From Zygnema cylindricum (lineage: Eukaryota > Streptophyta > Zygnematophyceae > Zygnematales > Zygnemataceae), in contig JBBHKE010002290.1 of the NCBI GenBank assembly GCA_037447655.1, positions 1 to 62,500 of the forward strand: a DNA stretch of 62,500 nucleotides, in the 5' to 3' direction. The notes under the pieces are model-generated. The model saw nothing but the letters and a program-made list of their open reading frames with translations, searched no databases and was not told the DNA's origin. Made by a program: the position numbers and the translations under genes. Shown piece by piece: positions 1-62,500 of this stretch (position 1 is its first letter; each line of letters starts with the position of its first letter).

Positions 1-1818
1 ATGTAATTTATGAAAATGTTCCTCTTTCCTGTTTCACAAGTTCTTCCTCTATTCCTACTCCGGTCATTCCGGTCGTTCAACCTGTACAGCTTGCTCCTCC
101 TCCTCTTCCTTCTCCTCCTCCTCGGCGGTAGCTTAGGGATCCAACAGTTATAGCCTCAGATTTTCCGGGGGGAAGAAGGCAAATAAGCATGCTGCAAGGT
201 GAACCGGCGGAACATGCCCTATTTTCTGCAACCACAATGGAGCCAGTCACCAAACAGCAAGCCTTTTCAGCCCCGAAAAAGGATCAATGGATTTTTGCGG
301 CAAATGATGGAATGCGATCGATAATGGAGGCTCAAACTTGGGAGCTTGTGGACCTTCCGCCACATCGAAAGGCCATCGCTTGTAAGTGGGTTTTTAAAGT
401 TAAGCTAAATCCAGATAATTCTATTGAAAGATATAAAGCTAGGCTTGTTGCAAGGGGGTATAGTGAAAAAGAGGGAATTGCCTATGAGGAGACTTTCTCT
501 TCGGTTGTCCGGTTTCCAACTGCTATAATTATTTGTTCTTTAGCAGCCATTGTGGAAATAGAACTCCATCAAATAGATGTTAAGACAATTTTCGTGCATG
601 GAGATTTAGATGAATTGATTTATATGAGGCAGCCTGAAATGTATATAGAGACCGGAAAAGAAAATCTGGTCTATAAACTGTTGAAATCTTTGTACAGTCT
701 GAAGCAAGGTCCACGTCAGTGGAATCTGAAACTAGATGAGTTTCTAACTAGTCTCGGTTTTGTGAGGATTAGTTCAGATCACTCAGTCTATGTTATGGAA
801 GGGGAAGATGGGATTATTTACATTGTTGTGTATGTAGATGATTTTGCTGCTACTGAATAAGTCATTAAATGAGATTAAGAAAATAAAGTCAGCCTTGAAT
901 TCGAGATTTGAGATGAAAGATTTAGGAAAGGCAAAGTATATTATCGGGATTCAGGTAGAAAGGGAAAGAGATAGGAGAATAATCTATCTAACACAACGGG
1001 AAGCGAATGGGAATATGCTTGAGAAGTTTGGCATGGCAGAGGCAAAGGGAAGTGCCACTCCCATGGAATTTAAGCAAAAGGTGGAAGGCATGGAGACCCA
1101 GGGAGGAGTCATTTTTGATGACACCTTAGAATTAAGGGAGGCTGATTTTATGGGTGCCATTCCATATCGTCAAATTGTTGGCAGCCTAATCTACTTCATG
1201 ATTTGCACACGACCGGACATCGCGGCTTCAGTTGGTGCTCTAAGCCGGAGTTTACAATATCCGAGGAGATCGGATAGGGAGGCAGCAAAGAGGGTCTTTC
1301 CGTATCTTGCAGGGACACAGAATCTACGACTCGCTCTCGGTGGAGAAGAGGTCAAGATTCGGACTTGGAGCAATGCGAGCTACGGGGACATGCCAAGCCG
1401 GCGCTCCACCACCGGATTCATTATAAAGATCGGAAGCAAAAAATGTTGCTGGAGCAGCAAGCTTGAGAAAGTCACAGCTCAGTCTACAATGGTGGCTGAA
1501 TACATGGCAGCCAGCTCAGCTGTCAAGGAGTTACTTTGGGTAAAGTCTCTCCTTCAAGAACTTCACTTTATGCAATATGGACCTCAAATAGTGTGGTGTG
1601 GCAACCAGGCTGCTATAGCGATTACATCTAACCGAAGTCATCACTTTAGAAGCAAGCACATTGATATAAAGTTGCATTTTGTAAGAGAGAACGTGGTGAA
1701 CAGAATTTTAAAACTCAGTTTTTTGCCGGATGAGATGATGGTATCAGATATGATGACTAAGCCTTTACCTGCACCTAAGTTGAAGTTTTGTAGAGAGGCA
1801 TGTGGACTTAGTGGCTGA
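1..1818 (+). pseudogene. Copia element F: partial pol (RT and RNase H), frameshifted, 5' part outside window
   Basis: This is Ty1/copia polyprotein, the close relative of element E on the other strand. From the window edge it encodes the proline-rich spacer after integrase, then reverse transcriptase (KWVFKVKLNPDNSIERYKARLVARG, a split match to the copia RT start; LKQGPRQWNLKLDEF; YVDD at about 831-842) and RNase H ending in MMTKPLPAPKLKFCREACG. A TAG at 129 interrupts the spacer. One extra T just after the YVDD codons, compared with E, shifts the frame, so translation passes from the 189-860 frame to the 838-1818 frame. Gag, protease and integrase must lie left of the window. A polypurine tract (about 1828-1840) precedes the 3' LTR. 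The copy is non-functional as read. Confidence 0.93.
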
Positions 1819-1841
1819 GACAGTCTAAAGGTTTAGGGGAG

Positions 1842-2659
1842 TGTTGGTTTTGGAAACCTTTAGTCTTCTCTATATCTCGTGTGTGAGAAAGAGAGTTTAG
1901 ACTTAGCCTGTTTTTTGTGTATAGACTGAGTTGACGTAGACAAGATGTGGTGTGGTATGTAACTCCAAATGGAGTTCACAGATTTGGTACACTCTATGTA
2001 CACGTGTCGGTCCGTGGGGAAGTCAAGCTTGGTTGACTTGGTTGACAAAGTACATATTAACTTGAGGGACCAGATTTACACGTGGAGATTCATCTTCGGT
2101 GATGAATGAATACGCGGACGACGAACGGAGTTCGCCGTCATTTTTGGAAGAGAAATATTGACCGAACCGTCATTTCAGTGGACTAACTTTCACTGCGTAT
2201 TTTAGCAGCGGATAAGGTTAAGGATTGATGTAAATACTTGTACGGTAGATGGCGGAGTTTAGTTTGATTAATGTTTAGTGTATCGAAATACCACGGTTAA
2301 TGTGGTACGGTTTAGGTCAGCTGTAGGTTCACTTTGTATATGTATGACTTAGAAGATTTTGGAGTTAGGAATTCAGTAAATGGAAAATTGCGAAGCTGTT
2401 TTTGTGTCTTTTTGAATTGGAAGATCATTGTGATTTTTTGGCAAAACCTTGTGAAATTTTGCATGAGGTTTTTTTGTTTTATTGTTTATATTGTGGCAAA
2501 TTTTCAGATTTAGTGTGTGTCTTGTTTGTTTGGGGATTCATTGTGAAGTTGGTCTTTTTGTGGTTTCCGTGAGAGTTTCCTCTTTTGTAATCTGAATATT
2601 ATGGCAATTGCTGGTGCCTCTTCTTCCTCCTCTGGGTCACCGGTTGCCTCAAATCAACA
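1842..2659 (+). mobile_element. 3' LTR of copia element F
   Basis: The 818-bp LTR starts TGTTGG directly after the polypurine tract and ends AATCAACA. It has the same length as, and is similar throughout to, the 5' LTR of E (50796-51613) on the opposite strand. The ATG at 2601 is the LTR-borne gag start of this family (MAIAGASSSSSG...), meaningful only in a 5' LTR. The following 5 bp, caata (2660-2664), is the reverse complement of the 5 bp beyond E's 5' LTR (tattg, 51614-51618). This is the key clue to the inversion described in the findings. No tRNA-like module is seen in this LTR family. Confidence 0.92.
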
Positions 2660-2664
2660 CAATA

Positions 2665-4423
2665 GTCATAGAGAAGCATTGTTGTTTCTCCATCAGATCG
2701 CCAGCAAAACTGACACTCAGTGGCCTCGATAATCGGCATCCACCACGGGTCCATGCTGTGGGAAAGACCAGGTAGGTAACAGCGGGTACAATTTTCGAAC
2801 GCAAAGTTCCACAAGTACGCGTGTCGGCCCCTTGTAGGCTCAATAATCCATTGGAGTCGATTTAAGTAATCCTCAAAATGTGAGCTGAAACATCTGTGTT
2901 GAGTGTGTTAAATGTTTGTTGTCGGAAATAAACGTAATCTCTCACCCGGAAAGGTTGTTGTTGTGGCCGATTGCTGCCACTGCGAGTTGTTGTAAACCGT
3001 AACGAGTCACGATGTTGGGCAATCTACATATTTTCAAAGGCCATGGGCATTTCCCTATCAAAAAGCAATGCTCGGTTGGTCTGTTCTTCCAGAAAAAGAG
3101 AATCAGACATAAGAGGCAAAGGTAAGCTAGCGACTTTCTGTACATTTCTACCTAGTAGTGGTTTTTGACCAAACAACACATAATAGAGCTGAAATTTGCC
3201 AAGGTGGCCTGTACAGACATGCGATAACCCATAACAATATATCCCAAAGATTCATCCCACATAGTAATCTGTTTTTCTAAGCAATGTTTACGCAAAGCCC
3301 GCTTGAATGTTTGTACAACTCTCTCTGCCAAACCGTTCGCTTGAAGATGATCTCGACTTGTTCTACGATGATTAATTAATGCATCGTCCAACATCTCTTG
3401 AAATTTGCCGCGAAACTCGGTTCCTTGGTATGTAAGTACTTCTGCGAGGGCTCCATATTGGAGGAGTACATGCTATTTGAAAGTTGCGGTGGTGAGTTTG
3501 GCCGTTTTGTGTAGGAGGGCCACAACTTCAACCCATTTGCTGAAACTTTCGATCATAATCATAATATATTGCTTGCCCCTTCGAGAGATGGGAAACAGAC
3601 CTGCGAAATCACACCACCACGTGTAAAAGAGGCCTCGGATAGGCAAAGGTTGAAGTATAGTTTGCCGGTTAGAAAATGAGGTTCATAACCGGTCACATGT
3701 GCTGCATTCGTGCAACACGACCGCCACATCAGCCTGCATGCTTGACCACCAATTACGTGCGTGTACCAAACTCAAAGTTCGTTTGGTGCCGTAGTGTCCA
3801 AGATCCGTATGAATCTCATTAATAAGTGATAGTCGTTATGTCGGCCGCGGAACATGCAGATGACTTCTATCCGAGAGAAGACGGATAAGTGAGCCTCCCA
3901 TCCACAAGTTATTTTGGGCTCTCTTACAAATACGCTCCTCTTCTCCTGAATGGGTACCCGCTCGAAAAGACCGAGTGGATAAAAAGAGAACCAAAGCGTT
4001 GTCTCCCCATGGATCTTGTTCAGGTTTGTGATTTGTAGGTGCGACAAAACTGTAAATCATATGTGCTCTCGCCGATAGGGATGCCATTAGTTCGCCATCG
4101 AAATCTTGTCGTACCCCATTATTGGTAAAATTAGGTAAAGGGTTCCTAGAAAGGCCGTGTGCGTTTAATCTGGGGAGCCCGGGTAGATGGATTATTTCCA
4201 TATCTTATTCTTTTAAGATAAGAGCCCAACGGGCTAATGTGCCGGACAACTTGTCATTGGTCATGAGCGTATGCAATGGTTGATGGTCAGTAAGAAGGGT
4301 GAAAGGCTTGCCATAAAGATAATACCGGAAATGCACAATTCCCCAAACTACGACAAGGCACCCCCCCTCATAACTACTCTAATTCGATTCCGCTTGATTG
4401 TTGCTTCAACTGGCATAAACCAC
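2665..4423 (-). pseudogene. Ty3/gypsy RNase H end, integrase and start of PHD finger, duplicate copy 1
   Basis: Minus-strand fragment of the gypsy element, read from 4423 down. It begins with the RNase H tail (DHQPLHTLMTNDKLSG, then an in-frame TAA, then HLPGLPRLNAHGLSRNP). Integrase follows, with the zinc-binding HHCC region, a core with CDLVGPF (partly decayed here), TYQGTEF where the second catalytic Asp should be (Asp to Tyr) and NGLAERVVQTFKRALR containing the Glu. A C-terminal tail with VGD-like sequence ends in the first zinc ligands of a PHD finger (TECQFC...). The fragment stops where F's 3' LTR and TSD begin. The remaining half of this PHD finger is found beyond E at 51614. It is about 4.73 kb from, and nearly identical to, 7397-9155. 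Multiple frameshifts make it non-coding. Confidence 0.85.
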
Positions 4424-5393
4424 TCTAATTCTATGTCCTCTATTCGACTACAAAATTAAGGAAGTCTCTAGATAGTTTTTAGCTAACCCACTTTAAGCCA
4501 TAACCACTGGTGCCCAAGAAAGCAAACTGAGAATTTGACGGCACCCTGTGCAGCCTGGACTCCCTTGAGTCTGTAGCAAAAAGAATCAATGAAAACAACC
4601 AAACAATCGATTAATTATGAAGTTGTAACGATGCAAAGTCTATATAAAACTCTCTAAGGGAGAGAGGTACCTACCAGATTCTCTAAGTCCTAAACCCCTC
4701 TCACAACCTCTATCTACTGACGTACGACTTAATCAAATGACTGTAGGGTATCGAAAGGTACTACGGCCGATGTACTTTCTGTACGGCCAGTGCACGGCAA
4801 GACCATTTAGTGGACGCGAGTTCACTATTAACTTGTCCTTCCGTTTTCCAGAATTCCCGTAACCGAATGTTATTCTCCACGTGTTGCCAGGCCACGCCAC
4901 GTCCAAAAACCGCCAAGGTGACCTTTCCGCAATTTCGGCTACGATATGTGCTGTGGGATCACAAATCAACATGCAATATTAGCCGTAAAAACAAATGTCT
5001 GATTTATTTCTTTTGTACGAGATAATGATCGCACTATATATCACTTGGTTCTATGTTCTTTCATACGTCATTCTGTTAATCGGATTCATGGTCAAAACAC
5101 TGTTTAAATAATTTCACACCCTATGTATTTCAACGAACTTCTACGACAGACCGGTTAGAGTTGACGGCTACGCCTCGCTCTGCCAGTCTGAGGTTCGAGT
5201 CCTGCCGGACCCAACATTTTGGTGAGAGTGACATGAGTCATTCTTTAGTCCAGCTTGCTGAACTAGGATAGCCATGGCTCAATCACCCTCTCTATCCCTG
5301 AGTGACTACAACAATTATGGTGGGTAGAGAGAGGAGGTGGAGGCAGGCTGTTCGCCCTTTTCTTTTCTTTTTGTACTGATCTATTTAGACCTA
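4424..5393 (-). mobile_element. Duplicate of copia A 3' LTR, truncated at the duplication junction
   Basis: Near-identical copy of 9156-10126, offset by 4732-4733 bp. It carries the same gypsy flank and target site accac (4419-4423) at its left edge. It lacks the terminal ~30 bp of the LTR: after GACCTAGAAA the sequence switches at about 5393 to unique flank (TTTTCATACGATTTCC) otherwise found next to 53766. It contains the antisense tRNA-like module (about 5136-5212, B-box-like GGTTCGAGTCC at 5192-5202), a GTAC cluster (about 4740-4790) and a G-box-like CACGTG (4879-4884). Confidence 0.88.
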
Positions 5394-5535
5394 GAAATTT
5401 TCATACGATTTCCAAGGACAAAGAAAAGTACAAAATTCACTATGTTTTGTCCGTTTGCGTTCAATACGACGAAGAAAAATATACAATTTGTTTGATTTTG
5501 TCAGTTTTTGTTTAGAACGGATTTTATTTTTTTGC
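5394..5535. other. Duplicated flank upstream of the unknown first exon
   Basis: AT-rich sequence matching the reverse complement of about 53621-53766. It is presumed 5' UTR or promoter-proximal sequence of the unrecognised gene whose ATG is at 5536 here and at 53620 in the other copy. The left edge is the tandem-duplication breakpoint, with short microhomology (CTAGAAATTTTC versus TCTAAAATTTTC). No other feature is seen. Confidence 0.6.
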
Positions 5536-5655
5536 ATGGGTCTCGAAATTCCGATGCCATTTCACGTCGACCGGAAAATAGACGCGAAGGCAAAGCGCAT
5601 CTTCTTCAACCGTGAAACGGCACAGGCTCGAAGGCAGTACGTCTACAATGTCACG
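5536..5655 (+). pseudogene. Duplicated putative first coding exon of an unrecognised gene
   Basis: This 120-nt open segment (40 codons, phase 0) starts MGLEIPMPFHVDRKIDAKAK and ends ...QYVYNVT before a good splice donor (ACG|GTAAGA). The inverted copy at 53620-53501 differs at three residues (K to T, D to E, R to G), showing mostly conservative change. I do not recognise the family. Here it is cut off from any downstream exon: a (CAT)n tract follows and then gypsy 3' sequence. It sits between duplication breakpoints, so it is most likely a dead copy. Read-through into the repeat yields an artefactual poly-His ORF. Confidence 0.55.
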
Positions 5656-5664
5656 GTAAGATTA

Positions 5665-5828
5665 CATCATCATCATCATCGTCATCATCATCATCATCAT
5701 CAACATCAACGTCATCATCATCATCATCATCAACATCAACTTCAACATGATCATCATCATCATCATCATCGATCATCTTATCATCATCATTTTCATCATC
5801 ACCATCATCATCATCATCATCAACATCA
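5665..5828. repeat. CAT/ATC trinucleotide microsatellite with imperfections
   Basis: About 160 bp of CAT repeats interrupted by CGT, CAA and CTT units. It lies in what would be intron 1 of the unknown gene. The inverted copy at 53185-53496 is about twice as long, so the tract has expanded or contracted since the duplication. Confidence 0.92.
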
Positions 5829-5830
5829 TT

Positions 5831-6075
5831 GTCGTGCATGACAACAAAACCGTAAATAACATGCATCGAATCCAGCTTGTGTCGCGGATGAATACCAGAA
5901 AATGGATGACCATTACATATGTACAGTATTCATGACCACAACCTGAGTGCAAAACATATATACCGCAAAAAAAAAATGAATCTGCCTGAAAAGGCAAAAG
6001 ATCCCAAACGCATGGACTAAACAAAAAATAAATGACTTAGCAAGGTAAGGTGAGGAAAGATGGAATTCATATTTG
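5831..6075 (-). repeat. Terminal-repeat-like unit of the gypsy 3' end (distal copy)
   Basis: About 245 bp that recurs as a direct repeat at 7012-7250 and, inverted, at 52942-53184 and 51768-51998. One edge carries the near-palindrome TGTCGTGCATGACA. The other edge adjoins, in the proximal copy, a purine-rich tract downstream of the gypsy PHD finger. It is probably gypsy LTR sequence, but TG...CA ends and a 5' LTR are not visible in the window, so exact LTR limits are uncertain. Confidence 0.6.
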
Positions 6076-7011
6076 CGACAGTAGCTACTAGGCCTTAAGT
6101 CATCAATATTCCCTACTGGAGTCCAACCAGCAGGTAAGAAACCTTCCTTAGCCAGATGAAAGAGTCGAGATAACGAGTATTCCTCCAAAGCCAGACAAGG
6201 TGAGCACCAGCCCGTAGGGTCAACGTCCAGACAGCTACAAAACACCAAGTCCACAAACAGAATTCACAAGTCACAGAAAGTAGAAAACAGTGTGGAGGGA
6301 AACCTTGCAGGCTGGCTTGCGCCGATAGATTAGGGAAGGTCTTACTACAAAGAGAAAGAGAAGCTCATAAATAATTAGTAGCATAGACTATGGGTTTGAA
6401 AAGAGAAACCCTAACTCAAAACTAGCCTGTCACTAAACTTTAGGTGGAAACCCTAAGATCAAAATGTTTCGACAAATCCCGAGAAAAAACTTGCCAGAAA
6501 ACGACAACCTTCCAATGTTGGATTCTCGTAGTTAATTTGCAAAAGTTCCTATCTTGCCAAATGACATTTATCCTTTGCTTTCACTAATCTGTACAGCCAC
6601 ACTAATTCCTACATGTTTCTGAGCATGCTGGTTTCTTATGTTAAACGCTGCCAGTTTCTTACAGACGACCGCTGCGTGGCCGACTCATAATGCCCTACAT
6701 CTACACCTCGAGGATGAAAACCCTCCCTAAGCTAAGCAAAATAATGCATAAACCTCCAAGGGTTTATGAATTCAGACATCTGTCAAGTTTAGAGCTGTTC
6801 GAGTTCTTCACATCCGATGTCGTACCGCGGTCTTGTTCCACACTCACTCCACATCGTGTTCCCACTGCAGCGTACAGGAGTATAATTCGGTCTTGGTCCC
6901 GTCCATACTTCGAGATGTACTTTTCGGATATGCAATTGTCACGTCACCTATACGTCAATTAGTATATGGTCAGGTAATAATACCTGCGGACGTCTCACTG
7001 CATGATAGTTA
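6076..7011 (-). other. Spacer between the two gypsy terminal-repeat units
   Basis: About 0.94 kb repeated in inverted form at 51999-52941. On the minus strand near 6240-6090 there is a short coding-like stretch (PTGWCSPCLALEEY...) that ends just before the repeat unit, as the integrase/PHD tail of the gypsy ends before its own unit. It may be the 3' tail of a second, older related gypsy copy. The rest has no recognisable coding content. An ORF at 6690-6962 is conserved in the inverted copy but resembles no family I know. Confidence 0.4.
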
Positions 7012-7250
7012 TCGTGCATGACAGCACAACGGTAAATGGTATGCATCAAATCTAGCTTGTGTCGCCGATGAATACCACAAAATGGATGACCATAACATAT
7101 GTACAATATTCATGACCATAACCTGAGTGCAAAGCATATATACCGCAAAAAATATTAAGTGAATCTGTCTGAAAAGGCAAAACATCCCAAACAAATTTAC
7201 TAAACAAAAAATAAAAGACCAGGCAAGGTAAGGTGAGTAAGGATGGAATT
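7012..7250 (-). repeat. Terminal-repeat-like unit of the gypsy 3' end (proximal copy)
   Basis: Direct-repeat partner of 5831-6075. On the minus strand it follows the gypsy PHD finger and a purine-rich GGGGGGCGGGAGGAA stretch (about 7246-7262), which looks like a polypurine tract for plus-strand priming. That placement favours this unit being the start of the gypsy 3' LTR. Confidence 0.55.
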
Positions 7251-7261
7251 CCTCCCGCCCC

Positions 7262-9155
7262 CCAAACTCCTTAGTCTGCGAGGAAGTTGGTAAGGATAGA
7301 CTGTAGGTCGCGACTTTCGTGTCAAAACCACTGTCCAGCCGAGATAGTGTGCAGAGGTGGAACCAAACACTCCATATGGAATCCCAGATTGGAATAGTTA
7401 CAAAGAAGCATTGTTGTTTCTCTATCAGATTGCCAGCAAAACTGACACTCAGTGGCTCCGGTAATCGGCATCCGCCACGGGTCCATGCTATGGGAAAGTC
7501 AGGTAGGTAGCAAGGGGCACAATTTTCGAATGCTAAGTTCCACAAGTTCGCGTGTCGGCCCTTTGTAGGCTCAATAATCCATTGGATTCGATTTTAGTAA
7601 TCCTCAAAATGTGAGCTGAAACATTTGTGTTGAGTGCGTCAAATGTTTGCCATGGCAACTAAACGTAATCTCCCACCCGGAAGGGTTTTTGTTGTGGCTG
7701 ATTGTTGCCACTACGAGTTGTTGTTAACCGTAACGAGTCGCGATGTTGGGCAATCTACAAATTTTCAAAGGCCATGGGCATTTCCCTAGCAAAAAGCAAT
7801 GCTTGGTTGGTGAGTTCTTCCAAAAAAAGAGAATCAGACATAAGAGGCAAAGGTAAGTTAACGACTTTCTATACATTTCTACCTAGTAGTGGTTTTCGAC
7901 CAAACAACACATAATAGGGGCTGAAATTTGCCAAGCTAGCCTGTACAGACATGCGATAACCCATAACAATATATCCCAAAGATTCATCCCACACAGTAAT
8001 CTGTTTTTCGAAGCAATGTTTACGCAAAGCCCGCTTAGATGTTTGTACAACTTTCTCTGCCAAACCGTTCGCTTGAAGATGATCTCGACTTGTTCGACGG
8101 TGATCAATCAACGCATCGTCCAACATCTCTTAAAATTCGCCACGAAACCCGGTTCCCTAGTATGTAAGTATTTTCGCCAAGGCTCCATATCGGAGGAGTA
8201 CATGCTCTTTGAAAGTTGCGGTTGTGAGTTTGGCCGTTTTTCTGCAGGAGGGCCACAACTTCAACCCATTTACTGAAACTTTCGATCATAATCATAATAT
8301 ATTGCTTGGCCCTTCGAGAGATGGGAAACGGACCTACCAAATCACACCACCACGTGTAAAAGAGGCCTCGGATAGGCAAAGGTTGAAGTATATCTGCCGG
8401 TTAGAAAATGAGGTTCATAACCGGTCACATGTGCTGCATTCGTGCAACACGACCGCCACATCAGCCTGCATGCTTGACCACCAATTACGTGCGTGTACCA
8501 AACTCAAAGTTCGTTTGGTGCCGTAGTGTCCAAGATCCGTATGAATCTCATTAATAAGTGATAGTCGTTATGTCGGCCGCGGAACATGCAGATGACTTCT
8601 ATCCGAGAGAAGACGGATAAGTGAGCCTCCCATCCACAAGTTATTTTGGGCTCTCTTACAAATACGCTCCTCTTCTCCTGAATGGGTACCCGCTCGAAAA
8701 GACCGAGTGGATAAAAAGAGAACCAAAGCGTTGTCTCCCCATGGATCTTGTTCAGGTTTGTGATTTGTAGGTGCGACAAAACTGTAAATCATATGTGCTC
8801 TCGCCGATAGGGATGCCATTAGTTCGCCATCGAAATCTTGTCGTACCCTATTATTGGTAAAATTAGGTAAAGGGTTCCTAGAAAGGCCGTGTGCGTTTAA
8901 TCTGGGGAGCCCGGGTAGATGGATTATTTCCATATCTTATTCTTTTAAGATAAGAGCCCAACGGGCTAATTTGCCGGACAACTTGTCATTGGTCATGAGC
9001 GTATGCAATGGTTGATGGTCAGTAAGAAGGGTGAAAGGCTTGCCATAAAGATAATATCGGAAATGCACAATTCCCCAAACTACGACAAGGCACTCCCCCT
9101 CATAACTACTCTAATTCGATTCCGCTTGATTGTTGCTTCAACTGGCATAAACCAC
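7262..9155 (-). pseudogene. Ty3/gypsy RNase H end, integrase and C-terminal PHD finger, duplicate copy 2
   Basis: Minus-strand gypsy pol tail, read from 9155. First comes RNase H (SSYEGECL, FRYYLYGKPF, LLTDHQPLHTLM, then TAA before DMEIIHLPGLP). Integrase follows with an HHCC zinc domain (HTDLGHYGTKR...CSTC, about 8560-8430), core CDLVGPFPISRR (about 8345), TYQGTEF (second Asp replaced by Tyr) and NGLAEKVVQT (Glu). A PHD finger (about 7480-7310) has TECQFC, TMLLC, GFHMECLVPPLHT and GQWF. The last two zinc cysteines are lost to TGA and AGT. The junction with A at 9155 continues exactly into the RT fragment ending at 35460 (EEYVV / YASR). Several frameshifts are present. PHD fingers are chromatin readers, so a targeting role is inferred. 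Confidence 0.85.
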
Positions 9156-10126
9156 TCTAATTTTATGTCCTCTATTCGACTACAAAATTAAGGAAGTCTC
9201 TAGATAGTTTTTAGCTAACCCACTTTAAGCCATAACCACTGCTGCCCAAGAAAGCAAACTGAGAATTTGACGGCACCCCTGTGCAGCCTGGACTCCCTTG
9301 AGTCTGTAGCAAAAAGAATCAATGAAAACAGCCAAACAATCGATTAATTATGAAGTTGCAACGATGCAAAATCTATATAAAACTCTCTAAGGGAGAGAGG
9401 TACCTACCAGATTCTCTAAGTCCTAAACCCCTCTCACAACCTCTATCTACTGACGTACGACTTAATCAAATGACTGTAGGGTATCGAAAGGTACTACGGC
9501 CGATGTACTTTCTGTACGGCCAGTGCACGGCAAGACCATTTAGTGGACGCGAGTTCACTATTAACTCGTCCTTCCGTTTTCCAGAATTCCCGTAACCGAA
9601 TGTTATTCTCCACGTGTTGCCAGGCCACGCCACGTCCAAAAACCGCCAAGGTGACCTTTCCGCGATTTCGGCTACGATATGTGCTGTGGGATCACAAATC
9701 AACATGCAATATTAGCCGTAAAAACAAATGTCTGATTTATTTCTTTCGTACGAGATAATGATCGCACTATATATCACTTGGTTCTATGTTCTTTCATACG
9801 TCATTCTGTTAATCGGATTCATGGTCAAAACACTGTTTAAATAATTTCACACCCTATGTATTTCAACGAACTTCTACGACAGACCGGTTAGAGTTGACGG
9901 CTACGCCTCGCTCTGCCAGTCTGAGGTTCGAGTCCTGCCGGACCCAACATTTTGGTGAGAGTGACATGAGTCATTCTTTAGTCCAGCTTGCTGAACTAGG
10001 ATAGCCATGGCTCAATCACCCTCTCTATCCCTGAGTGACTACAACAAGTATGGTGGGTAGAGAGAGGAGGTGGAGGCAGGCTGTTCGCCCTTTTCTTTTC
10101 TTTTTGTACTGATCTATTTAGACCTA
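7397..10126. repeat. Copy 2 of the tandem segmental duplication
   Basis: Partner of 2665-5393 at an offset of 4732-4733 bp. Unlike copy 1, this copy keeps the full A LTR end and its junction with A's pol, and it retains the complete PHD finger on the other side. It is therefore the ancestral-like copy. Confidence 0.88.
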
Positions 10127-10158
10127 GAAAATACCATATAAACCTAATAATTTTAACA
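9156..10158 (-). mobile_element. 3' LTR of copia element A
   Basis: 1003-bp LTR matching A's 5' LTR at 28027-29028 in length and sequence. Its outer edge has drifted from TG to TC; the inner end is ...TTTTAACA. It is flanked on the left by gypsy RNase H and target site accac (9151-9155). The right-hand copy after the 5' LTR is gccac (29029-29033). It contains the antisense tRNA-like module (about 9868-9945; B-box-like GGTTCGAGTCC 9925-9935), a GTAC cluster (about 9480-9530) and CACGTG. Confidence 0.9.
9868..9945 (+). other. tRNA-like module in A's LTR, antisense to the element
   Basis: On the plus strand GGTTAGAGTTGACGG and then GGTTCGAGTCC resemble the D-arm/A-box and the T-arm/B-box of a tRNA at roughly normal spacing. 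The same arrangement is found at the same LTR position in families B, D, G and the solo LTRs. No complete cloverleaf could be drawn by eye, so it is not called as a tRNA gene. Confidence 0.5.
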
Positions 10159-11237
10159 CTCCCCTTATTTTCTAGTCTAACTTCAACTTTAATTTAAGTC
10201 CACACTTTTCTCTGCAATATTTTAACTTGGGAGATGATACTGGTTTTGTCATCATATCAGCCACCATTTCCTCATCAGATCTATATACAAGATTCACAAT
10301 CTTATTCTCAACTTTTTCTCTCACAAAACTCAATCTTATGTTCATATGCTTAGTTTTGAAATAATGTTTTGGATTAGATGCAATTGAAATGACAGCTTGA
10401 TAATCACCAAACACTTCATGCACTCCCTTCTTCATATACCGTAGTTCTTGCAACAAGGACTTCACCCACTTCAACTCTTTCACAGCAGAACAAGAAGCCA
10501 TATACTCAGCCTCGATAGTAGATTGAGCAACCACCTTTTGTTGGTTACTACTCCAACAACACGCACCTTCCCCCACATACAACACATAACCAAAAGTGCA
10601 TCTTCTCATAGGTGCATCCCCATAACTGGCATCACTCAAAGTAGTGATATCAGTGTGCTCCCCTCCCAAATGCAACCATAACTCTCTGGTTCCTGCCAGA
10701 TATCTCATGACTCTCTTGGCTGCCTCCCAGTCTCTATTCCTAAGATCATTAAGACTCCTACTAAGGACTCCTACAGCTGCCGCTATGTTCGGCCTTGTAC
10801 GGTTCATATAATAGATCAAACTTTTTACGACCTGTTTATAAAGAATAGACTTCATAAACTCTTTCTCTTTTGAACTCATCTGATCATCTAAGATTATCAC
10901 TCCTCCACCTACACTCCCATCACTTACTTTCTTCAAGTTCATGGGAGTGGTACAATTGTTTGCCTTTTCCATTTGGAATTTATCAAGCATATTACCTATT
11001 GACTTTTTTGAGTAAGTATGATAATCCTTTCCCCCCTATCTCTCTCCATTTGGATCCCCAAAATATATCTTGCCTCCAGTTAATCCTTCATATCAAATCT
11101 GCTTCTAAGATTTTTTTTTAACTCATTGACCTTTTCCAAAAATTTACTTAACACAAACAGATGATCCACATAAATTGCAATAAAAATGACACCATTCTCA
11201 TCTTCAAACATATAGATAGAATGGTCAGAGCTAATCT
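10159..11237 (-). pseudogene. Copia element A: end of RT and RNase H
   Basis: Minus-strand pol remnant next to A's 3' LTR. 10990-10172 is an open 272-codon stretch covering the RT thumb and RNase H (TRPNIAAAVGVLSRSLND, QSTIEAEYMASCSAVKELKWVKSLLQEL, KHMNIRLSFVREKV, DMMTKPVSSPKLKYCREKCGL). Upstream, 11271-11080 carries the RT palm with YVDH in place of YVDD, then a frameshift. The integrase C-terminus and RT N-terminus expected between this piece and 19076 are missing. They are replaced at about 11237 by a plus-strand fragment of element C, so A was deleted when or after C arrived. Confidence 0.88.
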
Positions 11238-12324
11238 TTATGGATGAAGGAAAGTCTGTGGATCCCTTCAAGTATACAAAGTCAATAAAAATCAGATTTG
11301 ATTCAGAAAATTTCGATGACTTTGAGCTTCCTAACTATCTAGGTTTTAGAGAAGATGACATTCTTGCAGGTACGAATTAGACCGAAAAGGACTCCGCTGC
11401 GGAAACTCCAGTGACAACTCTACCCGAAGCGGAAGACGTGGTGGAAATTCATTCAGAATCAAGGGATAGGGGAGAAGCCGAGATTGTTCGAAAGAGCCCA
11501 TAAGAACCATCTATTCCAGCCACAGATTTTGAAGGGGGAAGGAGAAGTAGCAAAATATTGCAAGAAAAACATGTTAATAACAAGGTAACAAAACTATCTC
11601 ATCAAAATGAACCTCAAACTTATGGAGAGGCGATGACTTGTCCAGAAAAGAACCGGTGGAAGACAACCAACAATGAGGGGATAGCCTCAATTATGGTAGC
11701 TGATACTTGGGAGCTAGTAGACTGTCCACCTAACCGAAAACCAATCGGTTCTAAGTGTGTTTTCAAATTAAAACTAAACTCGGATAACACCATTGAGCGT
11801 TACAAAGCCCGATTAGTGGCAAAAGACTTTACACAGAAAGAAGGAATCGACTACAAGGAAACCTTTGCCCTGGTCGTCAGATTTCCCTTCGTCCGCATAC
11901 TTCTCTAATTGGCAGCAGCGAAAGACATAGAGGTGCACCAGATGGACATCAAGACAACCTTTTTGCATAGAGAATTGGAAGAGGAGATCTTCTAGCGACA
12001 ACCCGAAGGATTTGTCGAGGAAGGAGAGGAGAGTAAGGTATGCCGTCTGATTAAATCTCTTTATGGTTTGAAATTGGCCCCTCGACAGTGGAATAAGAAA
12101 CTTGATGAGTTTCTTACGGGTCTGGGATTTATCCGGATCAGCTTAGATCACTCAATCTATGTTTTCGAAGATTAGGAAGGTTTTATATTTATTGCAATTG
12201 ATGTTGATGATTTGCTTATTTTAAGTAAATCAATAGAAAAAATTAATATACTGAAAACCGATCTTAAGGGGAGATTTGAAATGAAGGATATGGGGGAAGC
12301 AAAATATATTTTGGGAATTCAAGA
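11238..12324 (+). pseudogene. Duplicated pol fragment of copia element C (C')
   Basis: Matches 16059-17145 at a constant offset of 4821 bp. A handful of differences lie in the first ~250 bp and almost none after that. It includes the same nonsense codons (TAA at 11906, TAG near 11992, TAG near 12173). It covers the integrase end (DEGKSVDPFKY), the spacer and RT up to AKYILGIQ. The left junction with A lies within TTATGG and the right junction with C's LTR within a GAGAGAGA run, both short microhomologies. The shared stops show the copy was made after C had already decayed. Confidence 0.9.
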
Positions 12325-12611
12325 GAGAGAGACCTTAGAAAAATTTGGTAAATATGACCCTCTCTCCCAAAGAGCTTTTGTATTAAAGATCAACTTTGAC
12401 CCTCCATAACTTAGTGCTTAGGGGAGCAAATTCAGAGATTCAATTTGCTATAGACTCAAAGGAGTCTTCCCTTCACAGGGGTGAAGGTGGTTAGGGTTTT
12501 TGTTTGCCAGGGTGGCAGTTATTCGTGCTGAAAGACAAAGGGGTCAAGGTTATCTTAGAGCCTTCGTATGAGCTGCCTACTTTGAGGTCTTATGGAGGTC
12601 TCAGAGTTGCA
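12325..12611 (+). mobile_element. Truncated 5' LTR of copia element C (last ~285 bp only)
   Basis: Matches the 3' end of C's 3' LTR (about 18785-19075), ending GGTCTCAGAGTTGCA. The first ~765 bp of the LTR, including the U3-like region, is missing and replaced by the C' pol fragment. The gag ATG (12592) lies inside this LTR segment. Confidence 0.88.
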
Positions 12612-14222
12612 GGATATGGGCCCTCCATCTAGGGTGCACATATTTAATGGAGCTGGCTTTATATAATGGGAAAGTATGATGACAGGAGCTCTATGTGAGA
12701 AACGGTTTTGAGGAATAGTCAGTGGACTGGTGAGGCGTCCATCCAGTCTTGGGATACCTCCAAGGTTTACAGGAGGCAGATTTACTAGAGATGCAGATCC
12801 AACTTCAACGGAGGAGACAAAGCAAGGAGAGGTTGTGTACAAAAGAAAGGAGAAGAAGACGGTCACACCAATAGCAACCGGTTCAACATTCATGTCACGT
12901 ATTCCGAGGAACGAGGAGCATGATATCGATACCTGGGACTACAACAATATGGGGGCTTATCACTTCATCCTCCGCCATCTTACAGGACGGCTTGCATCTC
13001 CCCATTTGCAGGTAGAGAGGGTATCCGATCTTTGGGTGGCTCTCATAGAGATGTACCGAAGTGGTACGATTCAGCAACAACAGTTGGCTGATCAGAAAAT
13101 TTAGGAGTATGTATACAAAGGGGGGAAGATGTTGGATTTTTGCAATGAGCTTGCTACACTTTAAGATTTTAGTGAAAAAGAAAAGGTTAACTGTCTACTG
13201 ATGAAGTTACCCGATGAGTTCGAGAACATAGTCAACCTTGTGTAGGACTTGCCGGACTCATGGTGGATATGGAACTCAGTGGCAATATGATTCTTGTTCG
13301 GGAGAATACAATTGAGATCCGAAGGGGAGGAAAGAGTGGGCAAGCTTTGGCAGCTGGGACCGATAAGAGGAACAAGGATTCTTCGAGACCGGTCGGAAAT
13401 TACGGACGGGGGGAGCAGAAAAATCAGACCGACGAGTTCAGACCAAGGGCTCTTAAGGGTTTATCTCATTTTTGTAAGAAACCAGCGCACTATATGGCGG
13501 AGTGCACTAAGCTAACCGAGCTTCGGTTAAAAGAGGGGCAAACTGGTGTAACCCCGAGAGGAAAGAAAAAGGCCCTTGTGACACAGGTACATGAGGTGGA
13601 ATCCGAAGACGAGGACGATGAGCTCCTATTCGAAGAGGAGTTGGAAGCGACAAACGAGGTAGAAATTCCACGAAAGCAAAAATGTGCTTTCGGTGGATTG
13701 AAAGGTGAAGCATGCTAGATTGTAGATTCAGGTGCCTCCATGCACATGTGTAAGGATAAACACTTGTTCACTAAGATAAGAAAGATTCATACCATATAGA
13801 TAGAGTTTGGGATGGGAGGATAATCACTACTACTCTTGTAGGATCGGTAGATCTGAAAGTGTTAGTAGAAGGAAAGACATCTATAGTCAGATTCTCCGAT
13901 GTATTGTTTATTCCGGAGCTGAACAAAAACCTCATCTCTACGTCTGTATTAGATGATAAGGGTTTTAATAGTAGCACTAGGAAATGAGTCTTTACTGCTA
14001 GTTTTGAGGAGGAAATCTATTTCACTGCTGAAAAAGGTAGCCAAGGGATGTTTAGGCTGATTTTAAGCAATGAAAACAAGAAACTTTATTATGCTGGTGT
14101 TCATGATATTATGATGTGGCATAAGAGGCTTGGGCATGTCAATCTAGATAAGCTAAAAAAGATAAAAAAGATGGGAGTAGTGGAAGGGATTCAGTTCAGT
14201 GAGAGTGAGAATCGAAGGGATT
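12592..14222 (+). pseudogene. Copia element C: gag, protease and start of integrase
   Basis: Plus-strand gag begins at the LTR-borne ATG (MEVSELQDMGPPSRV) and carries the copia gag core (FILRHLTGRLASPHLQVE, MKLPDEFENIV), then a zinc-knuckle remnant (LSHFCKKPAHYMAEC, first Cys lost). Next come the retropepsin motif IVDSGASMHMC (about 13720-13752) and the integrase start (MMWHKRLGHVNLDKLKK). At least eight in-frame stops and several frameshifts are visible. The solo LTR at 14223-15312 splits the integrase zinc region, and the reading resumes after it. Element C is inserted in A's integrase region on the opposite strand. Confidence 0.88.
12612..12625 (+). other. Primer-binding site of element C, anticodon-arm initiator tRNA type
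   Basis: GGATATGGGCCCTC directly abuts the LTR end. It differs at one position from the GGTTATGGGCCC used by Drosophila copia, which pairs with the anticodon stem-loop of initiator tRNA-Met (half-tRNA priming). It lies within the gag reading frame (ELQDMGPPSRV). Confidence 0.72.
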
Positions 14223-15312
14223 TGAAATTCTATGGGCTCCATTGCCCACAGAATTCGCAGATCCAAAAGAAGCTAATCTAGATAGTGCCGACTCCAAGTT
14301 GATATAAACCCAAATAAATGATCCCTTGACAACAAGAACTCCAATATACCTTCACCCCTGTGAAGAGAAGACCTTCTGTGTGCTCAGTTCCACCACAAAA
14401 TGCAAAGCTTCAATATGTGTTTTGGACAATATTCCCCACTTTGACTTTCCCACTGAATAAGTGCCACCCTGGCACGCAAAGACTCTGACCGACTACACCC
14501 TTGTGTAGCTTAGACTCCCCTGAGTCCGCAGCAAAAAGAATCAGTGAATTTGCTCACCCGAGCATTAAGTTATGGCTTGTCAAAGATGACCTTTATAGTT
14601 ACAAGCTCTCTTAGAGAGAGAGGTACCTAAATATTACTAAGTCTCGGTCTGCCTACTCACGACTACCTACTATTAAACCCTAGTCCAATAGGAACACTAT
14701 AAAGTACAAGAAGGTACAATGGGCGATGTACTTATTGTACAACCATTGTACAACAAGGTCTACAAGGTGAGACCTGTCATATCGGAAGCCATGGTTCCTC
14801 CTCCCATCTTCTCCGGTATCAAATAATGTGGCGCCACGTGGCACCGCGTGACGCTATATCCGTATGCCGCCAAAAAGCTCACTTCGCGTGGCGGCTATAA
14901 TGCCGGCCGTCCGATCAAAACATATTTTACACGGTTCAGATTCGCGTACATGCAGAAATTGCTCCTTTTGGTTAGTCTGCTGTTAATTAGCTGTTTCGTT
15001 AGTATTTATATATTTATGAAACCCGTCACGTGTATCTTTTCGTAAGTAACTTAATGGATAAGGCGTTGGTTGAGTAGCCTACAGACCCCGGTTCAAACCC
15101 GGCCGGCGGCAGTATTTTGCTAAAACTAGTAAAATACTTTCTAATTCATTCTTCCTCCTTCTAGATGATGCGGCAACCATGGCGTGCCTTTGGTCCTCTC
15201 TTACTCTCTCTTTACATTCTAACTAAAATATAGAAGTGAACTATTAGTCACCTCTTTTCAACACTCTATTTATTTTTCCAACACAGACCTAGAAAATACA
15301 TAAATTTCAACA
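14223..15312 (-). mobile_element. Solo LTR inside element C, TSD ggatt
   Basis: 1090-bp LTR (TGAAATTC...TTTCAACA in window orientation) flanked by perfect 5-bp duplications ggatt at 14218-14222 and 15313-15317. Removing it and one TSD rejoins the integrase reading across the site. Its sequence is closest to the G LTRs (shared AGATCCAAAAGAAGC start region). It is a product of LTR-LTR recombination. Confidence 0.93.
15042..15111 (+). other. tRNA-Arg-like module in solo LTR, antisense to the LTR
   Basis: TTAATGGATAAGGCG (15051-15065) is very close to the A-box/D-arm of plant-type tRNA-Arg, and GGTTCAAACCC (15090-15100) fits the B-box consensus. This is the most tRNA-like instance in the window. 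A full cloverleaf with a 7-bp acceptor stem was not found by eye. Confidence 0.55.
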
Positions 15313-17996
15313 GGATTAAAGCGGATGTGCTCAAGGTAAAGCACACAGATTTCTCTTTCCCAAAAGAACCACCTATAAGGGAGAAAAAATTCTAGATGTA
15401 CACACAAATATTTGGGGACCGACCAAAGTGCCCTCACCGGGGGGGAAGAGATTTATGATGAATATCACTGATGATTGGTCTCGGTATTCCAGGGTGTATT
15501 TTTTGAAAAACAAGTCAGAAGCTCAGGATTGTTTTAGACAATATAAAGCATAGAGCGAAAAACTCCATGAAACTCCAATCAAGAGAGTAAGGAGTGACAA
15601 TGGTGGAGAGTATACTTCTAACCAGTTTGAGGATTTTTTGAGGGAAGATGGGGTTCAACACCAAAAGATAGTTCCAGAAAATCCGGAACAGAATGGGGTA
15701 GCTGAAAGGTTAAATAGAACACTAAGTGATAGTGCTAGAAGTATGTTGTCGGATAAGAAGATAGGAAAAAGGTTTTGGGCAGAAGCAATGAACTGTGTTA
15801 ATTACCTCAAAAATAGAGTTCTTACTTCAGCTATAAAAGATCAAACACCTTATGAGAGATGGACAGGCCGGAAACCAGACTTATCTCATTTAAAGGTTTT
15901 CAGCAGTCAAGTGTTCAGTCAAGATACTGATCGGTCCAATTGGAAGCTAGATCCTAAAGGAAAACCGGGATACTTATTAGGATATGATGAAGATGTTAAA
16001 GGATATAGAGTTTACGATCTAAAAAGGGAAGATATAATCTTAGTAAAGCATCTAGTAGTTATGGATGAAGGAAAGTCTGTGGATCCCTTCAAGTATACAA
16101 AGTCAATAAAAATCAGATTTGATTCAAAAAATTTCGATGACTTTGAGCTTCCAAACTATTTAGGTTTTAGAGAAGATGACATTCTTGCAGGAACGAATTA
16201 GACCGAAAAGGACTCCGCTGCGGAAACTCCAGTGACAACTCTACCCGAAGCGGAAGACGTGGTGGAAATTCAATCAGAATCAAGGGATAGGGGAGAAGCC
16301 GAGATTGTTCGAAAGAGCCCACAAGAACCATCTATTCCAGCCACAGATTTTGAAGGGGGAAGGAGAAGTAGCAAAATATTGCAAGAAAAACATGTTAATA
16401 ACAAGGTAACAAAACTATCTCATCAAAATGAACCTCAAACTTATGGAGAGGCGATGACTTGTCCAGAAAAGAACCGGTGGAAGACAACCAACAATGAGGG
16501 GATAGCCTCAATTATGGTAGCTGATACTTGGGAGCTAGTAGACTGTCCACCTAACCGAAAACCAATCGGTTCTAAGTGTGTTTTCAAATTAAAACTAAAC
16601 TCGGATAACACCATTGAGCGTTACAAAGCCCGATTAGTGGCAAAAGACTTTACACAGAAAGAAGGAATCGACTACAAGGAAACCTTTGCCCTGGTCGTCA
16701 GATTTCCCTTCGTCCGCATACTTCTCTAATTGGCAGCAGCGAAAGACATAGAGGTGCACCAGATGGACATCAAGACAACCTTTTTGCATAGAGAATTGGA
16801 AGAGGAGATCTTCTAGCGACAACCCGAAGGATTTGTCGAGGAAGGAGAGGAGAGTAAGGTATGCCGTCTGATTAAATCTCTTTATGGTTTGAAATTGGCC
16901 CCTCGACAGTGGAATAAGAAACTTGATGAGTTTCTTACGGGTCTGGGATTTATCCGGATCAGCTTAGATCACTCAATCTATGTTTTCGAAGATTAGGAAG
17001 GTTTTATATTTATTGCAATTGATGTTGATGATTTGCTTATTTTAAGTAAATCAATAGAAAAAATTAATATACTGAAAACCGATCTTAAGGGGAGATTTGA
17101 AATGAAGGATATGGGGGAAGCAAAATATATTTTGGGAATTCAAGTAGAGAGAGACCGAAAAAGAAAAATTATAAGATTGACTCAAAAGGAAGCAATAGGG
17201 AACATGCTTGAAAAATTTCAAATGGATAAAGCTAATAGTTGTACAACTCCAATGGAATTGAACAAGAGAAGTGAGGGGAGTGAGGAAGAAGGAGTCATAG
17301 TCTTAGACGAGGAATTATCTCTTGAAGAACAGAAGTTCATGCAGACTATTCCTTACAGGCAAGTAGTGGGAAGTCTAAACTATTTTATGAATTGAACCCG
17401 GCCGGATTTAGCTGCAGCTGTAGGAGTGCTGAGTAGAAGTCTAAATGCTCCCACTAAGAAGGATTGGGAGGCAGCTAAGAGAGTTCTTAGATACTTGATA
17501 GGAACTAGGGATATATGGTTGCATTTGGGTGGGGAGAATACTGACATCACTACTTGGAGTGATGCCACTTATGGTGATGCTCCGATGAGGAGATCTACTT
17601 CTGGATATGTATTATATGTGGGTGATGGGACTTGCTGTTGGAGTAGCAAACATCAAAAGGTTATTGCTCAGTCCACCATGGAGGCTGAGTATATGGCCTC
17701 TTGCTCTGCTGTAAAAGAATTGATGTGGGTCATGTCTTTGCTTGGTGAGCTTGGTCACCTTAAGAGTGGTGTGCATAATTTTTTTTGTGATAATCAGGCT
17801 GCGATCGCTATTTCTACCAATCTTAAACATCATTTTAAAGCCAAACACATGGACATTAGACTCAGCTTTGTTAAGAGAAAGTAGAAAACAAAATAATCAG
17901 TTTAGAGTACCGACCAGATAACGAAATGGTAGCAAATATGATGACCAAACCTGTGCTTTCCCCTAATTTTTTGTAGGGAGAAGTGTGGTTTTAAAT
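15313..17996 (+). pseudogene. Copia element C: integrase, RT and RNase H
   Basis: Continuation of C's pol after the solo LTR: integrase with GGKRFMMNITDDWSRYSRV, SDNGGEYTS, ENPEQNGVAERLNR (catalytic D, D, E all visible) and an open 15638-16201 segment. A TAG at 16199 is followed by RT (PIGSKCVFKLKL, LKLAPRQWNKKLDEF, VDVDDLLILSKS in place of the usual YVDD context). RNase H follows (SQMTE-type QSTMEAEYMASCSAVKEL, KHMDIRLSFVKRK). Stops at 16727, about 16813, about 16994, 17394 and 17882 and frameshifts inactivate it. The 16059-17145 part is duplicated at 11238-12324. Confidence 0.9.
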
Positions 17997-18023
17997 TAAA
18001 GAGTGACTAGAAAATAATGGGAG

Positions 18024-19075
18024 TGTAGAAATTGATAGTTCTTTTAGTATTTTCTAGATCTAAAATAAAGTGCAGCAAAAGAAGCTGAGGCAATCTGTCT
18101 CATACTTCTCTCTCCAACTCTCACACTTCTCGCAGTCACTGAAAAAGTTTGAGAGGAATCTAGTGCCATGGCTGCCTATGCTATCCAAAGATTTACGGGG
18201 TAGTAAAGTAGTTTATTTACTAAAATGTAAGCTGTCGCCCAGAGGATTTGATCCTAGTACTTACGGATAGGTAATGCGGCAGGTAGCGAGTAGCGTCATC
18301 CATTTAGTCTAGGATTAGTGGTAGACGATATAGTGTGTAATAAATATATAAACGTTAACATATAGGCTAATTCATTTAACGGCAACTATATACGGGATAC
18401 ATAGAGTTAGTTATGAAAATTACCGATTACGAGTACGAAGAATAAATAAGTACCGCGCATTTGTTTCAATAGCGAAACAAATACATCGCAACTATTTATG
18501 ACGGCTACGATTGAAATCGCCATTCAATCGGACGGTCGGAAAGAATGCCGAGATCGCGGAAGAAGATTTCGGCGGTTTATGGTCGCCGCCACATCGGATG
18601 ACACGTAGCACCACAACATTGGATTTCGCCATCTTCAGAGATTACAGAAACGAATTCAGAAAAGACACGTGTCAACATTTTGGTCATGTCGTACAATGTT
18701 CGTACATAAAGTACACCGGCAACTGTACCTTTTTGCACGGTACAGTAATATGATTGGTGCGGTACGTTTGTAGATAGAGTTTTTGAGAGAGATAGGACTT
18801 AGAAAAATTTGGTAAATAGGACCCTCTCTCCCAAAGAGCTTTTGTACAAAAGGTCAATTTTGTCCCTCCATAACTTACTACTCATGGGAGCAAATTCAAA
18901 GATTCTTTTTGCTATCGACTCAGAGGAGTCTTGCCTTCACACGGGTGAAGTTGGTCAGAGTTTTTGTTTGCTAGGGTGGAATTTTTTCGTGCTGAGAGAC
19001 AAAGGGGTGAGGGTTATCTTAGAGGCTTCGTGTGAACTGCCTACTATGAGGTCCTATGGAGGTCTCACAGTTGCA
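18024..19075 (+). mobile_element. 3' LTR of copia element C
   Basis: 1052-bp LTR beginning TGTAGAAATTG after the purine-rich AAAATAATGGGAG and ending TCACAGTTGCA. The flank catca (19076-19080) belongs to A's integrase coding sequence. It belongs to the same LTR group as the solo LTRs at 24607 and 44719. It contains an inverted CATTTGTTTC/GAAACAAAT palindrome (about 18455-18482), a GTAC cluster (about 18690-18765) and a tRNA-like module on the minus strand (about 18295-18225). Confidence 0.9.
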
Positions 19076-20310
19076 CATCATCATTTCATTATCCCCAAAC
19101 TGAATTCCTTGTACTACCCCAAGCTTTTACATTCCTTTCAACCTATTAAATTGCGCATGCCCTAATCGCTTATGCCAAATCATCAACTTAGAAACACCAA
19201 CATAGTAAGCATTCTTATTTTCTTTACTCAGGTTAAGTCTAAACATTCCTTGGCTATCGTTATCTGTTGTGAAGTAAACTTCATCCCCATACTTAGCTGT
19301 AAAGACTCCCTTTCAAGTGAAGGTATCAAACTCTTTGTCATCTAACACAGATGTAGAGACAAGATTTTTACTCAGCTGAGGAATATAGAGTACATCTGAG
19401 AAGGTGAGTATGGAAGTCTTTCCATCCACTAAGACTTTCAGATCAACCAATCCCACTAGATGTGTTGTAACCACTCTCCCATCCCCATACTCTATTTGTA
19501 CAATAGGGACTTTTTTTAACTTAGTAAAGAGATGCTTATCACGACACATATGCATGGATGCACCTGAGTCGATAATCCATCCTTCCTGTGTAGCTTGCCG
19601 AATTGATCTGAGAGCACACTTTTGTTTCCGAAGGATCTCTAACTCCTCCACACTCTCGTCAACAAAAATCTCCCCATCCTCTTGAGATGACTTGTCCTCG
19701 ATTTCTCCTTTTTCTTTTGTGACCACAAGTGCCTTTTACTTCCTTCTAGAAGAACCCCCTCCACGGTTCTCTTGGAGCCTCAGCTCCGACAACTTGACAC
19801 AATGTGCTATGAAGTGTCTTGACTTTTTGCAAAATTGACCAAGGCCCTTTGGAGGCCTCAGTCCTCTAAACTGATCTCTTTCCCCTTTGTACGGTTTCTT
19901 CGGGTCCTTGCCCCATCGGTCCTCTCCTGGAGCTAGAGCTTGAATACTCTTTCCTCTTCTTCTGTGTTTTCCTACACAAATATCATCTGGACCACTGTAT
20001 TCCACTTCTATGAACTATCACTCATTTCTTGTACTCCGTACCCTATGTTCTGGTACTCGTCTGGTAACTTCATGATAAGAGTGATAACTTTCATTTTCAT
20101 TCTACCTATCCACCCTACATTTTCCATCACCATATACAAACAAGAAAGATCATTACAATAATCTAACATCTTTCCTCCTTTGTAAGTGTAACTCACTAGC
20201 TTTTGATCAGCCAACTGGAGCTCATGAATAGTATCAACTTTATAGATCTCCACCAAACTCACCCACAACATCTAGGCCTTGTAAATGTGAAGGTGAGGGG
20301 TGGCCAATGC
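19076..20310 (-). pseudogene. Copia element A: gag C-terminal part, protease, start of integrase
   Basis: Minus-strand middle part of A between the D and C insertions. 20305-20008 holds gag (ALATPHLHIYKA, SLVEIYK, MKLPDEYQNIGY). 20005-19736 holds the zinc-knuckle region (GLGQFCKKSRHFIAHC, first Cys missing). 19726-19313 holds retropepsin (GWIIDSGASMHMC, about 19585) and onward, then the integrase zinc domain (MIWHKRLGHAQFNRLK) up to the C boundary at 19075. TAG/TGA stops separate the pieces. The gag reading continues across D into 27654-28046. Confidence 0.9.
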
Positions 20311-20645
20311 TGTAATTCTGTGACCTCGATTGGTCCACAGAATGTCCAGCTTATATGAAGCCTCTAGGATAATATTTGCTATTTTGACTTTGGCAATGAA
20401 TAAGTGTCACCCTGGCACGCAAAAACTCTGACCGACTACTTCTATGTGTAGCTTGGACTCCTTTGAGTCCGCAGCAAAAAGAATCACTGAATTTGCTCAC
20501 CCGAGCATTAAGTTATGGCTGGCCAAAGATGGCTTATAAATACAAAAGCACTCTGGGAGAGAGGCTGAATCCAAAAATATTCTAAGTCCTAATCTATCTC
20601 TCTAAGCCTACTACTAGTGTACCTATCCAATCAAATGACTGTAAG

Positions 20646-20693
20646 GTACAAGAAGGTACGGGTACCGCTGTACTTCTTGTACGACCATAGTAC
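20646..20693. promoter_or_regulatory. GTAC cluster in D's LTR
   Basis: GTAC occurs at 20646, 20656, 20662, 20670, 20679 and 20690. GTAC is the core recognised by plant and algal SBP-domain factors, including copper-response regulators. Comparable clusters are present at the equivalent place in the A, B, G and solo LTRs. A regulatory function is inferred. Confidence 0.45.
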
Positions 20694-21028
20694 GGCATGA
20701 CCGCTCTGCTGACGCGTGTTAGTTCTTGAACCAAAGTTGCTCCCTCCGTGATACCCGTTGTCTAATCATCCTTCGCCACGTGTCACCCGCCGACCTATGC
20801 TCTCCAAACCGCCAAAAACCACTACAGAATTCCGGCTCATTCGGGAGCCGTCGATCGCGAACGACTTTCAATTTCGTCCGTCGAAATTTGATGTCGTTTC
20901 GTGCAGTACTTCATTTCGTGCGATCTCGCACGTTTCATGTTAGCTTCGTCCCGTAATATGTTTAAGTGAAGTATGCGGACGTGTTATATTATAAATAAAT
21001 ACGGAACCCAATATATATATCGTTTTGT

Positions 21029-21110
21029 CAAGACCTAGCGGATAAGGTTGACGGCTACGCCGTACGACCAAAATCCGGAGGTCACTGGTTCAAGTCCTAT
21101 TAGGGACTGC
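21029..21110 (+). other. tRNA-like module in D's 3' LTR, antisense to the element
   Basis: CTAGCGGATAAGGTTG resembles a tRNA A-box/D-arm, and GGTTCAAGTCC (21087-21097) matches the B-box. The same module is at about 27419-27498 in the 5' LTR. Confidence 0.5.
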
Positions 21111-21259
21111 CTAAGTCTTGCATGAAATTAAGGCTTCTGCTTTGTCTCCTTACCTGTATGAGACACCAATGGCTGCCTGCAAGTCCTCAGTGACTACGAC
21201 AAGTATGACGGCTGCTGGAAGACCATAAAGGACAAGACTATAAAATACCTTTTTCAACA

Positions 21260-22067
21260 CTCCCATTATTTTATAGTCTAGCTTTTGCTTTAGCCCACAT
21301 TTCTCCCTACAAAATATCAGTTTGGGGGAAGGAACCGGTTTTGTCATCATATCTGCTACCATCTCTCCATCTGGTCTATATTCCAAGCTAATTATTTTAA
21401 TCTCAACCTTTTCTATAACAAAGCTCAAACGAATATCCATATGCTTTGCTTTAAAGTGATGCTTACGGTTTGCTACAATTGCAATCGCAGCTTGATTGTC
21501 ACAAAATATCTTTTGCACTCCATTCTTCATATATCCCAATTCTTGAAGCAAAGATTTCACCCACATTAATTATTTCACAGCCGAACAAGAGGCCATATAC
21601 TCAGCCTCCATGGTGGACTGAGCAATCACCTTTTGTTCCTTGCTGCTCCAACAACAAGCTCCATTCCCAACATATAACACATACCCAGAAGTACACCTCC
21701 TTATCGGAGCATCCCCATAACTGGCATCACTCCAAGTGGTGATGTCAGTATTATCCCCTCCCAAATGCAACCATAGATCTCTTGTTCCTATCAAGTACCG
21801 CATGACCCTTTTGGCCGCTTCCCAATCTTTCTTTCTAGGATCATTCAGACTCCTACTTAATACTCCCACAGCTGCTGCTATATCAGGACGAGTACAATTC
21901 ATAAAATAGATCAAACTACCGACAACCTGTCTGTACGGAATAGTTTGCATGAACTTACTTTCCTTAGGTCCTAACTCATTATCTAAGATCAAGATACCCT
22001 CTTCTGAACTCCCCTCACTTCCCTTCTTTAAGTCCATTGGAGTCGTACAACTATTTGCTTTATCCAT
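21260..22067 (-). pseudogene. Copia element D: RT end and RNase H
   Basis: 22067-21570 is open and encodes the RT thumb and RNase H start (TRPDIAAAVGVLSRSLNDPRKKDWEA in split form, DITTWSDASYGDAP, QSTMEAEYMASCSAVK). A single TAA near 21568 separates it from 21566-21150 (MWVKSLLQELGYMKNGV, CDNQAAIAI, KHMDIRLSF, DMMTKPVPSPK), which runs past the polypurine tract into the LTR. Apart from that stop the domain looks well preserved. Confidence 0.9.
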
Positions 22068-23089
22068 TTGAAATTTTCCAGCATATTCCCAATTGCTTCC
22101 TTTTGAGTTAGTCTAATTGTTTTCGTTTCTCTATCCCTCTCCATCTGAATTCCCAAAATATACTTTGCCTCCCCCAAATCTTTCATTTCAAATATACTCT
22201 TTAGATCCTTTTTCAATCTATTAATTTTCTCCATTGATTTACTCAAAACAAGCAAATCATCAACATATATGGCAATGAAAATTATACCTTCCTCATCTTC
22301 AAATAATTTGATGGAATGATCCAAACTGATTCGGATATACCCCAAACTTGTCAAAAACTCGTCCAACTTTTTGTTCCATTGGTCTGGAGCTTGCTTTAGT
22401 CCATAAAGAGACTTTATCAATCTGCACACCTTGCTTTCTTCTCCTTTCTCCACAAATCCTCCCGGTTGTCGCATGAAGATCTCCTCTTCTAATTCTTCGT
22501 GTAAGAAAGCGGTTTTGATGTCCATCTGATGAACTTCCATGTCTTATGGTGCCGCGAGACTAAGTAGAATCCGGATGGAGGGGAATCTAACAATTGGAGC
22601 AAAAGTCTCCTCATAATCGATTCCCTCCTTCTGTGTGAACCCCTTTGCCACTAATATGGCTTTGTATCGCTCGATGGTGTTATCTGGATTGAGCTTCAAC
22701 TTAAATACCCACTTGCATCCTATTGGTTTTCTATCCGGAGGACAATCCACCAACTCCCAAGTGTTTGCTTCCATAATGGAAGCCATCTCATCATTAATAG
22801 CTGTCACCCATCTACCACCTTCCGGACTATTAACTGCTTCTGAGTAAGTCTGGGGTTCACTCAAATGTGACAGCTTAGTTACCTTGTTGTTCACTTGTCT
22901 CTCTTGAAGTCTCTTGCTGCTTCTCCTTCCTCCTTCAAATTTTGACGCTGGGATGGAGGGTAATCTCGGGTTTCTCCGAACAACTTCACCTTCTCCCCTA
23001 TCCGTGGAGTCCATCTCCGGTTGTTCATCGTCCATTTCCGGTATTTCCTCGTTTTCTTCCTCGGTTTGAATCGGAAGTTGTGACTCCAA
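22028..23089 (-). pseudogene. Copia element D: reverse transcriptase
   Basis: 23089-22544 encodes the acidic spacer and RT start ([37 protein letters not shown]). After a stop at 22541 the frame 22540-22028 continues with HQMDIKTAFLHEELEEEIFMRQP, SLYGLKQAPDQWNKKLDEF and YVDDLLVLSKS. The YVDD catalytic motif is intact. A -1 type frameshift near 22070 leads into the 22067 frame. Confidence 0.9.
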
Positions 23090-23161
23090 GAGAGGGTCAC
23101 TCTCGTCCAGATTTTTTACTTCTTCTGCACGGTCAGGCTGAACTGGAGTTTGGTTAGTAGA

Positions 23162-24606
23162 ATCTGCATCTCACTCACTTTCGGATTCAATTCTAATTCT
23201 GATCGGTTTAGTGTATTTAAAGGGATCTATGGATTTTCCTTCATCCATAGCTACCAAGTGTTCTACTAGAATTATGTCTTCTCTTCCGAGATCATAAACT
23301 CTATACCCTTTTACGTTCTCATCGTACCCAAGTAAGTATCCCGTCTTTTCTCTAGCATCTAACTTCCAATCAGATTTTTCTGTGTTTAAACTAAACACTT
23401 GACTTCCAAACACCTTTAAGTGTGATATGTTAGGTTTTCTTCGGTCCATCTTTCATAAGGTGTTTGACCTTTTACAGCTGAGGTAAGGACTCTATTTTTG
23501 AGATAGTTAGCACAATTCATAGCTTCTGCCCAAAAACTTTTCGTTATCTTTTTATCCGTCAACATACTACGGGCACTATCACTTAATGTCCGATTTAGTC
23601 TCTCGGCTACACCATTTTGTTCCGGGGTTTTTTGGGACAGTCTTTTGGTGTTGAACCCCTTCCTCTTTCAAGCAATCCTCAAACTGAATTTTCCCCCATT
23701 ATCACTTCTCACTCTCTTTATAGGTGTCTCATGAAGCTTTTCTCTCCATGATTTATATTCTTTAAAATAAGCCGAAGCCTCAGATTTGTTTTTCAAGAAA
23801 TATACTCTAGAGTATCTAAACAAATCATCAGTGATAGTAAGCACAAATCTTTTCCCTCCAACTGATGGCACTTTGGCCGGTCCCCATATGTCAGTGTGAA
23901 CCAAATCTAAAACCTTTTCACCCTTATATGTTGCGGCTTTTGGAAAAGGCAATCTGTGGGCTTTTCCTTGAGCACACCTACTATAATCATCCAAAGTCTC
24001 ATTATCTCCAAAATGTATGCCCTCAACTACACTGATTTTCTTCATTTCTTTCAATCTATCTAGATGTACATGTCCCAATCTTTTATGCCACATCATCAAA
24101 TCACTTACACCAGCATAGTAAACTCCCGTCTTTCCATTACTCAAATTCAGCCTAAACATTCCTTGGCTACCCTTTTCAGCTGTGAAGTACACTTCATTCT
24201 CATAGCTAGCTACAAAGACTCCTTTTTTGGTACTAGTTTGAAAACCCTTTTCATCTAAGACCGACGTAGAGATTGGATTTTTGTTCAACTCCGAAAAAAA
24301 AAGAACATTAGAGAAGTGACTATACATGTCTTTCCATCAACTAAGACTCTTAGATCCATTAATCCCACTAAATTGGTGGTCACTATTCTCCCATCCCCAT
24401 ACACTATCTCTACAATAGGGATCTTTCTCATTTTCGTAAACAATGGTTTTTCTCTACACATATGGATAAAGGCTCCTGAATCAATGATCCATCCTTCTTC
24501 AGGGGCTTCTTTCACTCCACCAAAAGCACACTTTTGCCTCCTTAGAATCTCTAGCTCACCTTTCACCTCCAACACCTCGTTGAGGAGAAGTTAACATCGT
24601 CATCAT
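23162..24606 (-). pseudogene. Copia element D: protease and integrase
   Basis: 24575-24285 carries retropepsin (GWIIDSGAFIHMC, YGDGRIVTTNLVG). A frameshift leads to 24327-23668 with integrase: WHKRLGHVHLDRL, then DDYSRCAQG where the first Cys of the zinc CC pair is Tyr, then DLVHTDIWGPAKVPSVGGKRF and RSDNGG. The remainder (RTLSDSARSMLTDKK, then 23449-23171) is in other frames. Integrase is therefore broken both in its zinc domain and by frameshifts. The right edge is the TSD of the solo LTR. Confidence 0.88.
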
Positions 24607-25662
24607 TGAAACTCTGAGACCTCGATAAGTCCTCAGACTGGACAGCTTCCAAGAAGCCTCTTGGATAACACGGACCCCTTTGTGTTTCAGCAAAAACAAC
24701 TACAACCCTGGCAGACAATAACTCTGACCAACTTCACCCTTGTGAAGGCAAGACTCCCCTGAGTCGATAGCAAAAAGAATCTCTGAATTTTCTCCCCTAA
24801 GCAGTAAGTTATGGAGGGTCAAAGTTGACCTTTTGTACAGAAGTTCTCTGGGAGAGAGGGTCCTATCTCCTAATTTTTCTAATTCCTATCTCTCTCACAA
24901 ACTCTATCTACTGATGTACGGAGCCAATCAGAATGCAGCTCCGTACACAAAAGTACATCTGTCGGTGGACTTTCTGTACGAACATCGTACGACATGGCCT
25001 AAATGTCGACACGTGGTATGTCTGGATTGGATCCCGTTATCCTTGGAGATGCTGCGATCCAATGTTATTCCGCCACGTGTCATCCGAAGTGGCGATGTCC
25101 ACAAACCGCCGAAATCCTCTTCCGCGATCTCGACGTTAATTCCGGCCGTCCGATTAAATTCATATTTAATCGTAGCCGTAATAAATACATGTGCGATATT
25201 CTTTTCTATAAAGAAACAAATGCGCGGTATTGATTTCTTATCCGTACCGCTATCCATACTTTTACGATTATGGATCTATGTCACCCGTAATCAGTTATAG
25301 TTAAATGAATTTTCCTACTCAATAAAAATTAATTAAATATCATACCCTATATTACGTAACATTCGATGAAGACTTAACGGCTAAGGCTACCGTCTACTGG
25401 CTGCTTGCCGGCCGGTAGGTACAAGAATCAAATCCTGTAGCCGGCACCATATCATTTTAGTGAATAAACCCCTAACTAATATATAATCCCGTAAACTTCT
25501 GGTTAGCCTAGGTAGCCATGGCTCTAGCTCCCTCTCTAATTTCTCAGTGACTGCGACAAGTTTGAGAGTTGGAGAGAGAAGTTAGAGGTAGACTGCCTCG
25601 GCTTCTTTCTATATTTCAATTTAGACCTAGAAAATACTTTAAATGGATCATTAATTTCTACA
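24607..25662 (-). mobile_element. Solo LTR inside element D, TSD atcat
   Basis: 1056-bp LTR, TGAAACTCTGAGACC...AATTTCTACA in window orientation. It is flanked by perfect duplications atcat at 24602-24606 and 25663-25667. It is the same family as the solo LTR at 44719-45765 and the C LTRs. It has a GTAC cluster (about 24910-24990), CACGTG at about 25010 and 25074, and a hairpin-capable tRNA-like module at 25373-25448. Confidence 0.94.
25373..25448 (+). other. tRNA-minihelix-like module in solo LTR
   Basis: A 7-bp stem TGCCGGC (25406-25412) pairs with GCCGGCA (25440-25446) around a T-arm-like hairpin with loop AATCAAAT. This resembles the acceptor plus T-arm half of a tRNA. The equivalent module in element G keeps pairing with a different 7-bp stem (GACGGAC/GTCCGTC), which suggests the structure is maintained. 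Confidence 0.5.
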
Positions 25663-26718
25663 ATCATCGGCATCCTCTCCCACGACATGTGTCGCCACAA
25701 ACGCCTTCTTTTTCCTTGCGGCCAGTTTTCCAATAGATTCCTCCATCAACCTCAATTCTGTCAATTTAGTGCACTCCGCCATGTAGTGTCGCGGCTTCTT
25801 ACAAAAATGGCAAAGCCCCTTCGGAGCCCTCGGTCTAGATCCGTCATGATTCCCTCTTCCTCCTCCACCAAAGTTCCCATAAGGTTTCTTGGAATCCTTA
25901 TCCCCCCAATTAGTACCAGCAGCCAATTCTTGAACACTCTTTCCTCCTCTCCCAATCTCAATTGTGCTTTCCCAAACCAAAATCATTCCCACAACGGCGT
26001 TCTAGATCCATTGATGATCTGACAAGTCCCGAACCCTGTTAACAATGTTTTCATAATCATCAGGGAGTTTCATCAACAAAGTATTCACCTTCTCTTTCTT
26101 GGTCTCCCTTTTTCTTGCACTCTCCAACTCCATAAATAACGCGGCCAAGTCATTACAAAAATCTAACATCTTTCCCCCATTGTACACATATACTTGTACC
26201 TTTTGATATACCAACTTCTGCTGTTGAATCGTACCACTCTTGTAAATGTTGACAAGAGCCTCCCACAACTCGTTTGCCTTGTCAACATGAAGATGAGGTG
26301 TAGCCACTGCCTGGGTGAGAAACCCGAGAATAAAATGGGTCGCCACGGTAATGTTGAAATCTTAGATTTCACTATCATTAGCCTCGGTTTTCTGAACATC
26401 TACTATCAGAACCGATCCATTAGGCATCAGTGTGAGTTTCTCTTTACCCTTTTCCTTCCCTATGTCCGACACGACGCTTTCTCCAACATCCTCTACCACC
26501 GCTGCCCTTGCAGATCCTCCGGTGAACCGAGATCCTCCAAACCCTAGTGGAAATCCCAATTTTGCAGATGGCCGACGCACACGACCACTCACAATGCCCC
26601 AAAGCCTTTTTTCAAACAATGTACCCCTCATCATAGTTTCCCAATAAATGAACCCTATTCCATTGAAAATGGGCACCCTAGAGGGTAGGCCCATAACCTG
26701 TAATTCTGTGACCTCCAT
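25663..26718 (-). pseudogene. Copia element D: gag
   Basis: The gag ATG at 26718 lies inside the 5' LTR, and the frame reads MEVTELQVMGLPSRVPIFNG across the LTR end and PBS. The core continues in 26346-26002 (LTQAVATPHLHVDKANELWEALV, MKLPDDYENIVNRV) after a stop near 26360. 25992-25668 ends with a complete zinc knuckle (CHFCKKPRHYMAEC). At least two stops interrupt it. The solo LTR lies just downstream. Confidence 0.88.
26683..26698 (-). other. Primer-binding site of element D, anticodon-arm initiator tRNA type
   Basis: Minus-strand GGTTATGGGCCTACCC starts at the first base after the 5' LTR (...GAATTACA). Its first 11 bases match the Drosophila copia PBS, which anneals to a cleaved 5' half of initiator tRNA-Met. 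It overlaps gag codons (QVMGLPS). Confidence 0.8.
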
Positions 26719-27648
26719 TGGTCCACAGAATGTTTAGCTTATATGAAGCCTCTAGGATAATATTTGCTATTTTGAATTTGGCAATGAATAAGTGCCACCC
26801 TGGCACGCAAAAACTCTGATTGACTACAGCCCTGTGTAGCATGGACTCCTCTGAGTCTGCAGCAAAAAGAATCATTGAATTTGCTCACCGGAGCATTAAG
26901 TTATGGCTGGCCAAAGATGGCCTATAAATAAAGAAGCACTCTAGGAGAGAGGCTGAATCCAAAAACTATTATAAGTCCTAAATAACCTCTCTAAGCGTAC
27001 TACTAGTGTACATATCCAATCAAATGACTGTAAGTTACAAGAAGGTACGGGTACCGCTGTACTTCTTGTACGGCCATAGTACGGCATGACCGCTCCGCTG
27101 ACGCGTGTCAGTTCCTGAACCGAAGTTGCTCCCTCCGTGATACCTGTTGTCTAATCATCCTTCGCCACGTGTCACCCGCCGACATATGCTCTGCAAACCG
27201 CCAAAAACCACTCCGGAATTCCGGCTCCTTCGGGAGCCATCGATCGCGAACGACTTTCAATTTCGTCCGTCGAAATTTGATGTCGTTTCGTGCAGTACTT
27301 CATTTCGTGCGGTCTCGCACGTTTCATGTTAGCTTCGTCCCGTAATATGTTTAAGTGAAGTATGCCGATGTGTTATATTATAAATAAATACGGAACCCAA
27401 TATATATATCGTTTCGTCAAGACCTAGCGGATAAGGTTGACGGCTACGCCGTACGACCAAAATCCAGAGGTCACTGGTTCAAGTCCTATTAGGGACTCCC
27501 TATGTTTTGCATTAAATTAAGGCTTCTGCTCTGTCTCCTTACCTGTATGAGACAGCCATGGCTGCCTGCAAGTCCTCAGTGACTACGACAAGAATGAGGG
27601 CTGCTGGAAGACCATAAAGAACAAGACTATAAAATACCTTTTTCAACA
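26699..27648 (-). mobile_element. 5' LTR of copia element D
   Basis: 950-bp partner of 20311-21259. The outer TSD is aaagc (27649-27653), after which A's gag continues (LRHLTQA, minus strand). It contains the LTR-borne gag start (26718), the GTAC cluster (about 27030-27085), CACGTG and the antisense tRNA-like module (27419-27498, B-box-like 27476-27486). Confidence 0.94.
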
Positions 27649-28046
27649 AAAGCTTGAGTGAGGTGCCTTAGAATGAAGTTCTTGGCAGCCATGTTTACGT
27701 CTTCCCACATTTGAGTATCGTTCTCCGCAGTCTTCAAGGCCCCCTCTCCCAGTGCCGTGGCAATAGGAGTGAGAGATGTCTCTTTCCCTTTCCCCATTTC
27801 AAACACATTGTTGTCCCCATCATCTGCCTCTTCCGCTAAAGTAGTAGCTGCTGTAGGAAACCTTACTCCTCCAAATCTTGGTGGAGTTCCCGAAGGTGGA
27901 CGTTTCGCGTGTCCACTGACAATGCCCCAGTATCGTTTTTCGCACAAAGCCTCCATCATCATAGCTTCCCAATAGATAAACCCACATCCATTGAAGGTGG
28001 GCACCCTAAAGGGTGGGCCCAGAACCTGCAATTCTGTGTCCTCCAT
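27649..28046 (-). pseudogene. Copia element A: gag N-terminal part
   Basis: The open frame from the LTR-borne ATG at 28046 reads MEDTELQVLGPPFRVPTFNG through the LTR end and PBS, then YWEAMMMEALCEKRYWGIVSG and on to MAAKNFILRHLTQA. There D is inserted. The gag sequence resumes on the far side of D at 20305 with LATPHLHIYK. No stop is present in this piece. Confidence 0.92.
28011..28026 (-). other. Primer-binding site of element A
   Basis: Minus-strand GGTTCTGGGCCCACCC immediately follows the 5' LTR. It differs by one base (A to C) from GGTTATGGGCCC, the anticodon-arm initiator tRNA-Met type. It is embedded in gag (QVLGPPF). Confidence 0.72.
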
Positions 28047-29028
28047 TGGCCTACAGAATTCAAAAAGCCTCTAGATAGTTTTAAGCTGACCCTTTTCAAG
28101 CCAGAACCACTACTGCCCAAAAAAGCAAACTGAAAATTTGACGGCACCCTTGTGCGGCCTAGACTCCCTTGAATCTGTAGCAAAAAGAATCACTGAAAAC
28201 GGCCAAACAACTAATTAATTATAAAGTGGCAAAGTTGCCAAGTTTATACAAAACTCTCTAAAGAAGAGAGGTATCTACCAAATTCTCTAAGTCCTAAACC
28301 CCTCTCACAACCCCTATCTACTAACGTATGAACCAATCAAATGACTGTAGGGTACTCAAAGGTACTAAGACCGATGTACTTTCTGTACAGCCTGTGCACG
28401 CCAAGGCCATTAAGTGGACGCGTGTTCACTATTAACTCGTTTTTCCGTTCTCCGGAATTCCGCAACCAAATGTTATCTCTCCACGTATTGCTAGGTCAAG
28501 CCACGTCCAAAAATCGCAAAGGTGACCATTCCGCCATTTCGGCAGCGATATGTGCCGTCGGATCACAAATCAACATTCAATATTAGCCGTAGACACAAAT
28601 GTCCGATTCATTAGTTTCGTGCGAGATAATGATCGCACTATATATCACTTCGTTCTATGTTCTTTCATACGTCATTTTGTTAATCCGATTTATGGTTAAA
28701 ACATTGTTTAAACAAATATAACACCTTATGTATTTCAATGAACTTCTACGACAAACTGGTAAGAGGCGACGGCTACGCCTCGCACTTCTAGTCAGAGGTT
28801 CGAGACCTGTCAGACTCAACCTTTTGTTGAGAGTTACATGAGTCAACTTTAGTCCTACCTGCTGAACTAGGACTGCCATGGCTCAACCACCCTCTTTATC
28901 CCTCAGTGCCTACAACAAGTATGGTTGGAAGAGAGAGGAGATGGAGGCAGGCTGTCCACCTTTTCTTTTCGTTTTGTACTGATCTATTTAGACCTAGAAA
29001 ATACCATATAAATCTAATAATTTGAACA
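28027..29028 (-). mobile_element. 5' LTR of copia element A
   Basis: 1002-bp LTR, TGCAATTCTG...ATTTGAACA in window orientation, pairing with 9156-10158. It is followed by gccac (A's mutated TSD) plus two more bases before B's LTR at 29036. The minus-strand PBS just inside (28011-28026) is GGTTCTGGGCCCACCC. The antisense tRNA-like module lies at about 28738-28817. Confidence 0.92.
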
Positions 29029-29035
29029 GCCACCA

Positions 29036-30080
29036 TGCAATTCTGTGTCCTCCATTGGACTACAGAATACAAGAAGCCTCTAGATAGTGTTTAACTAACC
29101 CACTTTAAGCCACGACCACTTCTGCCCAAGAAGGCAAACTGACAATTTGACTTCACCATTGTGCAACCTGGACTCACTTGAGTCCGTAGCAAAAAGAATT
29201 ACTGAAAACGGCCAACCAGCCGATAAGTTATAGGGTGGCAAAGATGCCAATTTATACAAACTCTCAGAGAGAGAGGACTATCTACCTAAATTTTCCTAAG
29301 TCCTTGTTTTTCCTAATTCCCTCTCACAACTCCTATCTACTGCCTGTACGAACCAATCACAAAACTGTATAGTACTAGAAAGTACTACTGCCGATGTACT
29401 TTCTGTACGGCCTCTGTACGACAAGGCCATTAAGTGGACGCGTGTCCACTTTCCACTCATCCGTACGTTCCTCGGAATTCCCGCGACCGAATGATGTCTT
29501 CCCACGTGGCGCCAGGTCATGCCACGTCACTAAATGCCAAAATGACCATTCCGGGGTTTCGGCGATAATGTGCGCCGTTAGATTTGACATGAAATTCAAT
29601 CTCGGCTGTAATAAATACTTGCGCGATATTTGTTTCGCTTTCGAAACAAAATGCGCGATATCTATTTCAAACAAGTACAGTACTTCGTATTTCGTAGAAC
29701 TGTATCTATGTGTGGCGTTGAGGGTTTTAGTTAAATGAATCTAGTACATTACAATAGTTTAAATACTAATGAAACCCTATATCTCCTAACGGACTTCTAC
29801 GACAGACTGGTTAGAGCTAACGGCTACGCCGCGCTCTGCTGGTCGGGGGTTCGAGTCCTGCCGGACTCAATCTTTTGTTGAGAGTGGCTTAAGCCACTCT
29901 TTAGTCCTTCTTATGGAGTTGAGGAAACCATGGCTCCATTGCTCTCTCTCTCTCTCTCCTTCAGTGACTACAACAAGTATGGGGGCGAGAGAGAGAGAAG
30001 AGATAGAGGCAGGCTGCCTACATTTTCTTTTCTAATAAATTTAGACCTAGAAAATATACTAAAAACTACTTATTTCAACA
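29036..30080 (-). mobile_element. 3' LTR of copia element B
   Basis: 1045-bp LTR, TGCAATTCTG...TTATTTCAACA, pairing with 34421-35459. It carries six GTACs within 29346-29419, a palindrome ATTTGTTTCG/CGAAACAAA (29628-29651), CCACGTGG (about 29500) and the antisense tRNA-like module (about 29800-29870, B-box-like 29848-29858). The left TSD copy is cacca (29031-29035), a one-base variant of cacta at 35460. Confidence 0.94.
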
Positions 30081-30093
30081 CTCCCCTTATTTT

Positions 30094-31809
30094 CTAGTCT
30101 AATTTTAATTTTTCTTTTAAGCCACATTTTTCCCTACAATATTTTAACTTTGGAGAGGGCACAGGTTTTGTCATCATGTCAGCCACCATTTCCTCATCAG
30201 ATCTATATAGTAGATTCACTATTTTATTCTCCACTTTTTCTCTTACAAAACTTAATCTTATGTCCATATGTTTAGCCTTAAAATGATGTTTTGGATTGGC
30301 TGCAATTGCTATGGCCGCTTGATTATCACAAAAAACTTCATGCACTCCCTCTTTCGTATATCCAAGTTCTTGCAGTAAGGACTTGACCCACATCAACTCT
30401 TTCACAGCAGAACAAGAGGCCATGTACTCAGCCTCCATAGTGGACTGAGCAACCACCTTTTGTTGCTTACTGCTCCTACCGCAAGCACCTTCCCCAACAT
30501 ACAACACATACCCAAAAGTGCATTGTCTGATAGGTGCGTCCCCATAACTGGCAACACTCCAAGTAGTGATGTCAGTGTGCTCCCCTCCCAAATGCAACCA
30601 TAACTCTCTAGTTTCCACCAGATATCTCATGACTCTCTTGGCTACCTCCCAATCCCTCTTCCTAGGATCATTAAGACTCCTACTGAGTACACCAAATGCC
30701 GCCGCTATGTCCGGCCTGGTACAATTCATAAAATAGATTAAGCTTCCTACGACCTGTCTATAAGGGATAGACTTCATGAACTCTCTCTCCTCTGGACTCA
30801 TCTGATCGTCTAAGATCATCACTCCTCCTTCTACACTCCCATCACTTCCTTTTTTCAAGTCCATGGGAGTGGTACAACTGTTAGCATTTTCCATCTGGAA
30901 TTTCTCAAGCATATTACCTATTGCTTCTTTCTGAGTAAGTCTGATAATCTTCTTCCCCCTATCTCTCTCCATTTGGATCCCCAAAATATATTTTGCCTCC
31001 CCTAAATCCTTCATATCAAATCTGCCCCTAAGATCTTTCTTTAGCTTATTGATATTCTCTAAAGACTTACTTAACACAAGCAGATCATCCACATAAATTG
31101 CAATAAAAATGACACCATTCTCATCTTCAAACATATAGATAGAATGGTCAGAGCTGATCCGGATGTATCCCAGATCGGTGAGAAACTCATCTAGTTTCTT
31201 ATTCCATTGTCGGGGAGCCTGTTTCAGTCCATATAAGGACTTTATGAGCCTGCACACTTTGCTCTCTTCTCCTTTTTCCACAAACCCCTGGGGTTGCCTC
31301 ATAAAAATTTCTTCCTCTAACTCACCATTAAGAAAAGCAGTTTTAATATCCATCTGGTGAATTTCCATGTCTTCCGCTGCGGCCAGACTGAGGAGAATCC
31401 TTACCGATAGGAACCGAACAACTGGAGCAAAGGTCTCCTCATAGTCAATCCCCTCTTTTTGGGTGAACCCTTTCGCTACCAATCGAGCCTTATACCTCTC
31501 AATTGTATTATATGGGTTCAGTTTTAGTTTAAATACCCATTTACATCCAATAGGTTTTCTGTCTGGAGGGGAATCCGCTAGTTCCCAAGTATTTGCTTCC
31601 ATGATAGAAGCCATCTCATCATTTATGGCTCTAATCCATCTTTCTTTCTCTGGACTATTCACTGCCTCTAAGTAAGATTGAGGCTCATCTGGGTGAGATA
31701 GCTTAGTTACCTTATGGGCAGCTTGTTTTTCCTGTATCCTTTTGCTGCTCCTCCTTCCTCCCTCAAACTCCGAAGCTGGAATGGGTGGAAGTCTTGGATT
31801 TCTTCTCAC
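30094..31809 (-). CDS. Copia element B: intact RT-RNase H open frame (571 codons)
   Basis: This is the longest uninterrupted retrotransposon frame in the window. From the N-terminus: linker RRSSKRIQEKQ, copia RT ([26 protein letters not shown] in split form, [87 protein letters not shown] with the catalytic aspartates). RNase H follows (TTWSVASYGDAP with D to V at one position, QSTMEAEYMASCSAVKEL, CDNQAAIAIAANPKHHF, KHMDIRLSF, ADMMTKPVPSPKL). The stop lies 13 bp from the LTR. In the living element it would be part of a single Gag-Pol polyprotein, so the start shown is only the limit of the open frame. It copies element RNA in cytoplasmic particles. Confidence 0.93.
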   Translation of the reverse strand: MRRNPRLPPIPASEFEGGRRSSKRIQEKQAAHKVTKLSHPDEPQSYLEAVNSPEKERWIRAINDEMASIMEANTWELADSPPDRKPIGCKWVFKLKLNPYNTIERYKARLVAKGFTQKEGIDYEETFAPVVRFLSVRILLSLAAAEDMEIHQMDIKTAFLNGELEEEIFMRQPQGFVEKGEESKVCRLIKSLYGLKQAPRQWNKKLDEFLTDLGYIRISSDHSIYMFEDENGVIFIAIYVDDLLVLSKSLENINKLKKDLRGRFDMKDLGEAKYILGIQMERDRGKKIIRLTQKEAIGNMLEKFQMENANSCTTPMDLKKGSDGSVEGGVMILDDQMSPEEREFMKSIPYRQVVGSLIYFMNCTRPDIAAAFGVLSRSLNDPRKRDWEVAKRVMRYLVETRELWLHLGGEHTDITTWSVASYGDAPIRQCTFGYVLYVGEGACGRSSKQQKVVAQSTMEAEYMASCSAVKELMWVKSLLQELGYTKEGVHEVFCDNQAAIAIAANPKHHFKAKHMDIRLSFVREKVENKIVNLLYRSDEEMVADMMTKPVPSPKLKYCREKCGLKEKLKLD

Positions 31810-33157
31810 TGTCTCATCGCTCCCCTGTCCATAAAAATTGTATCTTGTCCCGCTTCTTCTATCTCCTCGAAGTCCATAGGAGTATGTGAGGTTTCCGGTG
31901 AGTCTCTTGTATCTTCGATCTCCCCTGAATCTGTAATCACGGTTTCACTCATGTCTTTTTCGGGAACGACCAAGTTCTCCTCACTTTTGGACTCAAATCT
32001 GATTCTTATCTTCTTTGTAAATTGAAGGGGTCAAATGACTTCCCTTCATCCATGACAACTATGTGTTTGACCAGAATGATATCTTTCTTTGCTAAGTCAT
32101 AGACTCTATATCCCTTAACATCCTCATCATATCCCACAAAGTATCCAGGTTTTCCACTAGCATCTAGTTTCCAGTTTTTCCTATCCGTGTCAAGACTGTA
32201 AACTTGGCTAACAAATACTTTAAGGTGTGAGATATCTCGTTTCCTTCCAACCCATCTCTCATAAGGTGTCATTCCCTTTACAGCTGAGGTAAGGACTCTG
32301 TTCTTAATGTAGTTGGCAGAGTTCATTGCTTTTGCCCAAAATCTCTTTCCTATTTTCTTGTCTGCCAACATACTGCGCTCACTATCTCCTAGTGTGTGAT
32401 TCAACCTCTCAGCTACCCCATTTTATTCCGGGTTATATGGTATAGTTTTCTGGTGTTGCACTCCCCCATCTCTTAAATATTCCTCAAACTCGTTAGAGGT
32501 ATATTCCCCCCCATTATCACTCCTTATCCTCTTAATGGGGGTTTCATGCAACTTCTCACTCCAAGCTTGATATTCTTTGAAGTAAGTTGATGCTTCAGAC
32601 TTTGTTTTTAGAAAGTAGACTCTGGAGTATCTAGACCAGTCATCAGTTATTGTCATCATAAACCTCTTTCCTCCAACCGAAGGTACTTTTGCAGGTCCCC
32701 AAATATCTGTGTGGACCAAATCTAACACTTTCTCACCTCTATATGTGGCGGCTTTAGGAAAGGGAAGTCTGTGAGCCTTACCTTCAGCACAACCACTACA
32801 ATCATCCATCATTTCATTATCCTCAAACTGAATGCCATCTACTACCCCAAGCTTTTTCATTTCCCTCAACCTATCAAATTGCACATGCCCCAACCGTTTA
32901 TGCCAAATCATCACCTTAGGAACACCAACATAATAAACATTCTTCTTTTCATTACTCAGGTTAAGCCTAAACATTCCTTGGCTACCCTTATCTGCTATGA
33001 AGTAAACTTCATTCCCATACTTAGCTGTAAAGACTCCCTTTCTGGTGAAAGTATCAAACTCTTTGTCATCTAACACATACGTAGAGACAAGATTTTTTCT
33101 CAGCTGAGGAATGTAAAGTACATCTGAGAATGTAAGTATAGAAGTCTTACCCTCCAC
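31810..33157 (-). pseudogene. Copia element B: integrase
   Basis: 33157-32423 is open and encodes the end of protease, the integrase zinc domain (WHKRLGHVQFDRL...DDCSGCAEGK, all four HHCC ligands present) and the catalytic core (VHTDIWGPAKVPSVGGKRF, RSDNGGEYTSNEF, NPE). A TAA replaces the QNG codons near 32421, then 32404-32006 continues (RLNHTLGDSERSMLADKK, NYIKNRVLTSA, KVFVSQVYS, GYDEDVKGYRVYDL). A frameshift near 32030 separates it from the acidic spacer. This is close to intact: one stop and one frameshift. Confidence 0.92.
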
Positions 33158-33453
33158 TCAGACTTTCATATCTACTGATCCCACTAGATCTGTAGTAACC
33201 ACTCTCCCATCCCCATACTGTATCCCTACAGTAGGAATCTTTCTTAGCTTAGTGAAGAGTTCTTTATCACAACACATATGCATGGATGCACCTGAGTCGA
33301 TGATCCATCCTTTCGTGGAGCTTCCCAAATTAGTCCAAGGGCACACTTCTGCCTCCGAGGGATCTCGTTCTCCTCCAGACTCTCGTCAAGAAGAAGCTCC
33401 CCATCCTCCTTAGAGGACTCATCCTCAGTTTCTCCTGACACTTTTGTAACCAC
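33158..33453 (-). pseudogene. Copia element B: protease region
   Basis: 33346-33158 contains retropepsin GWIIDSGASMHMC and YGDGRVVTTDLVGSVDMKV, ending in a TGA before VEGKTSILTF. The preceding acidic stretch (EDESSKEDGELLLDESLEE, 33453 onward) is in a different frame because of a one-base change near 33325. The retropepsin DSGA active-site motif is preserved. Confidence 0.88.
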
Positions 33454-34440
33454 AAGTGCCTTTTTCTTCCCTCCGGAAGAACCTCCTCCACGGTTCTCTT
33501 GGAGCCTCAGCTCTGATAGCTTGACACAATTTGCAATAAAGTGTCCAGGCTTTTTGCAATAATGACAAAGACCCTTTGGGGGCCTCTGTCCCCCAGAAAG
33601 ATCTCTTTCCCCTCTATAAGGTTTCTTCAGGTCCTACCCCCATCCGTCCTTTCCTGCTGCTAGAGCTTGAATGCTCTTTCCTCCTCTCCTAATCTCCATT
33701 GTGTTTTCCTGCACAAGTATCATCCTGACTACTGTGTTCCATTTCCATGAACGATCACGCATTCCCTGTACTCGGTACACTATGTTTTCGAACTCATCTG
33801 GTAATTTCATGATAAGGGTGTTAACTTTCATTTTCATTGTACCTGTCCACCCGGCACTTTCCATTTCCATATACAAACAAGAAAGATCATTACAGTAATC
33901 TAACATCTTTCCTCCTTTATAAGTATAACTGAATAGCTTTTGCTCAACCAACTGGAGCTCCTGAATAGTTTCAGCTCTATAAATCTCCACTAAACTCTCC
34001 CACAACTCCTCGGCCTTGTAAATGTGAAGATGAGGAGTGGCCAAACCTTGAGTGAGGTGCCTCAGAATGAAGTTCTTGGCAGCCATGTTTACATCCTCCC
34101 ACATTTGAGTATCGTTCTCCACGGTCTTCAAAGTCGCCGCCCATGATACTGTGGCAATTGGAGTGAGGGGTGTCTCCTTCCCTTTTTCCTTTTCGGACAC
34201 ACTACTGTCCCCATCATCTGCCTCCTTTGCTGAGGCAGCCGTTGTTGCAGAAAATCTTACTCCCCCAAATCCTGGTGGAGTTCCCGAAGGTGGACGTTTC
34301 ACTTGTCCACTGACGATACCCCAGTATCGTTTTTCACACAAAGCTCCCATCATCATGGCTTCCTAATACATGAACCCAGATCCATTGAAGGTGGGCACCC
34401 TAGAGGGTGGGCCCATAACCTTCAATTTTGTGTCCTCCAT
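33454..34440 (-). pseudogene. Copia element B: gag
   Basis: The ATG at 34440 lies inside the 5' LTR, and gag reads across the LTR end and PBS. A TAG replaces the Trp codon of the conserved YWEAM near 34366. 34356-33634 is then open for 240 codons (LRHLTQGLATPHLHIYKAEELWESLVEIYRAE in split pieces, MKLPDEFENIVYRV). After another stop near 33632 comes a zinc knuckle CHYCKKPGHFIANC (about 33570-33525). Two point stops are the only obvious damage in gag. Confidence 0.9.
34405..34420 (-). other. Primer-binding site of element B
   Basis: Minus-strand GGTTATGGGCCCACCC directly abuts the LTR. The first 12 bases are identical to the Drosophila copia PBS (anticodon arm of initiator tRNA-Met). Confidence 0.82.
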
Positions 34441-35459
34441 TGCACTTCAGAATACAAGAAGCCTCTAGATAGTGTTTAACTAACCCACTTTAAGCCACGA
34501 CCACTTCTACCCAAGAACGCAAACTGACAATTTGACTGCACCCTTGTGCAGCCTAGACTCGCGTGAGTCGGTAGCAAAAAGAATCACTGAAAACGGCCAC
34601 CCAGCTGATACGTTATAGGGTGGCAAAGATGCCAATTTATACAAACTCTCACAGAGAGAGGACTATCTACCTAAATTTTCCTAAATCCCTGTTTTTCCTA
34701 ATTCCCTCTCACAGCTCCTATCTACTGCCTGTACGAACCAATCACAAAACTGTATAGTACTAGAAAGTACTACTGCCGATGTACTTTCTGTACGGCCTCT
34801 GTACGACAAGGCCATTAAGTGGACGCGTGTCCACTTTCAACTCGTCCGTACGTTCCTCGAAATTCCCGCGACCGAATGATGTCTTCCGACGTGGCGCCAG
34901 GTCATGCCACGTCACTAAATGCCAAAATGACCATTCCGGGATTTCAGCGATGATGTGCGCCGTTAGATTTGACGCGAAATTCAATCTCGGCCGTAATAAA
35001 TACTTACGCGATATTTGTTTCGCTGTCGAAACAAAATGCGCGATATCCATTTCAAACAAGTACAGTACTTCGTATTTTATAGAACTGTATCTATGCGTGG
35101 CGTTAAGAGTTTCAGTTAAATGAATCTAGTACATTACAATAGTTTAAATAGTAATGAAACCCTATATCTCCTAACGGACTTCTACGACAGACTGGTTAGA
35201 GCTAACGGCTACGCCGCGCTCTGCCGGTCGGGGGTTCGAGTCCTGCTGGACTCAATCTTTTGTTGAGAGTGGCTTAAGCCACTCTTTAGTCCTTCCTATG
35301 GAGTTGAGGCAACCATGGCTCCATTGCTCTCTCTCTCTCTCCTTCAGTGACTACAACAAGTATGGGAGCGAGAAAGAAGAGATAGAGGCAGGCTGCCTAC
35401 ATTTTCTTTTCTAATAAATTTAGACCTAGAAAATATACTAAAAACTACTTATTTCAACA
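34421..35459 (-). mobile_element. 5' LTR of copia element B
   Basis: 1039-bp LTR, starting TTCAATTTTG (TG drifted to TT) and ending TATTTCAACA, followed by TSD cacta (35460-35464) within the gypsy RT coding sequence. It has the antisense tRNA-like module (about 35180-35254) and a GTAC cluster (about 34729-34806). It is similar throughout to 29036-30080. Confidence 0.94.
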
Positions 35460-36867
35460 CACTACATATTCCTCACTTGTGAGTTTGCCCTGAGTTAGGA
35501 TGGCTGTAATATCGGACTTACGAAAGTTTGTCTTTAGGCAAAATGGTAACTTATGATTTGGTGGGCGAAGAATAGGAGCAATGGACACTACGTCCTTTAA
35601 TCCTTGAAATGCTTCGATCTGAGAGGGTCCCCACGTGAACAGGACTGATTTCTTCATGAGTCCATTTAGTGGAGATGCAAGTGTGCTAAAACTAGGAACA
35701 AACCTCCGATAATAATTAGCTAACCCTAGGAATGCAATTAGGCTAGTCAAATCAGTTGGGACCGGTAGTTTACTGATCGCTTCCACCTTGATTTCTAGTA
35801 CAGTAATTCCTTCGGATGAGATAAAGTGCCGAAGGTATGGTACACCTTCAGCCCCGAAGTGCATTTGGCAAGATGACATTTGAGAGCTACCTTTTTTAAT
35901 TCTTTCAATACCCACTTTATATGCACTGCATGTTCCTCTATAGAGGTTGAAGCGATGATAAGATTGTCGATATAGCAACGGGCAAACTTACATCCCCCAA
36001 AGACTGAGTCCATGACTTTGTGGAATACTGCCGGTGCATTTTTCAGTCCAAAGGGCATAACCGCCCATTCCCAACGTCCGTCACTACCCCAAAATGCAGT
36101 CTTGTGTTGATCTTTTTCCTCTATTTCGATTTGATTAAATCCCTGTCGCATATCTTGGATGCTGAAATATTTAGCTCCTCCAACATGATCAAAAATATCC
36201 TATACCAACGGCATTGGATGTCGATCCTGGATTGTACGTGAATTCAGTTCTCGATAGTCCCCACATGGCATTAGATGTCGGTCATGGATTGTACGTTAAT
36301 TCAGTTTTCGATAGCCCCCACACATGCGACGTTCTTTAAAATTCCCCTCCGCATCTTTTTTAAGAGGCTTGACGGTAGGCGCCACAAAGGTGGAATCAGA
36401 GCTATAAATCAGATCTGCCTCTTCTAATTTTGGGTATCGTTTGTCTACAGATTCCCATTAAGTTTCTGATAGACGATGCTTGGGCTTAAAAATGGGTCGG
36501 TCATCTTTCAGGTCAATAGACATTCTGTAAGTGGTGTGTCGACCTCAGTCTTTCATGGAGGAAACGAACGCGTCTACGTTTCAATTTATGACTTTATCTA
36601 AAAGTTCGTGTTCTGGTTTTGTTAGTCCCTTTCCGAATTTCCATGTCGGTTTTTCAAGTGTGTTGATGATCATGGCTTCCATGGCCTGTGCAAATGCTAG
36701 ATGCTCATCCACTATTAACAAGTGTCCCAACTCATATTCGATTGGGAGCTGATGCAAACATCTTATTGCATGATGTCAACTTTTAGATAGAAATGCTATT
36801 GTCCAGTGTGGTGATGCCAGTACCGCTACCTAAAATCTAGCAGCTGTGTATGTTGGGAGAGACCAAC
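35460..36867 (-). pseudogene. Ty3/gypsy reverse transcriptase
   Basis: Minus-strand gypsy RT between the methyltransferase and the A/B insertion. Recognisable segments are KPEHELLDKVI and DDRPIFKPKHRLSE upstream, CGDYRELNSRTIQDRHPMP (tandemly duplicated, in-frame 57-bp repeat at about 36210-36323), FDHVGGAKYFSIQDMRQGFNQIEI, HKTAFWG, VMPFGLKNAPAVF and YIDN (35964-35975), where the second catalytic Asp of YIDD has become Asn. The thumb follows (LGLANYYRRFVPSFS, PLNGLMKK), ending EEYVV at the B LTR. The frame resumes at 9155 (YASRS...). Several stops and frameshifts; not functional. Confidence 0.9.
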
Positions 36868-37131
36868 TCATGTGACTCGGTTCCAAAAAATCATAAATAG
36901 TACGATCTTTGTCAGACTTAGCAAAAAAAGGGAAAAGGGAGAGCTGGAATGTTGTACCCCGAAGAGAAGGCGAGGACTTAGATGCTGTGTGTTTAAATGT
37001 TGTATACCCCCCCCCCCTACTGATTGTGACAGATGGTTTTGTGCGTATTGACCGGCTGCGAACCCCATGCCCAAGACAAATGACACTTATTAGGGATCAA
37101 TGCCACGACCAAGTAAGGTGCAGCGTTGCCT

Positions 37132-38427
37132 CTAGGTGAGTCTCGGAGCAGCAGTGGTGCCTGAGATTAAATGTAAAAGATGTTCTCGCTCTGCATCAGT
37201 AGGTTCTTCTAAGATACCTGTATGGGTATTATGCAGCATGCCCGATGCGTTATGTGAATATGCGTGAGAGTGCGGATATGCGACTAGTTTGGGGAGTGCA
37301 CGTAGTGGCTGGCTAGGGATGTTAAGACAAAAAGTAGGGGGATAGTCTGTCCAGATACATGTATGGTCCTTATAAAATGGAAGAAGTGCATCATGAATGG
37401 CAAGGTTAGGTGGTCGGAGAGCAAGGTTAGCTTCTCGGAGCCGACCCATGTCCACCAGGTTAGTCCACTGGGAACGAACCTGGTGGGCCAGCAAACCGTG
37501 GCGTGCGAAATTGATGATCAGAGGTGGTCCAATTAATGATTCAATGCGTTTATAATTTGCGAGAACCGTAGGTCAAAGGTCATTATGGGCTGCGACGTTA
37601 ACGAATACGTATCCGAAAGGACGGTTCAATGTTTGGAAGAAGTGGATAAGATGCACCACCTTGAAAAACAACTTAGTACATGGATCTGCGAGACCTAAAC
37701 CTTTCCCGGACCTAGAGATACCTTGACATTCCCATCCAGCAAAAAAAAGATCGATTGGTTCTAATTCCAACAAATGGTGATTTCGTATTAGGCGAATATC
37801 CAATGGTAGAGCCGAATGCATGTCGTGAAAAGCAGACTTGGGCGAAAGGTATGGATATTGTTCATGCAAGATTTGACAGTGGTGCACCGGAGCGTTTCTA
37901 GCCAAAGGATCATTATCTACTGAATAATACTGTTTAATAAGAAGCCCGTTCCGCAGGCAAGAGAGAAGTGAAGTAACAATTCCTACGAAAAGGTCTAAGA
38001 TAACGAGACCATTTGGGTGAGGTTGTAAACTGACCGATTTCCATTTAATGGGCAAGAACCTGGAGGGATCCGTCGTAATGGAGGGTGGATCCGGAATACT
38101 AGATAAGGGAATTGGTATAGTAAATTTGTATAGCCGGTCAAAATCTGAAGAGTGAATGATAAATCCGGGTGTACTTAATAATTTGGGTAACCCCGGGGAA
38201 TCTGGTGAGATTTCGTCCGTTGTTAGGGATTCAAGGATGTTTGCACTCATGCCAACTGCGGCATAGTCTTGCACGATCGGTGCCGAATGGGCCGTAGTAG
38301 GCATGGGTTGCCTGGCCGAGATAAGAGGTAAGCAAATTTTGCGTTTCAAAAAGTTTTTCGGTCGGTAATAAAATGTTTGATCATGCATATCACCCCCTCG
38401 AAAATAACGTCTTGATGGACCAAGCAT
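37132..38427 (-). pseudogene. Cytosine-5 DNA methyltransferase domain carried by the gypsy element
   Basis: A frame of about 432 codons with one in-frame TGA (near 37573). Counting from 38427: residues 1-140 are an N-terminal region of unknown role. Motif I is LDLFVGI (144-150) with SVDNDPLAR (169-177). Motif IV is GWECQGIS (231-238), keeping the catalytic Cys (234) but with Glu for the usual Pro before it. Motif VI is YVFVNVAA (273-280), with Val where ENV has its Glu. After the stop the frame continues with AHQVRSQWTNL (motif VIII-like) and a C-terminal segment EEPTDAEREHLL..SGTTAAP (motif IX/X-like). It lies between the protease and RT of the same element, on the same strand. C5 methyltransferases in retrotransposons have been reported in charophyte algae and dinoflagellates. 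Activity of this copy is unlikely. Confidence 0.85.
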
Positions 38428-39290
38428 TCATAATCACTACATTTGGTGACCAAGGAGTGAGCATGTATTTCTGCGAAATCGGTCACTGACTGACTTTGGA
38501 ACTGAAAACATATTGGTTTTATCGTAATAACGAGGACCAGTTCTATGGTACTTGCGGAAGTCAACAAGCATGTGGTGGTGGGTTGTAGCTTATCTGCAGT
38601 AAGACCTATTTTGATTGCAAAATCGGACCCGAGGATGATCGGTTTTGCGTCTATATCTATGAGAGGTAATGTCGGAGCAACCCCATTAACTGTGAAAACG
38701 CCTAATTTGTTATCCAGGAAACTGATGTGAGGAATGAGGCTAGAACGCTCTTCAAGAGTAATAGCTTGAAGAGAGAGAGCATTACGATGGTTTTGAACAG
38801 CCTGTAACACAACAACTTGCAGGGTTAAATCTATCGTTTTACCATTGTTATCCGGATCGGGAAGCATGGTGGACAGGATTGATAAACGTTCTTTGACCTT
38901 ATAAGTGTCTTGTATGCTTCTCTCCAAGATTGTTAATTCTTCGGCAATGATGCTAGAGGCCGTTTCCGACATTGGTGGGAGTGGTTCTTTAGCGAATGAT
39001 AATGGAATACGGGTGTTAATGGATTTTGACTCGCATTTTATGATCGAGAGTCCCTTTAAAGTGAGCTGCCCGATGTTGAACAGTGGACTCCCGAAGCGAT
39101 TGACCCGTGAAAGAAGGCATATGGACCATAGTTCGGGCCATTCTAGTTGATTGCGGCTTGACCTGCGCCATAAGTACGGCAAACTGCTCCTTCATCATGG
39201 CCGCCACGGTAGCCTGCATCTGGACTTTCTCCCTGTCCCTCCTGCTGATTTTCAGAGGGTTGTCTTTCTCTACCCCTTTAGGTGGAGTGA
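38346..39290 (-). pseudogene. Ty3/gypsy protease region
   Basis: 39182-38346 is an open minus-strand stretch. Its C-terminal half resembles a gypsy retropepsin: PLIDIDAKPIILGSDFAIKIGL (split here as LIDIDAKP and ILGSDFAIKIG). The position expected to be D-S/T-G-A reads D-I-D-A, an active-site Gly to Asp change. Upstream is a helical spacer (EELTILERSIQDTYKVKERL). 39294-39016 is a basic linker that follows gag (NPLKISRRDREKVQMQATVAAMM) in an overlapping frame. The frame overlaps the methyltransferase frame by about 80 bp, so either a frameshift mutation or a designed frame change lies here. Confidence 0.75.
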
Positions 39291-39778
39291 CCAATTTCGC
39301 CGAGCGAGCACGTATACCGCCGTTTTTGATTTGATTTTGATAAATGAAATCGGGATTTTTAATATGACATTGATGTACTTAATGACCTGTTTGATTGTAA
39401 TGATTACACGTGGCAATCATATACAGACAGCCGCGTGCGTTGTGACCACTTTTACCACACTGGAAACAGATACGCACCCCAGGGGTCGTTGGCAATGTTC
39501 CCATGGCTGGAGCTCTTGGAGGTCTCGGATTGGGCCATCACTTGCGCGGGTTAAGATTCAGATTCGGAAATTCTCTAGGAGAAGGCTTAGGTCGCTCATG
39601 GGTGTCCCACCTGCTAGTTTGCATTTCTTACCTTATGGCATATTCGACAGCCTTTTCGAAGGTAAATTTGAGACCATATGACTCATTAAAATGGCTTTGA
39701 ATGAAACGTCGAGATTGGGTGGGAAATTGCCCCACAAATTTCTGAACTGCCTGTGCGTCTGACATGAGGTGAAGTAGT
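39291..39778 (-). pseudogene. Ty3/gypsy gag, C-terminal half with zinc knuckle
   Basis: On the minus strand, gag capsid-like sequence (HLMSDAQAVQKFVGQFPTQS, FIQSHFNESYGLKF, EKAVEYAIR) is followed by a proline-rich linker and a complete CCHC knuckle CFQCGKSGHNARGC (about 39467-39426). A second imperfect one follows (CNHYNQTGH..HQC). Stops interrupt the frame. The right edge is G's TSD gtagt (39774-39778). The reading continues at 44038 (RLETLREAL|LHLMSD). Confidence 0.85.
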
Positions 39779-40518
39779 TGAAACTCTGAGACCTCCATTG
39801 GCCCTCAGAGTATGCAGATCCAAAAGAAGCTAATCTAGATAGTGCCGACTCCAAGTTGATATAAACCCAAGTGACTGACCCCTTGACAGTCAGAACCCCA
39901 ATATAGATTCACCCCTGTGAAATAACACTTTCTGTGTGCTCAGTTCCACCACAGAATGCAAAGTTAGAATATGAGATTTTGACACATTCACCCACTTTGA
40001 CTTTCCCTTAGAAATGCAGCCACCCTGGCAGACAAAAACTCTGACCGACTACACTCTTGTGTAGCCTAGACTCCCCTGAGTCCGCAGCAAAAAGAATCAC
40101 TGAAAATGGTCAAGTAAATTGATAGTTATGGCTGGCCAAAGTTTGCCATTTATACAGAGTGCTCTCTGGGAGAGGCAGCTGCCTACCCAAAATTTTCGAA
40201 GTCCTATTCCCTCTCTAAAACTCTATCTACTGAAGTACGGCACCAATCAAATTACTGTGTCGTACCGAAAAGTACAGGTGCCGGTGTACTCTATGTTCAA
40301 CCATTGTACGACATTGCCAAAATGTCGACACGTGTCAAATCAGGATTAGTTCCTGTAATCTCTTGAATTCCCATGGTCTAATGTTATCACGCCACGTGTC
40401 ATTTGACGTGGCAAAGACCGTAAAACGCCAAAAATGTCTTTTCCGTGATCGCGGCGCCTATCGTGGCCGTCCGATCAAAACCGGCTATAATCCTAGCCGT
40501 TGAAATTCGACGCGCGGT

Positions 40519-40542
40519 ATTTGTTTCGCTATCGAAACAAAT
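40519..40542. repeat. Perfect palindrome in G's LTR
   Basis: ATTTGTTTCG - CTAT - CGAAACAAAT: 10-bp arms and a 4-base loop, flanked on both sides by GCGCGGTAT-type sequence. It is conserved at 43597-43620 (other G LTR) and, with small changes, in the B, C and solo LTRs. Confidence 0.85.
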
Positions 40543-40689
40543 GCGCGGTATATGTTTTGTCCACATACCGTACTTCGTACTAAATCAAACTGTATCTATG
40601 TACTAAGTATCTATTAGCCGTTAAACGGATTAATCTACATATGTCGATTTATATATTTATCAAACCCTATATATCGTAATATCTGTCCT

Positions 40690-40767
40690 AGACTTAACGG
40701 CTAAAGCTAACGGCTAATGCGGATTGACGGACGTCAGGTACCAGGATCAATTCCTGGGTCCGTCAAC
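40690..40767 (+). other. tRNA-minihelix-like module in G's 3' LTR, antisense to the element
   Basis: GACGGAC (40726-40732) pairs with GTCCGTC (40758-40764). Inside, CCAGG (40741-40745) pairs with CCTGG (40753-40757) around a 7-base loop ATCAATT. Together they match the geometry of an acceptor stem plus T-arm. A-box-like TTAACGGCTAAAGC lies upstream. It is conserved in the 5' LTR (about 43770-43845). Confidence 0.5.
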
Positions 40768-41025
40768 TAACTTTTGGTAAGTCTACCTAATTTACCCGCT
40801 GTCTTCTCTAGAGAGCCTAGGCAGCCATGGCTCTAGCTCCCTATCCAGCCTTCAGTGACTACAACAAGTGTGGGGGCTTGGATAGGGGAGTTTAGAGGCA
40901 GACCGCCTCAGCTCTTTTCCTATCCTAATAAAGACCTAGAAAATATTCAAATATCAACACTCCCCTTATTTTCTAGTCTTTTTTCTTTCAACTTCCACAA
41001 ACAAGTTAACAAACACCCCCTCCCC

Positions 41026-41074
41026 TTTTTTTTTTTTTTTTTTTCTTTTCTTTTTCTTTTTTTCTTTTTTTTTC
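41026..41074. repeat. Poly-T / T-rich tract
   Basis: Run of T with occasional C, just inside G's 3' end. It encodes the artefactual poly-Lys tail of the 40966-41931 frame and may be a slippage-prone sequence. Confidence 0.9.
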
Positions 41075-42844
41075 ATAAAACTTAAGTATTTAACAAAGTG
41101 CATTAAATGAACTGAAATGATAATTGCATCACACATTTTATTTAACATCCCATTTTTCATAAATCCGAGCAAAGATTTTATCCACTTCATCACTCTTTCA
41201 TCCACACACAAACCGATTTCCCTCTTGTGATCTAAACAGCCAGCCCCATTTCCAATCTGCGACATACACCGAGATGCTAACCCTTTTACAGGCACATCTT
41301 CACAAGTGACATCACACCAAGTAGTGATGTCAAATCCATCCACCTCCAAATATTCCCAAAAAACACTAGTCCCCACTAAGTTCCTCATAAGATCTACATC
41401 TTCCGTACTCATATATTTATCCATGATAAGTACCCTATTTTCTGAACTTCCCTCACTCTCTCCCATGGAATTCTTTCCACTATCACTTTCTATTTTAATT
41501 CCCAATAAATATTTTTTCTCCCCTAAACCTTTAGTCAAATATTTCTCTTCTCCCCTATCCTTTAAAACCCCCTCTAGAATTAATTCTCCCCTCTCCTCGG
41601 AATCCGTTGAAGTCTCCCTTTCCGACCATTTTTCTGTTTCCAAAATATCTATGAAACTATCCTCAATATTTTGAACTCCCTCAAGTATCTCCTCTCTCTT
41701 TACTTCCCTTATACCTCCAAAAGCACACTGTTGCTTTCGTGGAATTTCTGTGTGCTTTTCTCTCTTCCCCATACTACTAATCCCGAAAAGCTCTACAATA
41801 TCTTCATCCACTTTCTCCTCTTCCCCTTCTTCCTCCTCATCCACATTCCAACTTCTAAGTTTTTCCAAACAAGGGCATTCCTCCATATAATGACCCTCTT
41901 CCCTACAAAAGAAGCAAACCCCCTTTTTCAAAGCTCCACTTTCTTTTCCTCTCCCTCTCTTTCCACCAAAGTTCCGATAAGGTTTACATTTGTCTTTCTT
42001 TCTCTCATCACGCTTCCGCTCGTCACTGCCGTTCCTCTCATGACGCTTCCGCCAATCACCACCAGCTGAAAATGCATTGACCTGTCCTTTCCCCTACGAA
42101 GCTCCAAAGTGCTTTCCTTCACAAGAATTATCCCCATGGTAAAGCTCCATGTCCATGAGGAGCCATCCATTGCCTGCATACGACAAATGATGTTTTCGTA
42201 CTCATCTGGGAGTTTCATAATTAGTGTATTAATCTTACTCTCCTCAGATTCTACATATCCCGCACTAGTAAGCTCAACGTATAACGCAACAATATCATTG
42301 CAAAACTCTATAATGCTACCCGCCTTTATAAACGTAGGCATCTATTTCATGTTTTACTAATTGCTGCCTCTGAATAGTCTCACTCTTATAAATCTGAATT
42401 AGTGCTTTTTATATCTTTGAAGCTTTGGTTAGACTTAAAAGAGTGATAGCTATCGACTTTGACACATATCTAAGTATGAGATGTTTTGCTATAGTGTTTT
42501 TGTATTCCCATATTTTTGTGTCATTTTCTTCAGTTTTAATCCCTACATGTGGTACCATAGTTGAGAGCCTAGCTCCTCTCACCATAGGTGTCCCATTTTC
42601 CTTCTCCCCTATTTTTCTATTCACGGAAAGATTTTTCCCTTCACCTTCCGTTGCATCTGAGCTCCGGTTGATATTCTGGGCAGCCTCACATGAATCTCCA
42701 TAGTAAGCTCCTCCAAAGCCATGTGGCGAACATCTCACTTGTCCTGAAACAATTCCCCATAAGTGCTTCTCGAAAAGCAATCCCTCCATTGTAAACGCCC
42801 AATACGTGAAGCCTGTTCCATCAAACATAGGCACCCTAGATGGT

Positions 42845-42856
42845 GAGCCCATAACT
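42845..42856 (-). other. Primer-binding site of element G
   Basis: AGTTATGGGCTC on the minus strand directly abuts the 5' LTR. It is a two-mismatch form of the anticodon-arm initiator tRNA-Met PBS. If initiator tRNA carries GAGCCCATAACC, as most eukaryotes do, the C-to-T change would restore pairing. Confidence 0.62.
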
Positions 42857-44037
42857 TGAAACTTTGAGACCTCCATTGGCCCTCAGAGTATGCAGATCCA
42901 AAAGAAGCTAATCTAGATAGTGCCGACTCCAAGTTGATATAAACCCAAGTGACTGACCCCTTGACAGTTGGAACCCCAATATAGATTCACCCCTGTGAAA
43001 TAACACTTTCTGTGTGCTCAGTTCCACCACAGAATGCAAAGTTAGAATATGAGATTTGGACACATTCACCCACTTTGACTTTCCCTTAGAAATGCAGCCA
43101 CCCTGGCAGACAAAAACTCTGACCGACTACACTCTTGTGTAGCCTGGACTCCCCTGAGTCCGCAGCAAAAAGAATCACTGAAAATGGTCAAGTAAATTGA
43201 TAGTTATGGCTGGCCAAAGTTTGCCATTTATACAGAGTGCTCTCTGGGAGAGGCAGCTGCCTACCCAAAATTTTCGAAGTCCTATTCCCTCTCTAAAACT
43301 CTATCTACTGAAGTACGGCACCAATCAAATTACTGTGTCGTACCGAAAAGTACAGGTGCCGGTGTACTCTATGTTCAACCATTGTACGACATTGCCAAAA
43401 TGTCGACACGTGTCGAATCAGGATTAGTTCCTGTAATCTCTTGAATTCCCGTGGTCCAATGTTACCACGCCACGTGTCATCTAACGTGGCAAAGACCGTA
43501 AAACGCCAAAAATGTCTTTTCCGTGATCGCGGCGCCTATTGTCGCCGTCCGATCAAAACCGGCTATAATCCTAGCCGCTGAAATTCGACGCGCGGTATTT
43601 GTTTCGCTATCGAAACAAATGCGCGGTATATGTTTTGTCCACATACCGTACTTCTTACTAAATTAAACTGTATCTATGTACTAAGTATCTATTAGCCGTT
43701 AAACGGATTAATCTACATATGACGATTTATATATTTATCAAACCCTATATATCGTAATATCTGTCCTAGACTTAACGGCTAGAGCTAACGGCTAATGCGG
43801 ATTGACGGACGGCAGGTACCAGGATCAATTCCTGGGTCCGTCAACTAACTTTTGGTAAGTCTACCTAATTTACCCCTTGTCTTCTCTAGAGAGCCTAGGC
43901 AGCCATGGCTCTAGCTCCGTATCCAGCCTTCAGTGACTACAACAAGTGTGGGGGCTTGGATAGGGGAGTTTAGAGGCAGACCGCCTCAGCTCTTTTTCTA
44001 TCCTAATATAGACCTAGAAAATATTCAAATATCAACA
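42857..44037 (-). mobile_element. 5' LTR of non-autonomous copia element G
   Basis: 1181-bp partner of 39779-40959, followed by TSD gtagt (44038-44042) and gypsy gag. The minus-strand PBS inside (42845-42856) reads AGTTATGGGCTC, two changes from the canonical GGTTATGGGCCC. The gag ATG (42876) is inside the LTR. The palindrome is at 43597-43620. Confidence 0.95.
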
Positions 44038-44450
44038 GTAGTGCTTCACGTAATGTTTCCAAACGTGGTCGCATTGCCGAGGCGATTTAACCTAGTCGCA
44101 GTTCAAAATTCATTAGTTCTTTCACTTGATCGTGATTGTGCATTAGGTACACTTCCTTTATTAACCGAAAACAAATGATACACGATCCCTTAGAGGGACC
44201 AACATTGCAGGGCGAGCCGGAACAGCTGCACGAGGCGCAACAGCGAATTGATGAGGAACCTCAAGTATTTCAGGTGAAATTTTGTTAATTGCAGAGTCAA
44301 AAACTGCGGGTACTGCGGCTTAGAAAAGAACTTCTAGGCTATTAGTTATGGCTAAAGATCTAGAATATGCGGGTGCCATTGCTATCATAATACAAATTGA
44401 CGCATATTTGCATGTATATAAAAATAGGGCAGATCCCTTAAAGTAGGGCC
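44038..44450 (-). pseudogene. Ty3/gypsy gag, N-terminal part
   Basis: On the minus strand, from 44450: MAMAPAYSRSLAITNSLEVLF, a stop, then AVFDSAINKISPEILEVPHQF and, after a frame change, IASAMRPRLETLREAL, which joins the 39773 piece across element G. The identification rests on that join and on position upstream of the zinc knuckle. The fragment ends at the 3' LTR of E. The missing gag start and 5' LTR are predicted to lie left of the window. Confidence 0.7.
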
Positions 44451-46309
44451 TGTTGATTTGAGGTAACTAGTGACCCAGAGGAGGAAGAAGAAGCACGAGC
44501 AGTTGCGATAATATTTAGATTACAAAAGAGGAAACTCTCACGGGAACCACAAAAGGACCGACTTCACAATGAAGCCCCAAGCAAACTAGGGTCTACAAAT
44601 TTGCCACAATATAAAGAGAATAAGAAAGAAATCACATGAGAGTTTCACAAGGTTATGCCAAAAGATCACAATGATCTTTCAATTCAAAAAGACAGAAAAA
44701 CTACTTCGCTGTTTTCCATGAAACTCTGAGACCTCCATAAGTCCTCAGAGTGGACAGCTTCCAAGAAGCCTCTAGGATAATCCTGACCCCTTTGTGTTTA
44801 AGCAAAAATAACTGCCAATATGACAGACAAAAACTTTGACCACCTTCACCCTTGTGAAGGCAAGACTCCCCTGAGTCGATAGCAAAAAGAATCTCTGAAT
44901 TTGCTCCGCTGAGCAGTGAGTTATGGAGGGTCAAAGTTGACCTTTTGTACAGAAGCTCTCTGGGAGAGAGGGTCCTATCTTCTAATTTTTCTAAGTCCTA
45001 TCTCTCTCACAGACTCTATCTACTGATGTACGGAACGAATCAGATTACAGTTCCGTACGCAAAAGTACAACTGCCGGTGTACTTTATGTACGGACATTGT
45101 ACGACATGGCCTAAATGTCCACACGTGGAATATCCGGATTCGCTCCTTTAATCCTCGAAATAGCTGCGCTCCAATGTTACATCGCCACGTGTCATCCGAT
45201 GTGGCGATGCCCACAAACCGCCGAATTCTCCTTCCGCAATCTCGGCGCTAATTCCGGCCGTCCGATTAAACTCACATTTGATCGTAGCCGTAATAAATAC
45301 ATGCGCGATATTTGTTTCGCTTACGAAATCAATGCGCGTTATTGATTTCTTATCCGTACCGCAATTCGTACTTTTACACTACCATATCTATGTATCCTGT
45401 TGACAGTTATAGTTAAATGATTTATCCTACGTGTACATGTTTAAATAATTATCGTACTATATACTACGTAACACTACTTCTAGACTTAACGGCTAAGGCT
45501 ACCGGCTATCTATTTTCTGACGGCCGGCAGGTACTAAGATCAAATCCTGTCGCCGGCACATATCTTTTAGTAATTAATCCCTAGACTAATATAAATTTCA
45601 CGTAAACTTGAGGATAGCCTAGGTAGCCATGGCTCTAGATTCCTCTCCAATTTCTCAGTGACTGCGACAAGTTTGAGAGTCGGAGAGAGAAGTTAGAGGT
45701 AGACTGCCTCGGCTTCTTTATTTCTATTCAGACCTAGAAAATACTTATGACCATTAATTTCTACATTCCATTCATTGAATTCCTAACTCCAAAATATTAT
45801 AAGTCCTACATATACAAAGTGAACCTATAGCTGATCTAAACCATACCACATTTACCGTGGTGTGTCAGTACACTAAACATTAATCATACTAACCCGTGCC
45901 ATCTACCGTACAAGTATTTACATCAATCTTTAACCCTAGCCGCTTATAAAGTACGTAGTCAAAGTTAGTACGCAGAAATGACGGCTCGGTCAATATTCAT
46001 TTTCCAATAATGACATCGAACTCCGTCCGCCATCCGCGTATTCATTCATCACCGAAGATGAACCTCCACGTGTAAATCTAACCCCTCAAGTAAATATGTA
46101 CTTTGTTTACCAACTCAATCAAGCTTGACTTCCCCACGGACCAACACGTGTTAATAGAGTGTACCAAAATCTGTCAACTCCCTTTGGAGTTACATACCAC
46201 ACCACATCTTGTCTACGTCAACTCAGTCTGTACACAAAAATTGGCTAAGTCTAGACTCTCTTTCTCACACACGAGATATAGAGAGGACTAAAGGTTTCCA
46301 AGACCAACA
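44451..46309 (-). mobile_element. 3' LTR of copia element E, split by a solo LTR
   Basis: LTR sequence 44451-44718 (TGTTGATTTG...) and 45766-46309 (...AAGACCAACA) together match E's 5' LTR (50796-51613) and F's 3' LTR. The intervening 44719-45765 is an inserted solo LTR. The outer flank is gypsy gag gggcc (44446-44450), which does not match the flank tattg beyond E's 5' LTR. Confidence 0.92.
44719..45765 (-). mobile_element. Solo LTR inside E's 3' LTR, TSD ttcca
   Basis: 1047 bp, TGAAACTCTGAGACC...AATTTCTACA, with perfect TSD ttcca at 44714-44718 and 45766-45770. It is the same family as 24607-25662. It contains seven GTACs within about 45029-45105, CACGTG sites (about 45122 and 45185) and a tRNA-like module near 45484-45560. 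Confidence 0.94.
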
Positions 46310-47323
46310 CTCGCTTAAACCTTAAGACTCTCTACACCTCTAAGTCCACATGCCTCTCTACAAAACTTCAACTTTGGTGCAGGTAAAGGCTTAGTTATCA
46401 TATCTACTACCATCATCTCATCTGACAAATAACTGAGTTTTAAAATTCTGTTCACCACGTTCTCTCTTACAAAATGCAACTTTATATCAATGTGCTTGCT
46501 TTTGAAGTGATGACTTGGGTTAGATGCAATCCCTATAATAGCCTGGTTGTCACACCATAGAATTTGAGGTCTAAATTGCATAAAGTGAAGTTTTTGAAGG
46601 AGAGACTTTACCCAAAGTAACTTCTTCACAACTAAGCTGGCTGCCATGTATTCAACCTCCATTGTAGACTGAGCTGTGACTTTCTGAAGCTTACTGCTCC
46701 AGCAACATGTTTTGCTTCCGATCTTTATAATGAATCCGGTGGTGGAGCGTCGGCTTGGGATGTCCCCGTAGCTCGCATCGCTCCAAGTTTGAATCTTGAC
46801 CTCTTCTCTACCGAGAGCGAGTCGTAGATTCTATGTCCTTGGAAGATACAAAAGGACCCTCTTTGCTGCCTCCCTATCTGATCTCCTCGGATTTTGTAAA
46901 CTCCGGCTTAGAGCACCAACTACAGCCGCAATGTCCGGGCGTGTGCAGTTAAGTTCTTGAAGGAGAGACTTTACCCAAAGTAACTCCTTGACAACTGAGC
47001 TAGCTGCCATGTATTAGCCTCCATTGTAGAATGAGCTGTGACTTTCTGAAGCTTGCTGCTCCAGCAACATGTTTTGATTTCGATCTTTATAATGAATCCG
47101 GTGGTGGAGCGCCGGCTTGGCATGTCCCCGTAGCTCGCATCGCTCCAAGTTTGAATCTTGACCTCTTCTCCACCGAGAGCGAGTCGTAGATTCTGTGTCC
47201 TTGCAAGATACGGAAGGACCCTCTTTGTTGCCTCCCAATCCGATCTCCTCAGATTTTGTAAACTCCGGCTTAGAGCACCAATTGCAGGCGCGATGTTCGT
47301 GCGTGTGCAGTTCATTTAGTACA
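46310..47323 (-). pseudogene. Copia element E: RNase H with internal 363-bp tandem duplication
   Basis: The RNase H region appears twice: about 46594-46956 and 46957-47319 align with a 363-bp period. Both start at the KSLLQKLHFM region and extend to the TR.NIA.A.GALSRSLQ region. 46662-46315 gives the true C-terminus (DNQAIIGIASNPSHHFKSKHIDIKL, DMITKPLPAPKL). 47315-46971 is the first copy. Each copy has suffered small changes, including loss of the YMAAS codons in one. Confidence 0.9.
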
Positions 47324-48240
47324 TTAGGCTGCCAACAATTTGACGATATGGAATGGCATCAATAAAATCTGCCTCCCTTGATTCGAGGTGTCATCAAAAA
47401 TGACTCCTCCCTTGGTCTCCATGCCTTCCACCTTTTGCTTGAGTTCCATGGGAGTGGCACTTCCCTTTGCCTTTGCAAGGCCAAACTTCTCATGCATATT
47501 CCCAATCGCTTCCCGTTGTGTTAGATATATTTTTCTCATATTTCTATCCTTTTCTCTCTGAATCACGAGAATATCTTTTGCCTCTCCTAAATCTTTCATC
47601 TCAAATCCCAAATTAAAGGCTGCCTTTATTTTTTTAATCTCATTTAATGACTTATTCAGTAGTAGCAAATCATCTATATACACAGCAATGTAAATAATCC
47701 CATCTTCCCCTTCTATAACATAGACTGAGTGATCTGAACTAATCCTCACAAAACCGAGACTAGTTAGAAACTCATCTAGTTTCAGATTCCACTGACGTGG
47801 ACCTTGCTTCAGACCGTACAAAGATTTCAACAGTTTACATACCAGATTTTCTTTTCCCGTCTCTGTATACATTTCAGGCTGCCTCATATAAATCAAGTCA
47901 TCTAAATCTCCATGCACGAAAACTGTCTTAACATCTATTTGATGGAGTTCTATTTCCACAATGGCTGCTAAAGACAAAATAATTCTAACAGTTGGAAACC
48001 GGACAACCGAAGAGAAAGTCTCCTCATAGGGAATTCCCTCCTTTTGACTTTACCCCCTTGTAACAAGCCTAGCTTTATATCTTTCAATAGAATTATCTGG
48101 ATTTAGCTTAACTTTAAAAACCCACTTACAACCGATGGCCTTTCGATGTGGCGGAAGCTCCACAAGCTCCCAAGTTTGAACCTCCATTATCGATCGCATT
48201 CAATCATTTGCCGCAAAGATCCATTGATTCTTTTTCGGGG
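47324..48240 (-). pseudogene. Copia element E: reverse transcriptase
   Basis: 48190-47980 encodes the RT start (KWVFKVKLNPDNSIERYKARLV, then a TAA within RG.SQKEG). 47977-47324 continues with HQIDVKTVFVHGDLDDLIYMRQP, SLYGLKQGPRQWNLKLDEF and YIDDLLLLNKS. The catalytic YIDD is intact, and here the frame is not shifted as it is in F. Confidence 0.92.
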
Positions 48241-48649
48241 CTGAAAAGGCTTGCTGTATGGTGACTGGTTCGATTGTGGTTGTTAAAAATAGGGCATGTT
48301 TTGCCGGTTCACCTCGCAGCCTGCTGCTTTGCCTTCTTCCCCTCGGAAAATCTGAGGTTGGAACTGTTTGATCCGTACGCTGCTGCCGAGGAGGAGGAGG
48401 AGGAGGAGAAGGAGGAGGAGGAGGAGGAGGAGCTTGCTGTACAGGTTGAACAACCGGAGTTATCGGAGTAGGAATAGAGGAAGAACTTGTGAAAGAGGAA
48501 AGAGGAACATTTTTAAAAATTACATATTCTTGATTTTTGGCATTTTTCTCAAAATCTGTCATGCCAAAATCATCGACCGATTGACTTTGTTCCTTAACCT
48601 GAATTTTCCTAGCAACCTGAAGAGTTTTCTGGCCTGGTTTGTAAACTCT
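48200..48649 (-). pseudogene. Copia element E: proline-rich spacer between integrase and RT
   Basis: 48562-48200 is an open frame with TPITPVVQPVQQ followed by a proline tract made by GGAGGA repeats on the plus strand (about 48386-48432), then DFPRGRRQSSRLRGEPAKHALF. Such low-complexity spacers follow the integrase GKGY-type domain in copia elements. F's homologous tract (about 91-130) is shorter. Confidence 0.85.
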
Positions 48650-49200
48650 TTAGCCTACTGACTCATCATCATAACCCATAAAAAATGCCGAGACAGATTT
48701 TGGATGAAGCTTAGAAATAGGAAGAATATCCAAAATAAAACATTTACTACCAAAAACCTGGAAGTGACTTACATTGGGTTTCTTTCTGGTCGACATTTGA
48801 TAAGGTGTCTTCCCATTTACCGCCTTAGTTTCTATTCTATTCCTAATATAAGATGCACAAGAGAAAGTCTCACCCCAAAACTTGAAATTTATCCTTTTAT
48901 CCAACATCATAGATTTTGCACTCTCCGTTAAATTCCGGTTAAGTCTTTCGGATACTCCGTTTTGCTCCGGAGTATAGGGAACTGTAAACTAACGAGATAT
49001 GTCGTGTTCCGTTAAATAATCCCAAAATGCATTCGAAATATATTCTCCCCCGTTGTCAGACCGAAGAGAGAGAATCGGCTTCCCGTGAAGCTTTTCCGCC
49101 CACGTCCGAAAATGCTTGAAGTGAGTGAACACTTCACTCTTCTCCTTCATGAAATAAACTTGGCTATACCACTAGAAGTCATCCGTAAATGTAACTAGAA
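48650..49200 (-). pseudogene. Copia element E: integrase core and C-terminus
   Basis: After a stop at 49170 (FTDDF.WYSQVYFMKEKSEV) the core continues with SDNGGEYISNAFWDYL, a TAG, VPYTPEQNGVSERLNRNLTESAKSM and 48910-48650 (LDKRINFKFWGETFSCASYIRNRIET, HFQVFGSKCFI, GYDDESVG). The catalytic D, D and E positions are all present. Damage is limited to three point stops. Confidence 0.9.
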
Positions 49201-50854
49201 ACCGATTGCCACTAACGGAAGGGACTTTAGACGCGCCCCACACGTCCGAATGAATAATATGCAGCAAATTCATTGCCCGGTTATCCGCGGTTTGAGGTAG
49301 GGGCAGCTTGTGAAGCTTCTCTAAAGCACAACCATCGCAAACATGAGAATCTTTTTGTCCTAATTTGACCCCATCTATCATTTTTTGTTTCACCATTTTA
49401 TCAAGTTTTTCGTGATGAACATGACCAAGCCTCTTATGCCACAAAACATTTTCCGGAAGGACACTTGAGTATGCAAAGTCAAATTCATTAGCCAAGTCCA
49501 TCCGGTACAACACGTTTGGGCCTCTAGTTCCTACCAAGGCTACTCTCCCATCTTTTCTTACTACCTTCTTCCCATTCTTTTGCAAAATTTCAAATCCTTT
49601 CATTTCAGCCACAGAAGTGAAAACAAAAATTTTCTTAAACTTTGGAATATAGAGAACATCATGTAAGATTCTCTTTACAATCTGACCATTGATGTCACAT
49701 GATAACTCCACGCTTCCTTTTGCCGTAGCCTCCACACCACTATCATCTGCGTAGTAGTTTCGACGAGTCGTAATCGGAGTAAGGGTTTTGAAGTAAGCCC
49801 GGTTGCCGCACATGTGGGAAGAGCACCCGGAGTCCATAATCCATCCATTCTCTTGAGACCCCTCCATGAGATATTTTGCAAGGGCAAAGAACTCATCATC
49901 TTCCGATTGCGGAAATCTGACCACATCATCTTTTTCCCCCAACGATTCGTCTTGTGGCGTCTCATCAAATGCAAGGAACGCCGCATTTTTCACCGGCAAT
50001 TTTGGTGCTGACCCATTTGAAGGTGGTTCCTCCGATCGCACCTTCCATCCCGCACGGTAAATTCCTGTTTCACACGCTTTTATAAATGCTGGGCACAGCC
50101 GGAAAACATGACCTTGACCGAAGCAATAGACACACCTATCATATTGCCTATAATTAGGATTAGGGGTGAAGTTCCTATTTCCGGAAAATCTAGTCGGCCT
50201 ATATGTCTCGGCATTGTACGCTACCGCTGATTTTCCACCATTCAATGCTATCTGAGTTGCCTCTTCCTGTAGAATGTAATCTTCAGCTACAGATATATTC
50301 CATCTAGCCTTCTCCAACCTTTTCAATTGTTCCGCGGTTCCTTTATATTCAGTAGGAAGGCCTCTCATTAAAATCATAGCTTGATGATAGGGAGGAAAAT
50401 TCCCCCCGGAACATGCATTTTTCGACAGCAAAAGCTTCAAGCCATTACAATACGAGTTCATATCACCCCTGGTATACTTATAATCTCAAATTTTCCCAGC
50501 AGTTATAACCTCATTCTGCTCAATAGCTATCACATATGACTCCCGCAAAGCCTTCCATATATCACATGCTTTAGAGATATTGATATATGTCATGCTCAGA
50601 TCTTCGGACAAGAGTAGTTTGAGAACATGCAATGCATCCTCATTTTTTTTTTCAAAATCAGAATCCGTATCTGAAAGAACACCGGAAATCACATTATACA
50701 ATCTCACTTGCTTAAGGTAAGACTTAGTCAAATCCGCCCAATATAAATATTTTTTGCCATTAAACACCGGGATCCGTGAGGGTGGGCCCGTGACCTGTTG
50801 ATTTTAGGCAACCGGTGAACCAGAGGAGGAAGAAGAGGCACCAGCAATTACCAT
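49172..50854 (-). pseudogene. Copia element E: gag, protease and integrase zinc domain
   Basis: Gag starts at the LTR-borne ATG (50854; MVIAGASSSSSGSPVA) but E has TAA where F has TCA just before the LTR end. 50767-50486 holds VFNGKKYLYWADLTKSYLKQV. One stop near 50484 precedes 50461-49172, an open 429-codon frame with the gag core, CCHC knuckle CVYCFGQGHVFRLC (about 50130-50090), retropepsin WIMDSGCSSHMC (about 49835-49800), integrase HHCC (LWHKRLGHVHHEKL...CDGC) and HSDVWGASKVPSVSGNRF with the first catalytic Asp. Confidence 0.92.
50782..50795 (-). other. Primer-binding site region of element E
   Basis: Minus-strand GGTCACGGGCCCAC adjoins the LTR end (...AAATCAACA). It is the same position and length as the other elements' PBS but has two T-to-C changes against GGTTATGGGCCC, so it is either mutated or matched to a different tRNA. 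Confidence 0.55.
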
Positions 50855-51613
50855 AATATTCAGATTACAAAAGAGGAAACTCTCACAGAAACCACAAAAA
50901 GACCGACTTCACAATGAAGCCCCAAGCAAACCAGACACACACTAAGTCTGCAAATTTGCCACAATATAAATAGTGTAACAAAGAAAGCTCATGGAGATTT
51001 TCACAAGGTTTTGGCAAAAGATCACGATGATCTTGCAATTCAAAAGGACACAAAAACAGCTTCGCAATTTTCCATTCACTGAATTCCTAACTCCAAAATC
51101 TTCTAAGTCCTACATATTCAAAGTGAACCTATAGCTGATCTAAACCGTACCACATTAACCGTGGTGTGTCAATACACTAAACATTAATCAAACTAAACCT
51201 CGCCATCTACCGTACAAGTATTTACATCAATCCTTAACCCTAGCCGCTGCTAAAATACGCTGTCAAAGTTAGTCCATTGAAATGACGGTTTCGTCAATAT
51301 TTCTCTTCCAAAAATGACGACGAACTCTGTCTTTCGTTCGCGTTTTCATTCATCACCGAAGATGAACCTCCACGTGTAAATTTGGTCCCTCAAGTAAATA
51401 TGTACTTTGTCAACCAAGTGAACCACGCTTGACTTCCCCACAGACCGCCACGTGTACATAGAGTGTACCAAATCTGTGAACTCCCTTTGGAGTTACATAC
51501 CACACCACATCTTGTCGACGTCAACTCAGTCTATACACAAAAAACAGGCTAAGTCTAGACTCTCTTTCTCACACACGAGATATAGAGAGGACTAAAGGTT
51601 TCCAAAACCAACA
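50796..51613 (-). mobile_element. 5' LTR of copia element E
   Basis: 818 bp, TGTTGATTTT...CAAAACCAACA in window orientation, equal in length to F's 3' LTR. The outer flank tattg (51614-51618) continues into the second half of the gypsy PHD finger. Confidence 0.93.
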
Positions 51614-51767
51614 TATTGCAATCTGGGATTCCATTTGGAGTGTTTGGTTCCACCTCTGCACACTTTCTCGACTGGACAGTGGTTTTGACACGAAAGTCGC
51701 GACCTATAGGCTGTCCTTACCAGCTTCCTCGCACGCTAAGTAGCTCCGGGGGGGGGGGGGTTCCATC
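51614..51767 (+). pseudogene. Ty3/gypsy PHD-finger C-terminal half
   Basis: On the plus strand NLGFHLECLVPPLHTFSTGQWF followed by TGA and HESRDL (split: GFHLECLVPP, TFSTGQWF). This continues the PHD finger interrupted at 2665 by F's LTR; flank bases caata/tattg fit a single target site. A run of twelve G (about 51749-51761) follows and may be the gypsy polypurine tract. Confidence 0.8.
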
Positions 51768-51998
51768 CTTACTCACCTTACCTTGCTTGGTCTTTTATTT
51801 TTTGTTTAGTACATTTGTTTGGGATGTTTTGTCTTTTCAGACAGATTCATTTATTATTTTTTGCGGTATATATGCTTTGCACTCAGGTTATGGTCATGAA
51901 TATTGTACAAATGTTATGGTCATCCATTTTCTAGTATTCATCAGCACCACAAGCTAGATTTGATGCATGCTATTTACGGTTGTGTTGTCATGCACGAC
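51768..51998 (+). repeat. Gypsy terminal-repeat-like unit, right-hand proximal copy
   Basis: Inverted copy of 7012-7250, ending TGTCATGCACGACAAC. It begins straight after the G-run downstream of the PHD finger, as expected for the start of a 3' LTR. Confidence 0.55.
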
Positions 51999-52941
51999 AA
52001 CAGTCATCAAGTGAGACATCGGCATTTATTATTATCTGGCCATATAATAATTGACGCATAGGTGACGTGACAAGTGCATATCCGAAAGTACAGCACGAAG
52101 TACGGACGGGACCAAGACCGAATTATACTCCTGTAAGGCGCAGTAGGAACACGATGTGGAGTCAGCCTTGAACAAGACTGTGGTACGACATCGAATGTCA
52201 AGAACTCGAACGGCTCTAAACTTGACAGATGTCTAAATTCATGAACCCTTGGAGGTTCGTGAATTATTTTGCTTAGCTTAGGGAGGGTTTTCATCCTCGA
52301 GGTGTAGATGTAGGGCATTATGAGTCAGCCACGCAGCGGTTGTCTCTAAGAAACTGGCAGCGTTCAACATAAGAAACCTGCATGCTCAGAAACATATAGG
52401 AATTAGTGTGGCTTTACGGATTAGTGAAAGCATATGATAAATGCCATTTGGTAAGATAGGAATTTTTGCAAAATAAGTACGGGAATCCAACATTGGAAGG
52501 TTGTCGTTTTCTGGCAAGCTTTTTCTCGGCATTTGTCAAACATTGTGATCTTAGGGTTTCCACCTAAAGTTTAGTGACAGGCTAGTTTTGAGTTAGGGTT
52601 TTTCTTTTCAGACCCATAGTCTAGGCTAGTAATTATTTATGAGCTTCTCCTTCTCTTTGTACTAAGACCTTCCCTAATCTATTGGCGCAAGCTAGCCTGC
52701 AAGGTTTCTATCCACACTATGTTCTACTTTCTGTGATTTGTGAATTGTGTTTGTGGACTTGGTGTTTTATAGCTGTCGGGACGCTGACCCTGCGGGCTGG
52801 TGCTCACCTTGTATGGCTTTGGAGGAATACCCGTAATCTCCACTCTGTCATCTGGCTAAGGAAGGTTTATTACCTGTTGGTTGGACTCCTGTAGTGAATA
52901 TTGATGACTTCAAGGCCTAGTGGCTACTGTCGCAAATATCA
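51999..52941 (+). other. Spacer between right-hand gypsy terminal-repeat units
   Basis: Inverted copy of 6076-7011. It contains a short plus-strand coding-like stretch near 52790-52905 (GWCSPCMALEEY in one frame), interpreted as the tail of an older related element. Nothing else recognisable. Confidence 0.4.
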
Positions 52942-53184
52942 ATTCCATCCTTACTCACCTTATCTTGCTAAGTCGTTTATTTTTTGTTTAGTCCATGCGT
53001 TTGGGATGTTTTGCCTTTTCAGGCAGAATCATTTATTATTTCTTGTGGTATATATGTTTTGCACTCTGGTTGTGGTCATGAATATTGTACATATGTAATG
53101 GTCATTCATTTTCTGGTATTCATCGGCGACACAAGTTAGATTCGGTGCATGCTATTTACGGTTTTGCTGTCATGCACGACAATG
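52942..53184 (+). repeat. Gypsy terminal-repeat-like unit, right-hand distal copy
   Basis: Inverted copy of 5831-6075 and direct repeat of 51768-51998. It ends TGTCATGCACGACAA at the microsatellite. It marks the boundary between the retroelement complex and host flank. Confidence 0.58.
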
Positions 53185-53402
53185 ATGTTGATGATGATCA
53201 TGATGATGGTGATGATGAAAATGATGATGATGATGATAAGATGATGATAAGATGATGATGTTGATGATGATGATGATGATGATGTTGAAGTTGATGTTGA
53301 TGATGATGATGTTGATGATGATGATAATGATAAGGATGATGATGATGATGTTGATGATAATGATGATGTTGATGATGATGATGATGATAATGATGATGTT
53401 GT

Positions 53403-53434
<32 letters not shown>

Positions 53435-53496
53435 TTGATGTTGACGTTGATGTTGATGTTGATGATGATGATAACGATGATGATGATGATGTAATC
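53185..53496. repeat. GAT/ATG trinucleotide microsatellite
   Basis: About 310 bp of GAT units with GTT and AAT variants, nearly twice the length of the duplicate at 5665-5828. It lies within the presumed first intron of the unknown minus-strand gene. ORFs through it (poly-Met, poly-His, poly-Asp) are artefacts. Confidence 0.93.
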
Positions 53497-53500
53497 TTAC

Positions 53501-53620
53501 CGTGACATTGTAGACGTATTGCCTTCCAGCCTGTGCCGTTTCACGGTTGAAGAAGATGCGCTTTGCCTTCGCCTCTATTGTCCGGTCGACGTGAAATGGC
53601 ATCGGAATTTCGAGACCCAT
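53501..53620 (-). CDS. Putative first coding exon of an unrecognised gene
   Basis: ATG at 53620 opens a 40-codon stretch, MGLEIPMPFHVDRTIEAKAK...RQYVYNVT, ending at a consensus donor ACG|GTAAGA (minus strand). It has a charged, ordinary-protein composition and is preserved in the duplicate at 5536-5655 with only three residue changes. I cannot place the family. Downstream come the microsatellite and the gypsy element, so exon 2 must lie beyond the retroelement complex, left of the window, or the gene is dead. It is head-to-head with the cysteine-hydrolase gene at 55169. Confidence 0.5.
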
Positions 53621-55019
53621 GCAAAAAAATAAAATCCGTTCTAAACGAAAATGGACAAAATCAAACAAATTGTATACTTTTCTTCGTCGTATTGAACGCA
53701 AACTGACAAAACATAGCGAATTTTGTACTTTTCTTTGTCCTTGGAAATCGTATGAAAATTTTAGAAAATTACACCACGTGCGAATATATTTTCTTAGTTG
53801 TTTATCGAAAATACCTAGTTTTAAAACACACCGCGCATGTGTTTTAAACATAAGTTTGAAGATGACGTTTTTTTTCGTGGAAGTGGATCGAAATACACAA
53901 GACAAATAATTTTCGTACATCTTGAGTTCGAGGATGACGCAAATTGTACTCTACAATTTGCGATTCCTTCGTACGGTTGCAACTTAGGCAGTACGGCGCT
54001 AAGTTTTACAGGAAAACGACAGAAAAAAACCCTTATGCACATGGGGACATACCCTGAGCCGAAGGAGAGAACGAACGAGATTGGATACACATTCCCGCTA
54101 TTATAGCCGGATGCACATTGTCAACGTTTGCACAGCTGAGAACATTTTCGCGCCATTTTCTATCGTCTTTATTCCTGGGCATCAGATCTGCGTACGCTTT
54201 CCCGTGTCGACGCCACCGTATCGACGCCGCTATCGAAGAAACGTTTTCTGTACGTCTGTACAAAATAGCGAGCAGTTTTAGCACCTCCTAAATTACAGTG
54301 GTCGACACTAGTTAAATCGTACCTTTATTAGCGTAAATGAAAGACTAGAAGTATTAATTATATTTTATTATTTTGGGTTCAATGGTCGTAATTTAGGGAA
54401 GCCGTTATAGTGTTATTAACACAAGCAATTTACGGTGGACTGTACCTTTATTTACCTTGTATCCCTCAGGCGGGTCGACATAGTATTTTCAAGAGTGTTA
54501 TTGAAATACTCGGACAAAAGCTAATTACAAAAACCAGTATATCTCGTTAATATTTCATAATTCATAGAAATTTGTTGTTTGTCCGATGCATTTGTATTGT
54601 GTTATGCTCAAATGTTGCTATCAAACAAACAAGTGCAAAAGTTTACAAGACCTGCAAGTTGGATCGTCTAAGAATCTGTACGGTGAATCTATGCTGTCCT
54701 TTTTTGTGTTTGGAAGTTCTGAACGGGGTCTGCACGGCCGATCAATCATGATTCTTCGTAGCTTTCCGACTACGTTCCGACAACCCCCACTTGTCGACGT
54801 GCGGCAATAACGTCACGCTGCGGATGACGTCGTACATTCGATGCATGCTCTCGCCTTCCGCTGCACTTTTACCCGAAACGTGACAAATGTCATATTCTAC
54901 CTTCATATCTGTGACATCTCTTTCAACTCTTCTTCTATTTCTTGCCTTTACTTACTAACGTTACGTCACATCACGTTACGTCCGTCCCGTCGTCTTCGAC
55001 ATCTTGACTTCATCCCTCC

Positions 55020-55085
<66 letters not shown>

Positions 55086-55168
55086 ACAAGAAGTTAAATT
55101 CTAATCTAAAATTTGAATAATTTTTTTGAAGTTTTTCAAGGTGATTGAGAGGACGGTTTCCAGCAGCC
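53621..55168. promoter_or_regulatory. Putative bidirectional intergenic region
   Basis: 1.5 kb of unique sequence between two divergent starts (53620 minus, 55169 plus). It holds GTAC/CGTAC and TGACGTC-type motifs near 54785-54840 (AACGTCACG and GATGACGTCG) and a long TC dinucleotide run just upstream of the cysteine-hydrolase gene. No convincing ORF of known family is seen. TATA boxes could not be assigned with confidence. Confidence 0.4.
55027..55082. repeat. (TC)n dinucleotide microsatellite
   Basis: About 28 uninterrupted CT units, 87 bp upstream of the presumed ATG at 55169, probably in the 5' UTR or core promoter. TC-rich 5' leaders occur at plant genes. Confidence 0.95.
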
Positions 55169-58100
55169 ATGTCTCCAGGTTGTTTGCCCTTTCCACTTAT
55201 CACTTCTCCTTTTCATCTTTTTTTTTATGATTTTTGCCTCTTTTAGCCTGCTTTTACAATCCAATTTCTTACCTTTTGTGCTGTAATGAATTTCTGGTTG
55301 GGCAGTGTGGACCGCAACTGCAAAAGCAAAACCGCGAGACTTCTTATTTCCGGTAACTCCTTATTTTTATCACTGGCTTCTATTTTTTCAAACACGCACG
55401 ATTTTCCATTCAGAATTTATGGCGCGTGTTTTATTTCTTTGTGTGCCAAACGGCCAAAGGCGTCAAATGTCCTGCTTTTCCCTTTTTTTCAGTATTTCAT
55501 TGTCAAGTATAACGGTGTATAAGTGTTGCAAATGTGGCATTTGTCAGCTGTTTTTTTTGTTTGTTTGTTTTTCCCTATGTGTCTGTCAAGTACGAAATTT
55601 TTTGTGTCCTTTCTCGCCATTTTGTCCATGCCAACGTGCAAATTCTGTGTAATTTTTGTCAAGTTTGACACGTGTCATCATGTTACCGTGTGATTTTTTA
55701 CAACAGCTGAAGCAAACGGCTCTTTTAGTCCAAAAAATGCAACGGGAATTTGTGGAAGTAGGCGGATTTGGTACTCTTTTGGGAAACGATGTCGCCAAAC
55801 TGGTGGACATAGTACCAAAAACGGAAGCTTTGATTGTATGTTCTCTAACTCTTACCATCTCTTCTTTAACTTTTACCATCTCGTCTCTTCTTTTAACATC
55901 TCTTCTCTAAATCTCTTTTTTAACATATGACATCTCTTCTTTAAGTCTTAGCACCCCTGCTTTAACTTTTAGCGCCTTTTTCCTTTCCTTGTTTGTGCCG
56001 TTTCGTTTTCCTCCGAATTCTGGAAACATCAATGAATTTGCCAGAGCTACATTTGTGACATATGTTTTCTCAGACTCGCCATTGTGGCGTAGAAGCAGTG
56101 AACTATGGTGCATTACTGAACTAGCTTATTTATTGTGGATGGACTGATTAGGTCTTATCTCTTCCGAATGCAGTAGCCATAAGCTATCACAATGGAAGCT
56201 CGTGTATGGAAGATATGGATAGCAAGTACTTGTTGAGGTCCTAAAAAGCTGATTGATATTTTGTTTTTCCGGCAGCATTGCTAAATTATTTTCTGACGTG
56301 GGATACGCAGTCTGTCTTTGCCCTGCGGTAAGGAAGTCTATGATCAATATGATAGAGAAACATAGAGATACTAATTGTGATAAAGTAACACAGTGAAGGA
56401 CCCAGGCATATCCGTTTCAGTAATGACATGACACCTGCAGTTTGACTCATAACCGAGATAAGGACGAATATTGCGAGAAATAGATTGTTCATTGATTATC
56501 TCCCTCAAAATAGCTGTGATACGTGCTACATGCAGGATACTCAGAATCTATGGAGTTTAGGAGTCAGGAGTTTTTAAATGTAACTGTAAATTGTTGCTGC
56601 ATTCGCTCTGCTGCCAAGTTCTGGGTCTTCAAACCTATGAAGTGGGAGTGGGGAGTATTCACAATGATCAACAGAAATCCAAATTGGATTAGTCACATGT
56701 TCTTATTCGGGTTAAAATGCAAGCCATCTGGAATCGCTATTAGCATCAGTAACACTCATTCGGTCCCGGTTTTTTGGCCTTTGGCCACAGAAAAGCGTTA
56801 TTAGTGCTATTTTTTTTTCTCAACGCTAATTCTTGTAGCGGTTCAAAGTTGTCCACGTCATTTACACTGGAAATAGAATTGGTTACATGAAAACAGTCCT
56901 CATACTAATATTTCTTAACTTTAATTGCGATTCACGGTGTAGTTTTTGTTTCCATGTTTGGTTTGCCCTAACAGTAATTTTCTGAAATCCAAAATCATGA
57001 ATTGCACTTGATACAACACATTGAACTAAATTGATTTGCTCGCCAGAAGGCTCACTGGAGGTGAAATATGAAAGCAACTACACTGCCCATCGCTATTAGT
57101 GTTAAACATTTTCTGGGCACTCAAACTTCTTTATCTTTATTTGCAACAGTTAGGTTTTTTCATCTAAGGGGATCATTTGAAAGGTAACATTCTCACCTTT
57201 CAATTGTGACGTCACAATTGAAAATCAGAAAAGTAATTGTGATGAGAAAAAGTACTTTGATTGCCCGGAAAATGTTTAGCACTAAAACAATGGGCAGTGT
57301 AGTAAGCTGAAGTGGAAGCTTCCGATGGTACCGAGCAGTTAGGTGAAACAGCACTTGAAATATCGATTAGGCAATTTAAGGTTAATTCGTTCTCAGTCTT
57401 GAATTTCATGTTTTCTTTTGCTGTAATTAGATAGACTCGGCGAAAATTCTCCACTACTGTAACATTGATACTATCCTCACCAGTGCCGAAACTTTGTTTG
57501 TCTCACTTTTCAAAACTTCCTATCAGTGTGAAAAGTCGTTTCAGCGAAACAACCTGAAATTTATGTCAATTTAGTGTACATGTGTTTTTTTTCCAGGAGG
57601 CTGCTCGTAAAGCTGGTGTAACTGTCTTATTTACCAAAGAGTCCCACAAAGCGGATCTCAGTGATGTGGCCCCCACCAAATCGAAACGGACTTACAACCG
57701 ATCCGGGAAAAAAGTCACTATTGGAGATCAGGCAAGTGCTGGTGAGGTTACTGTACTGTAAAAGTTGTGAAGCAAAGGAGAGTTTTAGTTGATTCCCAGT
57801 ACACGGTTGCGAAACACATTAATTTAACATTTGTTTTGGCGTTTTTGGACTGGCCGAGGATGTTGGGCGTATGCCAGGTGATTTTGTTAAGAGAAGTTTC
57901 TGACAGGGCACCTACTGGCTTTTCTTTCAGTAAAGTAAATTTAGTATTAACAAAGTAGTAAAACTAACGGTTGTTTATGAGAGATGGGAGGTCTGGTTGC
58001 AGGGGCCTCTGGGGAGAATTCTTGTTGATGGCGAGTATGGAAATGAGATTGTTCCTCAGTGTGCACCTATTCCTGGGGAGAAGGTGGGGTCTTTTTTTTT

Positions 58101-61100
58101 TCTTTGGGCTTTCATAATCAATCATATCTAATTGAGAACATTGTTGGGCATAATTATATCTTCTTTTAAGGACATTTGACCCATTGTTATGGACTGGTTA
58201 TTTAACCATAAAGTCTTGACAAGCTTTGGTGTTTTAGAAGAATTTTAAGATCGTTGATAGTAGAACAAATTGCTCCTAGGAAGTTTCATAATGTTAGGCA
58301 TTCATTTTGACTTCAATCCATGAGAATACGATGATACTGTGCCAACATAAAGAGTGTCAAGATTATGCAAACTATTTCTTTCGACATGTGGCTGATACCA
58401 TTTCAAAGCTTGAAATGTTTGTTGCCAAGAAATTGACCATGCTATCAGTTCAATGCTGAGGTGTTGAAGTTCCCTAACTTATGCGTTGATGTCTACAATA
58501 CATATTGGAGATGTAGATTGGGTCAAATGCCACCATCATTCCATTTTAGAGTATACATTGTACAAATCTATGAACCAACAGTGTGAATTACTGCAAACCA
58601 GTGCGAATATTATGCAGGAACCTTCTATTATAATTATAATATTGTGCATCTGCACAGAATTGCTAAGTCCACACTTTTACTTCGTAGGATGTATTGTGTA
58701 TTCTTAATCTGCACGTCTGCACCCTTTTTTCATGTTCCTTATGGATTTGTACTTTGTTTCAGGTTTTCACTGCTGCCGTGAAGGGTGTGTACAACACCGG
58801 CCTTCACGAACATTGCATGTGAGTTTTCAAGCATACAGTTTACCCTCCCTGTTGCAGACTAAGAATAAGAATCAAAATAATATATTCATTTGAATATGAT
58901 TAATGATACTGCAAAAAATTTCAGTCATTGATCTTTTCTCCATTTAATATCTGTCACCTCTACTTGCTATGCCCTTTCTTAACAGCAAAAAACCAATGGA
59001 TACAGTCATTTCCATAGTAATGGGAACTCGATTTCACAGTTACAATCTCACATTGATATATACTTTTTAACGGTACTTACTAACGGTACTTATTCCTGGT
59101 GACTCTTAACATGGCGATATTAAGCTTGTGGATTCAAAAAGATGTGTTTTTTTTTTTTTTCGTGATTTTTTTTTATGCATTTGTTTTGTTACAGGCCATT
59201 TCTGTTTCTTTTTGTGAAAAACCCTTTCCTGGAAAGCCTATTGGGAGTGGAAATTATACTAGCAGGTCCATATTGATTTGTGTTTTTGGTCCTACAGGGA
59301 TTTGGGTATAACGCACATCATCATGGCAGGTGTTACCACTGAAATTGGAGTACAGCTAGTAATGCGAGAGTTAAATGACCGTGGATTTGATGTTTGTTTG
59401 GTGGAGGATTGCACTGGAAGTTATTTCGAAGGGTATGTGTGCTCATCAAGCTTTGTTTCACTAAAGTTTTTCAATCTCTTCTCATGTTCTATCACAAACA
59501 CCGTTTGTTTTTATTTTTATAGAACTTCTTGTGTTTTATCGCAAACTCCGTTTGTATTAACATCTTAAATCTCTTCTTATGTTCTGTCGCAAACACCTTT
59601 TTTTTTCATTTCTTTATAACTTCTCGTGCTTTACCGCAAGCCACGTTTTGTATTAAGTTTTCAAATCTCTTGTCATGTTCTGTCGCGATTTTCCACCAAC
59701 TGTTCTCGTACTTCCTTCTATTTTACCTTTTTTCTCCGAGCACAAATTTACCCACGTGTATAGTAGTTGGAGTGATGATTCGTAACATTTTTCTGCAGGA
59801 ATTTTGGGAAGGAAATGCAACTAAATAAACGCCACTAAAATAACGACTTTTGTTTTGAAGTAATAATTGTTGCATGGCTTGTGTTGGGTAGGTTTAAGGA
59901 AGTTTCCTGTGAGATGATTGTTGCCCAAGGAGGCATCATTGGATGGACAGCTCAACTGGAAGATATTTTAGTTGCTCTTGAGAACCCCAAAATGGAAGAG
60001 GTTGATTCCTCGTTCGTCTGCCACCTGTGTCGTAACTGTTGTGTTATATTTCTATTTTTTTATTTTGCACAAGATTCTGAACGGTGATTGTCAGTAAGGA
60101 GGTATTCTTTTTAAGTGAATATGCAGTTCCGCAGGTATATAAGCTGCTCTGGCTTTGGAGTATAACAATGATTAAGTTTGTCTCAATATGAAAGGTTGCT
60201 GTTTCTGTCTTCATCGGCCGTGTTTTGACTGCAATTTTGAAATCTGTAGCGTCACATTTTGAGTTTCGGCACACTTTATGTTTGCAGGCACTCTAGAAGT
60301 AGTCTTGTCCTGTATGTGTATTCTAAGGCTGTGACTCTTTCTTCTTGGATTCGCCCCTCAGGATGAAAACATAAATATTCTCCAGATAGTTCATCATATT
60401 TTTGCATTATAGCATAAATTCACTGCATGACATGGTCATTGTTTTTCTGCAGTACTGTATCACTTCACTGCATATTGTGGTTATTGTTTTACTGCGTTAC
60501 AGTCTAAGTAAACTGCATAACCTGGTCATTATTTTCTGCAGGACAGTATTATGTCACCGCATAACTTGGTCAATTGTTTTTCTGCAGTACTGTAAAAATG
60601 CACTTCATAACTTGGTCACTGCAGTACAGTAAAATGCCACTGTATAGTTTAGGCATTGTGTTTCCGCAGTACAGTATAATGTCACTGCTTAACTTGGTCA
60701 TTATTTTTCTGCAATAAAGCACACTTTTGCTGCATAACTTTCTGGACATCATCATTGCACGTCATCATTATTGCAGTATGTTCATCAGGTAAAGTTATCT
60801 GTGATGATGCAGCCTCCTGAATTGCCCTCTTGGGTCCCTCCAGCTGTACCCCTTTTACTCCGACCAGACCATCCATATCCTCCCCCAGCCCCCTCAGCCC
60901 CATTGGAGGCTGGTCCTGAAGGAAAGTGGATTACTATCAAGGATGCAAAACCGATGCCTTTCACCTTTCCTGTAAGTCTCCCTAATCCATACTTTTTCCG
61001 GAATATACAAGCTTTTGCTTTAAAGAAGACACATGGTTGATTGTGTGAGGAAGACTGCTTGGTGAACGTATCCAACAGAAGGTTGGATGTCAACCACCCA

Positions 61101-61458
61101 CTGTAATTCTCCCGGACAATTTTAGGTCTTCTTTCTTTTGTTTGTTTTTCTTCACGAATTGGAGAAAGTCCGTCTTGTACAAACTAGTTAAAACTTATAC
61201 AAACTAGTACAGAAATTGAGCAAATGTATGACGTTTTGTTGACTGGCACTGCAAATATAGCTTGGCAATAGTATCCACTCTAATTTTGGTGAATGCTCTT
61301 TTGATGCAAAATCGTTTTTTTTTAAACAGATTGATAGAACCGCTGCAGTTGTCATCGACATGCAGCGTGACTTTATTCTGGAGGGAGGATTCGGGTCAAC
61401 TTTAGGCAACAATGTGAAGTTATTGCAGAGTATTGTGCCGTCTGTTGCGTTTCTACTG
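55169..61458 (+). CDS. Two-domain isochorismatase-like cysteine hydrolase, exons 1-10 (3' end outside window)
   Basis: Ten exons assemble in frame: 55169-55178, 55306-55352, 55707-55835, 57597-57731, 58003-58083, 58763-58818, 59298-59432, 59892-60000, 60789-60971, 61330-61458 (338 codons so far). All junctions are GT-AG except the GC donor after exon 4 (CAG|GCAAGT). Residues 1-19 form a leader ([19 protein letters not shown]). Domain 1 (20-234) has the full isochorismatase fold order ([94 protein letters not shown]) but no catalytic triad. A proline-rich linker (235-295) ends [15 protein letters not shown], echoing the leader. Domain 2 starts [15 protein letters not shown]. The family includes biuret, ureidoacrylate and nicotinamide hydrolases; the substrate cannot be assigned. 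Start choice: the exon 1 ATG joins in phase to the linker-like exon 2. Confidence 0.85.
55836..57596 (+). other. Intron 3 of the cysteine-hydrolase gene
   Basis: 1761-bp GT-AG intron (ATT|GTATGT ... TTCCAG|GAG). Its first ~130 bp holds an imperfect pyrimidine-rich repeat (TTACCATCTCTTC-like units, about 55845-55975). No other gene or mobile element is recognised in it. Confidence 0.75.
57732..58002 (+). other. Intron 4, GC-AG type
   Basis: Donor CAG|GCAAGT and acceptor TTGCAG|GGG. The extended donor matches the strong consensus typical of GC-AG introns. Using it keeps IGDQ|GPLGRI in frame, and no nearby GT donor does. Confidence 0.8.
59433..59891 (+). other. Intron 7 with imperfect internal repeats
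   Basis: GT-AG intron (GG|GTATGT ... GGTAG|G). Between about 59460 and 59690 a T-rich unit containing TCATGTTCTGTCGCAAACACC-like sequence (shorter than the full unit) recurs about four times with drift. Confidence 0.65.
60411..60745. repeat. Minisatellite in intron 8, ~45-bp unit
   Basis: About seven imperfect copies containing CACTGCATAACTTGGTCATT and TTTTCTGCAGTACAGT. Copies start near 60420, 60467, 60512, 60556, 60601, 60640 and 60683. It lies between exon 8 (ends 60000) and exon 9 (starts 60789). Each unit has a TTTCTGCAG that mimics a splice acceptor. Confidence 0.82.
61330..61458 (+). other. First exon of catalytic-type domain 2 (exon 10)
   Basis: 129 nt, 43 codons, phase 0 at both ends: the same length and phase as exon 3, and alignable without gaps ([21 protein letters not shown] against [21 protein letters not shown], key segments only). 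The catalytic Asp is present. The donor CTG|GTATTT leads into an intron that runs to the window end. The Lys and Cys exons must be outside the window. Confidence 0.85.
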
Positions 61459-62500
61459 GTATTTATATTCTCTCTCTCTCGTTCTGTTCTTTTCAGATAC
61501 CTTACCAGAAAAAAATACGTTAATTTTTCGAGCCGATTTTGTCAGCACTAGTAGTGATTATGGTTTATGGACCTAAATTATATCTGATGGAAGAACCTCT
61601 ACCTAAGTTCACGGCAACCTCCTTTCCAAGCTGAATTATGCAAGCTCCATTTTTACTTTTCTTTTTCTTTTCGATTGGGCTTCAAGTGGAGCAATCATCT
61701 AAATTGGTTCATCACCAGTGAAAATGCTTCAATTATGGTCAACAAACCAGCAATTATTTTTGCATGTCTTTCATATCTCGCAATTTACGATTTCTAACAA
61801 GATACGCACAACGATGGTCGCTGTAAATAACTACACCATTTACCATAATTACTGTGGATTGACCTGGTTACAACCAGTCTCTGCCACGATTTTATTTTTT
61901 TTGGTGTTGCAAATGTATAGTGGGTCTTTCTAAACATGTATAGTGGGTCTTCCCTTGGGGTTACAAACAGCCCGGGAATGCCAAAATGTTTTGTTTTGGA
62001 TTTTTTTTTGTTTTTTTGTTTTAGCAAATAACAAGCCGTGTATTCCAACACTGGTCCTTCTCACACCAAATTTATTAGTGGTAATTTCCCAACTAATATC
62101 CTCCTACTCCACTCAGGTCACCGAATCTCGCCAAACTAAATAAGTAGTTTTCCGTACGGAAAAAAAAAGGCGTTCAAACGTAACTTTAAACAATTCAACT
62201 GATGAATGACGTTACAAAAACCATCTTCGTAACTATGGGAAGAAAAAGCTAAATTCTAAACTGTATAAACAATGAATATTTTCAATATGAATATAAATGA
62301 ATATGTTCCAGTGAGAGTATCTTGAAAGCTGGCATCTTAGCCGTCGATTTTTCTACAGAGATAGTCACATAACATGAAAATAACAAAAAATGAATAAAAA
62401 TGGATAAAAATATAACCCAAAAGTTAGGAGATGCTATTGGTGTCCTCCAGTCTTTTTTTTTCAAAGCTGATGGTTCAGTGATTTTCTTCTCCCTATTTTT
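61459..62500 (+). other. Start of intron 10, running off the window
   Basis: T- and A-rich sequence after the exon 10 donor. No exon with the expected next isochorismatase segment (AAR.AG..VI.T...H) was found in any frame. No mobile element was recognised. Confidence 0.6.

What the first reader, a model, noticed from the sequence alone, without database searches (positions are those of the whole stretch)
37132..38427. A gypsy retrotransposon carrying its own cytosine-5 DNA methyltransferase
Seen: between gypsy protease and RT, on the same strand, a ~432-codon frame (one TGA) holds LDLFVGI, SVDND, GWECQGIS with the catalytic Cys, YVFVNV, and a C-terminal QVRSQWTNL / ERE.L..SGTTAAP segment. Known: C5-MTases use motif I for SAM, the motif IV Cys as nucleophile and motif VI ENV. 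Retrotransposons with captured MTases have been reported in charophytes and dinoflagellates. Inference: the element could methylate its own DNA or host DNA to tune silencing. This copy has E for P in motif IV and V for E in motif VI, so it is probably dead, but it documents the architecture gag-PR-MTase-RT-RH-INT-PHD.
Basis: partly seen in the sequence, partly recalled or inferred. Interest (0 to 1): 0.9.

Follow-up and report, generated by a model that had tools for sequence, protein, structure and literature searches.

The report
Jumping gene carrying a DNA-methylating enzyme
The stretch is a decayed copy of a retrotransposon that carries its own DNMT3-like methyltransferase; the same genome holds many more copies, at least one of them very young, and most enzymes of this family have lost a proline thought indispensable next to the catalytic cysteine, yet keep the rest of the active site.

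Summary
Window 37045-38004(-) encodes a DNMT3-like C5-MTase domain inside a gypsy element that reads gag-PR-MTase-RT-RH-INT-PHD. Copia insertions split it; its RNase H resumes 26 kb away at 9157, in frame. The unnamed host genome (353 Mb) holds at least 39 further copies of this MTase (81-86% identity). Of 20 read, RT follows in 17, INT in 14, PHD in 10; one has identical 931-bp LTRs. A second gypsy lineage in this genome also has the MTase upstream of RT.
Glu for Pro in motif IV is a family trait: 85 of 123 sequences have it, and 83 of these keep Cys, Glu-Asn and both motif VIII arginines. The window copy is dead for other reasons: Val for the motif VI Glu, Gln for a motif VIII Arg, four stops.
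DNMT3-carrying gypsy elements are known (Klebsormidium). New, as far as I could search: a large algal/metagenome family with the MTase between RH and INT, a sister clade with it between PR and RT, and recurrent exchange of the motif IV proline. Activity is untested.

The parts
44043..44120 (-). gag, upstream part, right of copia B
   Evidence: Same reading frame continues across the empty site of copia B; limits approximate, no profile hit here
39779..44037 (-). copia B inserted in gag (not part of the element); LTRs 98% alike
   Evidence: 5-bp target repeat GTAGT on both sides; LTR pair 39778-40959 / 42856-44037
39427..39468 (-). gag zinc knuckle CFQCGKSGHNARGC
   Evidence: Read directly in the translation; a related genomic copy has a sub-threshold PF00098 hit upstream of its MTase
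38250..38528 (-). tail of retropepsin-like protease joined to the MTase, frames broken here
   Evidence: tblastn of P0001 residues 1-91, 31% identity, E 3.6e-5; genomic copies have a sub-threshold PF13650 hit upstream of the MTase
37045..38004 (-). DNMT3-like C5-MTase domain: motif I LDLFVGI, IV GWECQ, VI VNVA, VIII AHQVRSQWTNL, X GRGID; 4 stops
   Evidence: PF00145; family profile 101 and 104.5 bits; alignments; stops
35798..36544 (-). reverse transcriptase, broken into several frames
   Evidence: PF00078 E 3e-18 and 5.3e-22; blastp pieces 39-60% identity
35460..35987 (-). RNase H, first half
   Evidence: PF17919 profile positions 1-58
9157..35459 (.). nest of copia elements inside RNase H (not part of the element); the right one, copia A, is 29038-35459
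   Evidence: LTR pairs; flanks and frame continuity
8940..9157 (-). RNase H, second half
   Evidence: PF17919 positions 58-100, PF17917 E 6e-20
8418..8567 (-). integrase zinc-binding domain H2C2
   Evidence: PF17921 E 1.4e-11
7872..8400 (-). integrase core, broken frames
   Evidence: family INT profile 61.6, 22.8 and 20.4 bits; blastp 50-55% identity; no Pfam rve hit in the frames scanned
7325..7447 (-). PHD finger downstream of integrase
   Evidence: PF00628 23.7 bits, cut-off 24; family PHD profile E 3.4e-13
2661..4426 (-). second copy (96%) of the RH-INT-PHD piece 7393-9158
   Evidence: self-comparison

Best explanation
A dead copy of a multi-copy Ty3/gypsy LTR retrotransposon whose pol carries a DNMT3-like C5-cytosine methyltransferase between protease and reverse transcriptase and a PHD finger after integrase. 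In working copies the enzyme is most likely made as part of Gag-Pol, released or held near RT in the particle, and methylates cytosines of the element's new cDNA (or the RNA/cDNA hybrid) before integration; the PHD finger steers integrase to a histone mark. Shown: architecture, family, retained catalytic residues, multiple copies, a young copy. Inferred: catalysis, substrate, timing and benefit.
For: PF00145 and family profile hits. One element across copia insertions: RNase H profile 1-58 then 58-100, frame runs through the empty site. 39 other genomic copies scored at 81-86%; of the 20 fetched, RT follows in 17, INT in 14, PHD in 10. One copy has 931-bp LTRs with no difference. MTase dN/dS 0.17-0.42 in 10 pairs of five open-frame copies. 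A second lineage in the same genome reads PR(weak)-MTase-RT-RH-INT at the one locus followed. In relatives the MTase is as conserved as RT (mean pairwise identity 0.48 and 0.46, 86 proteins). The predicted fold of a relative (P0006) matches DNMT3A/3B best among MTases (TM by target 0.74-0.82 for single-domain chains; overall best hits are integrases, from its other half).
Against: No activity is known; the Klebsormidium gypsy DNMT gave no methylation in yeast, which its authors call inconclusive (PMC5890265, section 10). The motif IV proline is called invariant, and a Cys without it was predicted inactive for OsDRM3 (PMC2965745 passages). The five copies used for dN/dS were chosen for open frames, which favours low ratios, and one pair is nearly identical. 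Protease hits are below cut-off. No 5-bp target repeat was seen at the copy with identical LTRs. Three of 20 copies (L015, L018, L024) show no RT, INT or PHD within the 4-6 kb held downstream.
Confidence: 0.9

Rival explanations
1. The MTase fold is kept for binding, not catalysis: a pseudo-enzyme that binds SAM or nucleic acid or helps host or element methylation, as DNMT3L and DRM3 do.
For: E replaces the motif IV Pro in 85 of 123 rows; DRM3 and Dnmt3L lack Pro-Cys (PMC2965745 passages).
Against: Cys 123 of 123, motif VI Glu 122 of 123, second motif VIII Arg 123 of 123; a pseudo-enzyme should lose these too. S. pombe Dnmt2 with Ser for Pro is active (PMC5372726 passages).
Confidence: 0.2
2. 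The enzyme is active but acts on RNA (element RNA, primer tRNA or RNA/DNA hybrid) rather than on double-stranded DNA.
For: Other C5-MTases that lack the Pro (fungal Dnmt2 with PSCQ; PACQ and PCCQ variants are also listed) belong to a tRNA methyltransferase family (PMC5372726 passages). The authors of PMC5890265 raise RNA for the LINE-borne DNMT (section 11).
Against: By sequence and fold the domain is nearest to DNMT3A/3B/3C, which methylate DNA; P and E types both occur in both clades, which argues against a substrate switch tied to E.
Confidence: 0.25
3. Chance capture: a host DNMT3 piece inserted in this one gypsy copy.
For: The window alone could not exclude it.
Against: 39 other copies scored, RT downstream in 17 of 20, a second lineage with the same order, P0001 with protease tail and MTase in one frame.
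Confidence: 0.01

Closest known systems
KnitGypsy-Dnmt3 of Klebsormidium nitens (de Mendoza et al. 2018, PMC5890265; abstract and sections 6, 9, 10, 11 read, passages searched)
   Same: Dnmt3-type DNMT inside the Pol of a gypsy LTR element in a charophyte, purifying selection reported (Ka/Ks < 0.2)
   Different: The text held does not give the place of the DNMT in Pol, a PHD finger or the motif IV residue (figures not held; PHD and chlorophyte occur 0 times in the main text); its legend calls the repeat structure DIRS-like, whereas direct 931-bp LTRs were found here. No sequence at hand, so kinship is untested.
Green-algal gypsy polyproteins of Haematococcus lacustris and Monoraphidium neglectum, named 'hypothetical protein' or 'Reverse transcriptase' by their sources, and metagenome relatives
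   Same: Homologous MTase, gypsy RT-RH-INT, PHD after INT
   Different: MTase between RH and INT (RH before and H2C2/INT after in 106 of 122; RT after the MTase in 0 of 122), not between PR and RT
SymbioDIRS-Dnmt3 of dinoflagellates (PMC5890265, sections 6 and 10)
   Same: Dnmt3-type DNMT inside a retrotransposon Pol; shown to methylate CG in yeast
   Different: DIRS element with tyrosine recombinase, not a gypsy with DDE integrase
Orchid gypsy elements with AlkB m6A demethylase (PMC9289625, abstract and section 12 read)
   Same: Gypsy element that took up a nucleic-acid modification enzyme
   Different: Unrelated enzyme; of 15 extra domains found in 121 angiosperm genomes, none of those named in section 12 is a DNMT

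Membership tests
C5-cytosine methyltransferase (PF00145) | Profile match above curated cut-off | tested here: met
   25 bits against 22; a genomic copy 45.1 bits
C5-cytosine methyltransferase (PF00145) | Motif IV Pro-Cys | tested here: not met
   Cys kept, Pro replaced by Glu in the window and in 13 of 13 readable copies among 20; 85 of 123 family rows have Glu
C5-cytosine methyltransferase (PF00145) | Motif VI Glu-Asn and motif VIII Arg-x-Arg | tested here: not met
   Window has Val-Asn and Gln-x-Arg. In its genomic sisters motif VI Glu is kept in 15 of 16 readable copies and both Arg in 9 of 16; in the family 122 of 123 for Glu, 120 and 123 of 123 for the two Arg
DNMT3 family | Closest to DNMT3 among solved structures, by sequence | tested here: met
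   Of 43 distinct PDB sequences hit, the first 29 are DNMT3A/3B/3C (E 8.4e-11 or better); next M.HhaI at 3.5e-5, 4onj (recalled to be plant DRM; listed as DNA methyltransferase) at 7.4e-4
DNMT3 family | DNMT3 fold, unpermuted motif order | tested here: met
   AlphaFold2 model of P0006, MTase part pLDDT over 90 except its first 10 residues, Foldseek best MTase hits DNMT3A/3B; order I, IV, VI, VIII, X in the alignment. The window copy itself was not folded
DNMT3 family | Nested in the DNMT3 clade of a broad DNMT phylogeny | not tested
   No broad set of DNMT sequences at hand; the only outgroup was a DNMT3A fragment on a very long branch
Ty3/gypsy LTR retrotransposon | Order RT-RH-INT with DDE integrase | tested here: met
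   window; copies
Ty3/gypsy LTR retrotransposon | Direct LTRs | tested here: met
   931 bp, 100% in one genomic copy, 88% over 683 bp in another; not found for the window copy
Ty3/gypsy LTR retrotransposon | 5-bp target site duplication | tested here: inconclusive
   None seen at the one copy examined
KnitGypsy-Dnmt3 | Sequence kinship with the K. nitens element | not testable with these tools
   No K. nitens sequence named among the hits

The most novel reading that the evidence does not exclude
A large, old branch of DNMT3-like enzymes lives as a pol domain of gypsy elements, has sat in two slots of pol (PR/RT and RH/INT), and repeatedly exchanges the motif IV proline for glutamate while staying catalytic: a class of C5-methyltransferases with an altered active site that writes methyl groups on the element's own nucleic acid, in many members paired with a PHD reader behind the integrase.
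Probability: 0.4. Interest if true: 0.8.

Novelty: new variant of a known kind. Interest (0 to 1): 0.65.

Why it matters
It would show that DNMT-carrying gypsy elements are not a Klebsormidium oddity but a broad lineage in green algae and related genomes, with one genome holding over a hundred PF00145 places (123 scored of 782 candidates). Natural GWEC and GWPC types side by side in one genome give a ready comparison for what the 'invariant' proline does. It also pairs a methyl writer with a histone-reader finger in one mobile element, so ideas about why a transposon would methylate DNA become testable.

Tried and rejected
Viral contigs: three scans and one scan of genome contigs found pattern matches (2, 19, 69 and 38) but no confirmed relative. 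Rfam (gathering) and tRNA scans of the window were empty. The host could not be named: the genome is given without a name, and I found no taxonomic marker. Looking for residues that co-vary with E or P: in six P/E pairs from neighbouring parts of the tree no other column changed in all six (best 5 of 6), and the columns enriched overall are confounded by the large P clade, so no active-site partner is claimed. Rooting on a DNMT3A fragment has a branch of 8 changes per column and is not used to say which of E or P came first. The idea that homology of copies ends at a shared 5' border at base 833 of L009 was dropped: upstream sequence is shared by other copies and L009 alone is cut there. Literature: nine answered searches; their listings showed no paper on the algal family, on PHD-bearing MTase gypsy elements or on Glu in motif IV. 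Most subscription papers are not held, so this is not proof of absence. PMC12344493 (passages only) mentions DNMT3 embedded in retrotransposons of streptophytes and a ChloroDNMT class that I could not compare. PMC6338049 (passages) says DNA-methylase transposons are known in green algae and absent from land plants; as the host here is unnamed, this is neither supported nor contradicted.

Full report
What is there. PF00145 matches the first part at 25 bits (cut-off 22). Two further lines make it more than chance: a relative in the protein collection (P0001, E 1.3e-67, 42% identity over 71% of the query), and a profile of 121 relatives that excludes both the window and P0001 and gives 101 and 104.5 bits on the two halves, while 50 shuffles gave nothing.

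One element, split. On the same strand lie a zinc knuckle (39427-39468, read), a protease tail, RT and half an RNase H. Profile PF17919 stops at position 58 there and resumes at position 58 at 9157, with H2C2, integrase and a PHD finger following to 7325. Between them sits a nest of copia elements (LTR pairs). Short flanks joined over the site give one frame through RNase H, and the same holds for gag across copia B, which has a perfect GTAGT repeat. The flank repeats at the RNase H site match only in 4 of 5 bases (my reading), so that part rests mainly on the profile and the frame. There is no MTase between RNase H and H2C2 in the window.

Other copies. The host genome has 352.8 Mb in 2,689 contigs, unnamed. 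The MTase DNA query gave 41 matches, with 40 of 312 candidates scored: the window itself, 39 places at 81-86% identity and one small fragment beside one of them. I fetched 20 of these 39, the best-scoring ones. RT follows the MTase in 17 of 20, integrase in 14, PHD in 10; three (L015, L018, L024) show none of these in the 4-6 kb held downstream. In 5 of 20 the MTase domain (profile positions 1 to 338 or 340 of 348) is one open frame; NG86 dN/dS among these five is 0.17-0.42 in 10 pairs, with the caveat that they were chosen for open frames. One copy has 931-bp LTRs without a difference, so the lineage was mobile very recently; no 5-bp target repeat was seen there. In the 20 stretches as cut, direct repeats over 250 bp and over 5 kb apart showed in three, at 88, 84 and 80%. 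Intact copies thus exist, and the window copy is an old, dead one: its MTase has Val for the motif VI Glu, Gln for a motif VIII Arg and four stops. LTR divergence of the copia elements that landed in or beside it (95% for copia A, 98% for copia B, about 87% for the pair at 9159 and 28030) agrees with age.

A second lineage. PF00145 finds 123 scored places in the genome, all above cut-off, of 782 candidates; the window's own copy is not among the 123, so counts are lower bounds. I read four places outside the window's subfamily, picked among the high-scoring ones: all four belong to the same MTase family but carry GWPCQ, the usual proline. PF00145 scoring favours such copies, so the share of P and E in this genome is unknown. 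One was followed further and reads PR (weak)-MTase-RT-RH-INT without a PHD hit in 7.5 kb. How many of the 123 are retrotransposon-borne was not counted.

The wider family. With the MTase of P0002 as query, 209 proteins score E <= 0.01, of which the best 120 are listed, P0002 itself included: gypsy polyproteins from Haematococcus lacustris, Monoraphidium neglectum and many unnamed contigs. With P0001 and P0003 that makes 122. RNase H precedes and H2C2/INT follows the MTase in 106 of 122; RT follows it in none; PHD follows in 105. The set was found by its MTase and by length, so it says nothing on relatives without one. The MTase is as conserved as RT (0.48 and 0.46 mean identity; RH and INT 0.56; 86 proteins).

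Motif IV. In 123 rows (122 and the window) the residue before the catalytic Cys is E in 85, P in 26, S in 6, A in 3, D in 3; Cys is 123 of 123; motif VI Glu 122 of 123; motif VIII Arg 120 and 123 of 123. All five residues (Cys, Glu, Asn, Arg, Arg) are kept in 83 of 85 E rows (the misses are P0065 and the window) and 25 of 26 P rows. Among the 20 genomic copies motif IV was readable by pattern in 13, all E; motif VI in 16, Glu in 15; motif VIII in 16, both Arg in 9. So Glu is no mark of decay. It is unusual: PMC2965745 (passages) calls the proline invariant, and PMC5372726 (passages) reports active Dnmt2 with Ser there, and Ala and Cys variants in fungi; Glu is not mentioned in the passages I saw.

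Phylogeny. A careful tree of 45 rows joins P0001 and the window at 100/100. A careful tree of 46 rows with host copies (bootstrap not settled, many inner branches weak) splits the family in two with 100/99 support: the host's two lineages and P0001 on one side, 36 algal/metagenome rows on the other. The split coincides with the place of the MTase where the context is known: between PR and RT (host lineages; for P0001 only the PR side is seen) against between RH and INT. P and E occur on both sides, with 8 changes on that tree, so the exchange is recurrent, though the exact number is soft. Direction is not known, as no good root is available.

How it probably works. The domain is nearest to DNMT3 in sequence and predicted fold. 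Its place in pol puts it beside RT. The simplest reading is methylation of the element's own cDNA, as proposed for SymbioDIRS-Dnmt3 (PMC5890265, sections 10 and 11), where yeast expression showed CG methylation. For this family catalysis is inferred only. The PHD finger after integrase probably directs integration by reading histone H3 tails, like the chromodomain of chromoviruses (recalled; not tested).

Verdict. Known kind (DNMT3-carrying gypsy, Klebsormidium), new variant in three respects: slot in pol together with a PHD finger, breadth in green algae and metagenomes, and recurrent Glu for the motif IV Pro in otherwise complete active sites.

Noticed in passing
2661-5405 and 7393-10138: A 2.7-kb segment (gypsy RH-INT-PHD piece plus copia LTR) occurs twice in the same orientation at 96% identity.
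   Followed up: partly
1-7396 against 44451-53761: Large inverted, rearranged duplication in pieces at about 83-93% identity, with poly-His-like repeats and part of a PHD finger on the + strand at 51596-51685.
   Followed up: no
G000:C1374:25000-32500 (L034) and L030-L033: Second MTase-gypsy lineage in the host with the canonical GWPCQ motif; at the one locus followed the MTase is also between PR and RT, with no PHD hit in 7.5 kb.
   Followed up: partly
P0107, P0035: These elements have a Tudor-like match (PF21743; below cut-off in P0107, after its PHD finger): a possible two-part histone reader.
   Followed up: no
L009-L028, motif VIII: Of 16 readable copies 7 have lost an arginine of Arg-x-Arg, to C, H, Q, G or S; C, H and Q are what deamination of methylated CpG in CGN codons would give. 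Codons were not checked.
   Followed up: no
P0074: One member is filed under a bacterial MAG (Minisyncoccia), most likely eukaryotic contamination of the bin.
   Followed up: no
P0006, P0030, P0046, P0047, P0058, P0093: G-patch (PF01585) is precomputed in several of the algal/metagenome elements, a domain also reported in plant gypsy elements (PMC9289625, section 12).
   Followed up: no
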